DNA from: an uncultured Nitrospiraceae bacterium
Lineage (GTDB): Bacteria > Nitrospirota > Thermodesulfovibrionia > Thermodesulfovibrionales > Dissulfurispiraceae
NCBI GenBank assembly: GCA_903822005.1
Contig: CAIJNL010000002.1
Coordinates: forward strand, 124,001-188,000
Direction of reading: 5' to 3'
DNA length: 64,000 nt
Shown here: positions 1-64,000 of the stretch, one piece after another
How the letters are laid out: each line of letters begins with the position of its first letter
How positions within the stretch are numbered: the stretch's first letter is position 1
Notes under the pieces: model-generated
Told to the model about the DNA's origin: nothing
Databases searched by the model: none
What the model saw: only the letters and a program-made list of their open reading frames with translations
Position numbers and translations under genes: made by a program

Positions 1-27
1 CCATCCAATGCCCTTTACCGAAACCAT
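1..27 (-). CDS. Partial CDS, N-terminus only (next gene of the minus-strand cluster)
   Basis: Only nine codons are present, starting at an ATG 8 nt past the stop of the upstream ketosynthase, and reading MVSVKGIGW before the window ends. The spacing says it belongs to the same operon. The start resembles the first strand of ketosynthase-fold proteins, but nine residues are too few to assign a family. Confidence 0.45.
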
Positions 28-35
28 ATCCGATC

Positions 36-1187
36 TCACGACAGCACCAACACAGTGTTTATTCCGCTAAAGCCCGCATTTGTTACGAGCGCCTTGTGAC
101 CTTTGCAGGCATCCTGCTTTTCCGGAAAAGCCCAGCCCGCAGCATCATCATCCACATCCCTAAGATTTACTGTCGGAGGGACCTGCCGTGCCCTTATTGC
201 TCTTGCTGCAATAATCGTCTCAACAAGGCCCGCAGCGCCAAGGGTGTGGCCCAATGCTCCCTTTATGGAATATACCGGCACAGGCCCATTTGCGAATAAG
301 GTGCGATACGCCCTCATCTCCATCTGGTCATTATAGAGAGTACCAGTGCCATGAGCTGAAATAAAGCTTATATCATCCCTGCTGCAATCCGCGGAGTGCA
401 AAGCCCTTTCAAGAGCCAGTATCATTCCATCACTGGTACGTGACGGGCCGGTCATATGGTTTGCGTCATCGCTTAATCCCCAACCCGATATCTCCGCGAC
501 AATCTCCAGTCCCTCCCGCTTAGCCCTCTCACGGCTCATAATCAGCGCATAAGCCGCTGCTTCGCCCAGGCTCAGTCCGCTCCGCCCCTTGTCAAAAGGC
601 CTTGACGCTGTCTTGTCGAGCGCCATCAGAGATGAAAATCCCGCAAAAACAAACTCTGTAATACTGTCGCAGGCGACAACCAGCACGCAGTCTGCACTGC
701 CGCCCGAAATCATCAGGGCAGCACGAGCAACGGCAGAAGAAGCGGACGCACAGGCTGCAGAAATAATCGTCCCTCTGTCTTTTAACCCGGCCAGTGCGGA
801 CACCTTTCCGGGAAGGCCCGAGGCATCAAACTCTTTTTCATCACCTCTGCCTTCAAGGATCATCTTCTCGAGCAGGTCTATTTCGCCTTTTGTAGTAGCA
901 ACGAGCAGTTTGGCATCTCCGGGTAAAGGGTTTCTCATGCGCGCAAAGAGGACAGCAATCATCTGCATAACGAGAGATTCATTCCCATGATAGTCAAGGC
1001 CTTCAATGAACGCAGCACAATCCGATTGCAGCGACGCAGTATTAAACCTGTTCAGCCTCCTGATAGTGCTGACTTTGTCATGTATCCCACTCCAGCAGGC
1101 GTCAATACCCGGGCCGTATGGTGTCAGCATGTCACATGCAGTGATTACCGGTCTTATTGCGCGCGGTGGAATTCGCCCGTTTTCCAT
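36..1187 (-). CDS. 3-oxoacyl-ACP synthase (ketosynthase), APE-cluster type
   Basis: Condensing enzyme of the KAS I/II family, expected to extend an ACP-bound acyl chain with malonyl-ACP. The Cys-His-His set is visible: Cys146 in a SAACASAS nucleophile motif, His279 in SAHGTGT and His314 in KGALGHTLG. The C-terminal NAGFSGIN glycine turn is also typical. At 383 aa it is slightly short for FabF (about 410). I chose the ATG at 1187 over the GTG at 1199 because an AAAGGTG/AGGG ribosome site lies just upstream; either start overlaps the preceding thioesterase gene, which implies translational coupling. It is one of three intact ketosynthases in the cluster, and APE clusters also carry several. The family assignment is firm; the substrate is inference. 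Confidence 0.9.
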   Translation of the reverse strand: MENGRIPPRAIRPVITACDMLTPYGPGIDACWSGIHDKVSTIRRLNRFNTASLQSDCAAFIEGLDYHGNESLVMQMIAVLFARMRNPLPGDAKLLVATTKGEIDLLEKMILEGRGDEKEFDASGLPGKVSALAGLKDRGTIISAACASASSAVARAALMISGGSADCVLVVACDSITEFVFAGFSSLMALDKTASRPFDKGRSGLSLGEAAAYALIMSRERAKREGLEIVAEISGWGLSDDANHMTGPSRTSDGMILALERALHSADCSRDDISFISAHGTGTLYNDQMEMRAYRTLFANGPVPVYSIKGALGHTLGAAGLVETIIAARAIRARQVPPTVNLRDVDDDAAGWAFPEKQDACKGHKALVTNAGFSGINTVLVLS

Positions 1188-1639
1188 CGTTCCCTGCACC
1201 TTTCAAGAAGACTGGGAGAGATAATGCATACCTCCCCGGAAACCGCATCTGTCAACAGCTGCACCGTATAGCCGCTCACAGCAAGACTTCCATCCTGCTT
1301 CAAAAGATGGTATTCAGTATTAATTCGGGAGCCCTCATGCCAAACCATGGTCCCCCTGATTGTAAACTCTTCATCAAGGAAAAGAGATTTATAGTAGTCA
1401 ATATGGCATTCTACGACCGGGGCCCTGAGTCCCGCCAGATAAAAATCCTGAAACGAAAGGCCGCACTTCCTGCCGAGTTCAGCAGACACTTCTTCGAAAT
1501 AAAGTGGATACCGGCCGAACCATACGATCCCCATAACATCCACCTCGCTGAAATGCGTCCGCCTGCTTATATCTATGACAACCGGACCCGGCGCGTCAGC
1601 TGTGCGCTCAAAATAGACTGTTCTTCTCCTGGCAGCCAC
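1154..1639 (-). CDS. Acyl-CoA/ACP thioesterase, 4HBT hotdog family
   Basis: A 161-aa single hotdog domain. The segment HFSEVDVMGIVWFGRYPLYF carries the 4-hydroxybenzoyl-CoA thioesterase helix signature, including the catalytic-type Asp followed by G-V/I and an aromatic. The open frame runs upstream to 1849, but that part lies inside the dehydratase gene. The GTG at 1639 overlaps the dehydratase stop (TAGTG) and gives a normal-length protein, so I take it as the start. It probably releases acyl chains from ACP or CoA in the polyene pathway. Thioesterases of this type are standard in APE clusters. Substrate unknown. Confidence 0.85.
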   Translation of the reverse strand: MAARRRTVYFERTADAPGPVVIDISRRTHFSEVDVMGIVWFGRYPLYFEEVSAELGRKCGLSFQDFYLAGLRAPVVECHIDYYKSLFLDEEFTIRGTMVWHEGSRINTEYHLLKQDGSLAVSGYTVQLLTDAVSGEVCIISPSLLERCRERWKTGEFHRAQ

Positions 1640-2007
1640 TAAATACTCACCCTCAGTTTCAGCTCTGAAACCTTTTGGCTGTCCCTGCTCAAAGTTGCCT
1701 TGAGTATAAAATTCCGGCCTTCCTGTGCACTGCTGCATACGCATATAAGCTCCTCTGAGGGCAGCACCGGTGAGATGTATTTTGCCTGGATAATCTCTTT
1801 CAGGGTAACGGGGCGTTCTTTTGCCTTTTCGAACATAAGAGTAACGCACTGAATGTGGCAGACTCCGGGCAGCACCTTGCGGGAAGGGAAATGACCCTGA
1901 AATCCGATAAAATCCTCAGGAAATATAAAAACGGCCGTCAGGGCGTTACCGTCAACAGCGGTAAGTCCCTTCATGCACCGTTCAATGTCTCGTTTGATAA
2001 TACTCAT
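1639..2007 (-). CDS. 3-hydroxyacyl-ACP dehydratase-like hotdog protein (FabA/FabZ/ApeI type)
   Basis: A 122-aa hotdog protein with the FabZ/ApeI central motif GHFPSRKVLPGV, which supplies the catalytic His. The acidic residue that follows in FabZ (in a LQIE-like stretch) is replaced: here the sequence is CHIQ, so a classical His/Glu dyad is not obvious. ApeI-like proteins of APE clusters also differ at this point, so I favour an ApeI-like dehydratase or partner over housekeeping FabZ. It overlaps the lipoprotein gene upstream (ATGA junction at 2004-2007) and the thioesterase gene downstream. A second dehydratase domain sits in the radical SAM fusion at 5752-7227. Confidence 0.8.
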   Translation of the reverse strand: MSIIKRDIERCMKGLTAVDGNALTAVFIFPEDFIGFQGHFPSRKVLPGVCHIQCVTLMFEKAKERPVTLKEIIQAKYISPVLPSEELICVCSSAQEGRNFILKATLSRDSQKVSELKLRVSI

Positions 2008-2669
2008 TTGTAAATCTCCTTCAGCCTTATTATCAGCCTGTATGAAAACCTGAAATTGTCCATCACGATGCCGCCCGGATAAAGTTTTCCGTTATCGTCC
2101 ATGTACTCATAATATGATACCCGCCATACTGCAATATTATCCTCATAATAAGTCTTTTCAACCAGGCGATATCCGATTCCGGCAAAAGCATATTCCATTA
2201 TGCCCTTTCCTGACGGCTGCCTGAACAATATTCTGTATTTTTCCTTTTCCACAGTCGCATCAACGGCCGGTACAAGGTCGTAATAGATCCTTTTAATGTC
2301 CTCACCCACCGCCAGTGCAACATTGCCGCCCCTCTTCAGCTCATCCATTACAAAAGGGGCATTGATCTCTTCTTTATTCCCATACACCTCAAATATCTTG
2401 ACCCCCATATGGTTCATGCAGACAACAGAAAAAGTCCTCTCCCTGGTATCGACCTCTGCAAATCCGAGTCCTGAAAATGCCATGGGTCCGTAATGAAAAG
2501 TTATAGTCTGGAGCATCCGAAAGTTGTCCGGAGCGCTCTCTCTGAATTCATTGACGGCTGCGGTCGGATCAATATTAATTACCCTGGCATCCAGCGTCTT
2601 CTCAAAAGGAGCAGATGCGCAGCCAGCCAAAAAGAGCACGCATAATAATAAAATAAGCCTGGCCGTCAT
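2004..2669 (-). CDS. Outer-membrane-type lipoprotein, DUF3261-like
   Basis: A 221-aa protein with a short basic start, a hydrophobic stretch and a lipobox LFLAGC, so a lipid-modified Cys near residue 17. The rest is mostly beta-rich with no transmembrane segment. Small lipoproteins annotated DUF3261 occur beside the MMPL exporter and the LolA-like carrier in APE clusters, and this gene occupies that position with 4-nt overlaps on both sides. I infer a role in moving or anchoring the polyene lipid at the outer membrane. The lipobox is directly visible; the DUF assignment rests on context and general appearance. Confidence 0.65.
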   Translation of the reverse strand: MTARLILLLCVLFLAGCASAPFEKTLDARVINIDPTAAVNEFRESAPDNFRMLQTITFHYGPMAFSGLGFAEVDTRERTFSVVCMNHMGVKIFEVYGNKEEINAPFVMDELKRGGNVALAVGEDIKRIYYDLVPAVDATVEKEKYRILFRQPSGKGIMEYAFAGIGYRLVEKTYYEDNIAVWRVSYYEYMDDNGKLYPGGIVMDNFRFSYRLIIRLKEIYK

Positions 2670-5047
2670 GCCCTAACCTCTTTCGTTTGATTAAAGGCAA
2701 GCCGGTATAAATAAGGAATTACAAACAGTGATGAAAGACATCCCGTCACCAATCCTATCGTCATTGTGAGTCCTATATAGAACAGGGCCGGATGCTGGGC
2801 AAGGATAAGCACCCCTGTCCCAATAGTAGTTGCCACAGCCGAAAGGAATACTGCCATAACAATGCCGGCACGCGACCCGGACCTGCATTTGTATACCATA
2901 AATATCCCATAATCCACGCATATCCCCATAAGAGCTATGCCGGTTATTAAAGTGGATAGATTAAACGCAATGCCGAAGATGGACATGGCGCCAAACATCC
3001 ATCCAATGCTCGTTATAACCGGGACAAGGGCCAGGAGCAGTTCCTTCACATTTCTGAAATAGAGATACGTAAAAAGGACAACCAGTGATGCGGCAAGGGC
3101 CGTCATCATAATTACATCCGAATAGACCGCCGATGATATACGATTGGAGAGAGCTCCCGGAGAAACCACAAATGCCCCCTTGTAATTTTTGCTGATTTTG
3201 TACAAGGCGTCTACATAACGGTCCTCATCTGGGAAGAACGAGAGTACCTGATACCCGTCCCTGACTTTGTGTATAAACCTCTCCTGCAGCTTTAACATGA
3301 AATCGTCATTCCCGGTCATTCCAGGATCTTTTTTCTCCCTGTAAAGGTTATCAAAGAAAGGAGAAAAAGCCTCCTTAGTAAAACCATATTTCATCCCCTC
3401 TTTTTCTATAAGCCCTTTCAGCTTATCGGCCTTTCCCTGCCTCCAAAACTGTTTCCAGCGTTCGAAGTTTTCCTGGCGCGTCTTCTCCGATGGGAGCAGT
3501 GCCGACAGGCTTGAAAAACGCAATCCCTCAATCCCGAGAGCTTCTTTATATACTGCATCGTTCTGCTGGAGCGCAAGCTCGAGGTTTTCCCCCTGCGCAA
3601 TAAACACTGCTGTCTTGCTCTGGCCCCATACCTGCCTGAATTGCTCCTCATGTTTAAGAATGGCCGGCTCCGTGCCGTCGATCTTGTATATGTTATTATC
3701 GAACCTGACAGTGAACGCAAGGGCAATGAGTATTATGGTAGGTACCGCCCAAAGTCCGATTATGTATCTTCCTTTAATATAAACATGCTCCAGCCGTTCA
3801 CCTTCAAGAAACGGCATGCTTTTCTTTGATACAAAATGGGGAATGACAAGAAATGAAAATATAAAGGCCAGTGCGAGCCCGAACATCGTCATATATCCAA
3901 GCTGCCGGTATCCGTCCATTGTAGAGAAGAGGAAAGCGAAAAAAACAGCAAATGTGGTTACTGCTCCAATCAGTGTCGGCAGCAATATCTTTTTTACCTT
4001 CTCTTCGGGATTTTCCTTGTTCCTGGCCGCAACGTAAACCTGTATGCCATAATCGGCTGAAACGCCGGCCAGCATCGTGGCCAGGCCTACCACGGAATAG
4101 GAGAGCTCTCCCAAAAGGAGGTAGCACAAATAAATGGCCTGAAAAATAGTAAGGAGCGGAATGATAAAAATAAGGACTGCACGAAAGTCTTTAAAGGCAA
4201 AAAGAAAAAGCAATATGAAAGCGACTGCAGCGACACTGCTCGTAAGGGCTATATCTTTTTTCATTACACGTTCATTACTCAAACTATGGGCGTGTCCGCT
4301 GATAGTTATGGCCGTAACATACGCCGGAAGCTTCGCTATTTTATCATTCAGGTCCTCAAAAAGCCTCCTGCATCCTGCAGTATCAGTTGCAGGGATGCCG
4401 GTAGTCGCTATTATCATGGCATGCCTGCCGTCGCTGCTTATGAAGTGCCCGTCTTCCACATTGACCGTGTAGCCCATGGACGCGGAAAGAAATTTCAGCT
4501 TGTTCACTACAAGCATCGAGAGGCCGAGAGGATCGGCGCGCAGCATTGAACCCATTCCGATACCTTCGGGTTTGAGAAGAGTGAAATAATTTTTTTTCAT
4601 CCTCTCCGCCACGCTTTCCCGGTTTATCATGGCATCGATTGAGTCCATGTCCTTTCCGGTGAACAGATAGGGCATGCCGGTAAAGAAGGAGCCCATGCTC
4701 TCCGCCATTCGCAATTCCGACAGTCCGACCATGACCTTGGTAAAGTTGGGCGGCTGCAGCGAGGCTGCCAGCATGTCCGCGGCGGCAAAGAGGTCTCGTT
4801 TGTCCCTGTCAGGAGAGTTTAATTCGAGGGATATGACTACCTTGTTGGAGATCGGAGAATTTTTCAGGAATTCCATGCTCTGCGCTACTTCCGGGTCTGC
4901 CGGGAGCATAGACTCGATATTGCTGCTTAACTGAACAAACTGAAGCCCGGCAAATGAGGCCAGAGTGAGAAATACCATGGCTGCAAAGATTAGCCATCGT
5001 CTCCTGGAAGAAAACCTGTATATGATCTCAAAATAGCGGTCAAACAC
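2666..5047 (-). CDS. MMPL/RND-family exporter
   Basis: A 793-aa membrane protein with the repeated MMPL layout: one N-terminal helix, a periplasmic domain of about 200 residues, a block of five helices, then the same arrangement again. The family helix pattern shows in stretches such as GVSADYGIQVY and GICVDYGIFMVY, where the Asp-Tyr-Gly of each half is a conserved proton-relay site of hopanoid/lipid RND exporters. It starts at a GTG that overlaps the LolA-like gene. By analogy with APE clusters it exports the finished lipid-linked polyene from the inner membrane. Family firm, cargo inferred. Confidence 0.88.
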   Translation of the reverse strand: MFDRYFEIIYRFSSRRRWLIFAAMVFLTLASFAGLQFVQLSSNIESMLPADPEVAQSMEFLKNSPISNKVVISLELNSPDRDKRDLFAAADMLAASLQPPNFTKVMVGLSELRMAESMGSFFTGMPYLFTGKDMDSIDAMINRESVAERMKKNYFTLLKPEGIGMGSMLRADPLGLSMLVVNKLKFLSASMGYTVNVEDGHFISSDGRHAMIIATTGIPATDTAGCRRLFEDLNDKIAKLPAYVTAITISGHAHSLSNERVMKKDIALTSSVAAVAFILLFLFAFKDFRAVLIFIIPLLTIFQAIYLCYLLLGELSYSVVGLATMLAGVSADYGIQVYVAARNKENPEEKVKKILLPTLIGAVTTFAVFFAFLFSTMDGYRQLGYMTMFGLALAFIFSFLVIPHFVSKKSMPFLEGERLEHVYIKGRYIIGLWAVPTIILIALAFTVRFDNNIYKIDGTEPAILKHEEQFRQVWGQSKTAVFIAQGENLELALQQNDAVYKEALGIEGLRFSSLSALLPSEKTRQENFERWKQFWRQGKADKLKGLIEKEGMKYGFTKEAFSPFFDNLYREKKDPGMTGNDDFMLKLQERFIHKVRDGYQVLSFFPDEDRYVDALYKISKNYKGAFVVSPGALSNRISSAVYSDVIMMTALAASLVVLFTYLYFRNVKELLLALVPVITSIGWMFGAMSIFGIAFNLSTLITGIALMGICVDYGIFMVYKCRSGSRAGIVMAVFLSAVATTIGTGVLILAQHPALFYIGLTMTIGLVTGCLSSLFVIPYLYRLAFNQTKEVRA

Positions 5048-5747
5048 GATGTTCTATTCTGAAATAGCGCTCGTCGATAGGTACGTTCAGCTGGGTATTT
5101 TCGAACAATATCGTAGTAACGTCGCCGCTAAGCTCCCTGATAGTGATCTGGCTGAGGTAGCGTTCATCTTCACGAAAAGTCACTGTGACCGACTTTATCA
5201 CCTTTTTTGCGAAATTCCTGTCTTTCGGGGCAAACTCAATGATAAAAGGCTGCTGCTGCAAGATCCTGACATGATACTCTTCCTGCAGGCTGCTGAAACT
5301 GCCCGAGAACCAGGCAGTCATCTGTTTCAGTACTATCCTGAAAACGGGATTTCCTGAAAGAGAAATTTCCTGCACCTTGTCTGTGTCCTCATCCCACTGG
5401 CGGATAAATTTGTCTGTAATAAGGACCGAATATTTGACCGGCTTGTCCACATGCCACGCCACGCGGTTCGGTCGCTGCACATAAATGCGGCCTTTAAGAA
5501 CAATCTTGTTCCTGAAAACAGCAAGGTTCTTTTCCTGGGTGAACTCGGTACGCATACTCCTGAAATCAGCCATCTTTTTTTCGAGCCTCTGAAGCTGCTC
5601 GCTGATGTCCCGTTCATTTGTCTTATCTTCCCTCTCAACTCCGGCATTAGTGTCAGCGCCGGACACTGGCGCAGGAGCAAAGATGAAAGAGACTGCCAGA
5701 AAAGTCACCGTTAAAGTCGAAAACATTGCATTAATTCTGATATTCAT
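5040..5747 (-). CDS. LolA-like outer-membrane carrier protein
   Basis: A 235-aa secreted protein. Residues 1-30 form a signal peptide ending near VSGADT. The mature part has the LolA/LppC fold pattern: an N-terminal helix with F-x-Q/E (FRSMRTEFTQEKNL), then antiparallel strands with R/K-PxRxxW-like segments (VQRPNRVAWHV). LolA-like carriers are a standard component of APE clusters, where they presumably shuttle the lipid product across the periplasm together with the MMPL exporter encoded next door. An AAGGA site precedes the ATG. The two genes overlap by 8 nt. Confidence 0.82.
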   Translation of the reverse strand: MNIRINAMFSTLTVTFLAVSFIFAPAPVSGADTNAGVEREDKTNERDISEQLQRLEKKMADFRSMRTEFTQEKNLAVFRNKIVLKGRIYVQRPNRVAWHVDKPVKYSVLITDKFIRQWDEDTDKVQEISLSGNPVFRIVLKQMTAWFSGSFSSLQEEYHVRILQQQPFIIEFAPKDRNFAKKVIKSVTVTFREDERYLSQITIRELSGDVTTILFENTQLNVPIDERYFRIEHRV

Positions 5748-5751
5748 CTAT

Positions 5752-7227
5752 TTAGTCCTTGTGCCAGAGCTTTATCTCGCCCCTGGCGATCACTGTACCG
5801 TTTTTCCTGACTTCACCGGTAATGATCCCGATCTCACCATACCTGGCACTCTTATGAACAGCAACCTTCAGAGTATCGCCGGCACTGGCCGTCCCGAGGA
5901 CATCAAGGTTTTTTATGCCAACCAGAAACCCCTCGGATTGATAAGTCTTGTCCCCGAGGTTCCTGAAGCCTTCCCTGGCAGCAATGGCCTGTGAAATTAT
6001 CTCGGGATATGCTGCGGCATCGAGCTTTCCGTCCTCATCCAAAAAGAGGTTGTCCTCTTTGACATCTATTTCGCAGACAGACTCCCTCTCGCCGATATCA
6101 AGCACCCTGTCTACCATGAGCATGGGCGCCTTGTGAGGCACCACATCCGCCGCATCAAAGGGAAGGCGTACGATGTCATCCAGTTTGTCGATGTTCTTCC
6201 AGCAGAGAGGATCGGAAGTAAGATAGTCACCCGTAGTCTGATATGCGGCGCCCCTGCAGCCGTAACATTCGTCCAGCCTCGTACACTCTTTGCACGGCCC
6301 CTTCATTTTCAGGCGGTAGTTCCTGAGGTCCTTCACTATCTCGCTGTCCCTGATGATGTCCTTGAGGTTCTTGTCCCGCACATTACCGACAGGAATGGTC
6401 ACTCCTACGCAGGGCTGCACATATCCCTGACTGTTCACAAGGCAGGAGAACTGGTGTCTCAGGCACTGTCCGCTCACAAGCGGCGGCTGCGGCGTCCAGT
6501 CAAACCCATACTTCTCTTTGTCGATTTTCGCAATGCCGGCGAAAAACTCCTTCATCCTGGCAGTATCAACCTCAAGGGCTTTATTCCCATTTGCGCTTCC
6601 CTGGGGAGTTATCATCTCGAAGAAAGGATTGATCTGCTGGTCCCGCAGCCATTGCCACATCGTAACAAGTTCATCAATATTATACCCGCTAATGACAGTG
6701 CTGATTCCCATGGGGCATCCATTGGGATAGCCTGCGGCCTTGAGATTCCGGAATGCATCCTGAATCTGGCCGTATGCTCCCTTAACCCCGGAAAGTATAT
6801 CCTGTATTTTTTCATCGAAGGAGTTCATCTTGAGGACGACCACCACTCCGTGTTCGTATAAAAAACGTGCCGTATCGGGCGTTATATTGGCCCCGTTTGT
6901 AAAGATCTCTACCTCAAGGCCAAGATCCCGTATGAAGCGGATCATATCAAGTATATGTGGATAAAGCATGGGCTCCCCGCCGAGGATAATGATCTTGCGC
7001 ACACCCATGTCCATGCCCTGAAGTATCACCCTCTGCTGTTCTTCAAGGGTCAGTTCATTTTTGTTGCAGGAACCATTAGTATCGCCTGTATAGCAATAAA
7101 TGCATTTGAAATTGCAGTCACTGTTAAACTCGATTTCCAGGGAAAGAAGCCGGTCCTCACGGATAGCCAGGTCAATGTCCTCCCGTGAAAATTCCGCCCC
7201 GTATATCCTGTTACGGCATGTTGACAT
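5752..7227 (-). CDS. Radical SAM/SPASM enzyme fused to a C-terminal hotdog (dehydratase-like) domain
   Basis: A 491-aa two-part protein. The N-terminal radical SAM domain has the [4Fe-4S] motif Cys38-x3-Cys42-x2-Cys45 (CNFKCIYC) and a GGEP motif (LGGEPMLYP). It is followed by a Cys-rich SPASM-type region at about 255-350 (CLVNSQGYVQPC, then CKECTRLDECYGC and a final Cys). From about residue 360 the sequence becomes a hotdog domain similar to ApeP/FabZ-type dehydratases (VVPHKAPMLMVDRVL and a GDTLKV strand near the end). I set the start at the ATG 7227 because an AGGAG site sits 8 nt before it; the longer frame would need a TTG inside that site. It overlaps the ligase gene by 17 nt. SPASM enzymes usually modify peptides or small molecules. 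A fusion to a fatty-acid dehydratase fold is unusual and suggests action on an ACP-bound intermediate (inference). Confidence 0.85.
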   Translation of the reverse strand: MSTCRNRIYGAEFSREDIDLAIREDRLLSLEIEFNSDCNFKCIYCYTGDTNGSCNKNELTLEEQQRVILQGMDMGVRKIIILGGEPMLYPHILDMIRFIRDLGLEVEIFTNGANITPDTARFLYEHGVVVVLKMNSFDEKIQDILSGVKGAYGQIQDAFRNLKAAGYPNGCPMGISTVISGYNIDELVTMWQWLRDQQINPFFEMITPQGSANGNKALEVDTARMKEFFAGIAKIDKEKYGFDWTPQPPLVSGQCLRHQFSCLVNSQGYVQPCVGVTIPVGNVRDKNLKDIIRDSEIVKDLRNYRLKMKGPCKECTRLDECYGCRGAAYQTTGDYLTSDPLCWKNIDKLDDIVRLPFDAADVVPHKAPMLMVDRVLDIGERESVCEIDVKEDNLFLDEDGKLDAAAYPEIISQAIAAREGFRNLGDKTYQSEGFLVGIKNLDVLGTASAGDTLKVAVHKSARYGEIGIITGEVRKNGTVIARGEIKLWHKD

Positions 7228-8527
7228 CTGAAGTTCTCCTGTCCACAAAATGGTTTATTTTCCTGGAATTGCCCGGAAAAATCATTTTTCTGATCTCTTC
7301 CCCGCTCGCCACAACGACCTCTGGCCGCACCCTGAGACGCGCCTGGAGCCGTTCGGATATTATACCAGAAGAGCACATAGTATCATTACCCGAAACATAT
7401 ACCTTCACGATGTCCGACAGGTCATAATTGCTGCTCACCTCCACGCAATATTCCGTGATACCCGTTATCTCATCCAGCACCGCGTATATTGCATTGGGAT
7501 AGATGGTTGTCCCGAGGAACTTGATCATCTGATTTTTCCTGCCAAGTATGGGCCCAAGTCGCGGAGAATTCCTGCCACAGCCGCACCGGTCATCCAAAAG
7601 AAAGCTCACATCTCCTGTCCTGTATCGCAAAAGCGGCATGCCCTCGATATGCAGAGGGGTGACAACCACTTCTCCGGTCTCGCCCGTCGGCAGCACTCTA
7701 CCCTTTTCATCGACAATTTCAACTATCGCAAGTTCGGGGTGGAGATGCCCCCCCTGACGGCAGGAACATTCGCAAAAACTGGTTATCGTCTCTGACGATG
7801 CATAGGTTGAATAAGCCTTTGCACCCCAAATCTCCTCAATGCTTTCTCCGACTTTCAGCAGGGCAAGGGCCCTGTCCCTGACCGGCTCTCCTATGCATAT
7901 CAGTTTCGAAACTCCCATCTCCCGTGGATCAACGTCCCTTGAGAGCAGATAGCGGCCAAGTTTCAGCAGCAGGGTCGGAACGCCGATAAGCACGGTCGGA
8001 CGTATCCGCCGGATAATATCAAGATGACTCTCCAGACTGCTTAGCCCATTCCTTATGACAGCGGCCCCAAGACTCCTTGCCCCCGAAAAATATGCAAGTC
8101 CCGCGATAAAACATCTGTCTATCGTGCATGTCAAAAGAACAATATCCTCGGGTGTCAGCCCGCATCCCAGAAAAGATATCTCTTCGTTATATGCGAGCCG
8201 CTGAAGATCGTTCTCGGTATACATTACCCTTGCCGGATTTCCTGTCGTCCCGGATGAGAGCACTATATCTACAATCCTGGACATGGGGACCGCCAGAAAG
8301 TCGTCATTAAATTCGCTAAACAGGGTTTTATCGGTGAATGGGAGTGAAGTGATGTTTCCAAGCTCCAAACTGGCTGTACCGCAGTCAAACCCTCTAAGGG
8401 TCCTCCTGTAATATGGAGAATTTGCCAGAAGGAATTCAAGGTGTTTTCTGAAAAGCCTTTCCTGGACTTTGCGGATCTCATCCGGCGCAAGGAATTCGGT
8501 TCCCCTGTAGTCATATAGTCCGCTCAT
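7211..8527 (-). CDS. PaaK-like adenylate-forming ligase (phenylacetate-CoA ligase family)
   Basis: A 438-aa ANL-superfamily enzyme of the phenylacetate-CoA ligase/F390 synthetase branch. Visible motifs are the P-loop-like LSSGTTGNPARVMY, the adenylation motif TYASSETIT, the R-TGD motif LLRYRTGDVS, and a Cys cluster CGCGRNSPRLG that binds zinc in this branch. It should activate a carboxylic acid, often aromatic, as acyl-AMP and pass it to CoA or ACP. Here it is the likely starter-unit activator for polyene synthesis; no ammonia-lyase gene for making a 4-hydroxycinnamate-type starter is visible in the window. The start overlaps the acyltransferase stop (ATGA). Confidence 0.85.
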   Translation of the reverse strand: MSGLYDYRGTEFLAPDEIRKVQERLFRKHLEFLLANSPYYRRTLRGFDCGTASLELGNITSLPFTDKTLFSEFNDDFLAVPMSRIVDIVLSSGTTGNPARVMYTENDLQRLAYNEEISFLGCGLTPEDIVLLTCTIDRCFIAGLAYFSGARSLGAAVIRNGLSSLESHLDIIRRIRPTVLIGVPTLLLKLGRYLLSRDVDPREMGVSKLICIGEPVRDRALALLKVGESIEEIWGAKAYSTYASSETITSFCECSCRQGGHLHPELAIVEIVDEKGRVLPTGETGEVVVTPLHIEGMPLLRYRTGDVSFLLDDRCGCGRNSPRLGPILGRKNQMIKFLGTTIYPNAIYAVLDEITGITEYCVEVSSNYDLSDIVKVYVSGNDTMCSSGIISERLQARLRVRPEVVVASGEEIRKMIFPGNSRKINHFVDRRTSDVNMP

Positions 8528-9276
8528 ATTCCATTCTCCATCTGATTAAGTTCCGTTATGATACGCTCACGGACCATATTCTTCAGGTTAAAAACGCTCA
8601 AGTCTTTATATTCCTCCCACTTTATGGCAGGCAGCCTGCGCACCCTGATTGTTCCGGGACGCAATAAAAGCGAGCCTTTAGGGGGAATATTCTCATTGCC
8701 CGATATGCAGAGAGGAACGATAGGCGTCCGGGACATGAGGGCAAGCCTGAACGCGGCCCCGTGAAAGTTTCCGACTCTTCTGCTCCCTGATCTCGTCCCC
8801 TCGGGGAAGAAGACTATCGACACTTTATCTTTAAGCAGAGTGACCGCTTTTTCGAAAAAAACATCGGATTGCATGTTATTTATATTAAGATAACCCGACA
8901 ACCTGGCATAAAATCCTAAAACCGGAAGGCGAAAGGGCCAGGAATTGACGATCTGGATCACTTCATGGGGAAGTACGCACATTAAAAAGGCATCAGAAGT
9001 AGACCTGTGATTGCAGACAAAGATAAAAGGCTCCGGCAGAGGTTCTTCTTTCGAGAAGTCCTCGTACCGCAGCTTTATAAAACACGCGGCAATTGCTGCT
9101 ACCGATTTCCCATACCAGCTAATGGCGCGACGGAAGCGTTTCATGGTCTGGCGCGCCGAAAGGAATATGCGCATAAGCGCTACGAGAAACGTCAAGACAG
9201 GGATAACCACTGCAGAAACCGCTAAAAAGGCAATGTAGAAATAGATATTCCACACTGCCAGACTGAATCTGTTCAT
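8524..9276 (-). CDS. PlsC-family (LPLAT) acyltransferase
   Basis: A 250-aa protein with one or two N-terminal membrane helices (residues about 8-38). It has the catalytic motif NHRSTSD (His90, Asp95) followed by FFPEGTR (Glu159), the standard blocks I and III of glycerophosphate/lysophosphatidate acyltransferases. Such enzymes occur in APE clusters and probably esterify the polyene acyl chain onto a lipid carrier. The ATG overlaps the ACP stop codon (TAATG), so it is translationally coupled. Confidence 0.88.
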   Translation of the reverse strand: MNRFSLAVWNIYFYIAFLAVSAVVIPVLTFLVALMRIFLSARQTMKRFRRAISWYGKSVAAIAACFIKLRYEDFSKEEPLPEPFIFVCNHRSTSDAFLMCVLPHEVIQIVNSWPFRLPVLGFYARLSGYLNINNMQSDVFFEKAVTLLKDKVSIVFFPEGTRSGSRRVGNFHGAAFRLALMSRTPIVPLCISGNENIPPKGSLLLRPGTIRVRRLPAIKWEEYKDLSVFNLKNMVRERIITELNQMENGI

Positions 9277-9542
9277 TAGCTGCCCGAAACCTCTTTCTTG
9301 TTCTTTACCTCTATGATGAATTGATAGATGTCCTGAAGAGTACGTATGTCCCTGATCTTCTCTTCTTCCCTTATCTGTATACCAAAGCTCTTCTGAAGAG
9401 CCACTACCAGGTCGACTATGTCCAGGCTGTCCAGCCCCAGGTCTGTAAAGATATGGGCATCTGGTTTCAGAAGCGCCCTGTCTTTTTCAAAAGACTCTTC
9501 AAATACCATATTAACTTTCTCAATAATTTCCTGCTCAGTCAC
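9276..9542 (-). CDS. Acyl carrier protein
   Basis: An 88-aa helical acidic protein with the phosphopantetheine attachment motif DLGLDSLDIVDLV; Ser39 is the modified residue. It is the carrier for intermediates in this half of the cluster, between the ketosynthase and the acyltransferase genes. A second ACP is encoded at 17102-17344. APE clusters also carry two ACPs, so the divided arrangement fits that model. Confidence 0.93.
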   Translation of the reverse strand: MTEQEIIEKVNMVFEESFEKDRALLKPDAHIFTDLGLDSLDIVDLVVALQKSFGIQIREEEKIRDIRTLQDIYQFIIEVKNKKEVSGS

Positions 9543-9571
9543 GTAACCACCCCCAAAACATCAATTGTCTA

Positions 9572-10801
9572 TTATAATCCGTCATATCTTCTGCATGCCA
9601 GTGTAGCATTGATGCCGCCAAAGGCAAATCCGTTCTTCAGGATCAACAGTATGTCCTTTGGCATACTCTCCATCACATGCATAATACCCCTGCAGTCAGG
9701 GTCTACATTTTCAAGATTTCGTGTTGGATAAATAACTGATTTCTCCATCATCAGCAGCGACGCAATTAATTCGATTGCTCCTGACGCTCCGAGTGTATGT
9801 CCGATATGTCCTTTAAGGCTGCTGACTGGCACGGAATCGCCGAAGAGTTCCCTGATCGCCTCGGCCTCTTCCTTGTCACCCTGCAGCGTTGCGGTGGCAT
9901 GAGCATTTATATAATCCACATCCTCCGGCAATGATCGGGCCTCTTGCAACGCGTCGCTCATGCACCGGACCATAGACGCTTTATTGGACTGGCTTAGATG
10001 AGCGCCATTTCCGCTAGTACTATAGCCGACGATTTCAGCATATATCCGTGCGTTTCTGGCAAGCGCCCTGTCCAGGCCCTCTAATACCAGTATCCCGCTT
10101 CCGTCACCGCAGACCAGTCCGTCCCTGTCACGGTCAAACGGCCGGGGTGTCCTGTCCGGGGTCTGATTATACGCGGAAGATGTCGCAAAAAGCACATCAA
10201 AAGAGCCCGTCACCGTCGGGTGCAGCTCCTCGGCCCCCCCGCAAAGCATTATGTCCTGCCGCCCCGTCCTGATCAGATCATATCCGGTGCCAAGCGCATG
10301 GAGCGCCGACGCGCAGGCTGCAGAAGTCGACATGATATATCCGTTCAGCTCCAGATACTGAGCGACATTTGCGGCTGCGGTATGAGACATACACTGAAAG
10401 AAAAGGGACGATCCAAGCTTGCCAAGGTCCCTGTCAGGGAGCATTGTTTCAAACACCTCGGTTATGCTCTTCGCGCTCCCCATTGTCGAGCCTACAACAC
10501 AGCCCGTCCTCAGCCTGGGTATATCGGCAAAGGCGATGCCTGCATCAGCCAGGGCCTGTTCTGCCGCCTGAACTGCATAAATGCTCAGGATACCCATGGA
10601 GCGCCTTTTTTCCCGCGGGATCTTCTTCTCGTCCTTCATTTCGGAAGGTGCTCCTACATGGCTTCGCATCCCCTTATAAACGTCCCAGCCCTCCATATAC
10701 CGCACTGCACTGCGATTCTCTTCAAGTCCTTCCATAAGGGACTTTGTGCCGTATCCAAACGGCGAGACGACTCCAACCCCGGTTATCACGACCCTCTTCA
10801 T
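9572..10801 (-). CDS. 3-oxoacyl-ACP synthase (FabF-like ketosynthase)
   Basis: A 409-aa full-length KAS II-like enzyme beginning MKRVVITGVGVVSPFG. The catalytic set is complete: Cys163 (SAACASA), His301 (NAHATAT) and His335 (KGHIGHTLGASG). The C-terminal NGFAFGGINA glycine turn is present. It most resembles the main extending ketosynthase of the cluster. The start overlaps the stop of the FAD oxidoreductase gene by 4 nt. Role in polyene extension is inferred from the operon. Confidence 0.92.
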   Translation of the reverse strand: MKRVVITGVGVVSPFGYGTKSLMEGLEENRSAVRYMEGWDVYKGMRSHVGAPSEMKDEKKIPREKRRSMGILSIYAVQAAEQALADAGIAFADIPRLRTGCVVGSTMGSAKSITEVFETMLPDRDLGKLGSSLFFQCMSHTAAANVAQYLELNGYIMSTSAACASALHALGTGYDLIRTGRQDIMLCGGAEELHPTVTGSFDVLFATSSAYNQTPDRTPRPFDRDRDGLVCGDGSGILVLEGLDRALARNARIYAEIVGYSTSGNGAHLSQSNKASMVRCMSDALQEARSLPEDVDYINAHATATLQGDKEEAEAIRELFGDSVPVSSLKGHIGHTLGASGAIELIASLLMMEKSVIYPTRNLENVDPDCRGIMHVMESMPKDILLILKNGFAFGGINATLACRRYDGL

Positions 10802-12300
10802 CTGCGGGGCCTCCGATTCAGGAATTTGGCGTAATCATCCTCTTTTACAAGAGACTGGGCCACAATTAAAGAGGACATCATAGCGCCTATGACTCCGGGC
10901 AGGATTGAACTCTGCCCCGCTGCATAGCAATTTTTGACTGGAAGTCTGCCTCTCAGGTTGAACTGACCTATTTTTTGCTTCACACCATAAGATGAGCCAT
11001 CGTTATTATGCAGATAATCCCTGAACGTGAGGACAGATGCTGCATCCGATACACTGAGTTTGCCCCTGTACCCGGGGAAATATTTATAAATACGATTGAG
11101 CAGATGTTCGACCTTTTTCTCCTTATATTCCTTATAGGCTTCGGGCCTCCTGCCTACCTGAGAATCCTTCCATGCCTCCACCTGCTCGGGAAACGACGGC
11201 TCTATCGCAACTATCACCTTATGCTTCTTTTCACCCACCTGCTCAAGTGTCTTTACAAGGATTAGCGCAGAGTCACCCTCATTAAAAGGGTCCAGCATCT
11301 GGTTAAAATCGGTGCCTGGAAGGAGGGTTACAAGCTTTGAGCCATAGCCGGGCTCGTCGAATCCCGGATCAAGGACACCAAAAATTGAAAAGCAGCCTGC
11401 AGAGGGTTCAAACGCGGAGACCCTCGCTCTGAAGGCCTTGCTGACCTGCTGCTCCGGCATGACCTTCAGGACCTCTTTCGGATGTATAGTGAAGATGCAG
11501 TTTGTTGCAGAAATTTCTTCTCCGGTGTTAAGGATAAAGCGTCCGGCCATGTTTTCACGAATCTCCGTCATGCCGGTGACATGGCATCCGCAACGGACTT
11601 CTACATCGTACTGCCTGAATTTGGCCTCAAACGCGTCTATGAATGCGGCCCCTCCGTTTTTAACACGTGCAACTGATTCGTAAAGACCGTACGAAATTCT
11701 GCTGTGATTGGCAAAGGAGATCTCATTCGGCTTAACACCGTAACACATGGCAAACGTCGAAAAAAGGGCTTTCAGCACAGGGTTTGCGGTGATACCCGTG
11801 AGTACTTCTTCACAGGTAATGTAGTCTTCCTGCAGTGGGTCGAATTTATTTAACAGCGTACCCAACGACATTGACGGAGTCCCTTTGCATACATTTTGAA
11901 CCTTGTCGAAATACGAATCAATCCCACAAGCCTCTTCCGGAAAATAGGCCTTCATCCGTAGCTTCAGCTTCTCGATTCCATAGGGCATATCGTACCGCTT
12001 GCCGTCATTCTCAAAGACAAAGCTGTTCGCGTCATCGTCCGACATAAATACCGGTTCGATACCGTCATGCATGTCCAGCACCGACAGGATATCATCCAGA
12101 ATCCCGCCTTTGTGGAGCCCGCCCGTAAAATGGAAACCTGTGTCGAACGGGATGCCGCGTTTAGAGAACCTCGCCATAGAGCCGCCAATATAGGGCCCCT
12201 TCTCGATCAGCAGCACTTTATGCCCGTTCATGGCGAGAATCAGGCTCATCGTCATCCCGCTGATTCCGCTGCCTATAACAATGTCGTCGTATCTAATCAT
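10798..12300 (-). CDS. FAD-dependent oxidoreductase, phytoene desaturase/CrtISO-like
   Basis: A 500-aa flavoprotein with an N-terminal dinucleotide-binding motif (DIVIGSGISGMTMS, then LLIEKGPYIGGSM) and the C-terminal FAD motif GVIGAMMSSLIVAQS characteristic of the carotenoid desaturase/isomerase and retinol saturase group. In carotenoid pathways these enzymes desaturate or isomerise conjugated chains. In this cluster it could act on the polyene chain (inference); such a gene is not part of the core APE set that I know. A GGATGG site precedes the ATG. There is a 128-bp gap upstream. Confidence 0.85.
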   Translation of the reverse strand: MIRYDDIVIGSGISGMTMSLILAMNGHKVLLIEKGPYIGGSMARFSKRGIPFDTGFHFTGGLHKGGILDDILSVLDMHDGIEPVFMSDDDANSFVFENDGKRYDMPYGIEKLKLRMKAYFPEEACGIDSYFDKVQNVCKGTPSMSLGTLLNKFDPLQEDYITCEEVLTGITANPVLKALFSTFAMCYGVKPNEISFANHSRISYGLYESVARVKNGGAAFIDAFEAKFRQYDVEVRCGCHVTGMTEIRENMAGRFILNTGEEISATNCIFTIHPKEVLKVMPEQQVSKAFRARVSAFEPSAGCFSIFGVLDPGFDEPGYGSKLVTLLPGTDFNQMLDPFNEGDSALILVKTLEQVGEKKHKVIVAIEPSFPEQVEAWKDSQVGRRPEAYKEYKEKKVEHLLNRIYKYFPGYRGKLSVSDAASVLTFRDYLHNNDGSSYGVKQKIGQFNLRGRLPVKNCYAAGQSSILPGVIGAMMSSLIVAQSLVKEDDYAKFLNRRPRR

Positions 12301-12428
12301 TCAAACCATCCGGGTTAGTTATAATTCGGGCCATTTCAAACAATAGCACCCAAGCACATGCCGCCTTTTAACTCTTCTGGACATACTGATGTTTTAGCTC
12401 CGGACTTCAGGATACAAGGTACGGGATA
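12301..12428. other. Gap between fabG-like and FAD oxidoreductase genes
   Basis: A 128-bp non-coding gap within the minus-strand operon. On the minus strand there is a TATAAC hexamer at about 12316-12321, a possible -10, but no convincing -35 at the right distance. I see no hairpin with a T-tract, so read-through from the upstream gene is likely. Confidence 0.3.
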
Positions 12429-13151
12429 CTATATTGCCAATCCGCCGTTAATGCCGATAACCTGTCCATGTATATACATATGCTCTTCGGTACAAAGAAA
12501 ATTCACAACAGAAGCGACATCTTCCGGCTTGCCCAAACGGTTAATCGGTATCAGGTTCAGTATCTGTTCCTTTGGCAGCCCTGCGGTCATGTCTGTCTCG
12601 ATAAAACCGGGAGCAACCACATTAACGAATATGTTCTTCTTGCCGATCTCCCGCGCAAGCGCCCTGGCAGCTCCGATCAACCCGGCCTTTGAGGCCGAAT
12701 AGTTGACCTGTCCTGCCTGCCCGATCTGTCCCGAAGTGGACGATACCACGATGATATGCCCTCTTTTTGCCTTGAGCATGGGAAACATCAGCATACGAGT
12801 CACGTTATAAAAGCCATCCAGGTTTGTGGAAATAACGGAATCCCATTCGTCCCTCGTCATCCAGACCATGAGATTGTCCCTGGTGATACCGGCATTATAG
12901 ACAAGCACATGCGGCGTGCGTTCTTCCACTTTTTTGGCAAGGGCAGCTTCCGTCTCCTCGTAGTTCGATATATCGAACCGGAGCAATTCACAGGACCTGC
13001 CAAGACCCTCTATCATGGCTTTGACTTCCTCCGCGGCCACTGTATTGCTTTTATAGCCAATCCAGAGATCAAAGCCCGATTTCGCGAGCCGGACCGCTAT
13101 TGCCCGACCTATTCCACGGCTGCCGCCTGTAACAAAAGCTATCTTATTCAT
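12429..13151 (-). CDS. 3-oxoacyl-ACP reductase (FabG-like SDR)
   Basis: A 240-aa short-chain dehydrogenase. The NAD(P) motif TGGSRGIG is at residues 8-15 and the NAG motif at about 86-88. The catalytic Ser138, Tyr151 and Lys155 are in VSSTSG and YSASK. The C-terminus reads INGGLAI, as in FabG/ApeQ. It should reduce the beta-keto group after each condensation in the polyene pathway. It is the first gene of the minus-strand operon and faces a divergent radical SAM gene across 223 bp. APE-cluster ketoreductases belong to this family. Confidence 0.92.
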   Translation of the reverse strand: MNKIAFVTGGSRGIGRAIAVRLAKSGFDLWIGYKSNTVAAEEVKAMIEGLGRSCELLRFDISNYEETEAALAKKVEERTPHVLVYNAGITRDNLMVWMTRDEWDSVISTNLDGFYNVTRMLMFPMLKAKRGHIIVVSSTSGQIGQAGQVNYSASKAGLIGAARALAREIGKKNIFVNVVAPGFIETDMTAGLPKEQILNLIPINRLGKPEDVASVVNFLCTEEHMYIHGQVIGINGGLAI

Positions 13152-13374
13152 ACACCCAATTCACCAAAAACCCTTTAAAATTAGTGTTCTACTATAGCAG
13201 ATTCCATTCCGTTTTGGGAACATAACCGGAGGCGGAAAATAGACGGCCCAGCGCCGGCAAGTCAATAAAAACAATCGTAATATCTTGTAATTGCTCCTCA
13301 CGGCATGATACTATTTCTCGTGCCTTCATCAGAATATCGGACTGATTATTCCAATTGTGCGATAATAGGAACAT
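13152..13374. promoter_or_regulatory. Divergent intergenic region between the two arms of the polyene cluster
   Basis: A 223-bp AT-richer gap separates the two divergent operons and must hold both promoters. On the minus strand a TATAGT hexamer lies at about 13194-13199, 40-odd bases before the fabG-like start. On the plus strand GATAAT at about 13362-13367 sits just before the radical SAM start and TAGGAAC acts as its ribosome site. Neither has a strong -35. I found no large palindrome. The promoter positions are tentative. Confidence 0.4.
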
Positions 13375-14745
13375 ATGTCAGGAAATGAAGTACTCAATAT
13401 CATAAGAAATAAACTCTTCTATGGTTCAACGGATTATACCAAGAGCCAGCCGGACCTGTTTACTCCTCACAAATTCAGGATTGTAGCGCCGTCGCAGGCA
13501 GAAAACTTCCTCGAAATAGTGAAAGAAAGCCTGACTGGTGAAGAAGAAGTACTGGTGTATGTGCACCTGCCTTTCTGCTTTTCCGAATGTTTATTCTGCA
13601 ATTCCTTTCCCTTCAAGGTTGACAGAGAGGCGCAAGACGAGTATTTAAGCAATCTGTTGAAGGAGATTGAGCTCACGGCCAAACATGGTCTTTTTGCCGG
13701 CAGGAAAGTGCGCTGCGTATATTTGGGGGGCGGCACTCCTACCTCATTCGCCAACCGCGACATAAAGCAGATACTGGACAAGCTGTCATCAAGCATGGAT
13801 CTGGCGGCTGACTGCAATATAACCTCTGAAGCCCATCCGCTGACACTCCCTGACAAAAACAGGATAAAAGAATTAAGCGCTATCGGCATAAACAGACTGA
13901 GCTGCGGCTGTCAGACTTTCGATCCCGAGATACTTCAGAGATGCAACCGCCAGAACACCCCCGCACAGATAGAAAGAATTGTGAGGGATGCCCAGGATGC
14001 CGGCATGACGATAAATATCGATATGATGACAGGACTTCCGGGGCAGACCATGGAGAGTGTAAAAAAGGACCTTTCTATCCTCGAAAAAATACGGCCTGAT
14101 GCTGTTGAGTATATCAGGCATGAAATAGTAAACCCGCTTGTCGTGAAACTGTATCAGGACAATCCCGGCCTGGTAGTAGACAATGACACCCTTTTCGAAA
14201 TGGTATATGTCACTCAGGAATGGATGAGCACAAACGGATATGAACAGAACGGCAGGTTTACTAATGATAAGCAGTGGCCCTACAGGTACTACTGGTTGAA
14301 GGAAATGCCCATAATAGCCTTCGGTTCGCGTGCAAGGTCCTATACAAGAACTATCTGCTATGACAAGCACGAAGAACTGACTACGTATTCTCATATGATC
14401 AGGAAAGATATCGTGCCAATCGGCAGATATATTACCCTTTCCGAGCGCGAGCAGATGTACCGTTCTCTCCTGCTGCAGCTGCAATTAAAAAGCGGCCTTG
14501 ATATGAACCTGTTCCGCGCCAGATTCAACAGGGACCCCCTCGAAGTTTTTTCGAAGCTTTATTCCACGCTGAGCGAGTATGGCTGCCTTAAGCAGGAAGA
14601 CGGCGGCATATGCCTGACCAAATACGGGGCATATTTTGTCGAAGACGTCTGCGACTATATTATAGATGCCGTGCTGAAAGAAGAATCAGATTCTCTGATA
14701 AGAACTCCTCACTCGGTGGGTGGTACTTCTTCAAGACTGACCTGA
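13375..14745 (+). CDS. HemW/HemN-like radical SAM protein
   Basis: A 456-aa radical SAM protein of the coproporphyrinogen oxidase-like group. It has Cys68-x3-Cys72-x2-Cys75 (CFSECLFC), the YLGGGTPT motif, and a HemN-type C-terminal region from about residue 350. It opens the plus-strand arm of the cluster and lies 7 nt before a ketosynthase gene. The linkage makes a biosynthetic role on the polyene or its head group more likely than haem synthesis, but that is inference. Related HemW proteins can be methyltransferases, cyclases or haem chaperones, so no reaction is claimed. A TAGGA site precedes the ATG. Confidence 0.82.
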   Translation: MSGNEVLNIIRNKLFYGSTDYTKSQPDLFTPHKFRIVAPSQAENFLEIVKESLTGEEEVLVYVHLPFCFSECLFCNSFPFKVDREAQDEYLSNLLKEIELTAKHGLFAGRKVRCVYLGGGTPTSFANRDIKQILDKLSSSMDLAADCNITSEAHPLTLPDKNRIKELSAIGINRLSCGCQTFDPEILQRCNRQNTPAQIERIVRDAQDAGMTINIDMMTGLPGQTMESVKKDLSILEKIRPDAVEYIRHEIVNPLVVKLYQDNPGLVVDNDTLFEMVYVTQEWMSTNGYEQNGRFTNDKQWPYRYYWLKEMPIIAFGSRARSYTRTICYDKHEELTTYSHMIRKDIVPIGRYITLSEREQMYRSLLLQLQLKSGLDMNLFRARFNRDPLEVFSKLYSTLSEYGCLKQEDGGICLTKYGAYFVEDVCDYIIDAVLKEESDSLIRTPHSVGGTSSRLT

Positions 14746-14752
14746 CCTGCCC

Positions 14753-15931
14753 ATGAGGAACTCTGATATGCTCATAACCGGACTGGGCGTAATATCAGCT
14801 GCCGGCAATAACCTTTCCGAAACTCTCGATTCTTTTGCCAGCGGACAGAGAAACTGCGGACCTTTGACCCTTTTCCCTTCACAGCTGCCATATCCGGTTT
14901 TTGAAGTCAAAAACCTGCCTGATAATTACTATCTTGAAGGCCGGCGGACGCTGAGCCTTGCCATGATCGCAGTTGATCAGGCCCTTGCTGATGCCAGGCT
15001 TTCGGACATTCCGAAATACAGGATCGGCGTCTGTCTGGGAACAACCGTTGCGAGCCAGCTGAACGATCTGCAATTTTACATGACCTACCGCGAGAAAAAT
15101 TCCGCCCCAATGACAGCAGCCGACAGGTTCCTCAAAGGCAATCTTGCGGAATATGTCAGCCGCAGGATCGGTGCGCGAGGCCCTCAGCTGACTGTAGTAA
15201 ATGCCTGCTCCTCAGGGACCGACGCTATAGGCGTGGCGCTATCATGGCTCAAAAGCGATCTTTGCGATATAGTAATTGCTGGAGGCGCTGATGAACTTAA
15301 TCATATCCCATATTGCGGCTTCAGCTCCCTCGGTATAGTAAACCCCGGCTTATGCGCCCCATTCGACCGTGACCGCAAAGGACTTAACCTCGGCGAAGGC
15401 GCCGGGATTATGATCATAGAAAAACAATCAGTTGCCAAAATCAGGGGAGTCACTTCAGATCTTTTCCTTGCGGGCTTTGGCGCTTCAGGCGATGCATATC
15501 ATCTTACCGCTCCAAGTCCTGAGGGAATCGGGCTCAAGGCCTCGCTTCGTTCAGCACTTGCCGAAGCCGGCATCCAACCTGGGGAGATTGCTTTCATCAA
15601 TGCGCATGGCACCGGCACTCTCGACAATGACCTGGTTGAAGGTAATGTCCTCGCCGATATTTTCGGGCAGGCCGTCAAAATGCTCTCGACAAAGGGATAC
15701 ACCGGGCATACGCTCGGCGCAGCCGGCGGAATAGAGGCCGCGTTTACCGCCGCCGGACTAAGGTATGGATGGATCCCGGCCAGCGCAGGTTTCGAGAACA
15801 GGGATGAAGCCATTCCGCTCTCACCAGTCGGCGAAAAGACTTCTGTCAGCGGACAATACGCCATATCGACTTCACTCGCCTTTGGCGGAAACAATGCGGC
15901 TGTCCTGCTTGGTCTCGAAAACATAAAATGA
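14753..15931 (+). CDS. 3-oxoacyl-ACP synthase (ketosynthase partner of the KS/CLF pair)
   Basis: A 392-aa ketosynthase with an intact catalytic set: Cys152 in VVNACSSGTD, His285 in INAHGTGT and His319 in KGYTGHTLGAAG. It overlaps the next gene, a ketosynthase-like protein lacking the active Cys, by 4 nt. That arrangement is the KS-alpha/chain-length-factor pair of type II polyketide and APE systems, so the two probably work as a heterodimer. Confidence 0.92.
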   Translation: MRNSDMLITGLGVISAAGNNLSETLDSFASGQRNCGPLTLFPSQLPYPVFEVKNLPDNYYLEGRRTLSLAMIAVDQALADARLSDIPKYRIGVCLGTTVASQLNDLQFYMTYREKNSAPMTAADRFLKGNLAEYVSRRIGARGPQLTVVNACSSGTDAIGVALSWLKSDLCDIVIAGGADELNHIPYCGFSSLGIVNPGLCAPFDRDRKGLNLGEGAGIMIIEKQSVAKIRGVTSDLFLAGFGASGDAYHLTAPSPEGIGLKASLRSALAEAGIQPGEIAFINAHGTGTLDNDLVEGNVLADIFGQAVKMLSTKGYTGHTLGAAGGIEAAFTAAGLRYGWIPASAGFENRDEAIPLSPVGEKTSVSGQYAISTSLAFGGNNAAVLLGLENIK

Positions 15932-16998
15932 ATATACTCGGCACCGGCATAATCTTTTCCCGCGGCCTTGGCGTTGCAGCGCTTGAGAATGCCCTGCGTG
16001 CCGGATGGCAGCCACCGGACGAAATTGATCTGCCGCGCAGTGCCGGCCTTAAACGCCTGGTTTATCAGGTCAACCTGGATGCGGTACCTGACAAGACCTT
16101 ATTAAAAAAGAACCGCCGTTCAGACAAGTTGAGCAAGATGGCCGTGCTGGCAGCGGCCGACGCGCTTGCGGACAGCGGTATCGCGCAGACAGCGGACAAA
16201 AGAATAGGCATAATACTCTCCACGGCCTTTGGCGCTCACGTAACGACATTCGATTTTCTGGACGGCATACTCGATTATGGAGAGGCAAATGTTTCGCCGA
16301 CAACGTTTTCGAATTCAGTGCATAATGCTGCGGCAGCGTATATCTCATCATCCCTCAACATTAAAGGACCGACCCTGAGCATCACACAGTTCAGGTTCTC
16401 CTTTCAGTCGGCCCTGCAGCTTGCGTCCGCGTGGCTTCAGCAGGGACGCTGCGATTATGTGCTCGCGGGTGCTGTTGACCAGTATGGCGCTGTCCTTGGC
16501 TATGTCGCGGACCAGAAACTATGTTCAGCACCTGACGGAAAGATAAAACCTTTCACCTTTAGTCCAACCTGCCATGTGCCCGGCGAAGGGGCCGCCTTTT
16601 TCCTGCTCGGGAAAGCGGGCCCGGAAAACATGTATTGCAGCGTGACCGCTATTCATACAGGCGCAGAACCGGACAACCCTAATCCTCCTGATATTGATAT
16701 CATTGATGCAGACGGAATGCTTCCCGACGAATCAGCATATATTGCAGCTTTGCGACATGGGATACCGGCAACGTCATACTCTCCAGTCTTTGGAAGCATG
16801 ATGATCACAAGCGCGTTTAATATTGCAGCCGGCGCTTTGATGCTCAGAAACCAGTCCTGCTATGCTGCGCCTGTGCTGGACAATCCCCACAATATTCGCC
16901 TCTTGTCCGAATCAGGCAAAAGGGCAATGAAACAAATCCGTTGTACCGGATATAACTGCTATGGAGACAAGTCAGTAATATATCTCGGCAGGGACTGA
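15928..16998 (+). CDS. Chain-length-factor-like, catalytically degenerate ketosynthase
   Basis: A 356-aa thiolase-fold protein. The N-terminal half aligns with ketosynthases, but the nucleophile position reads SITQFRFSFQSAL instead of an ACSSG-type motif, so the active Cys is absent. The His motifs (HGTGT, GHTLG) are not recognisable in the C-terminal half. Such proteins act as chain-length factors paired with an active ketosynthase; the partner gene lies immediately upstream with a 4-nt overlap. It is shorter than normal ketosynthases (about 400-410 aa). The proposed role is to set chain length. Confidence 0.8.
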   Translation: MNILGTGIIFSRGLGVAALENALRAGWQPPDEIDLPRSAGLKRLVYQVNLDAVPDKTLLKKNRRSDKLSKMAVLAAADALADSGIAQTADKRIGIILSTAFGAHVTTFDFLDGILDYGEANVSPTTFSNSVHNAAAAYISSSLNIKGPTLSITQFRFSFQSALQLASAWLQQGRCDYVLAGAVDQYGAVLGYVADQKLCSAPDGKIKPFTFSPTCHVPGEGAAFFLLGKAGPENMYCSVTAIHTGAEPDNPNPPDIDIIDADGMLPDESAYIAALRHGIPATSYSPVFGSMMITSAFNIAAGALMLRNQSCYAAPVLDNPHNIRLLSESGKRAMKQIRCTGYNCYGDKSVIYLGRD

Positions 16999-17014
16999 TC
17001 TCTCATCCATCTGT

Positions 17015-17043
17015 TTGAATAAATACCGGACATCGGATATAAT
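17015..17043 (+). promoter_or_regulatory. Sigma-70-type promoter before the second ACP gene
   Basis: TTGAAT at 17015-17020 and a perfect TATAAT at 17038-17043 are separated by exactly 17 nt. This lies in the 100-bp gap after the chain-length-factor gene, so the ACP, condensation-fold, FAD and probably radical SAM genes can be transcribed independently of the ketosynthase pair. Confidence 0.75.
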
Positions 17044-17101
17044 TCCCTGACAACGCTGACGCGTTTTAGCGCATTTCCTTCTTTCGCGAGGATGCTTGAT
17101 T

Positions 17102-17344
17102 GTGACTGTTCCAGAAATTGAAAACATATTGCTGCAGGGAATTTCGTCCGTGACCAACAGGGAGCTGTCGGAAATTTCCCCTGACATGCCGTTCCACGAC
17201 CTCGGCATAGATTCCCTCGGTTTTGTCGAGATACTCGTATACATCGAAAAGACCTTCAAGCTGCAGCTGATCTCGTCAGACCTCACCCGCAAGGACTTTG
17301 AGACTGTGCACAGTCTGGCGGCATTCATCAGCAGAAAGCTTTAG
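17102..17344 (+). CDS. Acyl carrier protein (second copy)
   Basis: An 80-aa acidic helical protein with the carrier motif DLGIDSLGFVEIL; Ser38 should carry phosphopantetheine. I prefer the GTG at 17102 over the TTG at 17096 because the GAGGA site at 17088-17092 would be only 3 nt from the TTG. It heads a transcription unit with its own strong promoter and is followed 12 nt later by the condensation-fold gene. Confidence 0.9.
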   Translation: MTVPEIENILLQGISSVTNRELSEISPDMPFHDLGIDSLGFVEILVYIEKTFKLQLISSDLTRKDFETVHSLAAFISRKL

Positions 17345-17356
17345 TACCTGCCATTT

Positions 17357-18673
17357 ATGCTGGCCTCCAGGCGAAAGCGTTACCTGTCCGGCTCCGACTG
17401 GGTAATTAATACTCTCGATTATATGATGAAGATCACGACCTGTTCAGGGAACATGTCGCAGATCGTTCTGATGCTTGACGCCCCGCTTGATGTGGATGAA
17501 GTACGGACACGTCTGGGCCGTTTCGCAAGTCAGTTTCCTGTGCTGCATGGATATTTGGCACGAGATTTCAAACTCACTCCTTTCTGGAAGATTCCCTCTT
17601 CAGTCAACAGAGACATTACCATCAACGTTACTCATCTCAAGGGCACTGTTTCCCTGGAAACTCTTCTGCTAATGCTGAAAACGAATGCGAACAGCAAATT
17701 TCGCGACGAAAAAGACCATATCGCTTTTCATCTTTTTATCAGTAGCGGACGGAGCGCCATCGCAATGACTTTCGACCATCGCCTGTTCGATGCCCGTGGG
17801 GCCGAATCCTTCCTCTATCTGTTTCAGCAAAGCCTGGAGGGTCACACCCCTTCTGGCGACATCGTCTTTACTTCCTCCATGGAGCTGACAAGATGGAAAC
17901 AATATTTCATGGCGGGAAGAAACGTGAACCGCAGGATCATTGCACTCTCAAAATCGGAACCTGAGGCCCTGCCTCTTCAGCCGGGGCACTCCGGAGGCTG
18001 CAAATACCGGTTGCTTACCTTTTCAGAGCGGGAAACCTCTGCCATCTATGACAACGCATACCGTGAAGCAGGATACCTGATGGAGTCGCCATATTTCCTC
18101 GCTATCATAACGCAGACTGTACACGAGCTTTTTGCAAACGCGTCTGCGGACGGCGCCAGTTACCTGGTCCCTGTAACCATGGACCTCAGGACTGGAAAAG
18201 AGCCCTTGCAGGAGGTCTTCTTCAATCATGTCTCATATCTGTTTTACCAGATACCGGTGCAGCAGGCAGAAGACCTTAAAGGGCTGATTGCGATGTTCAA
18301 ACAGCAGATGTACGACCAGGTGAAATCGGGTTTTCCTAAAGATCTTGCCGAAGCCTCCCTGCTTACCCGCATCGTACCCATGGGCCTGTTCGGAAAGATG
18401 CTTCATATTCCGCTAAAAGGCAAGGTCGCGACCTTTGCATTCTCTCACCTCGGCAAAAGTGCATACCAGTCGTCCTCCTTCATGGGCAGGACCATAGAAA
18501 ATCTGTTCCACATGCCGAGAGTACCGGTGCCTCCCGGGCTCGGTTTCTTTACCACTTATTACAACAACAGGCTCAATCTGGTGATATCCTGCCTGGATGG
18601 ACTGCTCTCGGATGAACGACTTCTTATGATCGAATCCGGAATCAGGAAAAGATTAGGGGTCACTTCCGCATGA
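17357..18673 (+). CDS. Condensation-fold (CAT-like) acyltransferase
   Basis: A 438-aa protein with the chloramphenicol acetyltransferase/condensation-domain active-site pattern FDHRLFDARG (His141-x3-Asp145-x2-Gly148), a weaker version of HHxxxDG. A second family feature is a long C-terminal half with a DFG-like stretch not clearly preserved. Stand-alone members transfer acyl groups from a carrier protein to an alcohol or amine. Directly after an ACP gene, it probably offloads the polyene acyl chain onto a head group (inference). It overlaps the next gene by 4 nt. Confidence 0.7.
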   Translation: MLASRRKRYLSGSDWVINTLDYMMKITTCSGNMSQIVLMLDAPLDVDEVRTRLGRFASQFPVLHGYLARDFKLTPFWKIPSSVNRDITINVTHLKGTVSLETLLLMLKTNANSKFRDEKDHIAFHLFISSGRSAIAMTFDHRLFDARGAESFLYLFQQSLEGHTPSGDIVFTSSMELTRWKQYFMAGRNVNRRIIALSKSEPEALPLQPGHSGGCKYRLLTFSERETSAIYDNAYREAGYLMESPYFLAIITQTVHELFANASADGASYLVPVTMDLRTGKEPLQEVFFNHVSYLFYQIPVQQAEDLKGLIAMFKQQMYDQVKSGFPKDLAEASLLTRIVPMGLFGKMLHIPLKGKVATFAFSHLGKSAYQSSSFMGRTIENLFHMPRVPVPPGLGFFTTYYNNRLNLVISCLDGLLSDERLLMIESGIRKRLGVTSA

Positions 18674-19875
18674 AACATGTATCTTGCGACGTGCTGGTAA
18701 TCGGCGGAGGAGTTGCCGGAACTGCTGCTGCGGTTGCCGCGGCCCGCTGCGGACTGACAACATTACTCGTTGAGAAAAAGCCGTATCTCGGCGGGACCGG
18801 GTACGCAGGCATGTTCCAGTATATCTGCGGACTCTACCTGAACGGAGAAACCTATCCGGATGATACCCTGAATGGCGGGATTGCAAGAGAGATAACAGCT
18901 CTGCTGAATGGCGCATCACCAGAACGGAAGATAAAAAAGATCGGCCAGGTATATGTGCTCCCCTATTCTCCATATGATCTTCAGTATGCGCTTCAGAAGC
19001 TTTGCAGCGCTGAAAATAAATTGACAGTCTTGAATTCCGCTGACGCTACAGAGGTGATTACTCTACAGAATGAGCTCAAGACCATTTCAATAGACAGCCC
19101 TGGCGGAAAACAGGAGATCAATGCGTCCATGGTAATTGACTGCTCAGGCGATGCTTCCATAGCTGACATGGCAGGAGCAAATTGCGAAAAAGCACCCTCT
19201 GAAGAACGGCAAATGGCCGGCTACATGGTCAGGCTTACGGGCCTTAGAGATGCCGACGAAATACTTCCGATCAAAGTCCCCTATCATCTTTCGCAGGCCG
19301 TGGAAAAAGGGCTGCTGCCGCCGCTGCTGAGGTTCACTTCATTCAGTCAGGGGGAATCTGCTGATGAAGGCTTCTGTAAATTAAGCCTTGGAGGGTCAGA
19401 CGGCCCTGAACGTGACGAGGAGGCAAGGAAAAATGCGGAGTTGATGCTTGCCTATCTGTCTGGCGCCCTGCCCGCATTCAAAGGAGCTATTATCGCCGGG
19501 TCCTCTTTCACGGTCCTCGACCGCGAGGGCAGCAGGATATGCGGTGAATACATGCTCACAGAAGACGACGTCCTGTCAGCACGTAAATTTCAGGATGGCA
19601 TAGTAAAAAACTCCTGGCCTATAGAGCTTTGGGACAACTCAAAAGGGACTATATATAAATATCTGCCGCGCGGAGCCTATTACGAAATACCCTTCCGGTG
19701 CCTTACTGTAAAGGGCCTTTCGAATCTTCTTGCCGCCGGTCGCTGCATATCCGCGTCGCACGCGGCCCTTGGATCTGCCCGAGTTATGGGCTCCTGCATC
19801 ACTCTTGGCGAAAAGGCTGGCCAGGCCGTGGCTAATCGAATCAGGAACGGAAAGTATCCCGAGGGAAAGTTCTGA
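18670..19875 (+). CDS. FAD-dependent oxidoreductase
   Basis: A 401-aa flavoprotein. An N-terminal Rossmann motif (DVLVIGGGVAGTAAAVAAAR) is followed by an acidic end of strand two (LLVEKK) and a YLGGTG motif of the FAD_oxidored group. The C-terminal GSCITLGEKAGQAVA helix contacts FAD in this fold. It belongs to the fumarate reductase/thiazole synthase-like broad family, which does not allow a substrate call. The operon suggests oxidation, reduction or dehydrogenation of the cluster product. Confidence 0.8.
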   Translation: MKHVSCDVLVIGGGVAGTAAAVAAARCGLTTLLVEKKPYLGGTGYAGMFQYICGLYLNGETYPDDTLNGGIAREITALLNGASPERKIKKIGQVYVLPYSPYDLQYALQKLCSAENKLTVLNSADATEVITLQNELKTISIDSPGGKQEINASMVIDCSGDASIADMAGANCEKAPSEERQMAGYMVRLTGLRDADEILPIKVPYHLSQAVEKGLLPPLLRFTSFSQGESADEGFCKLSLGGSDGPERDEEARKNAELMLAYLSGALPAFKGAIIAGSSFTVLDREGSRICGEYMLTEDDVLSARKFQDGIVKNSWPIELWDNSKGTIYKYLPRGAYYEIPFRCLTVKGLSNLLAAGRCISASHAALGSARVMGSCITLGEKAGQAVANRIRNGKYPEGKF

Positions 19876-19962
19876 CAAAGCTGTTTGATATTTGAAGGCT
19901 GAATGTATAAACTTGATGTTAACAAATGCCGGTAATTTTCGATTGTATTGAAAGGGGTGTAA

Positions 19963-21459
19963 ATGCGCATTCTCCTTGTTAAGCCAAATCCTCAACTCCT
20001 CGTTGCAAGGCGTCTGCAGGAAGGCTTTCTGCACCTTGAGCCTCTTGAACTCGAGATGGTCGCCGGAGGCATCCCCCCGGATGATGAGGTGGTCATCCAG
20101 GACCTTAGTTTTGAGAAAGATCCTGTCATCGGATTTAAAGATAAACTGCAGCAGTTTGATCCACAGATAGTCGGATTTACCGGTTACAGCACCCAGGCCG
20201 CAATGGTCAAAAGCCTTGCAGCGCTCGCCAAGAGTATTAAGCCCGGCATCATCACAGTTGTAGGCGGCACTCATGCCACTATCATACCCGCTGATTACAA
20301 TGTCGAAGGCATAGACCTGATAGTGCGCGGAGAAGGAGGCACTGCCTTCGGAGGCATCGTCAAGCGTTACAAAAAAAACGAACCGCTCTCCTTCGGAGAT
20401 ACCGTACTGTCTGCTGCTGACCCGGATTTTGAAGCCAAAGCTGCGCAATTGCCGCCCGAATTCCCTGATGTAGAGGACATACCGTTGGCACGTCGCGATT
20501 TGGTCGACCGTTCGCGTTACTTTTGCGTATGGACGTCAAGCACTGAAAAGAAACTCGAGACCATCTTCCCGCGCACAGCCAGCGTGCGCACTTCAACCGG
20601 ATGTGCCTTTACATGCTCCTTTTGTGTTGTCCATCATCTGATGCGCGGTAAATATCTGCAGCGCAGGCCGGAAGATGTTGTATCCGAAATAGAAAAGATA
20701 CCCGAAGATCATATCTACTTTGTAGACGATGAGACATTCCTGAACAGTGATCGCATGACAAAGACAGCCAATCTCCTGATCGAAAAAGGCATTAAAAAGA
20801 AATATATCAGTTGGGCGCGAAGCGACACTATCATAAAACACCCTGAACTGTTCCGGCTCTGGAAAAAGGCCGGCCTGAGCGTTGTATATGTGGGCCTTGA
20901 AGCTATGGTTGGCTCGCGGCTCGACAAGTATAACAAACGAACGAATGTAGACATCAACCGCCAGGCCGTAGAACTTCTGCGCGAAATCGGCATTACACTC
21001 CATGCAAGCTTTATGGTAGACCCGGACTTTTCGGTCGAAGACTTCCGGATGCTCGAGAAAGAGGTCATAAAAGTCTGCCCCGCGGAAGTCAGCTTCACGG
21101 TCTTCTCTCCATCTCCCGGCACAGAACTCTGGAAGAGTCACAAAGAGGACTATATTGTCGATCCTTATCTCTACTATGACTGCATGCATACGATCCTGCC
21201 CGCAAAGCTCGATTTGAAACTCTTCTATGCCCACTTTGCAAAGCTGTCGAGGGTTGCCATGCAGGCAAATCCCCTGAGAGTAAACAAAGTCAAGGTGCCG
21301 TTCAGGGAAATAATAAAAATCATCGGGCTGGGCACGAGGTATATATTGGCACTGAAGAATATATACAAGGCATATCTTCCCAACAACGTACTTAACCCTT
21401 GCGAGACCGCTATCAAGATCAAGAAAACTGCAGAAGGCCTTGCCCGGCTAAAAGGCTGA
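19963..21459 (+). CDS. Radical SAM protein with N-terminal cobalamin-binding-type domain
   Basis: A 498-aa class-B-like layout: a Rossmann-type N-terminal domain (1-140), then a radical SAM core with Cys214-x3-Cys218-x2-Cys221 (CAFTCSFC). The N-terminal domain has the typical VGGTHAT and VRGEGG turns, but I do not see the DxHxxG cobalamin-ligating motif; at the expected place the sequence reads QDLSFEKDP. Relatives include hopanoid C-2 methylase and magnesium-protoporphyrin cyclase-like proteins, which methylate or cyclise lipids and tetrapyrroles. A GGGGTG site precedes the ATG. It is separated from the FAD gene by 87 bp, which may carry its own weak promoter. Confidence 0.82.
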   Translation: MRILLVKPNPQLLVARRLQEGFLHLEPLELEMVAGGIPPDDEVVIQDLSFEKDPVIGFKDKLQQFDPQIVGFTGYSTQAAMVKSLAALAKSIKPGIITVVGGTHATIIPADYNVEGIDLIVRGEGGTAFGGIVKRYKKNEPLSFGDTVLSAADPDFEAKAAQLPPEFPDVEDIPLARRDLVDRSRYFCVWTSSTEKKLETIFPRTASVRTSTGCAFTCSFCVVHHLMRGKYLQRRPEDVVSEIEKIPEDHIYFVDDETFLNSDRMTKTANLLIEKGIKKKYISWARSDTIIKHPELFRLWKKAGLSVVYVGLEAMVGSRLDKYNKRTNVDINRQAVELLREIGITLHASFMVDPDFSVEDFRMLEKEVIKVCPAEVSFTVFSPSPGTELWKSHKEDYIVDPYLYYDCMHTILPAKLDLKLFYAHFAKLSRVAMQANPLRVNKVKVPFREIIKIIGLGTRYILALKNIYKAYLPNNVLNPCETAIKIKKTAEGLARLKG

Positions 21460-21496
21460 TGTCCGAGTAACTATTAAGCTTCCCGGGAGGACAGCT

Positions 21497-22495
21497 ATGG
21501 AAAAGACTGGTGGTACTGACAACAATGAACTTATTTCGTCGTTTCGTGACGCAAAACGTATATTCATACTCTTTCTAATGGGGGTCATGCTATCAATGGT
21601 GCCATTAACAACCGCAGATGGTCTTGATAAAGACGTAATCCTTCTCGGAACAGCCACTCCGGGCGGCGGCTTCCCTGTATATGGAGCTGCTTTTGCCGAG
21701 GCCGTAAATAAAACGGACCCATCCCTCGATGTCCAGACCAAAAACACTAAAGGCAGCACCGAGAACGTTCCCCTTCTTGAGGCAGGAAAACTCGACATTG
21801 CACTGGTCCAGGGAGAAGTAGTGCAGGAGACTTTTTCAGGGCCGTCAGAACTGAAAATTATCACTGCCATGTATTCGACTGCCGGGCTGTTCGTAGTCAA
21901 AGGTAACAGCAGGTATCGCAGCATAAGCGATCTGAAAGGCCGGCCTGTCGCGTTCGGGGCGAAAGGTTCGGGGCTCGTTTTACTTGCGCGCTATGTCCTT
22001 AAAGGCATAGGACTGGACATGGATCGCGACTTTAAAGCGATTTATCTTGACCGGGCGGGCGACGGTCCCGCGATGCTGGAAGACGGGCGGGCAGAGGCAT
22101 TATGGGGTGGAGGAATAGGCTGGCCGGGGTTTACGACTGTCGCTAAAGCGAAAAACGGAGCGCGTTTTATCGCACCTGATGAAAATGAGATAAAGCTCAT
22201 CCTTAAAGAGTATCCTTTTCTTAAGCGCCTGACGGTTCCCGCAAGAAGCTATCCCGGTCAGGACGCGCCAATTCAGTCCGTAGGTTCATGGAGCTTTGTG
22301 CTTGCCCGAAAGGGACTGCCTGATGACATTGTCTACAGGCTCGCCCGTGCTGTTCATTTTTCCGAATCCATATTTCAGCGCCTGCCGCAGGCCCGTGAGA
22401 CCACTATGATAAACACTATTAACGCAGTACAACGGCAGGACTTGATACATCCCGGAGTGCTGCGGTATTTGCGGGAAATCGGACTTGTAAAATAA
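21497..22495 (+). CDS. TAXI-family TRAP transporter substrate-binding protein
   Basis: A 332-aa secreted protein with a signal anchor at about residues 20-40 and the TAXI-family opening VILLGTATPGGGFPVYGAAFA. Further family-like stretches are NTKGSTENVPLL and LDIALVQGEV. TAXI proteins capture glutamate, 2-oxoglutarate or other carboxylates for TRAP permeases. No TRAP membrane subunit is encoded in the window, so it is an orphan binding protein here. It follows the radical SAM gene by 37 nt with a GGGAGGA ribosome site, so co-transcription with the polyene arm is possible. Confidence 0.85.
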   Translation: MEKTGGTDNNELISSFRDAKRIFILFLMGVMLSMVPLTTADGLDKDVILLGTATPGGGFPVYGAAFAEAVNKTDPSLDVQTKNTKGSTENVPLLEAGKLDIALVQGEVVQETFSGPSELKIITAMYSTAGLFVVKGNSRYRSISDLKGRPVAFGAKGSGLVLLARYVLKGIGLDMDRDFKAIYLDRAGDGPAMLEDGRAEALWGGGIGWPGFTTVAKAKNGARFIAPDENEIKLILKEYPFLKRLTVPARSYPGQDAPIQSVGSWSFVLARKGLPDDIVYRLARAVHFSESIFQRLPQARETTMINTINAVQRQDLIHPGVLRYLREIGLVK

Positions 22496-22507
22496 ACCAG
22501 GAATAGT

Positions 22508-22653
22508 GTTGTTGATGGCAGCCATGTCTTCGCGCGTTGAATCACTGTGGGTATCATTGATCGACGCAGCCTCCAAAAAACGCTCGATATTTTTCTACGT
22601 TAGTGCGGCCCAACTGCGGACACCGCACTGTCGACTCGGCTGCCATCAACAAC
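22508..22653. repeat. 146-bp element with perfect 16-bp terminal inverted repeats
   Basis: The left arm GTTGTTGATGGCAGCC (22508-22523) is exactly repeated in reverse complement at 22638-22653. A smaller inverted pair AGTGCGG/CCGCACT (22602-22608 and 22623-22629) lies inside. It begins 13 bp after a stop codon. It could be a second MITE type, a large RNA hairpin, or a recombination site. No other copy is seen in the window. Confidence 0.65.
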
Positions 22654-22679
22654 TCATATTGCATAGTAAAGTGCACAAA

Positions 22680-22830
22680 ATAGCCGCAAGGGCGGCTGAC
22701 TCGATGTCTCGGTGTGACCTTCCTTGCGAGACTAAACTCCCAATAATGTACTGCGTATTTTAGATACTGTGGTTATTAAATCAAAGTGGTCTCATTCAGC
22801 GAGACAAGAGGCAGCTGTCCTTGCGGCTAT
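22680..22830 (+). repeat. MITE-like inverted-repeat element, copy 1
   Basis: A 151-bp element bounded by a perfect 12-bp inverted repeat, ATAGCCGCAAGG at the left and its complement at the right; similarity between the arms continues imperfectly to about 23 bp. It contains the family blocks TCTCGGTGTGACCTTCCTT and CTCATTCAGCGAGACAAGAG shared with copies at 28591-28733 and 36129-36274. It has no open reading frame and fits a small non-autonomous mobile element or a REP/BIME-like family. Confidence 0.8.
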
Positions 22831-22857
22831 AAAATCTGTCAACTTTCAAGGTTAAAC

Positions 22858-22886
22858 TTGCTGTTTTTATTGCGATATTGTATATT
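22858..22886 (+). promoter_or_regulatory. Promoter of the lactate racemase operon
   Basis: TTGCTG at 22858-22863 and TATATT at 22881-22886 are spaced by 17 nt, about 64 bp before the GTG start of the larA-like gene. It lies 28 bp beyond the end of MITE copy 1. Confidence 0.6.
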
Positions 22887-22949
22887 ATTTAACTACGGCA
22901 ATGTAATCCAAACCCGTATTAAAACCCCAAAAGGAATAGCAGGACTATA

Positions 22950-24221
22950 GTGATAAAAGAATATTCAATGCCATATGGATGCGGCGATCTTAGGTTTACC
23001 CTCGACTCGTCCCTGGTCTCGGATGAGCTGAAGATTAAAAAGTTTCCCCATCTTGCGGACCCGATGGCTTCCATACTTGAGGCGATACGCAATCCTGTCG
23101 GCTCTGGACCTCTGCGCGAGCTCGTCAAGCCCGGGCAGACAGTCACTTTCCTGGTCAACGACAACACGCGCGTCGCGAACAGTTATGTTTTCCTGCCCGT
23201 ACTGATGGATGAATTGAATTCGGTCGGCATCCCCGATAAGGACATGCAGATCGTATTTGCCCTCGGCGCTCACCGCATCATGACCCGGGATGAAATGGTT
23301 GAACTTGTAGGAGAGCCTGTTGCGGCGCGATTAAAGATGCATAATTTCGATTGCAAGGACGAAAGCCAGTTTGTCTATTTCGGCACAACCTCACGCGGCA
23401 CAAAGGTCTCGTTCCATAAGCTCGTGGCCGAAACCGACCATATAATCTGTACCGGCAGCGTTGTTCATCACTTTTTTGCGGGATTCGGAGGAGGCCGAAA
23501 AGCCTTGTTCCCGGGTGCCGCAGCTTATGAGACAATACGACACAATCACAGCCTGATGCTCGACCCCGACGCAGTGCTCGGAAAACTTCAGGGCAATCCG
23601 GTTTATGAAGACCAGATCGAAGGCACCGAAATGTGCCGTCCTTCGTTCCTGCTTAATGTGGTGCTGAATGAAACAGAAGAGTTTCTGGCGGTCTTCGCGG
23701 GTGATTATATTGCGGCACACCTTGAGGCATGCAAATTCGTCGAAAGCGTCTACAGTCCTCCTCTCGATCATAAGGCCGACGTTGTAATCACAAGCTGCGG
23801 GGGATATCCGAAAGACATAAATCTCTACCAGCTCCAGAAGACCATGGATAATGCCTGGCATGCGGTCCGCGAAGGCGGCGTGGTGATAATCCTTGGCGAA
23901 TGCATTGAAGGTTCGGGATCGGCTGTTGCCGAACAGACAATGCGTGAATGCGGCACCCCTGAACGCATGGCTGAAAAACTTCAGGAAGATTTCCAGCTCG
24001 GGGCTCACAAATCATACGCAATAACCCGCTTAATGAAAAAGGCAAGCTATATCCTGGTTTCATCGATGGATCCTGACCTTGCACGCCTCTTTTTATTCAC
24101 ACCTGCAAAGAATATGGATGAAGCCCTTGCGCTTGCTTTTGAAATGGCCGGACCTTCTCCCCGCATTGTTCTTATGCCCCAGGGCAGTCTGACTGTCCCT
24201 GTACAAAATGATTTATGGTGA
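22950..24221 (+). CDS. larA: Nickel-dependent lactate racemase family protein
   Basis: A 423-aa LarA-family (DUF2088) protein. The residues that hold and use the nickel-pincer cofactor in the Lactiplantibacillus enzyme are conserved at the same or nearly the same numbers: Arg74 (VNDNTRVA), His108 (GAHR), His174 (VVHHFF), Lys184 (GGGRKAL), His200 (RHNHS), and a Gln/Lys pair at 294/297 (YQLQK). It would interconvert L- and D-lactate or a related 2-hydroxyacid. No larB, larC or larE cofactor genes are in the window. The GTG at 22950 has a CAGGA site. The following D-lactate dehydrogenase gene starts 6 nt after its stop, which supports an L-lactate to D-lactate to pyruvate route. Confidence 0.88.
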   Translation: MIKEYSMPYGCGDLRFTLDSSLVSDELKIKKFPHLADPMASILEAIRNPVGSGPLRELVKPGQTVTFLVNDNTRVANSYVFLPVLMDELNSVGIPDKDMQIVFALGAHRIMTRDEMVELVGEPVAARLKMHNFDCKDESQFVYFGTTSRGTKVSFHKLVAETDHIICTGSVVHHFFAGFGGGRKALFPGAAAYETIRHNHSLMLDPDAVLGKLQGNPVYEDQIEGTEMCRPSFLLNVVLNETEEFLAVFAGDYIAAHLEACKFVESVYSPPLDHKADVVITSCGGYPKDINLYQLQKTMDNAWHAVREGGVVIILGECIEGSGSAVAEQTMRECGTPERMAEKLQEDFQLGAHKSYAITRLMKKASYILVSSMDPDLARLFLFTPAKNMDEALALAFEMAGPSPRIVLMPQGSLTVPVQNDLW

Positions 24222-24227
24222 TATCTA

Positions 24228-27134
24228 ATGGACACTAAGAAACTAATCGACCTCGGAAAGACACTGGAAGGCGATCTGCTGACTGATGAAGTAACCCGTA
24301 TCCTTTACTCTACCGATGCTTCTGTATATCGTGAGATGCCCCTGGCCGTTGCGCGCCCGAAAAACGCCGCTGATATCAGCAAGCTGATAGATTTTGCCCG
24401 AACTGAAATGATTTCTCTCATACCGCGCGCCGCGGGGACCTCGCTTGCGGGGCAGTGCGTTGGAAGCGGCATTGTCGTGGATACGTCTAAATATATGACC
24501 AAAATCCTTGAAGTTAACGAAAAAGAAGGCTGGGTCAGGGTCCAGCCGGGCGTAGTTCTCGATGAGCTGAACAAGTATCTCAAGGATTTCGGCCTCTTCT
24601 TCGGGCCTGAGACCTCGACGTCCAATCGCTGCATGATCGCCGGCATGGTAGGCAATAATGCGTGCGGGGCAAACTCCTTGATCTACGGAAGCACCCGCGA
24701 CCACGTAATGGAGATCAATGCGATTTTATCAGACGGGTCTGGAGTAGTATTCAAACCCCTGTCAAAAAATGAGTTTAATGCCAAATGCGAACTCCGGACA
24801 CTCGAAGGCTTGATATACAAAAACACAAGAGACATCCTGTCGAATAAGGCCAATCAGAAGCAGCTTCGTGACAACTATCCTGAAAAAGCCCAGCGACGCA
24901 GAAATACCGGTTATGCGCTGGACCTGCTTCTTGAATCTGCGCCGTTTAAAGCAAAGGGCGGACCTTTCAACTTCTGCAAACTGCTTACAGGTTCCGAGGG
25001 CACCCTTGTATTCTTCACTGAGATAAAGATCCATTGCGATCCATTGCCCCCTAAAGTCAAAGCGGTCATCGCTGTGCATCTTGATGATCTGATTGATGCC
25101 TTCAAGGCAAATCTTGTGGCCCTGAAATACAAGCCGGGCGCGGTAGAGCTGATGGACAAGACCATCCTCGACCGTACAGCAGACAACAGGGAGCAACAGA
25201 AGAACCGCTTCTTCATCAAAGGCGATCCAGCTGCATTACTCATAGCTGAATTTGCCAGGGATACAAAGGAAGAAATTGAAAAGATAGCCAAAAAGCTGAT
25301 TGCGGACATGAAGAAAAACAAATATGGCTACCACTTCCCTGTCATCTGGGGTGATGACATAAAGAAAGTCTGGGCCCTCCGCAAGGCAGGCCTTGGCGTG
25401 CTGACAAATGTGCCGGGTGATGCCAAGTTCGTTTCTGTGATAGAAGATACAGCCGTGAGCCCGAAATATTTGCCTGACTACATACGGGACTTCCGGGAAA
25501 TGATAAAACGTTATGACATTGAAGGTGTATATTACGCTCACATAGGAACAGGTGAGCTGCATCTGCGTCCGATGCTCAATCTCAAAGACCCTGCAGACGT
25601 AGTGCGGTTCCGCAATGTCGCAATGGAGGTCGCAAAGCTGGTAAAGAAATACAGGGGCTCATTCAGTGGGGAGCATGGTGTGGGCCGCGTGCGCGGCGAG
25701 TTCGTTCAGTTCATGATAGGCGACCACTGTTACGGCCTGCTCAGACAGATCAAAAAAGCCTGGGACCCTGCCAATATTTTAAACCCGGGCAAGATTGTGG
25801 ACACCCCGCCCATGACCGAAGGGTTCCGTTATGCGCCCGGAGTGCCGACGCGTGAGTTCAAAACCTATTTCGATTTCGGCAAAACCCTGGGCATGATGCG
25901 CTCCATCGAGCAGTGCAACGGGTCAGGCGACTGCCTCAAATCGGACATCATAGGCGGCACCATGTGCCCGAGTTACATGGCAACGCGCGACGAACAGCAT
26001 GTTACCCGCGGCCGCGCTAATCTTCTGCGCGAGATACTGACACATTCTACAAAATCAAATCCGTTTGACCATAAAGAGATATACGAGGTGCTCGACCTCT
26101 GCCTCTCATGCAAGGCCTGTAAGTCTGAATGCCCTTCAAACGTGGACATGGCAAAACTGAAAGCCGAATTCCTGCAGCATTATTACGAATCAAACCCGAT
26201 ACCTTTGCGTACCAGGATGATTGCGAACATTCATTATTTCAATGCAATGGGTTCTCTCATGCCGGGATTGTCGAATCTCCTGTTCAAAAATATGGGCTGG
26301 TTCATGAAATGGCTGGGCTTTGCGGAAAATAGGGATATCCCGGAATTGCACAGCACAACCCTTGCATCATGGCAGAAGAAGCAGCCTAAGAATCAGGATG
26401 CAAAAAGACATGTTTATCTGTTCAATGACGAATTCACTAATTATAACGATACGGAGATCGGCATAAAGGCGATAATGCTGCTTAACCGTTTGGGATACAG
26501 TGTCAGCATCCCTGAGCATACGATAAGCGGCAGGACATATCTTTCAAAAGGATTTCTGAAGAAGGCAAAACAGATAGCCAATGACAATGTGCGCATGCTA
26601 AAGGATGTGGTAACTGAGGAAAGGCCGCTGCTCGGCATAGAGCCTTCAGCGATACTGGCATTCAGGGATGAGTATCCCGAGCTGGTGGATGAGGGGCTGC
26701 GGGAAGATGCGAGAAAGCTTGCGGTCAATGCCTTGATGATCGATGAATTCCTTGCAAAAGAGATAGACAAGGGGAATATCACGAAAGAGCAGTTCACCAA
26801 AGAGAAGCGCGCGGTCAAACTGCATGGCCAGTGCCTGCAGAAAGCGTTGGCATCAACGGCACCTACAAAGAAGGTACTTACGCTTCCTGAGAACTACTCG
26901 GTAGAAGAGATGAATACAGGCTGCTGCGGTATGGCTGGGGCCTTTGGATACGAAGCAGAGCATTATGACGTCTCTATGAAGATTGGGGAGATGGTATTGT
27001 TCCCGGCAGTGCGCAAGGCGGAGGATGGAGCAATCATAACAGCGCCCGGCACAAGCTGCAGGAAGCATATCAAGGACGGTACCGGCAAGAAAGCGGTCCA
27101 TCCCGTTGAGGTGCTTTGGGAGGCCCTGGTTTAG
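24228..27134 (+). CDS. FAD/Fe-S D-lactate (2-hydroxyacid) dehydrogenase
   Basis: A 968-aa fused enzyme. The N-terminal half is an FAD-linked oxidase of the GlcD/Dld-2 type: a PCMH FAD domain with PRAAGTSLAGQCVGSG near residue 65 and NNACGANS near 140, then a cap region ending in GEHGVGRVRGEF. The C-terminal half is a GlpC-like iron-sulfur module: Cys residues at about 563-583 (CNGSGDC then CP) and CLSCKACKSECP near residue 625, followed by a CCG motif (NTGCCGMAGAFG). It should oxidise D-lactate and pass electrons to quinone or another acceptor. The linked larA gives the substrate call. It is cytoplasmic or membrane-associated. Confidence 0.9.
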   Translation: MDTKKLIDLGKTLEGDLLTDEVTRILYSTDASVYREMPLAVARPKNAADISKLIDFARTEMISLIPRAAGTSLAGQCVGSGIVVDTSKYMTKILEVNEKEGWVRVQPGVVLDELNKYLKDFGLFFGPETSTSNRCMIAGMVGNNACGANSLIYGSTRDHVMEINAILSDGSGVVFKPLSKNEFNAKCELRTLEGLIYKNTRDILSNKANQKQLRDNYPEKAQRRRNTGYALDLLLESAPFKAKGGPFNFCKLLTGSEGTLVFFTEIKIHCDPLPPKVKAVIAVHLDDLIDAFKANLVALKYKPGAVELMDKTILDRTADNREQQKNRFFIKGDPAALLIAEFARDTKEEIEKIAKKLIADMKKNKYGYHFPVIWGDDIKKVWALRKAGLGVLTNVPGDAKFVSVIEDTAVSPKYLPDYIRDFREMIKRYDIEGVYYAHIGTGELHLRPMLNLKDPADVVRFRNVAMEVAKLVKKYRGSFSGEHGVGRVRGEFVQFMIGDHCYGLLRQIKKAWDPANILNPGKIVDTPPMTEGFRYAPGVPTREFKTYFDFGKTLGMMRSIEQCNGSGDCLKSDIIGGTMCPSYMATRDEQHVTRGRANLLREILTHSTKSNPFDHKEIYEVLDLCLSCKACKSECPSNVDMAKLKAEFLQHYYESNPIPLRTRMIANIHYFNAMGSLMPGLSNLLFKNMGWFMKWLGFAENRDIPELHSTTLASWQKKQPKNQDAKRHVYLFNDEFTNYNDTEIGIKAIMLLNRLGYSVSIPEHTISGRTYLSKGFLKKAKQIANDNVRMLKDVVTEERPLLGIEPSAILAFRDEYPELVDEGLREDARKLAVNALMIDEFLAKEIDKGNITKEQFTKEKRAVKLHGQCLQKALASTAPTKKVLTLPENYSVEEMNTGCCGMAGAFGYEAEHYDVSMKIGEMVLFPAVRKAEDGAIITAPGTSCRKHIKDGTGKKAVHPVEVLWEALV

Positions 27135-27139
27135 GCATT

Positions 27140-27511
27140 ATGAATTGGAGGGAGGCTGATCTTCGCACCCGTCTTTATATGGCGGCAGCAGCCGTACTGC
27201 TGATCGGCCTGCTCAGTGCGCTTGCCATCTACCTCGTAGCTGATGACAATTCTGAAAATATTCTGATTTATGAATATGAGCATTCAAAGATGTACAGGCA
27301 TAATATCGAACGTTATACCGGAAAATGGGGTGTGCTTTTTTCTGATTTCATTGGCTGGTTTGACAGTTTATGGCATGGCCGGGCCCTCGCGTCGACTGTT
27401 GCCTTTATAAGCATCTTCCTCGCCATCTGCATATTTTATGCGGGGTTTAATACGCTGGAAGACGGAGAAAATGACGAGGGCAGCGAAGACAGGCCGGACA
27501 AATCAGGTTGA
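27140..27511 (+). CDS. Small two-helix membrane protein of the lactate operon
   Basis: A 123-aa protein starting MNWREADLRTR at the ATG 5 nt after the dehydrogenase stop. It has two clear membrane segments (about residues 14-34 and 80-99) flanking a charged loop, and an acidic tail (EDGENDEGSEDRPD). I recognise no family. The tight spacing suggests it works with the dehydrogenase, for example as a membrane anchor, but this is inference. Confidence 0.6.
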   Translation: MNWREADLRTRLYMAAAAVLLIGLLSALAIYLVADDNSENILIYEYEHSKMYRHNIERYTGKWGVLFSDFIGWFDSLWHGRALASTVAFISIFLAICIFYAGFNTLEDGENDEGSEDRPDKSG

Positions 27512-27578
27512 ACTGCAGCCGGACAAAACATCTTCTCTTTTCAGACAGGACATTTTATCCGGCTGGACAGACAAATAG

Positions 27579-27992
27579 CTAATCGACTACCTCAAGCGTC
27601 CCGACCATGCCCTTATCTTTGTGACTCTCGAAAAAGAGCAGTTTCTTGTCACATGCGATCTCGTACTTTCCTGTTTTGGTTGGAGTAAATTTAATTACCT
27701 TCGGGTCAGTGCTCATACCTTCATTAAAATCTATCCCGGCCTCGGGGGCCTTCACGATGATATTGTGAGGAACCAGGCCCGACTCTCTTTTTATTTTCAT
27801 CTCAACAGGCACGTTCACCTTAACTACAATATAATTAGGATCAAAGAAATACGATCCGCCAAGCACCTCAACCCTCTGCACGCCGTCAGGGTCAACAGGA
27901 ACCACAATCCGTTTTTCTTCTCCTGAAGCAACACCTATCAAAAAAACTGTCGCGAGCAGCGCAACCATGATCAGACCATAAAGCTTTCTCAT
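27579..27992 (-). CDS. Cupredoxin-domain secreted protein
   Basis: A 137-aa protein with a signal peptide (residues 1-24, ending VASGEE). The plastocyanin-like copper ligands are all visible: His76 (VPHNI), Cys114 (EIACDKK), His124 and Met129 (ESHKDKGM). It is therefore probably a periplasmic type 1 copper electron carrier or copper-binding protein. The ATG at 27992 has a perfect AAGGAGG site; the longer frame from 28079 overlaps the neighbouring gene and is rejected. It lies 38 bp downstream of the DUF4079-like gene and probably in the same transcript. Confidence 0.85.
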   Translation of the reverse strand: MRKLYGLIMVALLATVFLIGVASGEEKRIVVPVDPDGVQRVEVLGGSYFFDPNYIVVKVNVPVEMKIKRESGLVPHNIIVKAPEAGIDFNEGMSTDPKVIKFTPTKTGKYEIACDKKLLFFESHKDKGMVGTLEVVD

Positions 27993-28030
27993 TTGTTCCT
28001 CCTTGTCTATCTGCCGATTATAAAAGTCCC

Positions 28031-28462
28031 TTAGAATAGTATCCCTATTCCAAGGAAGGCCTGAATACAATACACACAAAGTAATAACAAACCAATCCGG
28101 TAATGAATTGTTCTCCAGGACGAGTCAGTTCCTGTAATCTTCTTTGACACAAACAAAGCAGACATAAGCAGAAATGCCAGGGTCAATCCCAGGAAGGAAT
28201 GCCAGGGATATTTGAACAGGGCTCCGGTATCAAAATAAATAATTATGCATCCTGAAATAAAGCCCAAAACTCCCGCGAGTACCAGCATGGGGCCCAGTTT
28301 TCTGTGGGTTTTGATTACATTGAAAGCAGGCGGGTCACCAGCTTTTCTCCGTCTCCTTATTTTCAGGCCAAGCCATGCCTGGAATATCAGAAACATCAGT
28401 ATTGTCACATTGAACAATGCGTGAACGATTCTCATGTTCGCAATGAGCTCTCTTTTTTCCAT
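28031..28462 (-). CDS. DUF4079-like four-helix membrane protein (cytochrome b561-like)
   Basis: A 143-aa protein with four hydrophobic helices and histidines positioned within or near them (MRIVHALFN, KTHRKLGPM, PWHSFLGL, TIHYRIGLL), a pattern like b-type haem proteins of the b561/DUF4079 type. A redox role with the adjacent cupredoxin is plausible. No ribosome site precedes the ATG, and a -10-like TATACT lies only 6 nt upstream, so the mRNA may be leaderless. Confidence 0.7.
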   Translation of the reverse strand: MEKRELIANMRIVHALFNVTILMFLIFQAWLGLKIRRRRKAGDPPAFNVIKTHRKLGPMLVLAGVLGFISGCIIIYFDTGALFKYPWHSFLGLTLAFLLMSALFVSKKITGTDSSWRTIHYRIGLLLLCVYCIQAFLGIGILF

Positions 28463-28468
28463 ACAAAG

Positions 28469-28496
28469 AGTATATACATTATAGAGTCATAAGCAA
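28469..28496 (-). promoter_or_regulatory. Promoter of the DUF4079/cupredoxin genes
   Basis: On the minus strand TTGCTT (28491-28496) and TATACT (28469-28474) are separated by 16 nt. The -10 ends 6 nt before the ATG, which would place the transcript start at or next to the start codon. Confidence 0.5.
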
Positions 28497-28590
28497 GCCC
28501 GGCATCGGATAGCTTATGGCAAAATCTGTCTTCGAAGGCTCTGAACCCGGTATATAGATACTTTGATAAAAGGTTCATATTCTGTCGAAG

Positions 28591-28733
28591 CAGGCAAGGG
28601 TGGCCGACTCGAGGTCCCGGTGTTCCTTGCTTTAGATGATTAGCGGTCGATGCGTTCTGCGTCCTTAAGATAATGCGGTTGACAAGTTAAAGTGATCTCA
28701 TTCAGCGGGACAAGAGGCGGATACCCTTGCCTG
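28591..28733 (+). repeat. MITE-like inverted-repeat element, copy 2
   Basis: A 143-bp element with terminal inverted repeats CAGGCAAGGGT and its complement (11 bp perfect, about 20 bp with three mismatches). It shares with copy 1 the blocks GACTCGAGGTCCCGGTG.TTCCTTGC-like and TCTCATTCAGCGGGACAAGA, in the same order and orientation. It has no open reading frame. Confidence 0.8.
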
Positions 28734-28766
28734 TCATATTCCGGATGACTAATCTCAGAAATTGCT

Positions 28767-30197
28767 TTATCTTTTGATCTTCCCGCTAGCTGTTTTAGTA
28801 ATATGGTCGACAACCTCAAAATCCTTCGGCACCTTATATGATGCCAGCTTCTGGTAGCAGAACCTCCTGAGATCGTTCAAATCGAGACCGTCCGCCTTCC
28901 CCTCTTTTAACACAATTCTGGCCACAGGCAGCTGCCCGTATTGGGGATGACTCTGGCCATATACCAGTGACTCCTTTATGAACGGATGCTGATCCAGCAC
29001 AGCCTCGACCTCCGGGGCAAACACCTTCATCCCCATGAAATTTATCATGTCCTTGTCCCTGCCCCTGATAGACAGAAAACCATCCGCATCAATGCTTCCG
29101 AGGTCCCCGGTCCTGAACCAGCCGTCCTGCAATATCCGATCGCGGCCGCGCCATGGAGAGAAATAAGCTTCGAGCATTCCTTTTCCCTTCAGGTAAATCT
29201 CTCCTACTCCATCAGCATCCCTGTTCCGAAGTTCTATTTCATAACCGGGAAGCGGCCTGCCAACAGACCCTCTTCTGTCCCGTTCGGAGGGGAACTTTAT
29301 AAAGGGCAATCCCACCTCGATAATCCCGTATGCCTCCGCCAGTTCAATACCGAATTTCTTATTGAATTCCGACGCGATATTTTCCGGCAGCTTCATGGCA
29401 GTAGATACCGCCATGCGTATATTCGCCAGCGCATCAGGCGCGAGCTGACCCGAATTAGCGAGTACGCTGTAATGGAAAGGAGATGCATATATAAAGGTGC
29501 CTTTGTGCCGCATTACTCCGTCTATAAGGGATTCCGGAAACTGATGATTGCAGAGAATTATGGTAGCGCCCCTCCGCAGAAAAAGAAGGATAGAAACTAC
29601 AAAATGAAAACTCATCGAAAGGACCCACAGTATATTGTCCTGTGGCGTTATTGCAAGCCCCTTGTCAGCAGCATCAGTCCTGTCAACAATACCCTCGTGA
29701 CTGAGTACAATGCCTTTGCTGTCGCCGGTCGTCCCGGAACTGAAGCGGATGAAGGCAGGATTGATCTTATAATATTCATCGCAGGGCAGCTCCCCGATTT
29801 CTTTTTTGGCCAGATAAAACTCTTTCCGAAAAAGTCCGTCAGGGCTGAGCATGCGGGCTCCTTCCTGGCTGAACCTGCCTTTTTCGAAAATCAGGAAGTC
29901 CAGATCGATTTTGTCTATTATCTGCCTGATCTCGGTCTCAGTCTGGTCAGAAGATATAGGGACGATTACCGCATAAAGTGAAAGGACGGCCAGGCTGGTG
30001 ATAATATAGTCGATGCTGTCCGTGCCGAGTATTCCTACTCGCTGAAAGCGGGAGATGCCCTCTGATTTCAGCGAAAGAGCCAGTGTCGCGGTTATCTTTA
30101 AGAGCTCGTCATAGGTGATGCTGTCCGCTCCCTCGATTACCGCAGCCTTTGACGCGCACGGAGCTGATTCCTTCTGTATTACTTCAACAATATTCAT
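28767..30197 (-). CDS. ANL-superfamily acyl-CoA/ACP synthetase
   Basis: A 476-aa adenylate-forming enzyme with all core motifs: FSSGTTGDSKGIVLSH (P-loop), EAYGIIE (motif A5), GWFRTGDLG, RGRDKDMINF and the C-terminal catalytic Lys in TASGKIKR. It should activate a fatty or aromatic acid. It stands alone between MITE copy 2 and a beta-barrel gene, so context gives no substrate. It could supply the polyene pathway about 15 kb away, but nothing in the sequence shows this. No ribosome site is obvious before the ATG. Confidence 0.85.
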   Translation of the reverse strand: MNIVEVIQKESAPCASKAAVIEGADSITYDELLKITATLALSLKSEGISRFQRVGILGTDSIDYIITSLAVLSLYAVIVPISSDQTETEIRQIIDKIDLDFLIFEKGRFSQEGARMLSPDGLFRKEFYLAKKEIGELPCDEYYKINPAFIRFSSGTTGDSKGIVLSHEGIVDRTDAADKGLAITPQDNILWVLSMSFHFVVSILLFLRRGATIILCNHQFPESLIDGVMRHKGTFIYASPFHYSVLANSGQLAPDALANIRMAVSTAMKLPENIASEFNKKFGIELAEAYGIIEVGLPFIKFPSERDRRGSVGRPLPGYEIELRNRDADGVGEIYLKGKGMLEAYFSPWRGRDRILQDGWFRTGDLGSIDADGFLSIRGRDKDMINFMGMKVFAPEVEAVLDQHPFIKESLVYGQSHPQYGQLPVARIVLKEGKADGLDLNDLRRFCYQKLASYKVPKDFEVVDHITKTASGKIKR

Positions 30198-30248
30198 ATT
30201 AATCCGGCAAAAAAGATATCCAGGTCCATTAACTAAAGCGATACCTGT

Positions 30249-31007
30249 TTAAAACTTGAGAGTCACGCCGCCTATTGCAGTATGATTTACTTCTGGTCTG
30301 GTCAGACCGTATTTGTAGCCGGCGTTGAGCTCAATATTTTCTGATATCGAATAGACAATGCCGCCGAGAAGATAGCATACCGGGGTGTCCCAGCCCTTGT
30401 CCCGGTTGCGCATAGCCCCGATATCGGCCACCAGCTTCAGTTTTTTCATCAACTCATACTCGGCCGCAAAAGAAGCATGCCACAGGGAAATCTGCTCGTC
30501 AAGCTTGTTCTCATTTAATATATAACCGAAATTGACATGAAATTCGAACGGTTTAAGCTCCTTGGAAGCGATCAGATAGATACTGGCCCCAACCTTGCCG
30601 CTGCCAAGGCCGCGGTCCGAATCACCCGTTTGGAATGTGACCCCCGGCTTTATCGCCAGACCGAAACCTTCCACATCGAAGAATCTCCACTTTATCGCAA
30701 GGGATGCATCTCCAATCCCGTTCTCTTTTGATTTCGTATCCCCGTCCCGGGTCCATATCCACTGATAGGGCGCTCCTATCACTATGTCTACCTTATCAAT
30801 AAGTCCGTAACTCACCAGTACGCCGGCAGAAACGCTTTTCTGCACCACCCCTTTGTCCCTGTCATAGCCATACTGGCCGCCAATATCGATCTCAACCTTG
30901 CCCTTACCCTGAGTTTCGGCATCATCCGTTATAAGTGGCGGGCCGGCAAAAGCCATTCCTGAAAGCAGGAGATTGACAATCAAAATCATCAGAGTTTTTT
31001 TCAGCAT
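30249..31007 (-). CDS. Outer-membrane beta-barrel protein (Phenol_MetA_deg/transporter type)
   Basis: A 252-aa protein. A signal peptide (residues 1-21, ending GMAFA) is followed by GPPLITDDAETQGKGKVEI, the hallmark start of the MetA-pathway phenol-degradation-associated barrel family. Alternating strands run to a C-terminal phenylalanine (GGVTLKF), as expected for a BAM substrate. The ATG at 31007 has a GGGAG site 5 nt upstream, so I prefer it to the GTG two codons earlier. Function within the family is poorly defined; transport of small organics is the usual guess. Confidence 0.8.
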   Translation of the reverse strand: MLKKTLMILIVNLLLSGMAFAGPPLITDDAETQGKGKVEIDIGGQYGYDRDKGVVQKSVSAGVLVSYGLIDKVDIVIGAPYQWIWTRDGDTKSKENGIGDASLAIKWRFFDVEGFGLAIKPGVTFQTGDSDRGLGSGKVGASIYLIASKELKPFEFHVNFGYILNENKLDEQISLWHASFAAEYELMKKLKLVADIGAMRNRDKGWDTPVCYLLGGIVYSISENIELNAGYKYGLTRPEVNHTAIGGVTLKF

Positions 31008-31023
31008 ATACACTCCCGATCAA

Positions 31024-31052
31024 TTAAAATAAAAAAGCCATAAAGGCTCTTC
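31024..31052 (-). terminator. Rho-independent terminator-like hairpin in the leader of the barrel gene
   Basis: On the minus strand a 7-bp stem (one G-T pair) around AGCC/GGCT with a TTTAT loop is followed by a T-rich run (TTTTTTTATTTT). It lies between a TTGACA promoter (31121) and the barrel gene start (31007). A second hairpin built on AGACC/GGTCT precedes it. It may terminate the transglutaminase operon or act as an attenuator of the barrel gene. Confidence 0.55.
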
Positions 31053-31097
31053 TCAGACCTGCTGGTCTTGCTGAGGCCTTCGTGGCTCTGCGGTCTT

Positions 31098-31126
31098 ACA
31101 TTAACAGACATAATATTCTTTGTCAA
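31098..31126 (-). promoter_or_regulatory. Candidate promoter of the barrel gene
   Basis: On the minus strand a consensus TTGACA (31121-31126) is followed after 17 nt by TAATGT (31098-31103), a weak -10. The leader to the ATG would be about 85 nt and includes two hairpins. Confidence 0.5.
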
Positions 31127-31171
31127 GACAGTCGGCCATTCTGTAATAAATGCCGCAGAACCGCGCTGATG

Positions 31172-33100
31172 CTACATTTCGTCGAGCAGTTTTTCGAGCA
31201 ATACCCGCTCTTCTTTAGTGAATTTCCTGTCCCTGTAATAGACGGCCCCAAATTGGGCCGCAAATCCGACAGCCTTGTCCCTGAGCACAGGGTCATCAAT
31301 GCGGTCGGCAAATTCTTCAAGCCCTTCATAAGGCATCCTGGAATGGCCCCGCTTTTTCATTTTTTTAACAAATTCCGCGACCATTTTCTTCTCGACCGGC
31401 TTCCTGCGGGACAGCAAATAGAAGGCCGCTATGAGAAATAAAATCGCAGTCAGCATTAAACCGACCCCGGACACCATATCCCTTAGTGAAGGCATTGCAC
31501 GAAATGGAGACCGCATCACATCCCGGAGCCCGATGAACATCGTCATCTGTCTTTCCAGATCATACCCGATAATAACGGCGTTCCAGTAATAGTTTATGGA
31601 ATCTATAAAGAGCCTTATCTTCAATAATGCGTCCCTTTGTTCAGGACCGGCAGAAGTTACCGCGCCTCCAGGCGTTGGGTCAAGCCTTATCCATCCCTTG
31701 CCCTCTATATATGCCTCTACCCAGACATGTGCGTTATTCTGCGTAACGAGGTAATAGTTTCCGAAGTCAATGTAATACCCGCCCATATATCCGCCCACAA
31801 TCCGGGCCGGTATTCGCGAGAGCCGCAGCATTACAGCCATCGAAGAAGCGAAATATTCGCAATTGCCGTATTTATATTTGAGGAGAAAATCCTCCACAGG
31901 GTTCGGAGTTACAGGAAGAATTTTAAGCGAATAAGCAAACCCTCCGTCCCGCAGATAATGCAAAAAAGTTTGTGCCAATGCCTCACTTTTTTTGCCGGCT
32001 GAAAGTGAAGTGACAAGAGCCTTTACCCCGCTGAAATCACGGTCTGGGAGTTGAAGGTATCTGGTCCGGTCGATTTCTTCCTGCATCATCGTTTCTGTAA
32101 TTACAGAGAGAGCGCTATATTTAATACGCCTCTCTATATTCTGCCTTGCCGCTACGGTGACGTCTGCGGAAATCGTCGTATTTCTGTAATAAATGTTGAC
32201 CGGCTTGTCGAGAGCAAACAGATATTTATTCTCGTATGGCTCCAGATAGATAGTCTGGTAGACCCTCGGTCCTGAAACAGCGAAATTCCCCTGCCCCCTG
32301 GGTTCCTTATTCATGCTCTTCCAGGAAGTCCCGTCAAAATAGTCGAGCACAACGCCTCTCCAGTAAAGCATTCGGGGATCGATCCTTTTCATCTCGACCC
32401 TCAGGATGGCCGCCGAGTTTTCCTGTATCCCGGAAATTTCGCCGAGTTTTATGCTGTCAGAGAATCCGGCGCTCACCCCTGCCCTCGACAATATGTTCAG
32501 CATCGGAAAGCCTGTTCGTGGAAGGATGATAAATATGAGCGCCGTGACCGGAATCGATACAAGCGCAATCAGGAGAGCACGCGACACAATGCTCTTAAGG
32601 TCTCTGTTTGTGATCCTCATGCCTGCCTGCTGGGAATGAAAAGTCAGCAACACTATGCTGACAGGCAGAAGGAAAGCCTGGATTATCAGTATCAGGAGGA
32701 ACAGCATGTCAAGAGACAACAACGCCGACCCTGTAAGCAGAAACACTGCAAGAGTATAAATCTGGAGATAATCCCGGGCCTTTTTCTCTTCTATAAGCTT
32801 GACGGACAGCAGAATAAGCAGCATCTCTACAAGCGGGGTGGCGAAATCAGCGAGGCTGAGCCTGAGGGAATTCAGGACAACAAACAGGACAAGGGTGATA
32901 TTGAGCGCCGTCCTTGATATGACATATCTCTTGCGATACTCGAAATACAAAGCCAGTAAAAACATTGCGATGAAGAAAAGAGAAAAGGCAGGACCAATAT
33001 ATCGCACAACCGACAAAAAACTTATGATGCCGCCAATGTAGGTGCAGACATTCAGTGCACCCTCTGTCCTGATCGTGTAGACGCCTTTAATCGCTGCCAT
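31172..33100 (-). CDS. TgpA-type membrane transglutaminase-like protein
   Basis: A 642-aa protein with a cluster of N-terminal membrane helices (residues about 20-195), a large periplasmic region, a transglutaminase-like core with Cys414 (YGNCEYFASS), His458 (NNAHVWVEAY) and Asp474 (RLDPTP), and one C-terminal helix near 545-565. This is the TgpA/DUF3488 arrangement. It is encoded with DUF58 and MoxR genes, the standard trio. The exact substrate is unknown for the family. Its ATG overlaps the DUF58 gene by 14 nt. Confidence 0.88.
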   Translation of the reverse strand: MAAIKGVYTIRTEGALNVCTYIGGIISFLSVVRYIGPAFSLFFIAMFLLALYFEYRKRYVISRTALNITLVLFVVLNSLRLSLADFATPLVEMLLILLSVKLIEEKKARDYLQIYTLAVFLLTGSALLSLDMLFLLILIIQAFLLPVSIVLLTFHSQQAGMRITNRDLKSIVSRALLIALVSIPVTALIFIILPRTGFPMLNILSRAGVSAGFSDSIKLGEISGIQENSAAILRVEMKRIDPRMLYWRGVVLDYFDGTSWKSMNKEPRGQGNFAVSGPRVYQTIYLEPYENKYLFALDKPVNIYYRNTTISADVTVAARQNIERRIKYSALSVITETMMQEEIDRTRYLQLPDRDFSGVKALVTSLSAGKKSEALAQTFLHYLRDGGFAYSLKILPVTPNPVEDFLLKYKYGNCEYFASSMAVMLRLSRIPARIVGGYMGGYYIDFGNYYLVTQNNAHVWVEAYIEGKGWIRLDPTPGGAVTSAGPEQRDALLKIRLFIDSINYYWNAVIIGYDLERQMTMFIGLRDVMRSPFRAMPSLRDMVSGVGLMLTAILFLIAAFYLLSRRKPVEKKMVAEFVKKMKKRGHSRMPYEGLEEFADRIDDPVLRDKAVGFAAQFGAVYYRDRKFTKEERVLLEKLLDEM

Positions 33101-33977
33101 ACAATGCGAGCCCCTTCAGCATAGAGATCTTGCCGGACCCCGGCTCTCCCATGCCGCCCCTGCTGTCAGGCGTGCCGTAGACCGTGCTGCCGATCCTGAG
33201 CCCTACCGGGATGTTGAGCCTGAAACTCCGGATGATATGGTAGGTAACGCATGAGATCCTTTCTTCAATATCCTCTATCGCAAGATTATCGAAGTCGATT
33301 ATAAGGGGCCTGTGAGAAAGAGAAGAGAGCTCCTTTGTCTTGAGTTCGCCGGTCCTGGCGGTCGCCTTCCAGTGAATATATTTTTTGGGGTCTCCGTAGC
33401 GGTATTCCCTAATTGAAAGGATCTCTGCCTCATAGCCGGTCCTGTCTATTGTGGTTTCACCGCGTGATCTCTTCTCATCGGAAAAAATCGACGTCAGGGA
33501 ACATTTTTTTGCTGCAGGGAAGACTATTACCTCAAGCGGCACATCAAGACGCCGGAATCTTGTGAAAAAATTAAACGGGAAGACTGATGCCACATAAATA
33601 TTTTCTATGCGATGGACGCCCCTGCGGTCAAATTTCATACTGATCAGCCCGCTTATGGAACCTTTTCTTGCGACGACAGGAAAGAGGGTCTCCGCGTCGG
33701 CAATCCTGATCCTGATCAGGAAGGAAGGTGAGAATTTCTTGTCGTTATGAACAACCAGCTTTACTGGTGTGATCGAGCCGGCATAAACCTCAGCCGGCAT
33801 TTCGAACTCGACACGCAGTCCCCTTATATTACGCAGCCCAAAAAAACCTGAGATTCCCATAAAGCCCAGAAGGACCGAGACAACCAGATAAACGAGGTTG
33901 TTGCCTGTGTTTACCGCGGAAAAGCCGAGAAATAAGGTAAGGGCAATATATACCCAGCCGGCCCTGGTGATTTTTAT
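33087..33977 (-). CDS. DUF58 protein with an unusual start codon
   Basis: DUF58 family protein, about 296 aa if read from 33977. The first ATG is at 33860, but the frame stays open upstream and encodes the usual DUF58 beginning: ITRAGWVYIALTLFLGF, then NTGNNLVYLV, two membrane helices that the short version would partly lose. No ATG, GTG or TTG exists in that extension. The most natural start is ATA at 33977-33975, which overlaps the MoxR stop as TAATA; one base change would restore the TAATG junction common elsewhere in this window. The cytosolic part has the DUF58 core (REYRYGDPKKYIHWKATAR). It partners MoxR and the transglutaminase. Confidence 0.75.
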   Translation of the reverse strand: MKITRAGWVYIALTLFLGFSAVNTGNNLVYLVVSVLLGFMGISGFFGLRNIRGLRVEFEMPAEVYAGSITPVKLVVHNDKKFSPSFLIRIRIADAETLFPVVARKGSISGLISMKFDRRGVHRIENIYVASVFPFNFFTRFRRLDVPLEVIVFPAAKKCSLTSIFSDEKRSRGETTIDRTGYEAEILSIREYRYGDPKKYIHWKATARTGELKTKELSSLSHRPLIIDFDNLAIEDIEERISCVTYHIIRSFRLNIPVGLRIGSTVYGTPDSRGGMGEPGSGKISMLKGLALYGSD

Positions 33978-34900
33978 TACGCCGGGACCGCGATGCCTTC
34001 GATGATCGATTTTATGATCTCCTTCCTGTCAACATGTTCGTACTCTTCTTTTGCGATAATCCTGTGGGGGATGGTATATTCGGCAAGCTCCCTTATGTCT
34101 TCAGGAATGACATAGTCCCTGCCGCTGAAAAAGGCCTTTGCCTTTGCGGTCGAGTTGATCGCAAGCACTCCGCGCGTCGAAATCCCTGCCAGCAGATGCT
34201 TGTTGTTGCGCGTAGCCTCGACTATGTCGAGGATGTAATCGAGTATCTTGTCCGACATATAAACTTTCTCGCGAATTGCATCCTGAATCTTCAGCACTTC
34301 ATCCCTGGACAAAACAGGCTTGATCGAATAAAGGTCTTCACGCCTGCTGCCGGACGTGAGGATCTCCTTTTCAGCCTGTCTAGAGGCATACCCGATGCTG
34401 ATCTTCATGGTAAAACGGTCGAGCTGCGATTCGGGAAGAGGAAAAGTGCCGAACTGCTCAACAGGGTTCTGCGTGGCTATAACAAAGAAAGGCCTGACCA
34501 GGTTATACGTCTTGCCCTCAATAGTAGTCTGCTTCTCTCCCATGGCCTCAAGCAGCGCGCTCTGCGTCTTTGGGGTGGCCCTGTTTACCTCATCGACCAG
34601 CACTATATTGTTAAATACAGGGCCCTGATGGAATTCAAACGCCCCGGTATTCTTATTGAAGATAGAGACCCCCGTTATATCACTCGGCAGCAGGTCACTG
34701 GTGCACTGTATCCTGCCAAAGCTTAGCCCGAGCGCCTTGGCTATGCCTATAGCAAGGGTCGTCTTGCCGAGGCCGGGCAGGTCTTCTATAAGCAGATGGC
34801 CACGCGAAAAAAAAGAGATAAGGGCCAGCTTCAACGCCTTTGATTTGCCATGCAGATATTCAGAAAGTAAACCGATTATCTCTTCGCTCTTGTTATTCAT
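33977..34900 (-). CDS. MoxR-family AAA ATPase
   Basis: A 307-aa AAA+ protein. Walker A is in DLPGLGKTTLAIGIA (residues about 38-50) and Walker B in IVLVDEVNRATPKTQ. The sensor region shows FVIATQNPVEQFGTFPLP, a MoxR signature. MoxR proteins act as chaperones for metal-site or complex assembly together with DUF58/VWA proteins. First gene of the minus-strand trio. AGAGGG lies immediately before the ATG and GGTGG further upstream. Confidence 0.92.
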   Translation of the reverse strand: MNNKSEEIIGLLSEYLHGKSKALKLALISFFSRGHLLIEDLPGLGKTTLAIGIAKALGLSFGRIQCTSDLLPSDITGVSIFNKNTGAFEFHQGPVFNNIVLVDEVNRATPKTQSALLEAMGEKQTTIEGKTYNLVRPFFVIATQNPVEQFGTFPLPESQLDRFTMKISIGYASRQAEKEILTSGSRREDLYSIKPVLSRDEVLKIQDAIREKVYMSDKILDYILDIVEATRNNKHLLAGISTRGVLAINSTAKAKAFFSGRDYVIPEDIRELAEYTIPHRIIAKEEYEHVDRKEIIKSIIEGIAVPA

Positions 34901-34959
34901 CCCTCTGCGCCACCCGCCTCGCGTACGATATTAATTACTCTATTATTATATAATGAATC

Positions 34960-36120
34960 ATGGATAAGATACTTCTAAGACGTCCCGGCAGGGTGTTGGC
35001 AGGCCACAACTGGATATTCTCAAACGAACTCGCCTCAAGTCCGAAAAAATTTGCACCGGGTTCGCTCATCGAGGTCCGGGGAATGAAAGACGAGTTTATC
35101 GGAATAGGATATATCAATCCGAACTCTCTGATAGCAATACGGCTGCTCACCAGAAAGCCCGAAACAATTGACAGCGATTTTTTTAGGAACAGGATCATCG
35201 GGGCCCTTGAATACAGGAAATCGCTCGGCATACAGGGCGATTCATTCAGGGCCGTATTCAGCGAAGGCGACTTTCTTCCGGGCCTGATCGTTGACAAGTA
35301 CGGTGACTGCCTCGTGCTCCAGTTCCTTACTTACGGGATGGAGGCGATGAAAGAGATCATAATCCCCCTTCTCGATGAAATATTGGCGCCCTCCTCCATA
35401 GTGCTGAAAAACGACAGCCAGAGCCGCACTCTTGAGGGCTTGCCTGCATACAAGGAATTGATAAAGGGCTCTCTCGACAAACTGCCCCTGATACATGAAG
35501 GCAGGGTATCTTTTGAAATCGATCCGCTTACAGGCCAAAAGACCGGATTCTTCCTTGATCAGAGGGAAAACAGACTGGCATTCGCAGAGATGGTCCATGA
35601 AGGAGTCGGTCTCGACCTGTTCTGTTACAGCGGGGCTTGGGGATTGCAGGCCGCGAAAAAAGGGTTGAAAGTTAAGTTTGTTGATGACTCCGAACCGGCG
35701 CTGGCACAGGTGCGGCTGAATGCAAAGCGAAATGATCTGGAGGATAATTGTGATTATCTGAAAGCGGATGTATTCAACTTTCTTGCGGATGAGGTCAAGG
35801 CCTGCAGAAAATATGATTTTATTGTGCTCGACCCTCCTGCATTCGTTAAGAACAAGCTCAAGATAAGAGAGGCCCTGCGCGGATACCGCGAGATCAATTC
35901 GCTCGCGATGCAGCTGCTCAATGAGGGCGGAATGCTCGCCACCTCTTCGTGTTCTTATCACGTTGACAGGGCAACCTTCATTGAGATGCTCAGGGATTCT
36001 GCCAGGGACTCGCGCAGGCAATTCAGGCTGGTGGACTATCGCTTGCAGGGGCGCGATCATCCGGTGCTTCTCTCAATGCCCGAGACAGAATATCTCAAGT
36101 GCGCGTTCCTGCGGTTTTAA
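34960..36120 (+). CDS. RlmI-like class I rRNA methyltransferase
   Basis: A 386-aa protein. The N-terminal PUA domain (1-75; RRPGRVLAGHNWIFSNE) is followed by a Rossmann SAM-binding domain with LDLFCYSGAWGLQAAKKG, the acidic end DDSEPAL, the catalytic-region motif LDPPAFVKNK and TSSCSYHV. This is the RlmI/YccW family of 23S rRNA m5C methyltransferases. TATAAT at 34949-34954 sits 5 nt before the ATG and there is no ribosome site, so a leaderless transcript is possible. It is transcribed divergently from moxR across 59 bp. Confidence 0.87.
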   Translation: MDKILLRRPGRVLAGHNWIFSNELASSPKKFAPGSLIEVRGMKDEFIGIGYINPNSLIAIRLLTRKPETIDSDFFRNRIIGALEYRKSLGIQGDSFRAVFSEGDFLPGLIVDKYGDCLVLQFLTYGMEAMKEIIIPLLDEILAPSSIVLKNDSQSRTLEGLPAYKELIKGSLDKLPLIHEGRVSFEIDPLTGQKTGFFLDQRENRLAFAEMVHEGVGLDLFCYSGAWGLQAAKKGLKVKFVDDSEPALAQVRLNAKRNDLEDNCDYLKADVFNFLADEVKACRKYDFIVLDPPAFVKNKLKIREALRGYREINSLAMQLLNEGGMLATSSCSYHVDRATFIEMLRDSARDSRRQFRLVDYRLQGRDHPVLLSMPETEYLKCAFLRF

Positions 36121-36128
36121 TATAATCT

Positions 36129-36274
36129 CAGGCAAGTGTAGCCGCCTCTTGTCTCGCTGAATGAGATTACTTTCACTAATCAACCGCATTAACAAAAAGG
36201 CGCAGATCATTTTAACCATGCAGGATCGAAAGGAAGGTCACACCGAGACGGCATGTCGGCCACACTTTCCTGCC
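36129..36274 (-). repeat. MITE-like inverted-repeat element, copy 3
   Basis: About 146 bp in inverted orientation relative to copies 1 and 2. It carries CTCTTGTCTCGCTGAATGAG at the left and GGAAGGTCACACCGAGAC further right, the complements of the two family blocks. The ends pair imperfectly (AAGTGTAGCCG near the left, the complement of AAAGTGTGGCCG near the right). Confidence 0.75.
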
Positions 36275-36461
36275 ATGGACAGAAATATGGATGCCATAAG
36301 CCGGCTTCGGAGGCGATAGGATCGATGGCTAGCCGCAGTCGTTGAGTCACTACGCCGAAAATAGAAACTATTCATTTCAGTTCCTGATTTATACGAAGCT
36401 TCATGCGCTTATTTGGCGACGGCACTGTCTGAAAGACGCACAATGCTATATACTGCTCAGT

Positions 36462-36511
36462 ATCGAAAGGAAGGTCACACCGAGACTTCGAGTCGAGCAG
36501 CCTTGCCGGCC
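36462..36511 (-). repeat. Partial MITE-family copy
   Basis: ATCGAAAGGAAGGTCACACC and GAGAC, then TCGAGTC and CCTTGCCGG, match one end of the family exactly or nearly so; the other end with the CTCATTCAGCG block is missing. It lies about 190 bp from copy 3 in the same orientation, so it may be a truncated tandem relative. Confidence 0.65.
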
Positions 36512-36541
36512 AAACTTCCGCACTTTATCCTTAGTATCTGC

Positions 36542-36571
36542 TTGACTCTTTTGGAGAAATTTCATTAATAT
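36542..36571 (+). promoter_or_regulatory. Promoter of the ATP synthase a/c genes
   Basis: TTGACT (36542-36547) and TAATAT (36566-36571) are spaced 18 nt apart, about 57 bp before the TTG start of the a-subunit gene. Confidence 0.5.
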
Positions 36572-36628
36572 AAGGTCTTATTAAAAAGATAACTATTTAA
36601 TAAATATAGCTTTTGTAGGAGGGCCGTC

Positions 36629-37306
36629 TTGGAAACACCTAATTTGCTGCATTCGCTGTTGCCAATGTTTCCGCCATATATTACTTATTCATGGCTCGCA
36701 ATGCTCATACTGATCTCGGTCGCTGCCGTGGTTCGGACAAGGCTCAGCCTCGTGCCTTCAGGCGTACAGAACCTGATGGAAGTATTCTGCGACTTCTTTC
36801 TGTCCACATCGAAGGCCAGTATCGGCAGCCATTACGGAGAGAAATTCTACCCTCTGCTCGGTACGATCTTTCTCTATATCCTTGTCTGTAACATATTCGG
36901 CCTGATACCGGGGTTCGAATCTCCGACAAGCAATATCAATATGACCGCTTCCATGGCATTGCCCGTATTCCTGATCTATCAGTACTATGGCATCAAAATA
37001 CATGGTATCAGCTATATCAAGCATTTTGTAGGACCTATACGTTCGGTTGCCGCAATACCTTTTATGATATTCATGTTCATTCTTGAAGTTATCGGCCATC
37101 TCGTAAGGCCTGTCACCCTTTCGGTTCGACTTTTCGGCAATATGATGGCCAAGCATCTCCTGCTGATAATTCTAGGCATACTCGCACCCTGGATACTGCC
37201 TGTGGCTATCCTCGGTCTCGGGACCCTGATAAGCTTTATACAGGCATATGTTTTCATGCTCCTGACCGCTCTCTATCTTGCAGGCGCGGTTGAGGAAGCT
37301 CATTAA
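36629..37306 (+). CDS. atpB: F-type ATP synthase subunit a
   Basis: A 225-aa integral membrane protein with the essential Arg in SVRLFGNMMAKH (about residue 170) and the family C-terminal block LISFIQAYVFMLLTALYL. It forms the proton half-channels beside the c-ring in the F0 sector. It starts at a TTG preceded by a strong AGGAGGG site. Only atpE follows; the b, delta, alpha, gamma, beta and epsilon genes are not in this window, so the ATP synthase genes are split. Confidence 0.95.
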   Translation: METPNLLHSLLPMFPPYITYSWLAMLILISVAAVVRTRLSLVPSGVQNLMEVFCDFFLSTSKASIGSHYGEKFYPLLGTIFLYILVCNIFGLIPGFESPTSNINMTASMALPVFLIYQYYGIKIHGISYIKHFVGPIRSVAAIPFMIFMFILEVIGHLVRPVTLSVRLFGNMMAKHLLLIILGILAPWILPVAILGLGTLISFIQAYVFMLLTALYLAGAVEEAH

Positions 37307-37335
37307 TACCAATATCAGAGGAAGGAGGAAATAAA

Positions 37336-37686
37336 ATGAAGAAAACATTCATGGTAACAATGCTCGCACTGTTCGCAATCGCGCTTCTTGCGCCGTTCGC
37401 ATTTGCGGCAGATCCGGCAGGCGCACCGATGGACCCGGCCAAACTTCAGTACTACGGGCTGGCAACACTCGGCTGCGCAATCGGAATCGGCCTTGCCGCA
37501 GCAGGTTGCGGCGCAGGCATGGGTCACGGCATCAGAGGAGCTCTTGAGGGGACCGCAAGGAACCCGGCCGTCGGCGGCAAGCTCATGACGACATTGATCA
37601 TCGGACTTGCGATGATCGAGTCGCTCGCTATTTACGCGCTCGTTATAGTTCTGATCACATTTTACGCTAATCCGTTTATTAAATAA
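37336..37686 (+). CDS. atpE: F-type ATP synthase subunit c
   Basis: A 116-aa proteolipid, longer than usual (about 75-90) because it has a cleavable signal-like N-terminus (residues 1-24, ending AFAAD). Two helices flank the polar ARNP loop. The ion-binding Glu is in MIESLAIYALV. Na+-type c subunits have a Gln in helix 1 at the position that here looks like Met, so H+ coupling is more likely (inference). An AGGAGG site precedes the ATG and a strong terminator follows. Confidence 0.93.
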   Translation: MKKTFMVTMLALFAIALLAPFAFAADPAGAPMDPAKLQYYGLATLGCAIGIGLAAAGCGAGMGHGIRGALEGTARNPAVGGKLMTTLIIGLAMIESLAIYALVIVLITFYANPFIK

Positions 37687-37716
37687 TTTTATTACGGAAC
37701 GCACATTACTTAATTA

Positions 37717-37745
37717 AAAAGGGCCCACCAGGGCCCTTTTATTTT
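37717..37745 (+). terminator. Intrinsic terminator after atpE
   Basis: A perfect 10-bp stem AAAAGGGCCC/GGGCCCTTTT with an ACCA loop, followed by ATTTT, 31 bp after the atpE stop. Confidence 0.9.
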
Positions 37746-37820
37746 GGTTTGACATGCGGGCAGGGTTATATTGCGCAATTTGTGACTCTATGGTAGTATT
37801 TAGCAAATCATGCTGGAGCA

Positions 37821-37859
37821 TATTTTCGGGTTGTCCGAAAATAGATAATGCAGTATGAT
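37821..37859 (+). promoter_or_regulatory. Promoter with overlapping palindromic operator
   Basis: A perfect 9-bp inverted repeat TATTTTCGG-GTTGT-CCGAAAATA (37821-37843) covers a TTGTCC -35 (37831-37836), which is 17 nt before TATGAT (37854-37859). It lies 35 bp before the small secreted protein gene and looks like a repressor or activator site. Confidence 0.6.
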
Positions 37860-37894
37860 TATTCCTGGAAATTACAATTGGGAGGCCATCAGAA

Positions 37895-38137
37895 ATGAAG
37901 ATATTAGCCCTTGTAACGGCAATTATTGTTTCTTTCTCAATGGCGGCTATGGCAGGCGATATTATGAGAAAACCGGTCGGACCTTCAGATGCCAAGACCG
38001 GCGCAAATAAAAGCGCCAACAAGAGCATTAATAAGAACGCTAATAAGGGCATTAACAAGAATGCTGGAAAGAACCTTAACAAGAGCGCCGGCAAGAAAGT
38101 GGACACAAAGGCAGGAGAGCGCGACGCAAGGTTCTGA
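37895..38137 (+). CDS. Small secreted Asn/Lys-rich repeat protein
   Basis: An 80-aa protein with a signal peptide (1-20, ending MAAMAG). The mature part holds tetrapeptide repeats of the form hydrophobic/Ala-Asn-Lys-small (ANKS, ANKS, INKN, ANKG, INKN) followed by AGKN-like variants, encoded by diverged 12-bp DNA repeats. The net charge is strongly positive. A GGGAGG site precedes the ATG. I recognise no family. Its strong palindrome-bearing promoter suggests it is regulated. Confidence 0.65.
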   Translation: MKILALVTAIIVSFSMAAMAGDIMRKPVGPSDAKTGANKSANKSINKNANKGINKNAGKNLNKSAGKKVDTKAGERDARF

Positions 38138-38269
38138 TGCATCAAGTCCTTTAATAATCCGGCAAGCAATCAGTATCCAAAACCTTGACAGCCCGTAATC
38201 CGTGATGATATTATTATTGTCTGCCACGGAATGAAGATCAGCGGATTTGCGACACGTGGCCATTAGTAT

Positions 38270-38342
<73 letters not shown>

Positions 38343-38373
38343 TTTTAATACCCGCCTCATTGACTCCCCTCTT

Positions 38374-39315
38374 TCATTTTCCATCAGAACCTTGTCGTTG
38401 AAGAATCTTTGCCGTAAGCGCTGCAAAGGGCTGCTGGAAAAGCATTGCCAGCACAATAGGCAAGGCTGTCTCATGCGGGAAATAAGTGGTTGCGATTACA
38501 ATGCCGATCACGACATTCCGCATGCCAGTGCAATAAATTATAGACACAGTCGTTGCCCGGTCCGCATGTACGGCCTTGCCTGCAACATAACCAATGAAAT
38601 ATGCAATGGCAACGATAAGACTTGTGACACATAATATTTTCAGGATCAGAAGGCTCAATTCGATAGAGGTAGATACAAAAGCGGAATTAAGGAATATGAG
38701 GCCCATGATAGAAATGCGCGTCAGGACGCCCCCTGCCCCGTCGGCGAATGCCTTCGTTTTCCCGTGCGTAAAATCGTGGAGCAGCATACCGATGATGCTC
38801 GGCACGGTAATCATGAAAAAGAGATCGAGGATCATCGAAAAATAATCGATCCTGATCGAGACGCCAACCGCGACAAGGATAAACAGAGGCAGCAGGAGAG
38901 GAGCGAGTATGGTATCGATAGAAACGGTGACTAAAGAGACCGGTATGTTGCCTTTGCTGATATAAGCCCAGACAAGAGAAGTGACTCCCACCGGAACCGC
39001 GGCGCCGATCAGATATCCAAGCCGGATCGAAGGGTCGTCAGGGAAAAAGACCATTCCGACAAGCCATGCAACGACCGGGATTGCAACGTGAACTACGCTT
39101 AAAATATAGAGAGGCATCTTCGGGTTCCGCGCAGTTCTCAGAAACTCCTGAAAGCTGGTTCCCAGCGAGGTGCAAAAAGTCATATAAGTGAACATGGCAA
39201 TAACAAGGTTTTTCAGCAAAGGAGTCGGCGCAAGCGGCAAGGCGTATCCCGCTGCCAATGAGAGCAATACGACGAGAAAAATATACTGATTGAACAAGGC
39301 ATTGAATTTTTTCAT
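38374..39315 (-). CDS. Bile acid:sodium symporter (BASS) family transporter
   Basis: A 313-aa polytopic membrane protein with nine or ten helices and BASS-like motifs such as GAAVPVGVTSLVWAY and YCTGMRNVVIGIVIA. Bacterial relatives move organic anions with Na+. The ATG at 39315 fits the start of the first helix. It has no ribosome site but a TATAAT 6 nt upstream, so the transcript may be leaderless. The convergent tRNA-Ala ends 31 bp from its stop. Confidence 0.82.
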   Translation of the reverse strand: MKKFNALFNQYIFLVVLLSLAAGYALPLAPTPLLKNLVIAMFTYMTFCTSLGTSFQEFLRTARNPKMPLYILSVVHVAIPVVAWLVGMVFFPDDPSIRLGYLIGAAVPVGVTSLVWAYISKGNIPVSLVTVSIDTILAPLLLPLFILVAVGVSIRIDYFSMILDLFFMITVPSIIGMLLHDFTHGKTKAFADGAGGVLTRISIMGLIFLNSAFVSTSIELSLLILKILCVTSLIVAIAYFIGYVAGKAVHADRATTVSIIYCTGMRNVVIGIVIATTYFPHETALPIVLAMLFQQPFAALTAKILQRQGSDGK

Positions 39316-39426
39316 AATATCATTATATTTTCTTCGGGAATTGATGTGCAGAAGCCTACCTTTAAAATGAGGCGCCCGGAAAAGGCGCAAATAGTAGGGT
39401 TATCCGAAAAGGGATAGTATACTAGA

Positions 39427-40239
39427 ATGATGGAGTCGTCGACAAGAAATATTTCATTAAGGACCTTTCTGGATTTCCTCGGGGCCAGGGCCATGAAGGT
39501 CATAGACGGACTTGGCGCTTTTGCGATCTTCTTCATGCTTGCCTTTTTGAAGATCTTCAGGCACAAACAGATACGGGAGATTATCCAGCAGATATATTTT
39601 ATCGGGGCCAAGTCTTCAAATATCGTTATGCTTGTCGGCCTCTTCACCGGAATGGTGCTCGGTCTTCAGCTTTTCTATACGCTGGCAAAATTTGGTGCCG
39701 GCGGGGTCCTCGGCTCGGTCGTTGCCCACACACTCATCCGGGAACTAGGTCCCGTGCTTACAGCGATAATGATAACAGCGCGTGCAGGTTCTGCCATGAC
39801 GGCTGAAATCGGCATCCTGCGAATCTCCGAACAGATTGACTCCCTATATACCATGCGTATTGACCCGTTGCGCTATCTCATCAGTCCGCGTATAGCCGCC
39901 GCAATCATCAGCTTCCCGTTTCTGACAGCCTTCTTCGACCTTATCGGCATCTTTGGGGGTTACCTCACAGGGGTCCTGCTGCTCGGTGTTAATGATGGTT
40001 CTTATTTTTACCGCATCCACGCCTTCGTCGACATAACTGATATCAGGCTGGGCTTCATCAAGTCACTCATCTTTGCCGTACTCGTGGCGACAACCTGCTG
40101 TTACCAGGGCTACTTCACCCACCTTCGTACCGACAGCTACGGAGCAAAGAGCGTGAGTATCTCTACCACCTCGGCAGTAGTGATCTCATGCGTCATGATT
40201 CTAATCTCGGATTACATTGTTACATCATTGCTGATATAG
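39427..40239 (+). CDS. mlaE: MlaE-type lipid transport permease
   Basis: A 270-aa permease of the MlaE/YrbE family. An amphipathic N-terminal helix (FLDFLGARAMKVIDGLGAFA) is followed by about five membrane segments with the family core GLFTGMVLGLQ and ELGPVLTAIMITARAGSAM, then EIGILRISEQIDSLYTM. With MlaF and MlaD it forms the inner-membrane complex that moves phospholipids between membranes. TATACT lies 3 nt before the ATG and no ribosome site is visible. Confidence 0.92.
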   Translation: MMESSTRNISLRTFLDFLGARAMKVIDGLGAFAIFFMLAFLKIFRHKQIREIIQQIYFIGAKSSNIVMLVGLFTGMVLGLQLFYTLAKFGAGGVLGSVVAHTLIRELGPVLTAIMITARAGSAMTAEIGILRISEQIDSLYTMRIDPLRYLISPRIAAAIISFPFLTAFFDLIGIFGGYLTGVLLLGVNDGSYFYRIHAFVDITDIRLGFIKSLIFAVLVATTCCYQGYFTHLRTDSYGAKSVSISTTSAVVISCVMILISDYIVTSLLI

Positions 40240-40247
40240 AGGAAAAT

Positions 40248-41474
40248 GTGGAAACCCCATTAATAGAATTCAGAGATGTCATCAAGCGCTTTGACGAAAA
40301 GACCATTCTCGAAAGGGTAAATCTTGATATTTACGAGAACCAGATAACAACGATCATCGGGAAGAGCGGCAGCGGCAAGAGCGTTCTCCTTAAACACATC
40401 ATCGGCCTGCTCTCGCCCGACGAGGGAGACATACTCTTCAGGGGACAGTCCATTCATAAAATGAAAAAAAGCGAATGGGACGGTTACCGCAGCAAAATAA
40501 GCTATATGTTCCAGAACAATGCCCTCTTCGATTCGATGTCGGTCTTTGAAAACATAGCCCTGCCCCTCAGGCAGACCACAAATCTGCGCAGGAAAGAGAT
40601 CGAGCAAAAGGTAATGTCGAGGTGCGAGCAGATGGAACTGGCAGACGCAATTCTCCAGTATCCATCGGAACTCTCTGGCGGGATGCAGAAACGAGTGGCC
40701 CTTGCCCGGGCCCTTGTAACGGACCCGACTATTGTGCTTTTCGATGAGCCTACGACCGGCCAGGACCCTATCAGGAAAAACATCATACTGAGTATGATTG
40801 CCCATTACCGTAAACAGTTCGAGTTTACTGCCATCCTCATCAGCCATGATATCCCCGATGTATTATTTATCTCTGACAGGATACTTCTGCTTTGGGAGGG
40901 CAAGATCGCCTTTCACGGGACTTACGAAGAACTGTCGCATCTGAAACACCCGATGATCGATGAATTTCTGCAGAGCATCACAGGCCTGCGTGACGAGCTG
41001 ACCGGGCTGCTATCCAAAGAAATATTCCGGGCCAGATATTCCCTGATGCTGGGTATCGGCCAGAGTGACACCGCTCTGACGGCAATAATATTCAGCGTCC
41101 ATTTCGAGCGGCTCTCGGAAGCTCTCGGGCACCAGGCGGCTATAGAAGTCGTAAAGGCCCTTGGGGAATATGTCCATAAATATTTCGATCCTATCGGGGG
41201 ATTCTCGACCCGTCACAGCAGAGAGCAGATTCTTACAATACTGCCCCGAATTGGGGCCGAAGAAGCCGAGCGGCTAATGCTTGAGATGGCAGAGGGGTTC
41301 CAGTCAAAAAAACTCCCTGAGATACAGGCAGCAGCCGGCAAAAGAATAGGCGTAAAGGCAAGTTTCGAAATATCCGTTAGCGCAGGGTTGACCAATAGCA
41401 GCGAGGACGATGACATAGAGCTCATGATTGACAGGGCTGAAGCGAATCAAAAGATAATCGCAAGATACCAGTAA
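40248..41474 (+). CDS. mlaF: MlaF-type ABC ATPase fused to a degenerate GGDEF domain
   Basis: A 408-aa protein starting at a GTG with an AGAGGA site. Residues 1-240 are a typical MlaF ATPase: Walker A GKSGSGKS, Q-loop FQNNALF, signature ELSGGMQKR, Walker B IVLFDEPTTGQDP and switch ISHDIPD. Ordinary MlaF ends near 270 aa. Here about 160 further residues match the diguanylate cyclase fold: DELTGLLSKEIF at the start, FERLSEALGHQAAIEVVKALG, then RHSREQILTILP where active enzymes have R-x-GGDEF, and EISVSAGLTNS near the end. The GGDEF motif is replaced by HSREQ, so it is probably non-catalytic and may sense a ligand or bind a partner (inference). It overlaps mlaD's open frame (TAATG). Confidence 0.88.
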   Translation: METPLIEFRDVIKRFDEKTILERVNLDIYENQITTIIGKSGSGKSVLLKHIIGLLSPDEGDILFRGQSIHKMKKSEWDGYRSKISYMFQNNALFDSMSVFENIALPLRQTTNLRRKEIEQKVMSRCEQMELADAILQYPSELSGGMQKRVALARALVTDPTIVLFDEPTTGQDPIRKNIILSMIAHYRKQFEFTAILISHDIPDVLFISDRILLLWEGKIAFHGTYEELSHLKHPMIDEFLQSITGLRDELTGLLSKEIFRARYSLMLGIGQSDTALTAIIFSVHFERLSEALGHQAAIEVVKALGEYVHKYFDPIGGFSTRHSREQILTILPRIGAEEAERLMLEMAEGFQSKKLPEIQAAAGKRIGVKASFEISVSAGLTNSSEDDDIELMIDRAEANQKIIARYQ

Positions 41475-41494
41475 TGAATGGAGGATGGTTCAAA

Positions 41495-41959
41495 ATGAAA
41501 AAGTATTCGATAGAAACGGTTGTCGGTATCTTTGTGCTGATCGGCATCATTTGCGTGGCATATATGACCCTGAAACTCGGCAAGGTTTCTTTTTCCGGAG
41601 ACAGTTACTATTCCCTCTATGCTGATTTTACCTCTGTATCGGGCCTTAGAATCGGCAATCCCATCGAGATCGAAGGCATCGAAGTCGGGCGGGTCGAAAA
41701 TATGAGTATCGATCAAAAGAGGCAGGTGGCTGTAGTAGAACTGAAGATCCGCAAGGGAATAAACGTATATGACGATGCGAGCGCCACAATCAAGACTGCC
41801 GGGCTGATAGGAGACAAATTTATCAAGATCGATGCGGGCGGGGCGGGCGGCGTCCTTAAACATGGTGACAGGATCACTGAAACCACGGCCGCTCTTGATA
41901 TAGAAGACCTCGTCGGTAAATACGCATTCGGTGATGTCACAAAAAAGGGTAATAAATAA
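41495..41959 (+). CDS. mlaD: MlaD-type MCE-domain lipid-binding protein
   Basis: A 154-aa protein with one N-terminal membrane helix (residues about 7-26) and an MCE domain (YYSLYADFTSVSGLRIGNPI through LIGDKFIKI). It forms the hexameric periplasmic ring on MlaE. I chose the ATG at 41495 because GGAGG precedes it; an earlier ATG at 41474 overlaps the mlaF stop. The E-F-D-C order is standard; no mlaB or mlaA is present. Confidence 0.92.
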   Translation: MKKYSIETVVGIFVLIGIICVAYMTLKLGKVSFSGDSYYSLYADFTSVSGLRIGNPIEIEGIEVGRVENMSIDQKRQVAVVELKIRKGINVYDDASATIKTAGLIGDKFIKIDAGGAGGVLKHGDRITETTAALDIEDLVGKYAFGDVTKKGNK

Positions 41960-41985
41960 ATTCAATAAGCTGTCCGGAGGATAAG

Positions 41986-42579
41986 ATGAAAAAGAAACTG
42001 GCAATATTCACAATTATTCTATGCCTGATTTTCCCTTTGATTGTCTTTGCAGGGGTGCCGCTTGACACGGTAAAAGGCAATGTCGACAAGATACTTGACG
42101 TGCTGCGCGATCCGGCTCTCAAGCCGGCATCCGGCGCAAAGATCAAGAAAAACAAGATACGGGTCATCGCCGACAAAATGTTCGATTTTACGGAGCTTTC
42201 CAGAAGGACACTGGCCTTGAACTGGAACAAGTTCACTCCTGCACAACAAACGGAATTCATTTCTCTATACAAGAACCTACTCGCAGACACCTATGCCGAC
42301 AAGATAGTGGCATATACAGATGAAAAGATAGTCTTCACCAAAGAGGTTCCTCTCACCGAAAATACTGTGGAGGTTCAAAGCACGGTCATCAGAAAGGCCG
42401 GCGAGACCCCTATTTATTATCGCGTGATAATGTCGAATGGCTCATGGATGATCTATGATGTAGTAGTAGAAGGTGTCAGCCTTGTCAATAATTACCGCTC
42501 CCAGTTCAGGGATATCCTCTCTAAAAAGCCGCCGGCATCGCTCCTGGAAACGCTCAGGGAAAAAGCTAAAAAAAGCTGA
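41986..42579 (+). CDS. mlaC: MlaC-type periplasmic phospholipid-binding protein
   Basis: A 197-aa protein with a signal peptide (1-22, ending IVFAG) and the MlaC/Ttg2D core: DFTELSRRTLALNW, FTPAQQTEFISLYKNLL and a C-terminal strand pair around WMIYDVVVEGVSLVNNYRSQF. It carries phospholipid between the MlaD ring and the outer membrane. CGGAGGA precedes the ATG. Last gene of the Mla operon. Confidence 0.92.
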   Translation: MKKKLAIFTIILCLIFPLIVFAGVPLDTVKGNVDKILDVLRDPALKPASGAKIKKNKIRVIADKMFDFTELSRRTLALNWNKFTPAQQTEFISLYKNLLADTYADKIVAYTDEKIVFTKEVPLTENTVEVQSTVIRKAGETPIYYRVIMSNGSWMIYDVVVEGVSLVNNYRSQFRDILSKKPPASLLETLREKAKKS

Positions 42580-42950
42580 ACCCATCAAGGAGATTCATCT
42601 GAAGACAAAAAAAGCATTTTGCATCTTTTAATGAGGGCATCTTAAGGATCACATATATCGAACTGTGCCATGCGTGGCGCCACACCGCATTACAATAGCC
42701 CCATATTGCGCCACATATTTGATATCTTATGATCCGAGCAACTCCCTATGCCGGCATGGCTGTCGCCGCACTGATAACCTTTGCGGTCGGTGTTTCGGTG
42801 CGCAAACTGCAGTACAGCATGTGATAAAAAGTCAGCCCGGATAATTTACCCTCTCCTGTCTATTTTGACTTATCCGGGAATACGGATAAGATTAAGATAG
42901 ACGGTAATAGTGATAAAGATAAATCGATGTGTCATTAAACGGAGGGTAAG
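42580..42950. other. 371-bp intergenic region after mlaC
   Basis: It holds an uncertain 31-codon frame (42729-42824) encoding one membrane-like segment, without a ribosome site, possibly the remnant of a permease tail. Its right end carries the promoter and palindrome of the small lipoprotein gene (42865-42892). I see no clear terminator for the mla operon. Confidence 0.45.
42865..42892 (+). promoter_or_regulatory. Promoter with spacer palindrome, lipoprotein gene 1
   Basis: TTGACT (42865-42870) and TAAGAT (42887-42892) with a 16-nt spacer that contains a perfect inverted repeat TATCCG-GGAATA-CGGATA (42871-42888). The same layout is found before the second lipoprotein gene. Confidence 0.65.
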
Positions 42951-43130
42951 ATGAAAAGAGCTTTTAGCCTAATCCTGGCCATAATCATTCTTGTCGCATG
43001 CTTCGGATGTGCTCCTTATGAAAGCAGCCGCGATCGTCCGTATGACCGGGAACGTCATCATGATACGAATATTAACCCTGGGGTTGACATTGACCGCGAC
43101 CAATCGCAAGAGCGTGATCACAGGATATAA
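42951..43130 (+). CDS. Small lipoprotein, tandem copy 1
   Basis: A 59-aa protein beginning MKRAFSLILAIIILVAC with a lipobox LVAC (Cys17) and a second Cys three residues later. The short mature part is rich in Arg, Asp and His (SSRDRPYDRERHHD). GGAGGG precedes the ATG. It is a duplicate of the gene at 43285-43521: the signal, CFGC motif and first mature residues match, as do promoter and leader. No family recognised. Confidence 0.7.
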   Translation: MKRAFSLILAIIILVACFGCAPYESSRDRPYDRERHHDTNINPGVDIDRDQSQERDHRI

Positions 43131-43191
43131 ATATTGGGACGGTCTGCTTTGAAAGGTAATTCTCAGGATTATGTGCCCTCTTATATCTATT

Positions 43192-43219
43192 TTGACAAAT
43201 CCGAAAATCTGGATAAGAT
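43192..43219 (+). promoter_or_regulatory. Promoter with spacer palindrome, lipoprotein gene 2
   Basis: TTGACA (43192-43197) and TAAGAT (43214-43219), 16 nt apart, with the spacer half-sites AATCCG and TGGATA separated by six bases, an imperfect version of the palindrome before gene 1. Confidence 0.65.
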
Positions 43220-43284
43220 AGATAATGATCAGATAGTCATCCTGATCAAGACGGATGGACATGCTAAAGCAAAAGGAGGGTAAA

Positions 43285-43521
43285 ATGAAAAGAATAGTAA
43301 GTTTAGTCTTGGCTTTAATCGTTCTTGCTGCATGCTTCGGCTGCGTTGCTTATGAACGAGACCGCGATCGCCCGTATGACCGTGACCGTTATTATGATGG
43401 AAATCGCGAAGGTGATCGTGATCGTTCGCATGACCGTGATCGCAGTGGTGACCGTAACTATGGACCCGGTCCTGATCGTGAACGTGATCGCAGCACAGAT
43501 TATGGAAAGCCCAAATATTAG
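43285..43521 (+). CDS. Small Asp/Arg-rich lipoprotein, tandem copy 2
   Basis: A 78-aa protein starting MKRIVSLVLALIVLAAC with lipobox LAAC (Cys17). The mature part is an extended string of Asp-Arg pairs (RDRDRPYDRDR, RDRSHDRDRSGDR), strongly mixed-charge and probably disordered. GGAGGG precedes the ATG; an in-frame ATG 30 nt upstream is less suitable. Paralogue of the gene at 42951. A strong bidirectional terminator follows. Such low-complexity lipoproteins may be envelope spacers, but function is unknown. Confidence 0.7.
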   Translation: MKRIVSLVLALIVLAACFGCVAYERDRDRPYDRDRYYDGNREGDRDRSHDRDRSGDRNYGPGPDRERDRSTDYGKPKY

Positions 43522-43560
43522 TTTTCTTGCATAGTAAAAGGGACGACAGTACACATGTTA

Positions 43561-43598
43561 TTTAAAAAGGGGGCGGACATGGTCTCCCCCTTTTTAAA
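43561..43598. terminator. Bidirectional terminator
   Basis: A perfect 13-bp stem TTTAAAAAGGGGG / CCCCCTTTTTAAA with a 12-nt loop, between the convergent lipoprotein and WrbA-like genes; T-runs follow the stem in both directions. Confidence 0.9.
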
Positions 43599-43603
43599 TG
43601 GCC

Positions 43604-44212
43604 TTATTTGTTCAGCTTCAAACCAATCTCGGCAAGTCTCTTGCCAAAAACGCGGCAAATATTCGCCTCGTTTTCATCAATTGCCCTGCTGTTGTCCGGT
43701 CCAGCCACATGTCCTGGACCATATGGTGAGCCGCCTCCCTGTGTAAGAAAAAGATCAGGCACGGAATATGGGACTCCGACAATCACGAAGCCGAGATGTA
43801 AAAGTACCGCCATTAATGTGAGGATAGTCGTCTCCTGTCCCCCATGGAGTGATCCAGTTGATACAAATATACCGGCCGGTTTCCCCTCAAAGGTCTTTTG
43901 CATCCACAATGATCCGAGCTGGTCAACCTGGTTCTTGAGCTGTGCCGAAACATTTCCAAATCTCGTGGGCGTGCCAAAGGCAATCGCTCCGGCCTCTTTG
44001 AAATCTTCGAGTGTTACAATCGGCACGTCTTTCTGAAGCCCGGCGCCCGTCTTCATGTCTTCTCTTCCCTGCACGACAGATTCAGGCATCAATTCGGGGA
44101 CCCTTCTTATAACGGCCTCCGCCCCTTTCACCTGATTGATGCCTTCTGCAACAAGCTTTGCCATCTTGTGTACATTGCCAAACGTGCTGTAATAAACAAC
44201 TAAAACCTTCAT
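43604..44212 (-). CDS. wrbA: WrbA-type NAD(P)H:quinone oxidoreductase
   Basis: A 202-aa flavodoxin-fold protein. The FMN phosphate loop is YYSTFGNVHKMA (residues 7-18), and GTPTRFGN, STGSLHGGQETT and GGGSPYGPGHVAG are WrbA signatures. It reduces quinones by two electrons and protects against redox stress. A monocistronic gene sharing a terminator with the convergent lipoprotein gene. Confidence 0.93.
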   Translation of the reverse strand: MKVLVVYYSTFGNVHKMAKLVAEGINQVKGAEAVIRRVPELMPESVVQGREDMKTGAGLQKDVPIVTLEDFKEAGAIAFGTPTRFGNVSAQLKNQVDQLGSLWMQKTFEGKPAGIFVSTGSLHGGQETTILTLMAVLLHLGFVIVGVPYSVPDLFLTQGGGSPYGPGHVAGPDNSRAIDENEANICRVFGKRLAEIGLKLNK

Positions 44213-44372
44213 GTGTGCGCCTCCTCACATATCAATTAGAATTGGCCCTCGATGCCGTGTTCTGTCCAGCACCTGTGCATCTGACAAGGCAAGCCTTCTA
44301 TTATGAATGTAGGCATGTTCAGGTTGATTGTCAAGATATGACGGAATCAAAGGTTATCTGGGTAGTGCCGGC

Positions 44373-44394
44373 AAGGGGCGCTTCCGCCCCTTTT
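44373..44394 (+). terminator. GC-rich hairpin with T-run
   Basis: An 8-bp stem AAGGGGCG/CGCCCCTT with a CTTC loop followed by TT. The T-run is on the plus strand, where no gene is seen upstream; on the minus strand it lies 48 bp after the stop of the winged-helix gene and may still act as its terminator. Confidence 0.45.
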
Positions 44395-44441
44395 AGAATT
44401 TATCAATACGTTAGCTGCGCGTCCAGACAGTGAAAAAAAGG

Positions 44442-45182
44442 TTACGACATCCCGCTCCACATTATTTTATCCGCGTCATCCTTCGGTTTTGCCTTTTCCA
44501 CCTCTTGAGACGCTTTCTTTTGTGCGGCCTCTTTCTGTTTCAATGCTTTTAAGCGCTCAATATAGTTGATATGATTGTCGGGCGGAGTAACACCCTTGAC
44601 AAAGGCCTTTGCAAGGACCATAGTGGGATTGCTCAGGGGTTCCGGCTTTTCTTTATATTGCAACGCAAGTATGTCAATCGTAGAAATGACCTTGCTAAGT
44701 CCATACAGGGATATAAAACCTTCAAGTGCGGCATTGTCTACCTCCGCGTAAGGAGTGGCCCTGGCTACATCGCCCAGCATATCAGAAGATAAAAGCAGAC
44801 CATCACCCGTAAGCTCTTTTATGACCTGTTTCAATTTTCCCTGTTCCCTGCCAGGCGCTGAAGTGTCACCCAGTTTGCCTTTTATACTGCCTGAAATTAT
44901 CCTGTATGAAAAATCCGTATCGGTTATGTCTTTTTGCTCAATAAAACCTTTGATCAGGAGCTGGTTCTTGGCCTCCTGCGTTTCTATCCAGCCGAGTCCA
45001 GTCTCCAGTTCCGCCTCATCTGTTTTTTTAGTTATCCAACCTCCGGCACCTGTACCGGAAACCGCCCACTTTAGCAGATGGGACAAGAGAACAGCCGACG
45101 TAATACTGCCTGTAATTATTGACAGCGATGGGTGGTAATATGATGCTTGTCCGACTGATTTCAATATCTCATCAGGTTTCAT
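44442..45182 (-). CDS. Winged-helix (DnaD/phage replication protein-like) protein, tandem copy 1
   Basis: A 246-aa protein whose first 80 residues follow the winged-helix pattern of phage replication and DnaD-like proteins: ITGSITSAVLLSHLLKWAV, GGWITKKTDEAELETGLG, then TQEAKNQLLIKGFIEQ. The rest is helical with a Lys-rich, low-complexity tail (KQKEAAQKKASQEVEKAKPK). I call only a probable DNA-binding fold; its role is unknown. GAGG precedes the ATG at 45182. It is about two-thirds identical by eye to the gene at 45270-46013. Confidence 0.65.
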   Translation of the reverse strand: MKPDEILKSVGQASYYHPSLSIITGSITSAVLLSHLLKWAVSGTGAGGWITKKTDEAELETGLGWIETQEAKNQLLIKGFIEQKDITDTDFSYRIISGSIKGKLGDTSAPGREQGKLKQVIKELTGDGLLLSSDMLGDVARATPYAEVDNAALEGFISLYGLSKVISTIDILALQYKEKPEPLSNPTMVLAKAFVKGVTPPDNHINYIERLKALKQKEAAQKKASQEVEKAKPKDDADKIMWSGMS

Positions 45183-45269
45183 TATGACCTCTTTCCGGTT
45201 GCCCAAAATCTGTATCGCTATTGCGTTTTATTGTCAGCATTACAGGCAGCCTCAAAACCAGTGCAATCC

Positions 45270-46013
45270 TCACATTCCTTTCCACGGGGAATTAATCTCC
45301 TCCTCTTCACCGGAAGCAGTATCCCTCTTTGCTTTTTCAGGCTCTTTTTTCAATTGAATTTCCATCGCTTTCAGTGCCCTGAGGCGTTCAAAATAGCTGA
45401 CATGATTTTCGGGTAGAACAACGCCCTTTATAAAGGCCTTGGCCAGTATCATGGTAGGATTATTTATGGAAACCGGCTTCTCCCTGTACTGAGCGGCAAG
45501 TATGTCAAGTGTGGAAATGACGCTGCTGAGTCCATAAAGAGAGATAAAACCCTCAAGCGCAGTATTGTCTACCTCCGCGTAAGGCGTGGCTCTGGCTACA
45601 TCGCCCAGCATATCAGAAGATAAGAGCAGACCGTCTGCCGTTAGCTCCTTTACGATCTTCTTGAATTTTCCCTGCAGTTTGCCGACCGCAACAATATCGC
45701 CAAGATGCTCTTTCATATTGTCAGAATTTATCCTATATGAAAAATCCGTATCGTTTATGTCCTTTTGCTCGATAAAACCTTTGGTCAGAAGCTGGTTCTT
45801 GGCCTCCTGCATTTCTATCCAGCCAAGCCCTGTTTCCAGTGCTGCCTCATCTGTTTTTTTCGTTATCCAGCCTTCGGCATCCCTGCCAGAGACCGACCAT
45901 TTCAGCAATTGGGACATAAGAATAGCTGACGCAATGCTGCCTGTAATTTTGGTTAAAGAAGGGTAATATGAAGATGATTTCCCGGCTTCTCTCAAGATTT
46001 CATCAGGTTTCAT
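45270..46013 (-). CDS. Winged-helix (DnaD/phage replication protein-like) protein, tandem copy 2
   Basis: A 247-aa paralogue of the next gene downstream, with the same start (MKPDEIL), the same winged-helix block (GWITKKTDEAALETGLGWIE) and the same central block SSDMLGDVARATPYAEVDN. The C-terminal tails differ. The copies are 87 bp apart and in the same orientation, a recent tandem duplication. No phage genes surround them, so they look like a domesticated or lineage-specific family. Confidence 0.65.
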   Translation of the reverse strand: MKPDEILREAGKSSSYYPSLTKITGSIASAILMSQLLKWSVSGRDAEGWITKKTDEAALETGLGWIEMQEAKNQLLTKGFIEQKDINDTDFSYRINSDNMKEHLGDIVAVGKLQGKFKKIVKELTADGLLLSSDMLGDVARATPYAEVDNTALEGFISLYGLSSVISTLDILAAQYREKPVSINNPTMILAKAFIKGVVLPENHVSYFERLRALKAMEIQLKKEPEKAKRDTASGEEEEINSPWKGM

Positions 46014-46298
46014 AGTTTTCCTTTCTTATCAAAATTGGTTCATGGAATATATGCTGCATCATTATATCATATTTATTTGCTTAATGAGTCACCATGGCGA
46101 GCCTTCCTTTGCGGGCCGCGTCCTTAAAGCGGAGTGCCTTATTGTGCATGATGTCAAAAAAGTATAATATTAAAAGTAAAGGCAATAGGGAAACAATTTT
46201 GAAACCTTTTATAATTTCAGCACCGGACTCTTTGAGTCTCTGAGCACTATTGAACCATAACTCTTGGCCGACAGCCGATTATTAAAGGGGGATTTCAT
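46014..46298. other. Gap between winged-helix and DUF4197-like genes
   Basis: A 285-bp divergent gap, AT-rich near 46150-46210. TATAAT at about 46163-46168 is a possible plus-strand -10. There is a short palindrome GACTC-TTT-GAGTC at about 46227-46239. GAGCCTTCCTTTGCGGG near 46098 faintly resembles the MITE family but is too short to call. Confidence 0.35.
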
Positions 46299-47018
46299 AT
46301 GACTGGACGTATAATCATCACAACAGTGTTGCTTCTTTTCATCTCATGCCAGGTCAATGCCGGGTTGCTGGACGATGTCTTGAGCACTAAGGGCCAGACT
46401 TCCGCGAAAGGACAGGATGATAAAACAACTGCATCGGGACTCAAGGAAGCTCTCTCAATAGGCACAAAGAATGCGGTCAATTATGTGTCCAAAACCGACG
46501 GCTACTTTGGCAACAGTGCGATCAAGATATTGATGCCCGAAAAGATACAGAAAGCTGCGGACCTTATCGCTAAAGTCGGGTACCAGAAGGAAGTTGACGA
46601 CTTTGTCCTCAGCATGAACAGGGCGGCTGAAAAGGCGGCCCCAAAAGCCGTGGACATATTTGTAGATGCCATAAAGAAAATGACTTTTGACGATGCGAAA
46701 AAAATACTTGGCGGCGGCAATACGGCGGCGACGGATTTTTTCAGGGACAAAACCAGAACCACACTTTTTGGGCAGTTTCAGCCTGTAGTTACGGACAGCA
46801 TGAGCAAGGTCGGGGTTGCCCAGTCATATAAAAAGATGACGGCCGGATATGATAAAGTGCCGTTCATGAAAAAAGAGGACATTGATCTCGACCATTATAT
46901 AACAAACAAGGCCCTTGACGGTCTTTTCTATATGGTCGCGGAGGAAGAAAAAAAGATAAGGACCAATCCAGCGGCACAGGTCACCGATCTTTTGAAGAAG
47001 GTGTTTGGCGGCAAATAA
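46299..47018 (+). CDS. DUF4197-family secreted protein
   Basis: A 239-aa protein with a signal peptide (1-21; CQVNAG), and the DUF4197 body: GLKEALSIGTKNAVNYVSKTDGYFGN, LMPEKIQKAADLIAKVGY, FVLSMNRAAEKAAPKA, and a C-terminal DHYITNKALDGLFYMVAEEEKKIR. The Cys in the signal region (ISCQ) might instead be a lipobox. The family is periplasmic or outer-membrane and of unknown function. It is expressed alone. Confidence 0.85.
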   Translation: MTGRIIITTVLLLFISCQVNAGLLDDVLSTKGQTSAKGQDDKTTASGLKEALSIGTKNAVNYVSKTDGYFGNSAIKILMPEKIQKAADLIAKVGYQKEVDDFVLSMNRAAEKAAPKAVDIFVDAIKKMTFDDAKKILGGGNTAATDFFRDKTRTTLFGQFQPVVTDSMSKVGVAQSYKKMTAGYDKVPFMKKEDIDLDHYITNKALDGLFYMVAEEEKKIRTNPAAQVTDLLKKVFGGK

Positions 47019-47214
47019 CTGGGAGTCTTGAAAGGAGCTCTGCCCTTTCGGCTTTTAAAGACCGATGAAGATGCCGGTTTGCTTTCTTTGTATTGAAAGC
47101 ATTTTAATAAAATAATCGCATTTTTGCGTATATTGCGGTTTTCGAGCGATCATGTTCAGGCTTATCAGGAAATCGTTCCAGTGACTGCTACTAATCATGA
47201 CGGAGGATTCAAAA

Positions 47215-47853
47215 ATGTCCAAATGCGGCACTACCATCAACCGTATCTTTTGTTTTGGCCGGAATTATCTTGAGCATATCCACGAACTCTCGAACGCCGT
47301 GCCCACAGTACCCCTTATTTTCATGAAGTCGCCCTCATGCGTAGTTGAGCCGGGCGAACCGATCCATTTCCCAAAACATGGAAACGAGCTGCACCAGGAA
47401 GTCGAGATCGTGGTCAGGATCGGCCGCGAGGGAAAGGCAGCTACAGAAAAAGATGCGCTTGTACTTATTGACTCCATCAGCGTCGGCCTGGATTTGACCC
47501 TGCGCGATGTTCAGGACACGCTAAAGAAAAAGGGGCATCCCTGGGAAATTGCGAAATCTTTTGACCAAAGCTCTCCCTTGGGCACTTTTGTTCCTTATGA
47601 TGAATCAGTGGACCTTAAGAACATCTCCTTCGGGTGCAAGATTAACGGGGTACAGAAGCAGAAAGGGAACACCCGTGACATGATGTTCAGCACAGCGCAA
47701 CTGCTCGTTGAATTGAGCAGGGTATGGAAGCTGCTGCCGGGCGACATAGTATACACCGGAACTCCTGCGGGCGTCGGTCCAGTAAAGATCGGCGACATTA
47801 TCGAGATCGAAAGCGATCTTACCGGTTCATTCTCGTGGAGCGTTGTCGATTAA
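47215..47853 (+). CDS. Fumarylacetoacetate hydrolase family protein (acylpyruvase-like)
   Basis: A 212-aa FAH-fold enzyme. The metal-binding acidic residues are in HQEVEIVV and GLDLTLRDVQ, and the C-terminal GTPAGVGPVKIGD block is typical of the FAHD1/YcgM acylpyruvase and oxaloacetate decarboxylase group. It cleaves or decarboxylates small beta-diketo or oxo acids. I chose the ATG at 47215 with GGAGG eight bases upstream over one at 47197. It converges with purL with only 10 bp between the stops. Confidence 0.9.
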   Translation: MSKCGTTINRIFCFGRNYLEHIHELSNAVPTVPLIFMKSPSCVVEPGEPIHFPKHGNELHQEVEIVVRIGREGKAATEKDALVLIDSISVGLDLTLRDVQDTLKKKGHPWEIAKSFDQSSPLGTFVPYDESVDLKNISFGCKINGVQKQKGNTRDMMFSTAQLLVELSRVWKLLPGDIVYTGTPAGVGPVKIGDIIEIESDLTGSFSWSVVD

Positions 47854-47863
47854 CCAAAAAGAA

Positions 47864-50800
47864 TTAGCTGCCTTCGCACCACTCCCGGGCATTCTGGAAC
47901 ATCCTGAGCCATGGCGATACCTTGAGGTTTTGTTTCATGGACTCAGGCATCCAGGCCCAGTTCCATTTAAGGGCTGTGCGTTCCGGATGCGGCATTATGG
48001 CAAAATGACGGCCATCCGGAGAGCAGAGCCCAGCGATTCCTTGCGGCGAACCGTTCGGGTTGAAGGGATATACTTCGGTGGCTGACCCGCTGTCGTCCAC
48101 ATAGCGCACAGGCACAAGATTTTTGCTCAAAATTTCATCATAAACCGCCTTGTCAGGGAAATGAGCATGCCCCTCGCCATGAGAAACCCAAATGCCAAGA
48201 ACAGAATCCTCCATACCCTTTAGCATGATGGCCGGGCTTTTTTCGATGCGAACAGTTACAAAGCGCGACTCGAAGCGGCCCGAGAGATTATGAATGAAGC
48301 GGGGCTGCCTCTCATCAGAAATACCGCGCCACGGAATCCACCCCAGAAGCGCCATCAGCTGGCAGCCGTTGCATACACCTATGCTGAAAGTATCCGGCCG
48401 CCGATAAAATGCATCGAACTGTTCCGAAAGATTCTTGTTAAACCGTATTGCGCCGGCCCAGCCTTTGGCCGAATCCATCACGTCCGCATAACTGAAACCG
48501 CCGACCAGAGCGACACCCCTGAAACGGTCAAGGGTAATCCTGCCTGATAAAAGATCTGTCATGGTCACATCCCAGGGATCAAATCCCGCGTTATAAAAAG
48601 CGGCCGCCATCTCCCTGTCGCTGTTGCTGCCCTCTTCCCTGATTATTGCTGCAAGAGGTTTATTTTTTCCCGCCAATATCCTGTCAGGCGTGGGAGCTAC
48701 TTCAAAAGAGAGCGCATAAGCCGGCCCCGGCCTGTCGTATATGGCCCGTTTTTCCTGCTTTACGCAGTCAGGATTTGCCTGCAACAAATCGATCCTGTGG
48801 CTCGTCTCTTCCCAGATGTCCCGAAGAACACGCATGTCTTCATCAAGGACTTTTTCGCCCCCATTCTTTATAACGATCCGCTTATCAATGACCGTTGATC
48901 CGATAATGGCAACAGGAACATCGAATTTCTTAAAGGTGTCTAATATCTGTTTTTCGACATCGGGCGCATATTCGACAACGAGCCCCAGCTCTTCGGCAAA
49001 AAGGATCGATAATGCCTCTTCCGTCGTCCCGCTCCCCGACCCGGTATTCTCAAGTTGTACATCGATTCCGCAGTTTCCGGCAAATGCCATTTCGAGCAGA
49101 GTGGTTATAAGGCCCCCGTCACTGCGGTCATGTCCACCGATTATCAGTCCCCCGGCAATAAGCTGCTGCACAGCATTAAAAGCGCGCTTAAGCAATGCCG
49201 TGTCTTCCACATCAGGAGATACACTGCCTGTCTGACCGTAGCACTGGGCGAGCGCAGAACCGCCGAGCCGGTAACGCCCTTCTCCAAGATCAACATACAA
49301 CAGCCGGCTGGAACCAGGCCTCTTGATATCCGGCGTAACCACTTTATTTACATCAGGACATGTAACGTAGGCAGATATTACGAGGGTCCCGGGTGACTTT
49401 ACCAGTTCATGCTCCCCTGAAGGATGCGTGACGCGCGCTGCCATCGAAAGACTGTCTTTGCCTCCGTCCAAAGCCATTCCAAGGTCTATCATCATGCTGC
49501 TCATTGCGAGGGCGGCGTCATACATTCCGACCCCCTCACCCTCAAGCTTCGGCGCCCACATCCAGTTGCCGGAACAGCGTATGTCTTCGACAGAGCTAAT
49601 CTTTGCCCAGACCATATTTGTTAAAGCTTCTCCAACGCTCAGCCTTGCCATGGCGGCAGGATTGATCAGGCTTTTTATCGGCTGTTCTCCTATCGCGATT
49701 GCCGCACCCGTGACCCCAAGATGGCTTTGAGCTATTACCGCAACATCGGAAACCGTAAGCTGCAGTGGGCCGGTGCATTGCTGGCGGGCAATAAGTCCTG
49801 TTACTGAACGGTCAACCTTGCTGGTGAGAAAACGCTTGGAGCCAACAGAGACCAGCCTCAGCACACGGTCAAGGGCCTCACGTATTGTTATAGAAGGAAG
49901 ATCGAGCGGCCTGATCGTCTGCGGATTGCGCCTCATTTCAAAGGTCTTGCGCGGCATGTCTCCGAGCACTTTTGAAAGATCGAGATCCACAGGCGCCTCT
50001 ATGCCCCCATGCGCTTCTGAATCGAATAATACAATGCGGCCATCGCCGACAATGTCGCCGATCACGGCATACGGCACCTTCTCGCGGTCGCAAAGCGATC
50101 TGAAAAGCGGCTCCTTCTCCTTATAGATCAGTAGTGCGTCCTGCTCCTGATATTCGGCCCCCCAAATTTCGAGGACAGAAAGGGTCTTGTCTCCCAGTTG
50201 TATAGCGCGGAGATTTATCCTGCCTCCGGCAGGATAAACTATCTCCTTTACAACATTGCAATTCCCGCCCGCGCCCTGATCATGTATGCTCCTGATCGGA
50301 TTGCCGTCATCGAGTTCCACGCATGCACGTATCACTCTGTTCACCTTTTGCTCCATCTCCGCATCGCCTCGCTGCACAGCATTGAAATCCAGTTCCTCCA
50401 CATTTTCACCCTGGATCATGCTCGATGCCGCGCCGCCGCCCATGCCAATGCGATAAGCCGGTCCGCCAACCTTGACTACCACCATACCGATCCTGGGCTC
50501 GTCCTTGGTGATATGCTTTGCATTCATCTGCCCTACCCCGGACGTAAACATTATCGGTTTGATCCATTCGCGGCGCTCGCCGTTCGGCAGGGTCAGGCCG
50601 AATGAGCGTGTGAACCCCTGAATAAGCGGCTCTCCGAATTTATTGCCGTAGTCGGACGCTCCATTGCTGGCATCTATCTCGATACGCAGCGGCGACGCCA
50701 GATTTGCGGGATAAACATAATCCTTGCTTTCCCATGGCAGATCGTATCCGGGTATGTTCAGATTCCCTACACAATAGGCCGCAGTGCCGGCGACTACATG

Positions 50801-51841
50801 GCTTCCCCTTCCGGTGGCATGGACATCACGTATCCTTCCGCCCGTGCCGGTCTCTGCACCAGGGAATGGCGCTACACCTGAAGGGAAATTATGGGTCTCT
50901 GCAGTGAAGAGAATATGGTTCTCAACGTTTTTTTCGAGCATGGGTGTCGGAACTCCCGGCTTTTCGGGCATCAGCGTCTTGATCCTGCAGCCTCTGATGG
51001 CACTCGAATTGTCGTGAAATGCAACAACGCTGTTATTCGGATTGCGCTTGTAAGGCTCCTTGACGATCTGCATAAGTGTTTGAGTTGTCTCAATGCCGTC
51101 AATTACGAGCCGTCCCCCGAAGAACCAGTGACGCGAATGTTCGCTGTTGGACTGGCTCAGGTCAAAGCATTCGACATTAGTAGGGTTTCTCTTTATGTCA
51201 TTCACAAAAAGGTTGTAATAGTAGTTTATGTCCCAGTCATCAAGGCCCAGGCCCATCTTGCGGTTTATCTCCTCAAGGGCGGTCTTGCCTTTTTCGATGA
51301 GCGGCACATAATACGGAGGTTCGGGAATGATACCTGTCTCAAAGTTGATCAGTGGAGACGGATATGCGCATTCTGTCATGCGGTCATGAACAAGATCGTG
51401 AAAAACCTTTGCAACAGCCTTGTCAGAAAAGGCCCCGCTTCCGCCGATGAGAAGATAGCGCCGCGAACGCTCTATGCGGCTTATCTTCGAAAGCCCGCAG
51501 GCATGGCATATAGATACGGCATTTGTGGACCAGGCCGTCGAAAAATTCATGCGCGGCCCAACCTCGAACAGCACTGAATCGTCGCTCTGTTTTTTCCCGG
51601 CCGCCAGAAAGCTGACAGCTGAGAAGAGCTGAGGCTCAAAGGTCTCGGCCAGAAGCCACCTTAGGGTCTCGTGCTCTTGGCCGGTAAGTATTTCCGTGGT
51701 CTCAATGTTAAAGCAAAACTCCGTCTGGATATCAGATATCGCGGTCGGGATTGAGCTGTTGATCTGTAAAAGGAGCACATTTTTTTTGTAATCTGACAGG
51801 GCGGGGGTTCGGTAAAGATGGATCAGTTTATTTTGAGACAT
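47864..51841 (-). CDS. purL: Phosphoribosylformylglycinamidine synthase (long, single-chain)
   Basis: A 1325-aa full-length PurL of the type found in enterobacteria: N-terminal PurS-like part, two AIRS-type synthetase domains with ATP-binding loops (THNFPSGVAPFPGAETG and SLSMAARV-like), and a C-terminal class I glutaminase with the nucleophile in GVCNGCQLMALLG and the His-Glu pair in MPHPERTA. It converts FGAR and glutamine to FGAM in purine synthesis. Many bacteria split these domains into PurS, PurL and PurQ, so the fused form is a phylogenetic marker. Monocistronic. Confidence 0.97.
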   Translation of the reverse strand: MSQNKLIHLYRTPALSDYKKNVLLLQINSSIPTAISDIQTEFCFNIETTEILTGQEHETLRWLLAETFEPQLFSAVSFLAAGKKQSDDSVLFEVGPRMNFSTAWSTNAVSICHACGLSKISRIERSRRYLLIGGSGAFSDKAVAKVFHDLVHDRMTECAYPSPLINFETGIIPEPPYYVPLIEKGKTALEEINRKMGLGLDDWDINYYYNLFVNDIKRNPTNVECFDLSQSNSEHSRHWFFGGRLVIDGIETTQTLMQIVKEPYKRNPNNSVVAFHDNSSAIRGCRIKTLMPEKPGVPTPMLEKNVENHILFTAETHNFPSGVAPFPGAETGTGGRIRDVHATGRGSHVVAGTAAYCVGNLNIPGYDLPWESKDYVYPANLASPLRIEIDASNGASDYGNKFGEPLIQGFTRSFGLTLPNGERREWIKPIMFTSGVGQMNAKHITKDEPRIGMVVVKVGGPAYRIGMGGGAASSMIQGENVEELDFNAVQRGDAEMEQKVNRVIRACVELDDGNPIRSIHDQGAGGNCNVVKEIVYPAGGRINLRAIQLGDKTLSVLEIWGAEYQEQDALLIYKEKEPLFRSLCDREKVPYAVIGDIVGDGRIVLFDSEAHGGIEAPVDLDLSKVLGDMPRKTFEMRRNPQTIRPLDLPSITIREALDRVLRLVSVGSKRFLTSKVDRSVTGLIARQQCTGPLQLTVSDVAVIAQSHLGVTGAAIAIGEQPIKSLINPAAMARLSVGEALTNMVWAKISSVEDIRCSGNWMWAPKLEGEGVGMYDAALAMSSMMIDLGMALDGGKDSLSMAARVTHPSGEHELVKSPGTLVISAYVTCPDVNKVVTPDIKRPGSSRLLYVDLGEGRYRLGGSALAQCYGQTGSVSPDVEDTALLKRAFNAVQQLIAGGLIIGGHDRSDGGLITTLLEMAFAGNCGIDVQLENTGSGSGTTEEALSILFAEELGLVVEYAPDVEKQILDTFKKFDVPVAIIGSTVIDKRIVIKNGGEKVLDEDMRVLRDIWEETSHRIDLLQANPDCVKQEKRAIYDRPGPAYALSFEVAPTPDRILAGKNKPLAAIIREEGSNSDREMAAAFYNAGFDPWDVTMTDLLSGRITLDRFRGVALVGGFSYADVMDSAKGWAGAIRFNKNLSEQFDAFYRRPDTFSIGVCNGCQLMALLGWIPWRGISDERQPRFIHNLSGRFESRFVTVRIEKSPAIMLKGMEDSVLGIWVSHGEGHAHFPDKAVYDEILSKNLVPVRYVDDSGSATEVYPFNPNGSPQGIAGLCSPDGRHFAIMPHPERTALKWNWAWMPESMKQNLKVSPWLRMFQNAREWCEGS

Positions 51842-51991
51842 GTTATCTCCTGGATAATTAATTGTCTATGATTTTAGCATATTATCCGACTAACGGACAT
51901 TCCCTTTACAGAATGTATGTTAAAATAGCTTTTAATATCAGTTGCCTTAATCCTTGCCGGGGAGGATGCTCTTTCAGCCAATCCATCTGAT

Positions 51992-53662
51992 ATGAAACTC
52001 AGACTGACATCAGGCGAAGTTTTCCCGTTCAGGCCGGAAGATACGATCTTCTCGGCCCTGAAGCGTGCGGGCATATACCTCGCGGCCCCTTGTGGCGCAA
52101 AGGGCGCCTGCGGGAAATGCAGGGTCCGCATATTGGAAGGCGGATTCAGCACGGATGGATTTGCAAACCTTACTGCCAACGACAGATCATCAGGTATAGT
52201 GCTGGCCTGTATGACACGCCCCGAAAGCGACCTGTTGATAGAAGTTCCAAAGGAATCGCTGCTGGTTGTTGGCGACAGGATATCTGTTTCGGGCACAAAA
52301 GATCTTGCGAAATACCTGCAGTCTTATGGCGCGTATATAGACCCGATCGGGAAAACCGGGTCATATGGAATCGCGGTCGATATCGGCACCACTACGATAG
52401 TCGTATATTTCATTGATCTCAAAACAGGCAGCATAGTGGACATAGGTTCGACCTATAATTCACAGATACGGTTCGGAGACGATGTCATTACAAGGATCAT
52501 ATATGCCACTGAAGGCGGCGGCCTGCAGGAACTGAAGGACGCGGTGGTATCAGACATAAACGCCCTTATCAAGACCATCATGGAGCGGCACGATATAGGC
52601 CCATCCGAAATATCTGCAGCTGTGATTGCTGGAAACACTGTTATGTCACATATATTCTGGGGACTCGATACAGCTTCCATAAGAGAAGAGCCATATGACC
52701 CGTTGATGACGCGGTTTCCAATCTGGAAGGCCTCGACTGCCGGACTTTCGATGAATCCTGACGCGCAGGTTTATACGGTGCCATGTGTTGCGAGTTATGT
52801 GGGAGGCGACATAGTTGCAGGGGTCCTGGCATCAAAGCTGCACCTCAAAGAAGAGATAGCGCTCTTTATGGACATCGGCACCAATGGTGAAATTGTGATA
52901 GGCAATAACGAATGGCTTATGACAGCTGCCTGCTCAGCCGGGCCATGCTTTGAAGGAAGCGGAATCAAGTGCGGGATGAGGGCCACCACTGGCGCTATCG
53001 AGGCCGTAAGGATAGACCCTGTTACGCTCATTCCCTCCCTGAGCGTGATCGGGGAAGGAAGGCCTGTCGGAATATGCGGCTCGGGAATGATAGATGCCAT
53101 ATCAGAAATGCTTCTCACCGGCATCATCGATCAGAAGGGAAGACTAGTCGAGGGCCGGTCGGCCAGTACACGCCGTAGCGAAGACGGGCCGGAGTATGTG
53201 CTGTTCCACGACCATAAACTTCACAGGGACATTGTGCTGACCGAAGTCGACATAGAAAACATCCTGCGTTCAAAAGCCGCGATCTACGGAGGGATATCAA
53301 CGCTCCTGTCAGGCGCCGGCCTCTCCATGGATACTATCAACAAGGTCTATATAGCCGGAGGGTTTGGTAATTGCCTCGACGTGAAAAAGGCAATCATAAT
53401 CGGTATGCTGCCTGACATGCCCGAAGAAAAGTTCAAATTCCTCGGCAATACCTCGATCACAGGTGCATATATGTGCCTCATGTCCGCCAAACTGCGCAAT
53501 GATGCAGAGGTAATAGCCTCAAGGATGACTTATATAGAACTTTCTGTGTCAGGTATGTTCATGGAGGAATACATCTCGGCCCTGTTCCTGCCTCACACTG
53601 ACATGAATCTTTTCCCAACTGTGGCGGGTCTGCTGAAGAAACGGGAAGGGAGTAAATTTTGA
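51992..53662 (+). CDS. ASKHA-domain 2Fe-2S protein (RACo-like corrinoid activator, DUF4445)
   Basis: A 556-aa protein. The N-terminal ferredoxin domain has ligands in CGAKGACGKC plus a fourth Cys in VLACMTRP. A middle linker is followed by a C-terminal ASKHA ATPase region: IAVDIGTTTIVVYF, DIGTNGEIVIG, CSAGPCFEGSGI and IAGGFGNCLDVKKA. Proteins of this type use ATP to drive reduction of cob(II)alamin in methyltransferase systems. No corrinoid protein or methyltransferase gene is in the window. The ATG lacks its own ribosome site; a nine-codon frame upstream ends on it (ATGA). A strong terminator follows. Confidence 0.85.
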   Translation: MKLRLTSGEVFPFRPEDTIFSALKRAGIYLAAPCGAKGACGKCRVRILEGGFSTDGFANLTANDRSSGIVLACMTRPESDLLIEVPKESLLVVGDRISVSGTKDLAKYLQSYGAYIDPIGKTGSYGIAVDIGTTTIVVYFIDLKTGSIVDIGSTYNSQIRFGDDVITRIIYATEGGGLQELKDAVVSDINALIKTIMERHDIGPSEISAAVIAGNTVMSHIFWGLDTASIREEPYDPLMTRFPIWKASTAGLSMNPDAQVYTVPCVASYVGGDIVAGVLASKLHLKEEIALFMDIGTNGEIVIGNNEWLMTAACSAGPCFEGSGIKCGMRATTGAIEAVRIDPVTLIPSLSVIGEGRPVGICGSGMIDAISEMLLTGIIDQKGRLVEGRSASTRRSEDGPEYVLFHDHKLHRDIVLTEVDIENILRSKAAIYGGISTLLSGAGLSMDTINKVYIAGGFGNCLDVKKAIIIGMLPDMPEEKFKFLGNTSITGAYMCLMSAKLRNDAEVIASRMTYIELSVSGMFMEEYISALFLPHTDMNLFPTVAGLLKKREGSKF

Positions 53663-53665
53663 GAG

Positions 53666-53694
53666 CGGGTCCCGGCTGGCCGGGACCCGTTTTT
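53666..53694 (+). terminator. Intrinsic terminator after the ASKHA gene
   Basis: A perfect 10-bp stem CGGGTCCCGG/CCGGGACCCG with a CTGG loop and a following TTTTT run, three bases after the stop codon. Confidence 0.92.
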
Positions 53695-53700
53695 AGTTAA

Positions 53701-53901
53701 TTAGATTCTCTGGACGTTTTCAGCTTTTGGTCCTTTGGGGCCTTCGACCACATCAAAGCTGACAGCCTGGCCTTCAGCGAGTGTCTTGAACCCGTCGCCC
53801 TGAATTGCGGAATAATGGATGAACACATCACCACCGTCTTCCTTGGTAAGAAAACCAAAACCTTTTGACTCATTGAACCACTTTACCGTCCCCTTTGCCA
53901 C
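53701..53901 (-). CDS. Cold-shock domain protein (CspA family)
   Basis: A 66-aa single cold-shock domain with RNP1 (KGFGFLT) and RNP2-like (VFIHYSAI) motifs. It binds single-stranded RNA/DNA and works as an RNA chaperone. The true start is the GTG at 53901 (VAKGTVKWF), seven bases after AGGAGGTG; the ATG further upstream adds residues unlike the family. Confidence 0.95.
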
Positions 53902-54014
53902 GATACTGCACCTCCTGAGATAATGATTGATAGAAGCTGAGGAAGGATGCCATAAATAGTCCACAAAGCCTGCGTCTTTGCGGTTACAACAAAAACTCCC
54001 TAACTTCAGTCACT

Positions 54015-54043
54015 AGTATCGCACAGATAAGACAAAAGATCAA
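54015..54043 (-). promoter_or_regulatory. Promoter of the cold-shock gene
   Basis: On the minus strand TTGATC (54038-54043) and GATACT (54015-54020) are 17 nt apart, giving a leader of about 105 nt before the GTG. A leader of that length could carry cold-responsive structure, as in other csp genes (inference). Confidence 0.5.
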
Positions 54044-54111
54044 GACCCTTTTGCGCTGTTTTGGCGGAACAAACAGTAGCCCTGCCCGGCCCCTAATACG
54101 TATAATTAATA

Positions 54112-54726
54112 ATGAAAAATATCATACTCCCCGCCGGTTCCGACAATACTCTTGAACATGCCGCAACCACTGTTTTAAGAGGCGGCATTATAGCTTATCC
54201 GACCGAGACCACTTACGGGCTCGGGGCCAGATATGACGATCAAAAAGCATTACAAAGACTTTATGAACTCAAAAAAAGGCCAGACGACAAAACCATCCCC
54301 CTTATAATAGGAGATGTTTCGGATTTGGACTTTCTTGTGGAATTTGTGACCGACCAGGCAAAAAAACTCATGTCAAAATACTGGCCCGGACCTCTGACCC
54401 TCATTTTCCGCGCGAAAGCAGGCCTGAACGGTTACATTACGTGCAATTCTACCATAGCGCTTCGGATCCCGGGCGATTCTTTTGCCTTGCGCCTGGTAAG
54501 AAAGGCCGGAATCCCAGTCACGGCCACAAGCGCCAACATTTCCGGCATGCCACCCGCTGTAAGCGCGGCCATGGCAGCGGGATACTTCGGATCGGCCATA
54601 GACCTGATAGTAGACGGCGGAGAATGCCCTGAAAACAGTCCATCCACCATAGTCGATGTAACATCTGACGACCTGCGGATTTTGCGCGAAGGTTCGATCA
54701 AAATATCGGACCTTTTCGCCCTCTAA
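54112..54726 (+). CDS. Sua5/YciO/YrdC family threonylcarbamoyl-AMP synthase
   Basis: A 204-aa YrdC-domain protein with the KR-x-S/T-type substrate loop LKKRPDDKTIPLII and TATSANISGMPP. It makes threonylcarbamoyl-AMP for t6A37 modification of ANN-decoding tRNAs. It lacks the extra Sua5 C-terminal domain, so it is TsaC-like in length. TATAAT (54101-54106) lies 5 nt before the ATG without a ribosome site, so the mRNA may be leaderless. Confidence 0.9.
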   Translation: MKNIILPAGSDNTLEHAATTVLRGGIIAYPTETTYGLGARYDDQKALQRLYELKKRPDDKTIPLIIGDVSDLDFLVEFVTDQAKKLMSKYWPGPLTLIFRAKAGLNGYITCNSTIALRIPGDSFALRLVRKAGIPVTATSANISGMPPAVSAAMAAGYFGSAIDLIVDGGECPENSPSTIVDVTSDDLRILREGSIKISDLFAL

Positions 54727-54954
54727 ACCACCGGATATATTCTCCGGTCAAGTCGTTTTCCTGTGACGACTGTTCCGACTATTGATTTGATCTCTCCCCG
54801 AGCATGACACTTGCCGGAAGTAATTTTATTGACATACCCCTGTAAATTGGCTTCTACCATGGTTTTGCCGACAGATGCATTCCCAGGAACAATCGTTCGA
54901 CTTAACGGAATGTTCACTTAAAAGCAACCTTTGTATATTTTATCAACTTTTATG
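54727..54954. other. Gap after the YrdC gene
   Basis: A weak minus-strand frame (54723-54917, 64 codons from a GTG) reads through the gap without recognisable motif. I do not call it. There is no clear terminator. Confidence 0.3.
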
Positions 54955-54983
54955 TTGACAAATCGAATTTTATGCCTTATAAT
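54943..54983 (+). promoter_or_regulatory. Consensus promoter with palindrome over the -35
   Basis: TTGACA (54955-54960) and TATAAT (54978-54983) are both perfect and spaced 17 nt apart. An inverted repeat TCAAC-TTTTAT-GTTGA (54943-54958) overlaps the -35. Such a strong promoter with an overlapping palindrome before a winged-helix gene suggests autoregulation. Confidence 0.75.
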
Positions 54984-55006
54984 TAAAATCAGAGGTGAAA
55001 TGAAAG

Positions 55007-55552
55007 ATGCTAAAAAGCCTTTTTTCTTCATCGATTCGCGCTGACGTGCTGTCGCTCCTCCTGAACAGCCCTGATGAACAGTTTTATGTGAGAGAGATCG
55101 CAAAACTGCTCAGAAAGAACCCGTCAGGCGTTAAAAGGGAACTGGACAAGCTCGAAGAGATGGGTATTGTGATCAGTGAACGAGTAGCCAACCTTAAATA
55201 TTTCAAGGCAGACAGAACCTCCCCTCTTTTCCCCGAACTCAAAGAACTGATAGCCAAATCACAGGGTTTGCCCGGCGCCATGAAAAGTCTGTTGCGCGCC
55301 AATGAAGTCAAACTCGCCTTCATATATGGTCCTTACGCAGCGGGGGAAGAGGCCGTTACAGTTGATATGGTTGTAATCGGTCCTTCTACCCCTGCGCTAC
55401 TCATAGGCCTTAGGGACATCGAGAAGAAGTTTGGCAAGCGCATTAACTGCACGGTTATAGATGAGGAAGAGTACAAGCTTAAAAAACGCAGAGATGCGGG
55501 ACTTAAGCGCATACTCGCTGAAAAAAGAATAACTCTTATTGGAAGGGCTTAG
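55007..55552 (+). CDS. Winged-helix regulator with degenerate nucleotidyltransferase-like domain
   Basis: A 181-aa protein. Residues 1-70 are an ArsR-like winged helix (YVREIAKLLRKNPSGVKRELDKLEEMG). Residues 95-180 resemble minimal nucleotidyltransferases: AFIYGPYAAGEEAVTVDMVVIG stands where active members have GSxAxG...DxD, but the Ser is replaced by Pro and only one Asp is clear, so it is probably inactive. wHTH-NTase proteins are common transcriptional regulators in anaerobes and archaea. GAGGTG lies 9 nt before the ATG. Confidence 0.75.
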   Translation: MLKSLFSSSIRADVLSLLLNSPDEQFYVREIAKLLRKNPSGVKRELDKLEEMGIVISERVANLKYFKADRTSPLFPELKELIAKSQGLPGAMKSLLRANEVKLAFIYGPYAAGEEAVTVDMVVIGPSTPALLIGLRDIEKKFGKRINCTVIDEEEYKLKKRRDAGLKRILAEKRITLIGRA

Positions 55553-55610
55553 CTGCACATTTCGCCACGAAAGCTGGACTTTTGTGGTGACGAAAGGGGG
55601 TGAATAAAGA

Positions 55611-55691
55611 ATGGCAACAGCAAAAAAGGCTCCTGCAAAAAAGGCTGCTCCGAAGAAAGCCGCTGCGAAGAAACCGGCGAAGAAGAAATAA
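55611..55691 (+). CDS. 26-aa Lys/Ala/Pro mini-protein (histone H1 tail-like)
   Basis: The frame encodes MATAKKAPAKKAAPKKAAAK and ends KKK, with almost only Lys, Ala and Pro. A strong GGGGGTG site lies eight bases before the ATG. The composition matches H1-like/AlgP-type nucleoid tails, which bind DNA or RNA nonspecifically, but this copy has no folded domain. A 60-nt hairpin follows 33 bp after the stop. Confidence 0.65.
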   Translation: MATAKKAPAKKAAPKKAAAKKPAKKK

Positions 55692-55723
55692 GGAAAGTTT
55701 CTGACGTAGTAGGCAGGAATTTG

Positions 55724-55793
55724 GGGAATACCCTAAGTACAGTTTGGTAAGACCGCTGGAGGGTTCAAACTGTGGGTATTCCCTCTCCTTTTT
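55724..55793 (+). terminator. Large two-part hairpin with T-run
   Basis: The outer stem GGGAATACCC/GGGTATTCCC (10 bp, 55724-55733 with 55774-55783) and inner stem ACAGTTTG/CAAACTGT (8 bp, 55739-55746 with 55766-55773) are both perfect, with a 5-nt bulge on the left side and a 19-nt loop. TTTTT follows at 55789-55793. It is larger than an ordinary terminator and may also be a structured RNA. Confidence 0.65.
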
Positions 55794-55796
55794 GGA

Positions 55797-56681
55797 TTAA
55801 CTGTAGTTTAATACTTGGTGGTTGAATTGGTCAACTTCGGATACGACCCGATAGCATTCTGTTGATGAAAGCAGCTTTTTGAGAAAGTTCAAATTGGCAG
55901 TATGGCCCGATCTTTCCATTTTTATGTGCCCTTCAATAGGAAGCCCTATGAGCGAAAGGTCCCCAACAGCATCCAGTACCTTGTGGCGCACAAACTCGTC
56001 TCTGAACCTCAGGCCCGAGGCATTCAGGACCCCTTCATCACTCACTATTATTGCATTATCGAGCGACCCGCCCTTTGCAAGGCCATTTGCCCTCAGCATC
56101 TCTATATCTTTAAGAAAGCCGAAAGTACGGGCCGGCGCGATCTCTTTAGCGAAGCTCATCTCATCAAATTCCAGGGATAAATCCTGATCTCCCAATATCT
56201 TATGATTAAAACTCATGTGATAGGAGATGGCCCTTCCCTCGTACGGCAGGGCCATTATCCTGCTATGCGCATCCTCATAGACCACCGGAGAAGTGATTTT
56301 GAGGTAGGATATTTTTTTTGCCTGTTTGGCTATGCCCGCTTCCAGAATAATACCGACCAGCTCGGTAGAACTTCCGTCAAGTATGGGAATTTCGGGACCA
56401 TTTACCTCTATTAAGAGATTATCAATGCCGAGTCCGGCGGCGGCAGCCATTAAATGTTCTACGGTCTTGATCTTTACACCGTTATAACCGATTGTGGTGG
56501 CAAAGGCAGTGTCTATAACTGCATGAATGCCCGCCTTGATGATCGCGTCTTTATCCAACCGGTAAAATACTATGCCTGTGTCACGCGCGGCAGGCTTAAG
56601 CTTTACTGTTGCGTACTTTCCGGTGTGTAAGCCAATGCCCTGGAAAGAAACCTCTTTTTTTATTGTGCGTTGTAATCTCAT
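55797..56681 (-). CDS. lpxC: UDP-3-O-acyl-N-acetylglucosamine deacetylase
   Basis: A 294-aa enzyme catalysing the committed step of lipid A synthesis. It begins MRLQRTIKKEVSFQGIGLHTG, and the zinc ligands are in VEHLMAA and in EFVRHKVLDAVGDL (His and Asp); GHTANLNF is near the end. The longer frame to 56717 adds hydrophobic residues unlike the family. It indicates an LPS-bearing outer membrane. Confidence 0.96.
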   Translation of the reverse strand: MRLQRTIKKEVSFQGIGLHTGKYATVKLKPAARDTGIVFYRLDKDAIIKAGIHAVIDTAFATTIGYNGVKIKTVEHLMAAAAGLGIDNLLIEVNGPEIPILDGSSTELVGIILEAGIAKQAKKISYLKITSPVVYEDAHSRIMALPYEGRAISYHMSFNHKILGDQDLSLEFDEMSFAKEIAPARTFGFLKDIEMLRANGLAKGGSLDNAIIVSDEGVLNASGLRFRDEFVRHKVLDAVGDLSLIGLPIEGHIKMERSGHTANLNFLKKLLSSTECYRVVSEVDQFNHQVLNYS

Positions 56682-56791
56682 AACAGGCACATATAACAGC
56701 AAAAACCATGCCTGCAAAAATGCTCTATTAAATCAGTGGGATAAAACTTGATAGTGTTGATTAATTGCGAAAATGTGTTTATTATGCAACA

Positions 56792-58192
56792 CTATGCCTT
56801 AACCTCTCCACCAACTACTATTTCTTTTATCCTGAGCGTCGGCAGCGCATCGGCAACAGGCACCCCCTGGCCATCCTTGCCACATGTACCTATTGAAAAT
56901 CCAAGGTCCGATCCAACCAGATCAATAGAATTCAATACTTCAGGCCCACTCCCTACCAGGGTCGCGCCCCTGACCAGCTCTCCTGCCTGCCCATTCTCTA
57001 TCATATAACCTTCCTGAACGTCAAAAACAAAGTCACCGGTAACTGTATTGACCTGCCCGCCCCCCATTTTCCTGACCAGCAGACCGTGCGAGACTGAACC
57101 GACTATAGTTTCGGGGTCGGTCTGACCCGGTGCTATAAAGGTATTGCTCATACGCGGTATCGGCTTGCTGGAGTAAGACTCCCTGCGTCCATTGCCTGTC
57201 GAGCCGGTCCCGTCAATCATGGCAGCCGCCTTGTCATACAAATACCCTTTAAGAATACCGTCCCTGACCAGCACGTTCCTCCGGGACATGACACCCTCGT
57301 CATCAAAAGCGAATGAACCGCGCCTCCCCGGCAATGTGGCGTCATCTATAACGGTAACAATCGACGAAGCAACCCTCTGCCCTATTTTGCCAGAATATAC
57401 AGACAGGCCTTTTTGAGCAAGGTCGGCCTCAAGCCCATGCCCTATGGCCTCATGGATCATGGTACCGCCGGCATCAGAAGAAATAACTACAGGCATGCGT
57501 CCTCCGGGGGCCCTCCTCGCGCTCAGCATCCTGACAGCCCTTTCCGCTGCCTTACGGGCAATTTCGCTGAACGGATTATTTTCGAACAGTTCAAGCCCCG
57601 TTAATCCGCCCTCGCTCTGGTAACCGGACTGGATAACGCCGTCCCTTGCAGCAACCGCCTGGACCATTGCTGTCGTGTATATTCTTTCTTCTTCAGCAGC
57701 AAAACCCTCGGACGATATGATCCTGACCCGCTGCTCGGTGTCCCTGTATATAACATTTACCTGCCTGATCTCATGGCTTATCTTTCGCGCCGTATCATCA
57801 GCTTCACGCAGCATGGCTATCCTGACCGTCATGGGTACGGTCGCCGGAAATTGCTTTATTTCAGACCGGAATTCCGGATATCGTTTAACAAGATTAAAAG
57901 TCATGTCAGGTCTCCGGACATTCCCCGACAGATCTACTGCTGCCGCGACAGTGTCTGCTAATTCTTCGAGACTCGGTCCTGAAAAATCATTACTGTACGC
58001 ATATGCAGTCTTCCGGTTATTTATCAGTCTCACCCCGATACCGGATACAGAGCCTGCAACCGCCTTTTCGATCCTGCCGCTTTCAAGCTGGATCAATGTG
58101 CTTCTTTTATATTCTACAAATATATCAGCGTAATCGCCGCCATTGCGGAGAGCACGCTTCAGAATCCGTTCCAATAATTTATCGTCAGGCAC
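56792..58192 (-). CDS. tldD: TldD-type metallopeptidase
   Basis: A 466-aa TldD/PmbA-family protein. The metal-binding HEAIGH motif is in GTMIHEAIGHGLEADL, and the C-terminal conserved GTCGKDGQGVP and GGGQVNTVTGDF blocks are present. TldD partners TldE (PmbA) to process peptides; no tldE gene is in the window. GGAGG lies 6 nt before the GTG at 58192, so I prefer it to the GTG at 58204, which sits on that site. Confidence 0.93.
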   Translation of the reverse strand: MPDDKLLERILKRALRNGGDYADIFVEYKRSTLIQLESGRIEKAVAGSVSGIGVRLINNRKTAYAYSNDFSGPSLEELADTVAAAVDLSGNVRRPDMTFNLVKRYPEFRSEIKQFPATVPMTVRIAMLREADDTARKISHEIRQVNVIYRDTEQRVRIISSEGFAAEEERIYTTAMVQAVAARDGVIQSGYQSEGGLTGLELFENNPFSEIARKAAERAVRMLSARRAPGGRMPVVISSDAGGTMIHEAIGHGLEADLAQKGLSVYSGKIGQRVASSIVTVIDDATLPGRRGSFAFDDEGVMSRRNVLVRDGILKGYLYDKAAAMIDGTGSTGNGRRESYSSKPIPRMSNTFIAPGQTDPETIVGSVSHGLLVRKMGGGQVNTVTGDFVFDVQEGYMIENGQAGELVRGATLVGSGPEVLNSIDLVGSDLGFSIGTCGKDGQGVPVADALPTLRIKEIVVGGEVKA

Positions 58193-58276
58193 AAAAACCT
58201 CCACTCGATTTTATTCATGATACCATATGTTATTAACTTTCAGGTTCGGCCCTAAACACGCATATCAGGCAAACAC

Positions 58277-58305
58277 TTGCCGCTGACGCATTAATCCTTT
58301 AATAT
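58277..58305 (+). promoter_or_regulatory. Promoter of the MTA phosphorylase-type gene
   Basis: TTGCCG (58277-58282) and TAATAT (58300-58305) are 17 nt apart. The -10 ends 6 nt before the ATG and no ribosome site exists, so the mRNA is probably leaderless. Confidence 0.55.
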
Positions 58306-58311
58306 ATAGAT

Positions 58312-59097
58312 ATGACAATAGGCTTGATTGGCGGAAGCGGTCTCTATCAGATGGACGGGCTCGAGGTCTCCAAGGAGGTTTCGGTGTCTACCCCTTTTGG
58401 CGCTCCGTCAAGTCCGTTCAAGGTAGGCGTTTTCGGCGAAACAGACGTCATATTCCTCCCCCGGCATGGCTCGCCGCACTCCATCGCGCCCCATCTTGTG
58501 AATTACAGGGCAAATATCTGGGGATTCAAAACCCTGGGGGTCAAAAGGATTATTTCCGTTAACGCCTCTGGAGCCATAAACAGGGAAATCGCCCCAGGCA
58601 GTCTCGTGCTGCAGGACCAGATAATCGACATGACCGGGGGCGGGCGGCAGCAAACCTTTTACGATTCCGGGAAGGTAGTGCACATAGACCTTACAAATCC
58701 CTACTGCGGCGAGATGAGAAACCACTGCATATCCGCCGCGGCCGATATTGGTCAGCCTGTCCGGGATTCGGCCACCTATATATGCGTGAATGGACCGCGG
58801 CTCGAAACAGCTATGGAGATACGCTACTTTGCCATGATCGGAGCGGATATCGTCGGCATGACCGCGATGCCGGAAGCCGCGCTCGCCCGGGAACTCGAGA
58901 TATGCCTGCTCGGCATATCGGCAATCACTAATTACGCAGCCGGACTTACAGACCAAAAACTGACGGCCACAGAAGTAATCGGAAACATGAGAAAGTCAAA
59001 CGATCTGATTAAAAAACTGTTGACCGCATTGATCCCCCGGCTCACCGGCGAACGCAGCTGCTCATGCTCAGAGGCCCTTAAAGACGCTGAATTGTGA
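58312..59097 (+). CDS. S-methyl-5'-thioadenosine/thioinosine phosphorylase family protein
   Basis: A 261-aa purine nucleoside phosphorylase of the MTAP type: phosphate loop IGGSGLYQ, LPRHGSPHSIAPHLVNYRAN, NGPRLETAMEIR and GMTAMPEA. In adenine-specific human MTAP the purine-recognising segment is Asp-Tyr-Asp; here it is Asn-Tyr-Ala (ITNYAAGL), as in hypoxanthine-preferring (MTIP) enzymes, so methylthioinosine is a possible substrate. That distinction is inference. It salvages methylthio-nucleoside produced by SAM-using pathways. Confidence 0.85.
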   Translation: MTIGLIGGSGLYQMDGLEVSKEVSVSTPFGAPSSPFKVGVFGETDVIFLPRHGSPHSIAPHLVNYRANIWGFKTLGVKRIISVNASGAINREIAPGSLVLQDQIIDMTGGGRQQTFYDSGKVVHIDLTNPYCGEMRNHCISAAADIGQPVRDSATYICVNGPRLETAMEIRYFAMIGADIVGMTAMPEAALARELEICLLGISAITNYAAGLTDQKLTATEVIGNMRKSNDLIKKLLTALIPRLTGERSCSCSEALKDAEL

Positions 59098-59225
59098 ACA
59101 ATATCATCCTGCCGCCGCCCTCCTCCGATTGACAGATTAAACCCCGCCTCATTATCATAAATATTACGTTTTTCGCCTGTTTGGCGTTTTACATGCAGCT
59201 TATTAACAGCCACTGGAGGATTCTA

Positions 59226-59972
59226 ATGTCAGGACATTCAAAATGGTCCCAGATCAAACATAAAAAAGCGAACACGGACGCCAAGCGGGGCAAGGCCTTT
59301 ACAAAGATAGTCAAGGAAATTACCGTTGCCGCAAAATCGGGAGGCGGCGATCCTGACGGCAATCCGAGGCTGCGTCTGGCTGTCGACAAAGCCAAAGAGG
59401 TCAACATGCCCTCGGACAATATAAAAAAGGCAATCATGAAGGGCACCGGGGAACTGCCCGGGACAAACTACGAAGAAGTGACATATGAAGGATATGGGCC
59501 GGGCGGGGCCGCGATCATGATGGACGTGCTGACCGACAACAAAAACCGGACCGTCGGCGAAATCCGTCATATACTCTCGAAAAACGGCGGCAATCTCGGA
59601 GAATCCGGCTGTGTTGCGTGGATATTCGACAAAAAGGGCTATATCCTGGTCGACAAGTCAAAGGCCGACGAAGAAAGCCTGATGATGCTTGCCCTTGATG
59701 CCGGTGCCGAAGACATGAAGAACGATCCGGATGAGGGCAATTACGAAATCATCACGGCCCCGGAATCCCTCGATGCGGTCAAGAACTCCCTTATCACCAG
59801 CAAGATCGATATTTCACTCGCGGAGACCACGAGGCTTCCGAAAAACTACGTAGCTCTTGAAGGAACTGCCGCCGAACAAATGATACGCCTCATAGACTTT
59901 CTCGAAGACCATGATGATATCCAGAACGTCTATGCCAATTTCGACGTGCCTGATGAAGACCTCAAGGCCTGA
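59226..59972 (+). CDS. YebC/PmpR family protein
   Basis: A 248-aa protein with the unmistakable start [20 protein letters not shown], the GYGPGG motif and the family C-terminus with [10 protein letters not shown]. YebC-type proteins act as transcription regulators or, in the YebC2/TACO1 branch, help ribosomes translate proline-rich stretches. GGAGG precedes the ATG. The stop overlaps the next gene (TGATG). Confidence 0.95.
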
Positions 59973-60649
59973 TGAATGATCTGCTTCCAAGCTTGACAGT
60001 AACCATAGGATCAAAGGACAATAAAACAGCTATGTTTGAACCAATACGCATGACATTCAAGAGGAAATTCCTGGCAGGCCTTTTTGTCTCGATACCTGCT
60101 GCGCTTACCATTTTTGTAATAGCAAGCCTTTTCACCTTCATTGACGGCATACTCGGCCGTTTTTTCGACTACTACCTCGGCAAGCATTTTGCCGGCCTGG
60201 GTTTCATCTCCGCCGTTTTGATCATTTTTATAGTCGGGATATTTGCCACGAATGTCCTCGGCAAAAAAGTCCTGTGGTATTTCGAAAAATTATTGCTGCG
60301 GATACCTGTGTTCAAAAGCATCTACCTTTCAGTAAAGCAGTTGGTCGATGCCTTTGCGCCCGACAACAAGGGGGCATTCAAGAGATTCGTTATTATTGAG
60401 TATCCGCGCCTGGGCAGTTATTCGTTCGGCTTCCTTACCAATGAATGCAGCGTCCAGTCCGAAAGCGGAACGCGCAGCCTGAAGTCCATTTACATACCCA
60501 CAAACAACCTCTATCTCGGCGAGATAGTTCTGCTTGACGATAGCAGTATTACCTACACTGACATACCGATAGATGAAGGGATAAAGATCATCCTCTCGGG
60601 AGGCATTACAACTCCTGAATTGATAGTCGAATCCAGGGAGAAAATGTAG
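59972..60649 (+). CDS. DUF502 membrane protein
   Basis: A 225-aa protein with two membrane helices (residues about 33-55 and 75-93) and the DUF502 core IPVFKSIYLSVKQLVDAF, then PTNNLYLGEIVLL. The ATG at 59972 overlaps the YebC stop and has AAGG upstream; later ATGs (60032, 60050) would also give a plausible protein. The family is of unknown function and often lies near cell-envelope genes. The stop overlaps the glmU start (TAGTG). Confidence 0.85.
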   Translation: MNDLLPSLTVTIGSKDNKTAMFEPIRMTFKRKFLAGLFVSIPAALTIFVIASLFTFIDGILGRFFDYYLGKHFAGLGFISAVLIIFIVGIFATNVLGKKVLWYFEKLLLRIPVFKSIYLSVKQLVDAFAPDNKGAFKRFVIIEYPRLGSYSFGFLTNECSVQSESGTRSLKSIYIPTNNLYLGEIVLLDDSSITYTDIPIDEGIKIILSGGITTPELIVESREKM

Positions 60650-62040
60650 TGGCTATGTCGACGGTTATCCTCGCGGCAGGCCTCGGCACGCGGATGAAGT
60701 CAGCAACCCCGAAAGTGCTGCACATGCTGCTTGGCAGGCCTGTTGTACGCCACGTGGTAGATACTGCAAAGGCGATGAGGCCTGAAAAAATAATCGTTGT
60801 AGTAAGTCCTGCGGGCAGCGGGGTGCAGGATGCCCTTAAGGACAGCAGCGTGAGCTTTGCGGTCCAGAAAACCCCTAAGGGCACTGCCGATGCGCTTATG
60901 GCTGCTGTGCGGGAACTCGGAAATTTCAACGGCACGCTACTAGTACTGAGCGGCGATGCCCCGCTTGTTGGACTTTCCACCCTCAGACGCCTGCTGACTG
61001 CCCACAAGCGCAGAAAAGAGGACATCTCGATACTGTCATTCATCGCTGAAGGCAATCATTCCTATGGACGCGTGGTTAGAAACAGCAGCAGGGTCACGGC
61101 CATCGTTGAAAACAGGGATGCGGACAGCACACAGAAAAAGATACGTGAAGTGAACAGCGGCATATATGCCCTTGAGCCGTCCGCTCTCGCTCTCCTGAAA
61201 GACATAAAAATAAATCCGCGCAAAAAAGAATTTTATCTCACCGATTTGATCAGCATAGCCTCCTCACGGGGGCTGCGCATCGGCTCTCATATATTCGGAG
61301 ACGAAACAGAACTGACCGGAATCAACACGCGCGCAGAACTCAGCCTGGCGGGGCTCTACCTCCGGGACAGGACTATCGCCGGATGGCTTGAGCGCGGCGT
61401 CTCGTTCATTGATGCAAAGTCGGTATTTATCGACCCTCGCGCCCGGATAGGCATGGACACCATCATTTACCCTAATGTCATAATAGAGGGCAAGAGCATA
61501 ATCGGCCCGGGGTGTATAATCTATCCTAACAGCAGGATAACTGACAGCCGATTGGGAAACAATGTCACTATTAAAGACTCTTCGGTAATAGAATCCTCCA
61601 CGGTGAAGGAAGGTGCTGCCATCGGGCCGTTCGCGCATCTGAGGCCCGGTTCTGTAATCGGGAAATCGGCAAAAATAGGCAACTTCGTAGAGATTAAAAA
61701 GTCGTCGATAGGCCGCAACAGCAAGGCATCGCATCTGAGCTATATCGGCGACGCTGAAATCGGCGAGAATGTTAATATCGGGGCCGGCACCATAACCTGC
61801 AACTATGACGGCCTGAATAAATTCAGGACTGTCATAGAGGATGGCTCTTTTATAGGCAGCGATACTCAGCTTGTAGCTCCGGTCAAGGTGGGCAAAGGCG
61901 CATATGTCGGCTCCGGAACTACGGTAACCAGAGACGTGCCGCCGATGGCTCTTGCCCTGTCGAGGACGCCGCAGCTTAATATTGAGGGCTGGGCATTGAG
62001 ACGGTCTGCTGAAAAAGAAAAGAAAAAAACTAAAAAATAA
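60649..62040 (+). CDS. glmU: Bifunctional GlmU (GlcN-1-P acetyltransferase / UDP-GlcNAc pyrophosphorylase)
   Basis: A 463-aa two-domain enzyme. The N-terminal uridyltransferase has LAAGLGTRMKS. The C-terminal left-handed beta-helix shows hexapeptide repeats and the acetyltransferase residues in PFAHLRPGS, ASHLSYIGDAEIG and NIGAGTITCNYDG. It makes UDP-GlcNAc, feeding LpxC's pathway and peptidoglycan. The start is a GTG on the preceding stop. A Lys-rich tail (EKEKKKTKK) ends the protein. It is followed by glmS, the preceding pathway step. Confidence 0.95.
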   Translation: MAMSTVILAAGLGTRMKSATPKVLHMLLGRPVVRHVVDTAKAMRPEKIIVVVSPAGSGVQDALKDSSVSFAVQKTPKGTADALMAAVRELGNFNGTLLVLSGDAPLVGLSTLRRLLTAHKRRKEDISILSFIAEGNHSYGRVVRNSSRVTAIVENRDADSTQKKIREVNSGIYALEPSALALLKDIKINPRKKEFYLTDLISIASSRGLRIGSHIFGDETELTGINTRAELSLAGLYLRDRTIAGWLERGVSFIDAKSVFIDPRARIGMDTIIYPNVIIEGKSIIGPGCIIYPNSRITDSRLGNNVTIKDSSVIESSTVKEGAAIGPFAHLRPGSVIGKSAKIGNFVEIKKSSIGRNSKASHLSYIGDAEIGENVNIGAGTITCNYDGLNKFRTVIEDGSFIGSDTQLVAPVKVGKGAYVGSGTTVTRDVPPMALALSRTPQLNIEGWALRRSAEKEKKKTKK

Positions 62041-62066
62041 TCTTTTGTTGCTGACAGGAGGCAAGA

Positions 62067-63893
62067 ATGTGCGGCATTATCGGCTATATCGGTAACAGAA
62101 ATGCGATACCCATTGTCATGGAGGGCCTGAAGAGGCTCGAATACAGAGGCTACGACTCTGCCGGCATAGCCTTTTTCAATGGCAGCGAGCTCGAGGTGAA
62201 ACGCTGCAAGGGAAAGATCCAACAGCTGGAGTCTATTATCGACAATCAGAAAATGACCAGCACCTCTGCCATTGGCCATACAAGGTGGGCAACCCACGGA
62301 AAACCTTCGGATGAAAATGCACACCCTCACAGATCTGATGGAATAGTGCTCGTCCACAACGGCATTATCGAGAACTACGTTGAGTTGAAGCATAAGCTCG
62401 CAGCGGAAGGTTTCTTGTTCACGTCCGATACCGACACGGAAGTGCTTTGCCATCTGATAAACAAGTACGCGGACGGCATCCCCCTGGAGGATGCGGTGCG
62501 AAGGGCTGTCCGGGACGTCAGGGGCGCCTATGCCTTCGCCGTTATGAGCAACAAAGAGCCCGGCAAGATAGTGGCCGTCAGAAAAGAGAGTCCGCTTGTG
62601 CTCGGACTGGGCAATAATGAATACTTCCTCGCGTCGGATGTTCCTGCTTTCCTCAGCCATACAAGAGAGGTCATATTCCTTGAAAATAACGAAATGGCCG
62701 TCATGCACGCGGACGGAGTGATAATAACCGATTTTGACGGTACGCCTGTAACCCAGAATGTCGTTACAATATCCTGGAATCCCTCGATGGCCGAAAAAGG
62801 CGGTTACCGCCATTTCATGCTTAAAGAGATATATGAACAGCCCCGTTCAGTGGCCGATACTATCAGAGGCCGGGTATTCCCCGAAAAGGGAGAGGTAGCC
62901 ATTGAAGAGTTCGGCCTCAGTTCGGATGCTATCACCAGTATCGAAAAAATATTCATCGTCGCCTGCGGCACTTCATATCACTCCGCCATAATAGGCAAAT
63001 ACATGATAGAAGAGCTGTCCCGGATACCAGTAGAGGTGGATATCGCCTCTGAATTCCGCTACAGAAAGCCGATACTCGGCAACAAGACTCTTTTCATTTC
63101 GATCACGCAGTCGGGAGAGACGGCAGATACGCTTGCAGCAATGCGCGAAGCTAAAAGACTGGGCGCCTCTATTCTCACAATATGCAATGTCATCGGCAGC
63201 ACCGCGGCGCGCGAATCAGATTATGTTTTTTATACTCATTCCGGCCCCGAGATAGGGGTTGCCTCTACAAAAGCATTTACGGCCCAGGTAGTCGCCCTCT
63301 ACCTGCTTGCCATAGCCCTCGGTAAAAACAGGGCATGCATTGATGAAGCCGGGGGGGCGAAGCTGATAGACGACGTACTCCGGCTGCCCGGACTTATAGA
63401 GGCCGCTCTCGAAATGGATGGAGAAATATTCCGCATTGCAAAAGAACTTTTCAAGGCAAAAGATTTCCTCTACCTGGGCAGGGGCATCCAGTATCCGGTT
63501 GCGCTTGAGGGCGCGCTGAAACTGAAAGAGATATCTTATATCCATGCCGAAGGGTATCCTGCGGGAGAGATGAAGCATGGCCCAATAGCCCTTATTGATG
63601 AAGACCTGCCGGTGGTCATTCTGGCCCCCTCAGGTCCGCTCTTCGAGAAAGTACTCGCAAACATGGAAGAGGTAAACAGCCGCGGCGGCATTCTCGTAAC
63701 TATTGCAACCAAAAACGTGGAGGCTGTCAAGAGACTGTCAAGCCATTTCATAAATATTATTGAAAGCAATGACTACCTCGATACGGTGCTCTGTACGATC
63801 CCCTTGCAGCTGCTCGCATACCATATTGCCGTACTCAGGGGCTGCGACGTCGACCAGCCGAGGAACCTTGCCAAAAGCGTTACCGTAGAGTGA
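62067..63893 (+). CDS. glmS: Glutamine-fructose-6-phosphate aminotransferase (isomerising)
   Basis: A 608-aa enzyme with the nucleophile Cys2 (MCGIIGYIGN), the glutaminase block RWATHGKPSDENAHPH, two SIS domains with CGTSYHSA and SITQSGETADT, and the C-terminal LAKSVTVE. It forms glucosamine-6-phosphate from fructose-6-phosphate and glutamine. CAGGAGG precedes the ATG. It lies 26 bp downstream of glmU, so UDP-GlcNAc supply is one unit. No ribozyme-like leader is seen in that short gap. Confidence 0.97.
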   Translation: MCGIIGYIGNRNAIPIVMEGLKRLEYRGYDSAGIAFFNGSELEVKRCKGKIQQLESIIDNQKMTSTSAIGHTRWATHGKPSDENAHPHRSDGIVLVHNGIIENYVELKHKLAAEGFLFTSDTDTEVLCHLINKYADGIPLEDAVRRAVRDVRGAYAFAVMSNKEPGKIVAVRKESPLVLGLGNNEYFLASDVPAFLSHTREVIFLENNEMAVMHADGVIITDFDGTPVTQNVVTISWNPSMAEKGGYRHFMLKEIYEQPRSVADTIRGRVFPEKGEVAIEEFGLSSDAITSIEKIFIVACGTSYHSAIIGKYMIEELSRIPVEVDIASEFRYRKPILGNKTLFISITQSGETADTLAAMREAKRLGASILTICNVIGSTAARESDYVFYTHSGPEIGVASTKAFTAQVVALYLLAIALGKNRACIDEAGGAKLIDDVLRLPGLIEAALEMDGEIFRIAKELFKAKDFLYLGRGIQYPVALEGALKLKEISYIHAEGYPAGEMKHGPIALIDEDLPVVILAPSGPLFEKVLANMEEVNSRGGILVTIATKNVEAVKRLSSHFINIIESNDYLDTVLCTIPLQLLAYHIAVLRGCDVDQPRNLAKSVTVE

Positions 63894-63960
63894 TGACAAC
63901 TTCGGGACAGAAACAATGTCTTTTTGTAGTGCTGTATGTGGTATAATTAATAGGAACAAA

Positions 63961-64000
63961 ATGGCAAAAGAAGTCTCATTAGAAGATCTTAACTCCCTGC
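63961..64000 (+). CDS. Partial CDS at the window end
   Basis: An ATG at 63961 with AGGA six bases upstream opens a frame reading MAKEVSLEDLNSL to the end of the window. A TATAAT at 63942-63947 with a TGTG extension upstream may be its promoter. Thirteen residues do not identify the product. Confidence 0.5.
   Translation, partial: MAKEVSLEDLNSL

Follow-up and report, generated by a model that had tools for sequence, protein, structure and literature searches.

What does an enzyme act on when it carries a radical SAM/SPASM enzyme and a dehydratase-like hotdog domain in one polypeptide, and to which known chemistry is it related? This question is raised by a gene at positions 5752-7227 of the window, the 64,000-nucleotide stretch of DNA analysed here. 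The original prediction described this gene as one continuous frame with both parts, in a cluster that has acyl carrier proteins (ACPs). The gene row bears out that setting, with genes for ACP, ketosynthase (KS) and ketoreductase (KR), and its members are as follows (all on the minus strand).

36-1199, minus strand: beta-ketoacyl synthase KS_a
1154-1849, minus strand: 4HBT-type thioesterase
1639-2007, minus strand: ApeI-like hotdog protein of 122 aa, proposed partner subunit, with GHFP histidine H39 and Q53 at the acid position (alignment, profile, model)
2004-2669, minus strand: outer-membrane LolB-like lipoprotein (DUF3261, weak match)
2666-5047, minus strand: MMPL/RND-type exporter
5040-5747, minus strand: LolA-like carrier (NCBIfam LolA2_flexi, 120.7 bits against a cut-off of 125)
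5752-7227, minus strand: radical SAM, SPASM and ApeP-like hotdog protein of 491 aa (ORF, Pfam, alignment, model)
5752-6165, minus strand, within the preceding gene: ApeP-like hotdog half, about residues 355-491, with E409 and Q413 and no GHFP histidine (alignment, model, profile)
7211-8527, minus strand: AMP-forming ligase of FlxY/phenylacetate-CoA ligase type, the adjacent upstream gene, which overlaps the fusion frame
8524-9276, minus strand: acyltransferase of the LPLAT family
9276-9542, minus strand: acyl carrier protein
9572-10801, minus strand: beta-ketoacyl synthase KS_b
10798-12300, minus strand: CrtI/phytoene-desaturase-like flavoprotein
12429-13151, minus strand: FabG-like ketoreductase

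Architecture of the fused protein

The reading frame is uninterrupted on the minus strand, spanning 5752-7248 with a TTG start or 5752-7227 with an ATG start that gives 491 codons and has an AGGAG a few bases 5' of it; ORF analysis thus agrees with the single frame originally predicted, including its start and end. Within the 491-aa protein, Pfam places Radical_SAM (PF04055) at residues 34-191 (85.1 bits, cut-off 29.5) and SPASM (PF13186) at residues 255-316 (33.6 bits, cut-off 21.5). The radical SAM motif C38-x3-C42-x2-C45 is conserved across the aligned fused rows, with C42 and C45 in 95/95 and C38 in 93/95 (the other two rows are gapped at this position), and the GGEP motif is likewise retained. 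The seven-cysteine auxiliary-cluster motif of SPASM proteins takes the form CX9-15GX4C, CX2CX5CX3C and a last C. The SPASM region of the fused protein holds C255, C262, C273, C312, C315, C321, C324 and C342, and the elements C255-x12-G-x4-C273, C312-x2-C315-x5-C321-x2-C324 and C342 are each found in 95/95 rows, with one spacing of x2 in this family as against x3 in the general pattern. Both the superfamily and the subfamily tests place the fused protein among the SPASM enzymes of the radical SAM superfamily.

An AlphaFold2 model based on 56 aligned sequences (pLDDT 90.9, pTM 0.89) shows hotdog strands and a central helix at residues 374-489, immediately after the SPASM region. When superposed with VIA-align, residues 355-491 fit ApeP (6qsr_B) with Z 19.9 and rmsd 2.1 over 137 aligned residues, and also fit anammox and other FabZ structures with Z about 19, while the remaining half fits the SPASM enzymes SuiB (Z 25.9), SkfB and anSME with Z 23 to 26. 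Pfam, the predicted structure and the superpositions together confirm the two folds, and the original concern that the C-terminal part might lack the hotdog fold did not come true. The Pfam match to the ApeP-like family (PF22817) at residues 359-455 (E 4.8e-5) reaches 23.4 bits, below the membership cut-off of 27, and such a match at E <= 0.001 is found in 18/56 members of the fused family; the hotdog half is named ApeP-like here from fold and profile, without formal PF22817 membership.

The fusion architecture of 5752-7227 is near certain. A sequence search of solved chains found no PDB chain spanning both halves, and the literature searched, in which subscription journals were mostly uncovered, yielded no description of an enzyme with this architecture, in keeping with the earlier statement that no established enzyme joins the two. 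The fusion is a new architecture within a known kind of cluster, and each of its halves is of a known kind.

Distribution of the fusion

The original prediction proposed a search for the fusion elsewhere, with the possibility that homologues would always show two separate genes. The search instead recovers a conserved family and no isolated oddity, with the identical fusion in 84 distinct records (95 rows, 11 of them duplicates). A contig scan finds the whole fusion in 80/80 of the best 80 of 238 relatives, a ranking that favours full-length matches. Of 14 fusions added from a genome search, 11 are presumed second copies of loci among those 80, and four unfused loci (L027-L030) are excluded from the 95 rows. 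By record title, the carriers belong to Nitrospirota, Deltaproteobacteria, Geobacteraceae, Omnitrophota, Kiritimatiellae, Lentisphaerae, Spartobacteria and Planctomycetota, which overall amounts to Nitrospirota, Desulfobacterota/Geobacterales, Omnitrophota and PVC-group bacteria. One carrier, L114, is filed as a strain record without a metagenome-assembly label. Matches at E <= 1e-40 are present in 20/395 genomes of the same phylum, the window's own genome counted; 15 of these extend through the hotdog part and five end at about residues 350-365. Within the order to which one Geobacteraceae carrier belongs, 6/141 genomes have the fusion, at full length in 6/6.

The join itself is nearly constant. 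The last SPASM cysteine is separated from P364 by 21 residues in 89 of the 95 rows, by 19 in four and by 20 in two, so that one half always follows directly on the other. The idea that an assembly or sequencing error joined two genes, for which we found no support beyond the existence of unfused radical SAM relatives, is rejected on the recurrence of the same join and spacing throughout the distinct records, and we give it practically no credence. In a tree that includes 26 fused proteins, hand-chosen from the 95 rows, these proteins form a single clade with support of 100/100, which fits one fusion event; the outgroups and the loci L013 and L031 are long branches in this tree, which does not resolve the unfused group. 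The outgroup candidate L007 was left out for its length, and two distant unfused relatives with unrelated neighbourhoods (G224 and G005, 34% and 30% identical) were used in the tree only.

A candidate dehydratase shared between two proteins

The active site of a FabZ-type dehydratase pairs the GHFP-motif histidine of one dimer partner with an acid of the other, placed where the central helix begins. A FabZ homodimer carries both in one chain, and the fused hotdog domain does not. E409 at the catalytic-acid position is invariant along with Q413 and A416 (95/95 fused rows), and the fused-protein alignment has no GHFP motif in this domain and no conserved histidine between D392 and E409. The fused half, being ApeP-like and devoid of the GHFP histidine, is therefore not expected to be a complete dehydratase alone. 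Of the "ApeP/FabZ-like" label originally given to this domain, the ApeP-like part stands, while a FabZ-like activity by the domain alone does not, as it resembles one half of a heterodimer. The motif VVPHKAPML, previously cited for this domain, fails as a catalytic signature, since H365, the histidine of its "PHK", is replaced by Gln in 35/95 rows.

The complementary residue is found in the ApeI-like protein at 1639-2007. Its family has a GHF motif with H39 in 58/58 rows, and the acid position is Gln in 48/58 and Glu in 3/58; these rows, which include the window and contain duplicates, come from 92 searched loci, of which 34 gave no match (contig ends truncate many of them), and a single match of at least 200 aa was left out. 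A model of the window's ApeI-like protein shows hotdog elements (pLDDT 93.8). Profiles of the two proteins converge on the two chains of one solved complex, with the fused protein finding 6qsr_B as its best dehydratase match (E 2.9e-16) and the ApeI-like protein finding 6qsr_A as its best solved match (E 2.6e-10); the title of 6qsr is 'The Dehydratase Heterocomplex ApeI:P'. According to the available text of PMC8041823, ApeI and ApeP are heterodimeric dehydratases that share a single active site. The sequence features of the pair described here match such a split site, with the acid in the fused half and the histidine in the ApeI-like protein. An ApeI-like gene is present in 43/53 loci with at least 5 kb of downstream sequence. 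In the other 10 a motif scan for a diverged copy nearby gave no convincing candidate, so the partner may sit elsewhere or be dispensable in these loci, which counts against a strict need for it.

The fusion lies in a row that reads KR, CrtI-like, KS, ACP, LPLAT, ligase, fusion, LolA, MMPL, LolB-like, ApeI-like, thioesterase and KS. Beyond the left edge of the window the operon goes on with the N-terminal half of a KS, three B12-type radical SAM genes and genes for a glycosyltransferase, an acyltransferase and an ACP. LolA is adjacent to the fusion in 67/74 loci with enough sequence. No enoyl reductase was seen in the cluster, and a polyene product is therefore expected. Given this absence and the resemblance of the export genes to those in flexirubin and aryl polyene clusters, the product is likely to be an outer-membrane polyene lipid.

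Several further features of the neighbourhood were noted. Left of the window, a 227-aa protein (L011:15356-16039) that adjoins KS_a contains the ketosynthase N-terminal half only (PF00109), and a homologue of it is found in 36/43 fused loci where the sequence is long enough. NCBIfam AmcF, a subunit of cispentacin biosynthesis, also matches KS_a (212.5 of 325 bits), and AmcE, named as a cyclizing decarboxylase of that pathway, gives a weak match with the ApeI-like protein (E 0.0072). In four Nitrospirota loci (L052, L053, L055 and L056) the acyltransferase is followed directly by the fusion and no ligase gene was seen. Beside the fused operon, a second, divergent module occupies 13375-21459 on the plus strand and encodes a HemN-like radical SAM protein, two KS-type proteins, an ACP, a 438-aa protein (17357-18673, plus strand) with no Pfam or NCBIfam match, an FAD oxidoreductase and an HpnR-like B12 radical SAM protein; other fused loci, among them L039, L114 and L126-L128, contain parts of this module. 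At 44442-45206 and 45270-46013 (minus strand) lie neighbouring genes for two similar proteins, each of about 250 aa, an apparent tandem duplication.

The reading that we favour, with moderate confidence, is that a ladderane-type SPASM radical SAM enzyme is joined to an ApeP-like half-dehydratase that the ApeI-like protein completes, such that radical chemistry and dehydration take place on one ACP-bound chain. It builds on what was computed: a fusion conserved across its carriers, catalytic residues that complement each other, the operon around the gene, and a radical SAM half akin to an anammox enzyme that is described below. We infer that the ApeI-like protein and the fused hotdog domain would form a heterodimeric 3-hydroxyacyl-ACP dehydratase, in which H39 of the former and E409 of the latter would make up one composite active site and act on the ACP-bound chain extended by the KS, KR and ACP of the cluster. 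The hotdog half may also dock the acyl-ACP and thereby let the radical SAM half reach the same tethered chain; in the model, the radical SAM barrel is joined to the hotdog domain without a long linker, which would hold it near that chain. Most conjectural are the radical reaction and its substrate: the radical SAM half could abstract a hydrogen and so desaturate or isomerise the chain or form a C-C bond. Dehydration and a radical step may be directly coupled, as first suggested for this gene.

The hotdog half might instead be a catalytically dead scaffold for ACP docking or dimerisation, with dehydration performed by another dehydratase of the genome. This would be in line with the missing GHFP histidine, with the loci that have no ApeI-like gene and with a FabZ-like match elsewhere in the window's genome (G000:C21:65580-65960, E 3.7e-4). 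However, a pure scaffold would not require the acid-position E409 and the helix residue Q413 that every fused row retains, and the ApeI-like gene is usually present, which makes this explanation improbable in our view. When unfused clusters were searched for a free-standing ApeP-like gene, an HMM of the fused-set hotdog domain gave weak FabZ-like matches only (L142, E 2.8e-4; L045, 0.0037; L140, 0.0056; L046, 0.01). Matches of the same HMM to LolA in L012 and in the window (E about 1e-5) were taken as chance.

Kinship with the anammox ladderane locus and comparison with known systems

The original prediction did not mention that the radical SAM half has relatives in ladderane loci. The alignment of fused proteins finds matches in 7/294 Planctomycetota genomes, and three matching genomes (G496, G666 and G576) contain the anammox marker HZS_alpha. 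The anammox enzymes, at L140-L142, are unfused, are 42-44% identical to the radical SAM half of the window and have a FlxY-type ligase gene on one side and a B12-type radical SAM gene on the other. This relationship is reciprocal. The fused alignment at E <= 1e-60 finds only the ladderane-type locus in G496, and the G496 enzyme in turn finds the window gene first in the window's genome (E 3.5e-100, the next match being 9.2e-22). The gene order at L140 is KS, KS-like, methyltransferase-sized, KS, unknown, ligase, radical SAM, B12 radical SAM, KR and ACP, followed by FabZ, methyltransferase-sized, MMPL, CrtI-like and glycosyltransferase, where the two methyltransferases are named from place and size only. 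This order agrees with that of kuste3349 to kuste3335 in the available text of PMC4790861 and PMC2649909, and the anammox counterpart of the window's radical SAM half would be Kuste3343, as assigned from gene order.

The ladderane-type character of the window's gene row is further supported by TIGR04072 (NCBIfam rSAM_ladder_B12, cut-off 360), which scores 440 bits with the anammox B12 gene and 624.8 bits with a gene further along the same row, left of the window (L011:12730-14091); a TIGR04072-type homologue of at least 40% identity is present in 32/40 fused loci with enough sequence. Judged by sequence, the radical SAM half belongs to the Kuste3343-type family of ladderane loci. Two unfused loci have a FabZ-type gene in the cluster (152 bits in L045 and 114.3 bits in L140, cut-off 113), and in L140 and L142 the FabZ genes retain both His and Glu. 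The operon FabZ of G496 differs from the solved Kuenenia FabZ (8ayd).

We also note an unfused, anammox-like locus of ladderane type in three Nitrospirota genomes (L045 in G333, L046 in G222 and L047 in G353); the enzyme of G333 shares 62% identity with its counterpart in an HZS-positive genome, as against 46% with the fused enzyme of the window. The available text of PMC9902471 describes ladderane lipids as strictly tied to anammox genera, and ladderane-like clusters outside anammox bacteria as already known through genome mining.

The main rival to our reading is suggested by the adjacent ligase gene: a starter-unit role, in which the radical SAM half would make or alter a starter acid that the FlxY-type ligase activates, and the dehydratase half would recruit the first ACP intermediate or equalise protein amounts. 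The ligase is directly upstream in 55/70 fused loci with at least 1 kb of upstream sequence and also adjoins the unfused enzyme in L045-L048 and in the anammox loci L140-L142, and an ApeI-ligase fusion in the available text of PMC8041823 offers a precedent. Aromatic ammonia lyase (PF00221), considered as the source of an aryl starter, was found in 0/8 fused genomes, the window's own not included, with the control positive in 5/14; that source is rejected, and any aryl starter would need another origin. The remaining 15/70 loci have no adjacent ligase (it is elsewhere in the locus in five, and none was seen in ten), and the radical SAM enzyme is fused to a dehydratase half rather than to the ligase, so we regard a starter-unit role as rather unlikely. 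The ApeI-ApeH precedent (PMC8041823, available text) also implies that fusing one half to a pathway enzyme does not in itself prove coupled chemistry. The fusion may reflect merely co-expression or docking, by analogy with ApeI-ApeH, which lacks a radical SAM partner.

Our favoured reading of radical chemistry and dehydration on one ACP-bound chain bears on a gap in the ladderane route, as no new product appeared when the Kuenenia genes were expressed in E. coli, with Kuste3342 and Kuste3343 undetected there, according to the available text of PMC4790861. We tentatively extend it to a broader proposal, which we hold as a possibility on the doubtful side: the Kuste3343-type enzyme might work in concert with dehydration on a 3-hydroxyacyl or enoyl chain still bound to the ACP, steering each new double bond or joining carbons during growth rather than cyclising a finished polyene, and the non-anammox clusters would in that case use this chemistry to produce a radical-modified polyene lipid of an undescribed kind. 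If this is true, the fusion would be a Rosetta stone for the ladderane locus, as it hints at what the radical SAM enzyme there may act on. Tying this radical SAM family to a dehydratase half also points to acyl-ACP as a substrate class that can be tested and defines a two-protein system for expression, and the ladderane-like clusters outside anammox bacteria are seen to include a distinct fused lineage, with L114 among its members.

Among named systems, AhbD, NirJ, PqqE, SuiB and anSME share the core fold and the auxiliary-cluster cysteines with the window protein, but they have no hotdog domain, and the window protein scores far below every NCBIfam equivalog cut-off shown (the best being AhbD, 133 of 500 bits). 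Flexirubin and aryl polyene clusters have in common with the window cluster a FlxY-like ligase (447.7 of 520 bits), a LolA2-like carrier, an MMPL exporter and KS, KR and ACP genes, although the FlxY-like and LolA2-like scores are under their cut-offs and the window cluster adds radical SAM genes, which flexirubin clusters, to our knowledge, lack. The ApeI:ApeP heterocomplex of aryl polyene clusters (6qsr) has the same fold and is the best dehydratase profile match for both hotdog parts; ApeP is a separate chain there, whereas the ApeP-like part of the window forms the C-terminus of a radical SAM enzyme, and the ApeI chain has Asp at the acid position, which is mostly Gln in the ApeI-like family. 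The ApeH-ApeI fusion of Acinetobacter baumannii (PMC8041823, available text) likewise joins half of a heterodimeric dehydratase to a pathway enzyme, but its partner is a ligase and its half is ApeI, as opposed to a radical SAM enzyme and an ApeP-like half in the window. The Kuenenia ladderane locus, as described in the available text of PMC2649909 and PMC4790861, shares with the window the SPASM family together with a ligase, a TIGR04072 radical SAM protein, KS, KR, ACP, MMPL and a CrtI-like protein; in loci of this type the anammox enzyme is unfused and a separate operon FabZ carries both His and Glu, whereas in the window the acid is part of the radical SAM polypeptide and the histidine is found in the ApeI-like protein.

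Follow-up and report, generated by a model that had tools for sequence, protein, structure and literature searches.

The window, a 64,000-nucleotide stretch of DNA from an uncultured Nitrospiraceae bacterium, carries an operon for a Mla-type lipid transporter in which the gene for the ATPase MlaF is fused to a region encoding a degenerate GGDEF domain. The features of this locus are as follows.

39427..40239, plus strand: mlaE, lipid ABC transporter permease (Pfam MlaE, 252.5 bits)
40248..41474, plus strand: mlaF-GGDEF fusion gene, with a GTG start and a TAA stop, encoding 408 amino acids
40248..40973, plus strand: MlaF ABC ATPase part, residues 1-242 (PF00005; the match to solved MlaF chains stops there)
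40974..41471, plus strand: degenerate GGDEF domain, residues 243-408 (PF00990, 32.0 bits; structure model and fold matches)
40992..41006, plus strand: DELTG, corresponding to the conserved DxLTG entry motif when aligned with the genome's canonical GGDEF domains
41217..41231, plus strand: SREQI, residues 324-328, at the canonical GG[DE]EF position, preceded by an invariant arginine (residue 322)
41495..41959, plus strand: mlaD, MCE-domain protein (Pfam MlaD, 67.8 bits on the longer ORF)
41986..42579, plus strand: mlaC, periplasmic lipid shuttle (Pfam MlaC, 155.3 bits)

Pfam matches in the window place the fused mlaF gene together with mlaE, mlaD, and mlaC, and its relatives keep the same gene order. 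The mlaD gene probably begins at 41495 and not at 41474, as judged from a DNA comparison with the sister species and from a GGAGGAT ribosome site; an alternative ORF that starts with the ATG at 41474 is also present. The fusion gene stops eight residues before the ends of its relatives (TAA, then TGA; 41472-41494), and a cysteine that is conserved in the C-terminal tail of nearly all relatives (CDKEDGSQ in the sister species) is lost from the window protein. Selenocysteine at this position was considered and ruled out, because TAA, followed by TGA, comes directly after the glutamine codon and is an ordinary earlier stop.

No mlaA gene is present at 42580-43260 in the window; in the sister species and in several others, mlaA follows mlaC. 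Elsewhere in the window, the genes for the ATP synthase a and c subunits adjoin at 36629-37686, a few kb upstream of the mla operon. Two adjacent and similar proteins of 254 and 247 amino acids (44442-46013, minus strand) match phrog_9773 (phage replication-initiation O-like) and represent a local duplication.

A GGDEF-fold domain behind an MlaF-type ATPase

As originally predicted, the N-terminal part of the fusion protein is a complete ABC ATPase of the MlaF type. Pfam ABC_tran (PF00005) matches residues 21-170 with 127.6 bits, and the protein has Walker A (GKSGSGKS), MlaF-type LSGGM signature (LSGGMQKR), Walker B (LFDEP), and H-loop (SHD) sequences. The best NCBIfam match is the E. coli-type MlaF model NF008809 (residues 3-245, 203.1 bits), at a score that does not reach the equivalog cut-off of 441. 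In phmmer comparisons with MlaF chains from the PDB, window residues 5-244 were covered and the alignments ended at 242-244, having reached residues 247-253 of the approximately 270 residues of the solved chains. The short C-terminal handshake extension is missing from the window protein, and the region of similarity to solved MlaF is followed by the GGDEF domain instead. Other MlaF-like ATPases retrieved from genomes that carry the fusion end 10-46 residues past the ABC core.

The approximately 160 C-terminal residues had been proposed to follow the diguanylate cyclase pattern, and this proposal is borne out by Pfam, by fold matches, and by the presence of all the quoted motifs (DELTGLLSKEIF at residues 249-260, RHSREQ at 322-327, and EISVSAGL near 375-382). 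The gene coordinates and motifs in the original prediction were right, and its domain span of residues 245-408 is corrected here to 243-408. GGDEF similarity, on which that prediction had staked itself, was found by PF00990, Foldseek, and VIA-align. The gathering cut-off of PF00990, 23.8 bits, is exceeded both by the whole protein (28.8 bits, E = 1.2e-6) and by its C-terminal part when scored separately (32.0 bits, E = 1.3e-7). A structure predicted for residues 243-408 with 11 relatives (pLDDT 78.6, pTM 0.77) yielded top Foldseek matches in the PDB that are all GGDEF domains, namely, SadC (E = 8.6e-8), DosC, PleD, and DgcB, with FimX and LapD also among the fold matches. Aligning this model with solved GGDEF domains by VIA-align gave Z scores of 14-15 over about 150 residues. 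Likewise, the sequence profile of the domain retrieved almost exclusively GGDEF proteins from the PDB, with weak matches (best E = 3.6e-5). The model of the full-length protein was poor (mean pLDDT 55), notably in the ABC part, and was set aside as evidence. A chance match to PF00990 is excluded because 21 of 21 diverse full-length relatives match the family independently (best E = 4.4e-24).

When aligned with canonical GGDEF domains from the same genome, the window domain has serine at the position of the Mg-binding aspartate, glutamate at that of the FK lysine, and SREQI at that of GGDEF. Only the DxLTG entry motif, a GH pair, and the arginine before GGDEF are left of the canonical features. 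A salt bridge joining the DxLT aspartate to this arginine was considered, found no confirmation in the sources read, and is not proposed here. There is also no I-site (RxxD five residues before GGDEF) in this domain, which has proline and glycine at the two positions. The same losses extend across the family. None of the 77 distinct domains keeps GG[DE]EF, the Mg-binding aspartate is kept in 3 of 68 aligned members and the FK lysine in 1 of 68, and the I-site aspartate position is occupied by glycine in 60 of 68. With the A-site and I-site residues gone, the window domain should neither make nor hold c-di-GMP by the usual routes.

The domain thus resembles those of active diguanylate cyclases (PleD, DosC, SadC, and DgcR) in fold, in motif order, in DxLTG, and in the arginine before GGDEF, but it lacks the GGDEF motif, the Mg-binding aspartate, and the I-site, and it is located behind an ABC ATPase rather than a sensor domain. 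FimX, LapD, and GdpP are known for catalytically degenerate GGDEF domains. They share with the window protein a GGDEF fold without cyclase activity (predicted here from the residues present) that serves, in the window protein probably, as a regulatory part, although to our knowledge none of them is joined to the ATPase of an ABC transporter.

Spread and evolution of the fusion

Scanning GTDB genomes yielded 18 loci, 12 of which carry both the ATPase part and the domain. One of these 12 (L043) has a broken domain frame; the remaining 11 share 60-84% identity with the window protein and come from Nitrospirota and from bins labelled deltaproteobacterial or proteobacterial. In whole-genome searches of sampled assemblies, the fusion was found in 20 of 395 Nitrospirota genomes and, at full length, in 50 of 395 genomes of a second phylum, with a few more split by contig ends. 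This second phylum is that of G404, a Desulfococcus-labelled genome, and we infer that it is Desulfobacterota. The original prediction proposed looking for the same fusion in other genomes, and about 77 distinct relatives were found in Nitrospirota and the second phylum, almost all of them within an mlaE-F-D-C(-A) operon. A chimera created by assembly or by MAG binning was ruled out, as the same fusion occurs in many independent assemblies from two phyla.

At all 12 wide loci, mlaE, the fused mlaF, and mlaD are found in that order, with mlaC next in most. The mlaA gene follows at several fusion loci, including that of the sister species (L039), and the occurrence of the mla gene set with mlaA at several loci indicates a true Mla system. 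A second mlaE-mlaF(GGDEF)-mlaD set in the sister species (L043 1562-4045, G001:C131) has a broken domain frame, and the intact copy is the one in L039. The window genome has three more MlaE/MlaF-type loci (L139, L140, and L141, on C36, C18, and C25, respectively), all without a GGDEF domain. In L140, the MlaE protein is extended at its N terminus by about 150 residues that match no Pfam family.

The domain is clearly under purifying selection. Pairwise dN/dS values, computed with the simple NG86 method, are 0.06-0.24 for the domain in 9 of 11 pairs, the other two pairs being saturated. The corresponding values for the ABC part are 0.02-0.11, meaning that the domain evolves faster.

In a tree built from the ABC part, a single branch (support 100/99) separates 67 fusions from 19 non-fused MlaF relatives. 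Once closer non-fused relatives are added, L159 and L160 are placed within or beside the fusions in a tree where some forks are weakly supported. Both L159 (1483-2355) and L160 (3266-4078) are mlaE-F-D-C operons in which the GGDEF domain is deleted and mlaD directly follows mlaF, and a further locus, L172, carries a shortened GGDEF domain. Outside the fusion clade, and subject to the same weakly supported forks, L161, L162, and L164 may represent a pre-fusion sister group. These three are MlaF-like ATPases without the domain, and no MlaE gene was recognized adjoining them.

Possible roles of the fused domain

In active cyclases, GGDEF domains function as dimers. MlaF from E. coli has a C-terminal tail (CTE) of about 25 residues that embraces the partner subunit and is in contact with MlaB as well (PMC7367683). 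Truncation of the CTE abolishes Mla function in E. coli, artificial dimerization largely restores it, and MlaB is required for MlaF to stay on MlaE (PMC7367683). Because the window protein stops resembling solved MlaF at residues 242-244, where the CTE begins, the GGDEF-fold domain stands in the place of the CTE. Compared with MlaF of E. coli and A. baumannii (MlaFEDB; PDB 6xbd and 7d06), the window protein has the same ABC part, aligned from residue 5 to 242-244, and the same mlaE, mlaD, and mlaC partners, but it carries a 166-residue GGDEF-fold domain instead of the roughly 25-residue CTE and has no mlaB in its operon.

The reading we favor, with a probability of about 0.58, is that the fusion protein is a Mla-type ATPase whose CTE has been replaced by a non-catalytic GGDEF-fold module for dimerization or regulation, acquired early and modulatory in its effect. 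The protein belongs to a genuine Mla-type phospholipid transporter (MlaE-F-D-C) as its ATPase, and its short tail has given way to a GGDEF-fold domain without the residues to make or hold c-di-GMP. Two copies of this domain in the MlaF dimer probably keep the two nucleotide-binding domains (NBDs) together and on MlaE and/or set NBD activity, which in E. coli would be the job of the CTE “handshake”, helped by MlaB. The fusion arose early in this MlaF lineage, with the active site already dead in every sampled member, and the domain was deleted later at least twice. Such repeated deletion suggests that the domain is modulatory and not absolutely required.

There are precedents for this type of arrangement. 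The C-terminal domains of MetN (ferredoxin-like) and MalK (TOBE) are thought to control NBD association (PMC7367683). These proteins also have an extra domain after the ABC core, and its role resembles the one proposed here, but their folds and substrates are unrelated, and the fold of the window domain derives from that of diguanylate cyclases.

The original prediction also stated that no mlaB is present and that the extra domain may replace it. To represent MlaB, the STAS_2 profile (PF13466) was used, which finds the E. coli protein in controls and may miss divergent MlaB proteins. No STAS_2 match is present in the mla operon of the window. The only STAS_2 protein in the window genome (C8:1946-2167) sits in a chemotaxis operon, between genes for MCP, CheY, CheA, and CheR, and an MlaB encoded elsewhere in this genome was rejected on this ground. 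Thus, the statement that mlaB is missing holds for the operon and, as far as it is testable, for the genome.

A similar picture emerges when all loci are compared. A STAS_2 gene is found within 16 kb at 0 of 66 fusion loci and within 3 kb at 36 of 87 other MlaE loci of the same genomes, among the matches listed (Fisher p = 3e-11, ignoring relatedness). The fused locus is the sole MlaE locus in 14 genomes, among the matches listed, and in four genomes (G407, G437, G678, and G773) MlaE is matched once and PF13466 never, again among the matches listed. The remaining 51 of the 87 non-fused MlaE loci likewise show no STAS_2 match among those listed, and an N-terminal extension in some of them could be a divergent STAS domain. 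Furthermore, L159 and L160 have lost the domain and gained no nearby STAS gene, and the genome that holds L160 (G640) has no STAS_2 match anywhere.

These distributions bear on a possible but tentative alternative, in which the domain takes over the role of MlaB by folding back onto the MlaF helical subdomain, where it would fill the MlaB site and stabilize MlaF. Such a takeover would fit the lack of STAS_2 genes near any fusion, the genomes whose only MlaE locus is fused, the four genomes without a PF13466 match, and the chemotaxis setting of the sole STAS_2 protein in the window genome. However, the absence of MlaB is by itself no proof of replacement, because MlaF operons lacking both STAS_2 and the domain exist, two of them by secondary loss. 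The data are consistent with the proposed replacement of MlaB, whereas L159, L160, and the 51 other STAS_2-free loci speak against a strict replacement. In addition, MlaB sits on the helical subdomain at a distance from the dimer interface (PMC7367683), and the fused domain follows the tail. Judged by its position, the domain would replace the CTE more directly than it would MlaB.

A role as a docking site appears somewhat doubtful. Here, the domain would bind another protein, such as a cell-envelope or signaling factor, and couple transport to that protein with no effect on dimerization. Degenerate GGDEF domains elsewhere are often binding modules, as in FimX and LapD, and the family-specific GGFS[AT]R stretch (present in 49 of 77 members) and the arginine before the GGDEF-motif position (invariant in 68 of 68 aligned members) would fit such a role. 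Beyond mlaA, however, no conserved extra gene was recognized at the 12 wide loci, where the annotation of neighbors was non-systematic.

The suggestion in the original prediction that the domain senses a nucleotide is not supported. We consider it very unlikely that the domain still responds to GTP, c-di-GMP, or another nucleotide and gates transport accordingly. Although the GGDEF fold is retained, and some members keep glutamate at the fourth position (29 of 68) and an acidic third residue (31 of 68), the GG pair, the Mg-binding aspartate, the FK lysine, and the RxxD I-site are lost in nearly all members. Also very unlikely is the view of the domain as a passive relic that is being lost. This view would suit the higher dN/dS of the domain relative to the ABC part and its deletion or trimming in L159, L160, and L172, but dN/dS is far below 1, the core motifs are conserved, and the domain has been retained in two phyla despite great divergence.

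The analysis confirms that two known families are fused here and that the fusion is real and conserved; no description of it as an MlaF-GGDEF or MlaF-diguanylate cyclase fusion was found in the open-licence literature searched. More speculatively, an ancestral MlaF might have acquired a GGDEF-fold domain in a single event, and this domain might then have lost catalysis and come to stand in for the CTE handshake as well as for MlaB. This path would have given rise to Mla transporters in Nitrospirota and Desulfobacterota that work without MlaB and whose activity might be set through the domain by some signal.

In E. coli, the assembly and regulation of the Mla ATPase depend on the tail and on a STAS protein. 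A widespread natural variant in which the tail is replaced by another fold offers a direct test of whether dimer stabilization alone suffices for MlaF, and the fusion shows GGDEF folds serving as parts of a lipid transporter.
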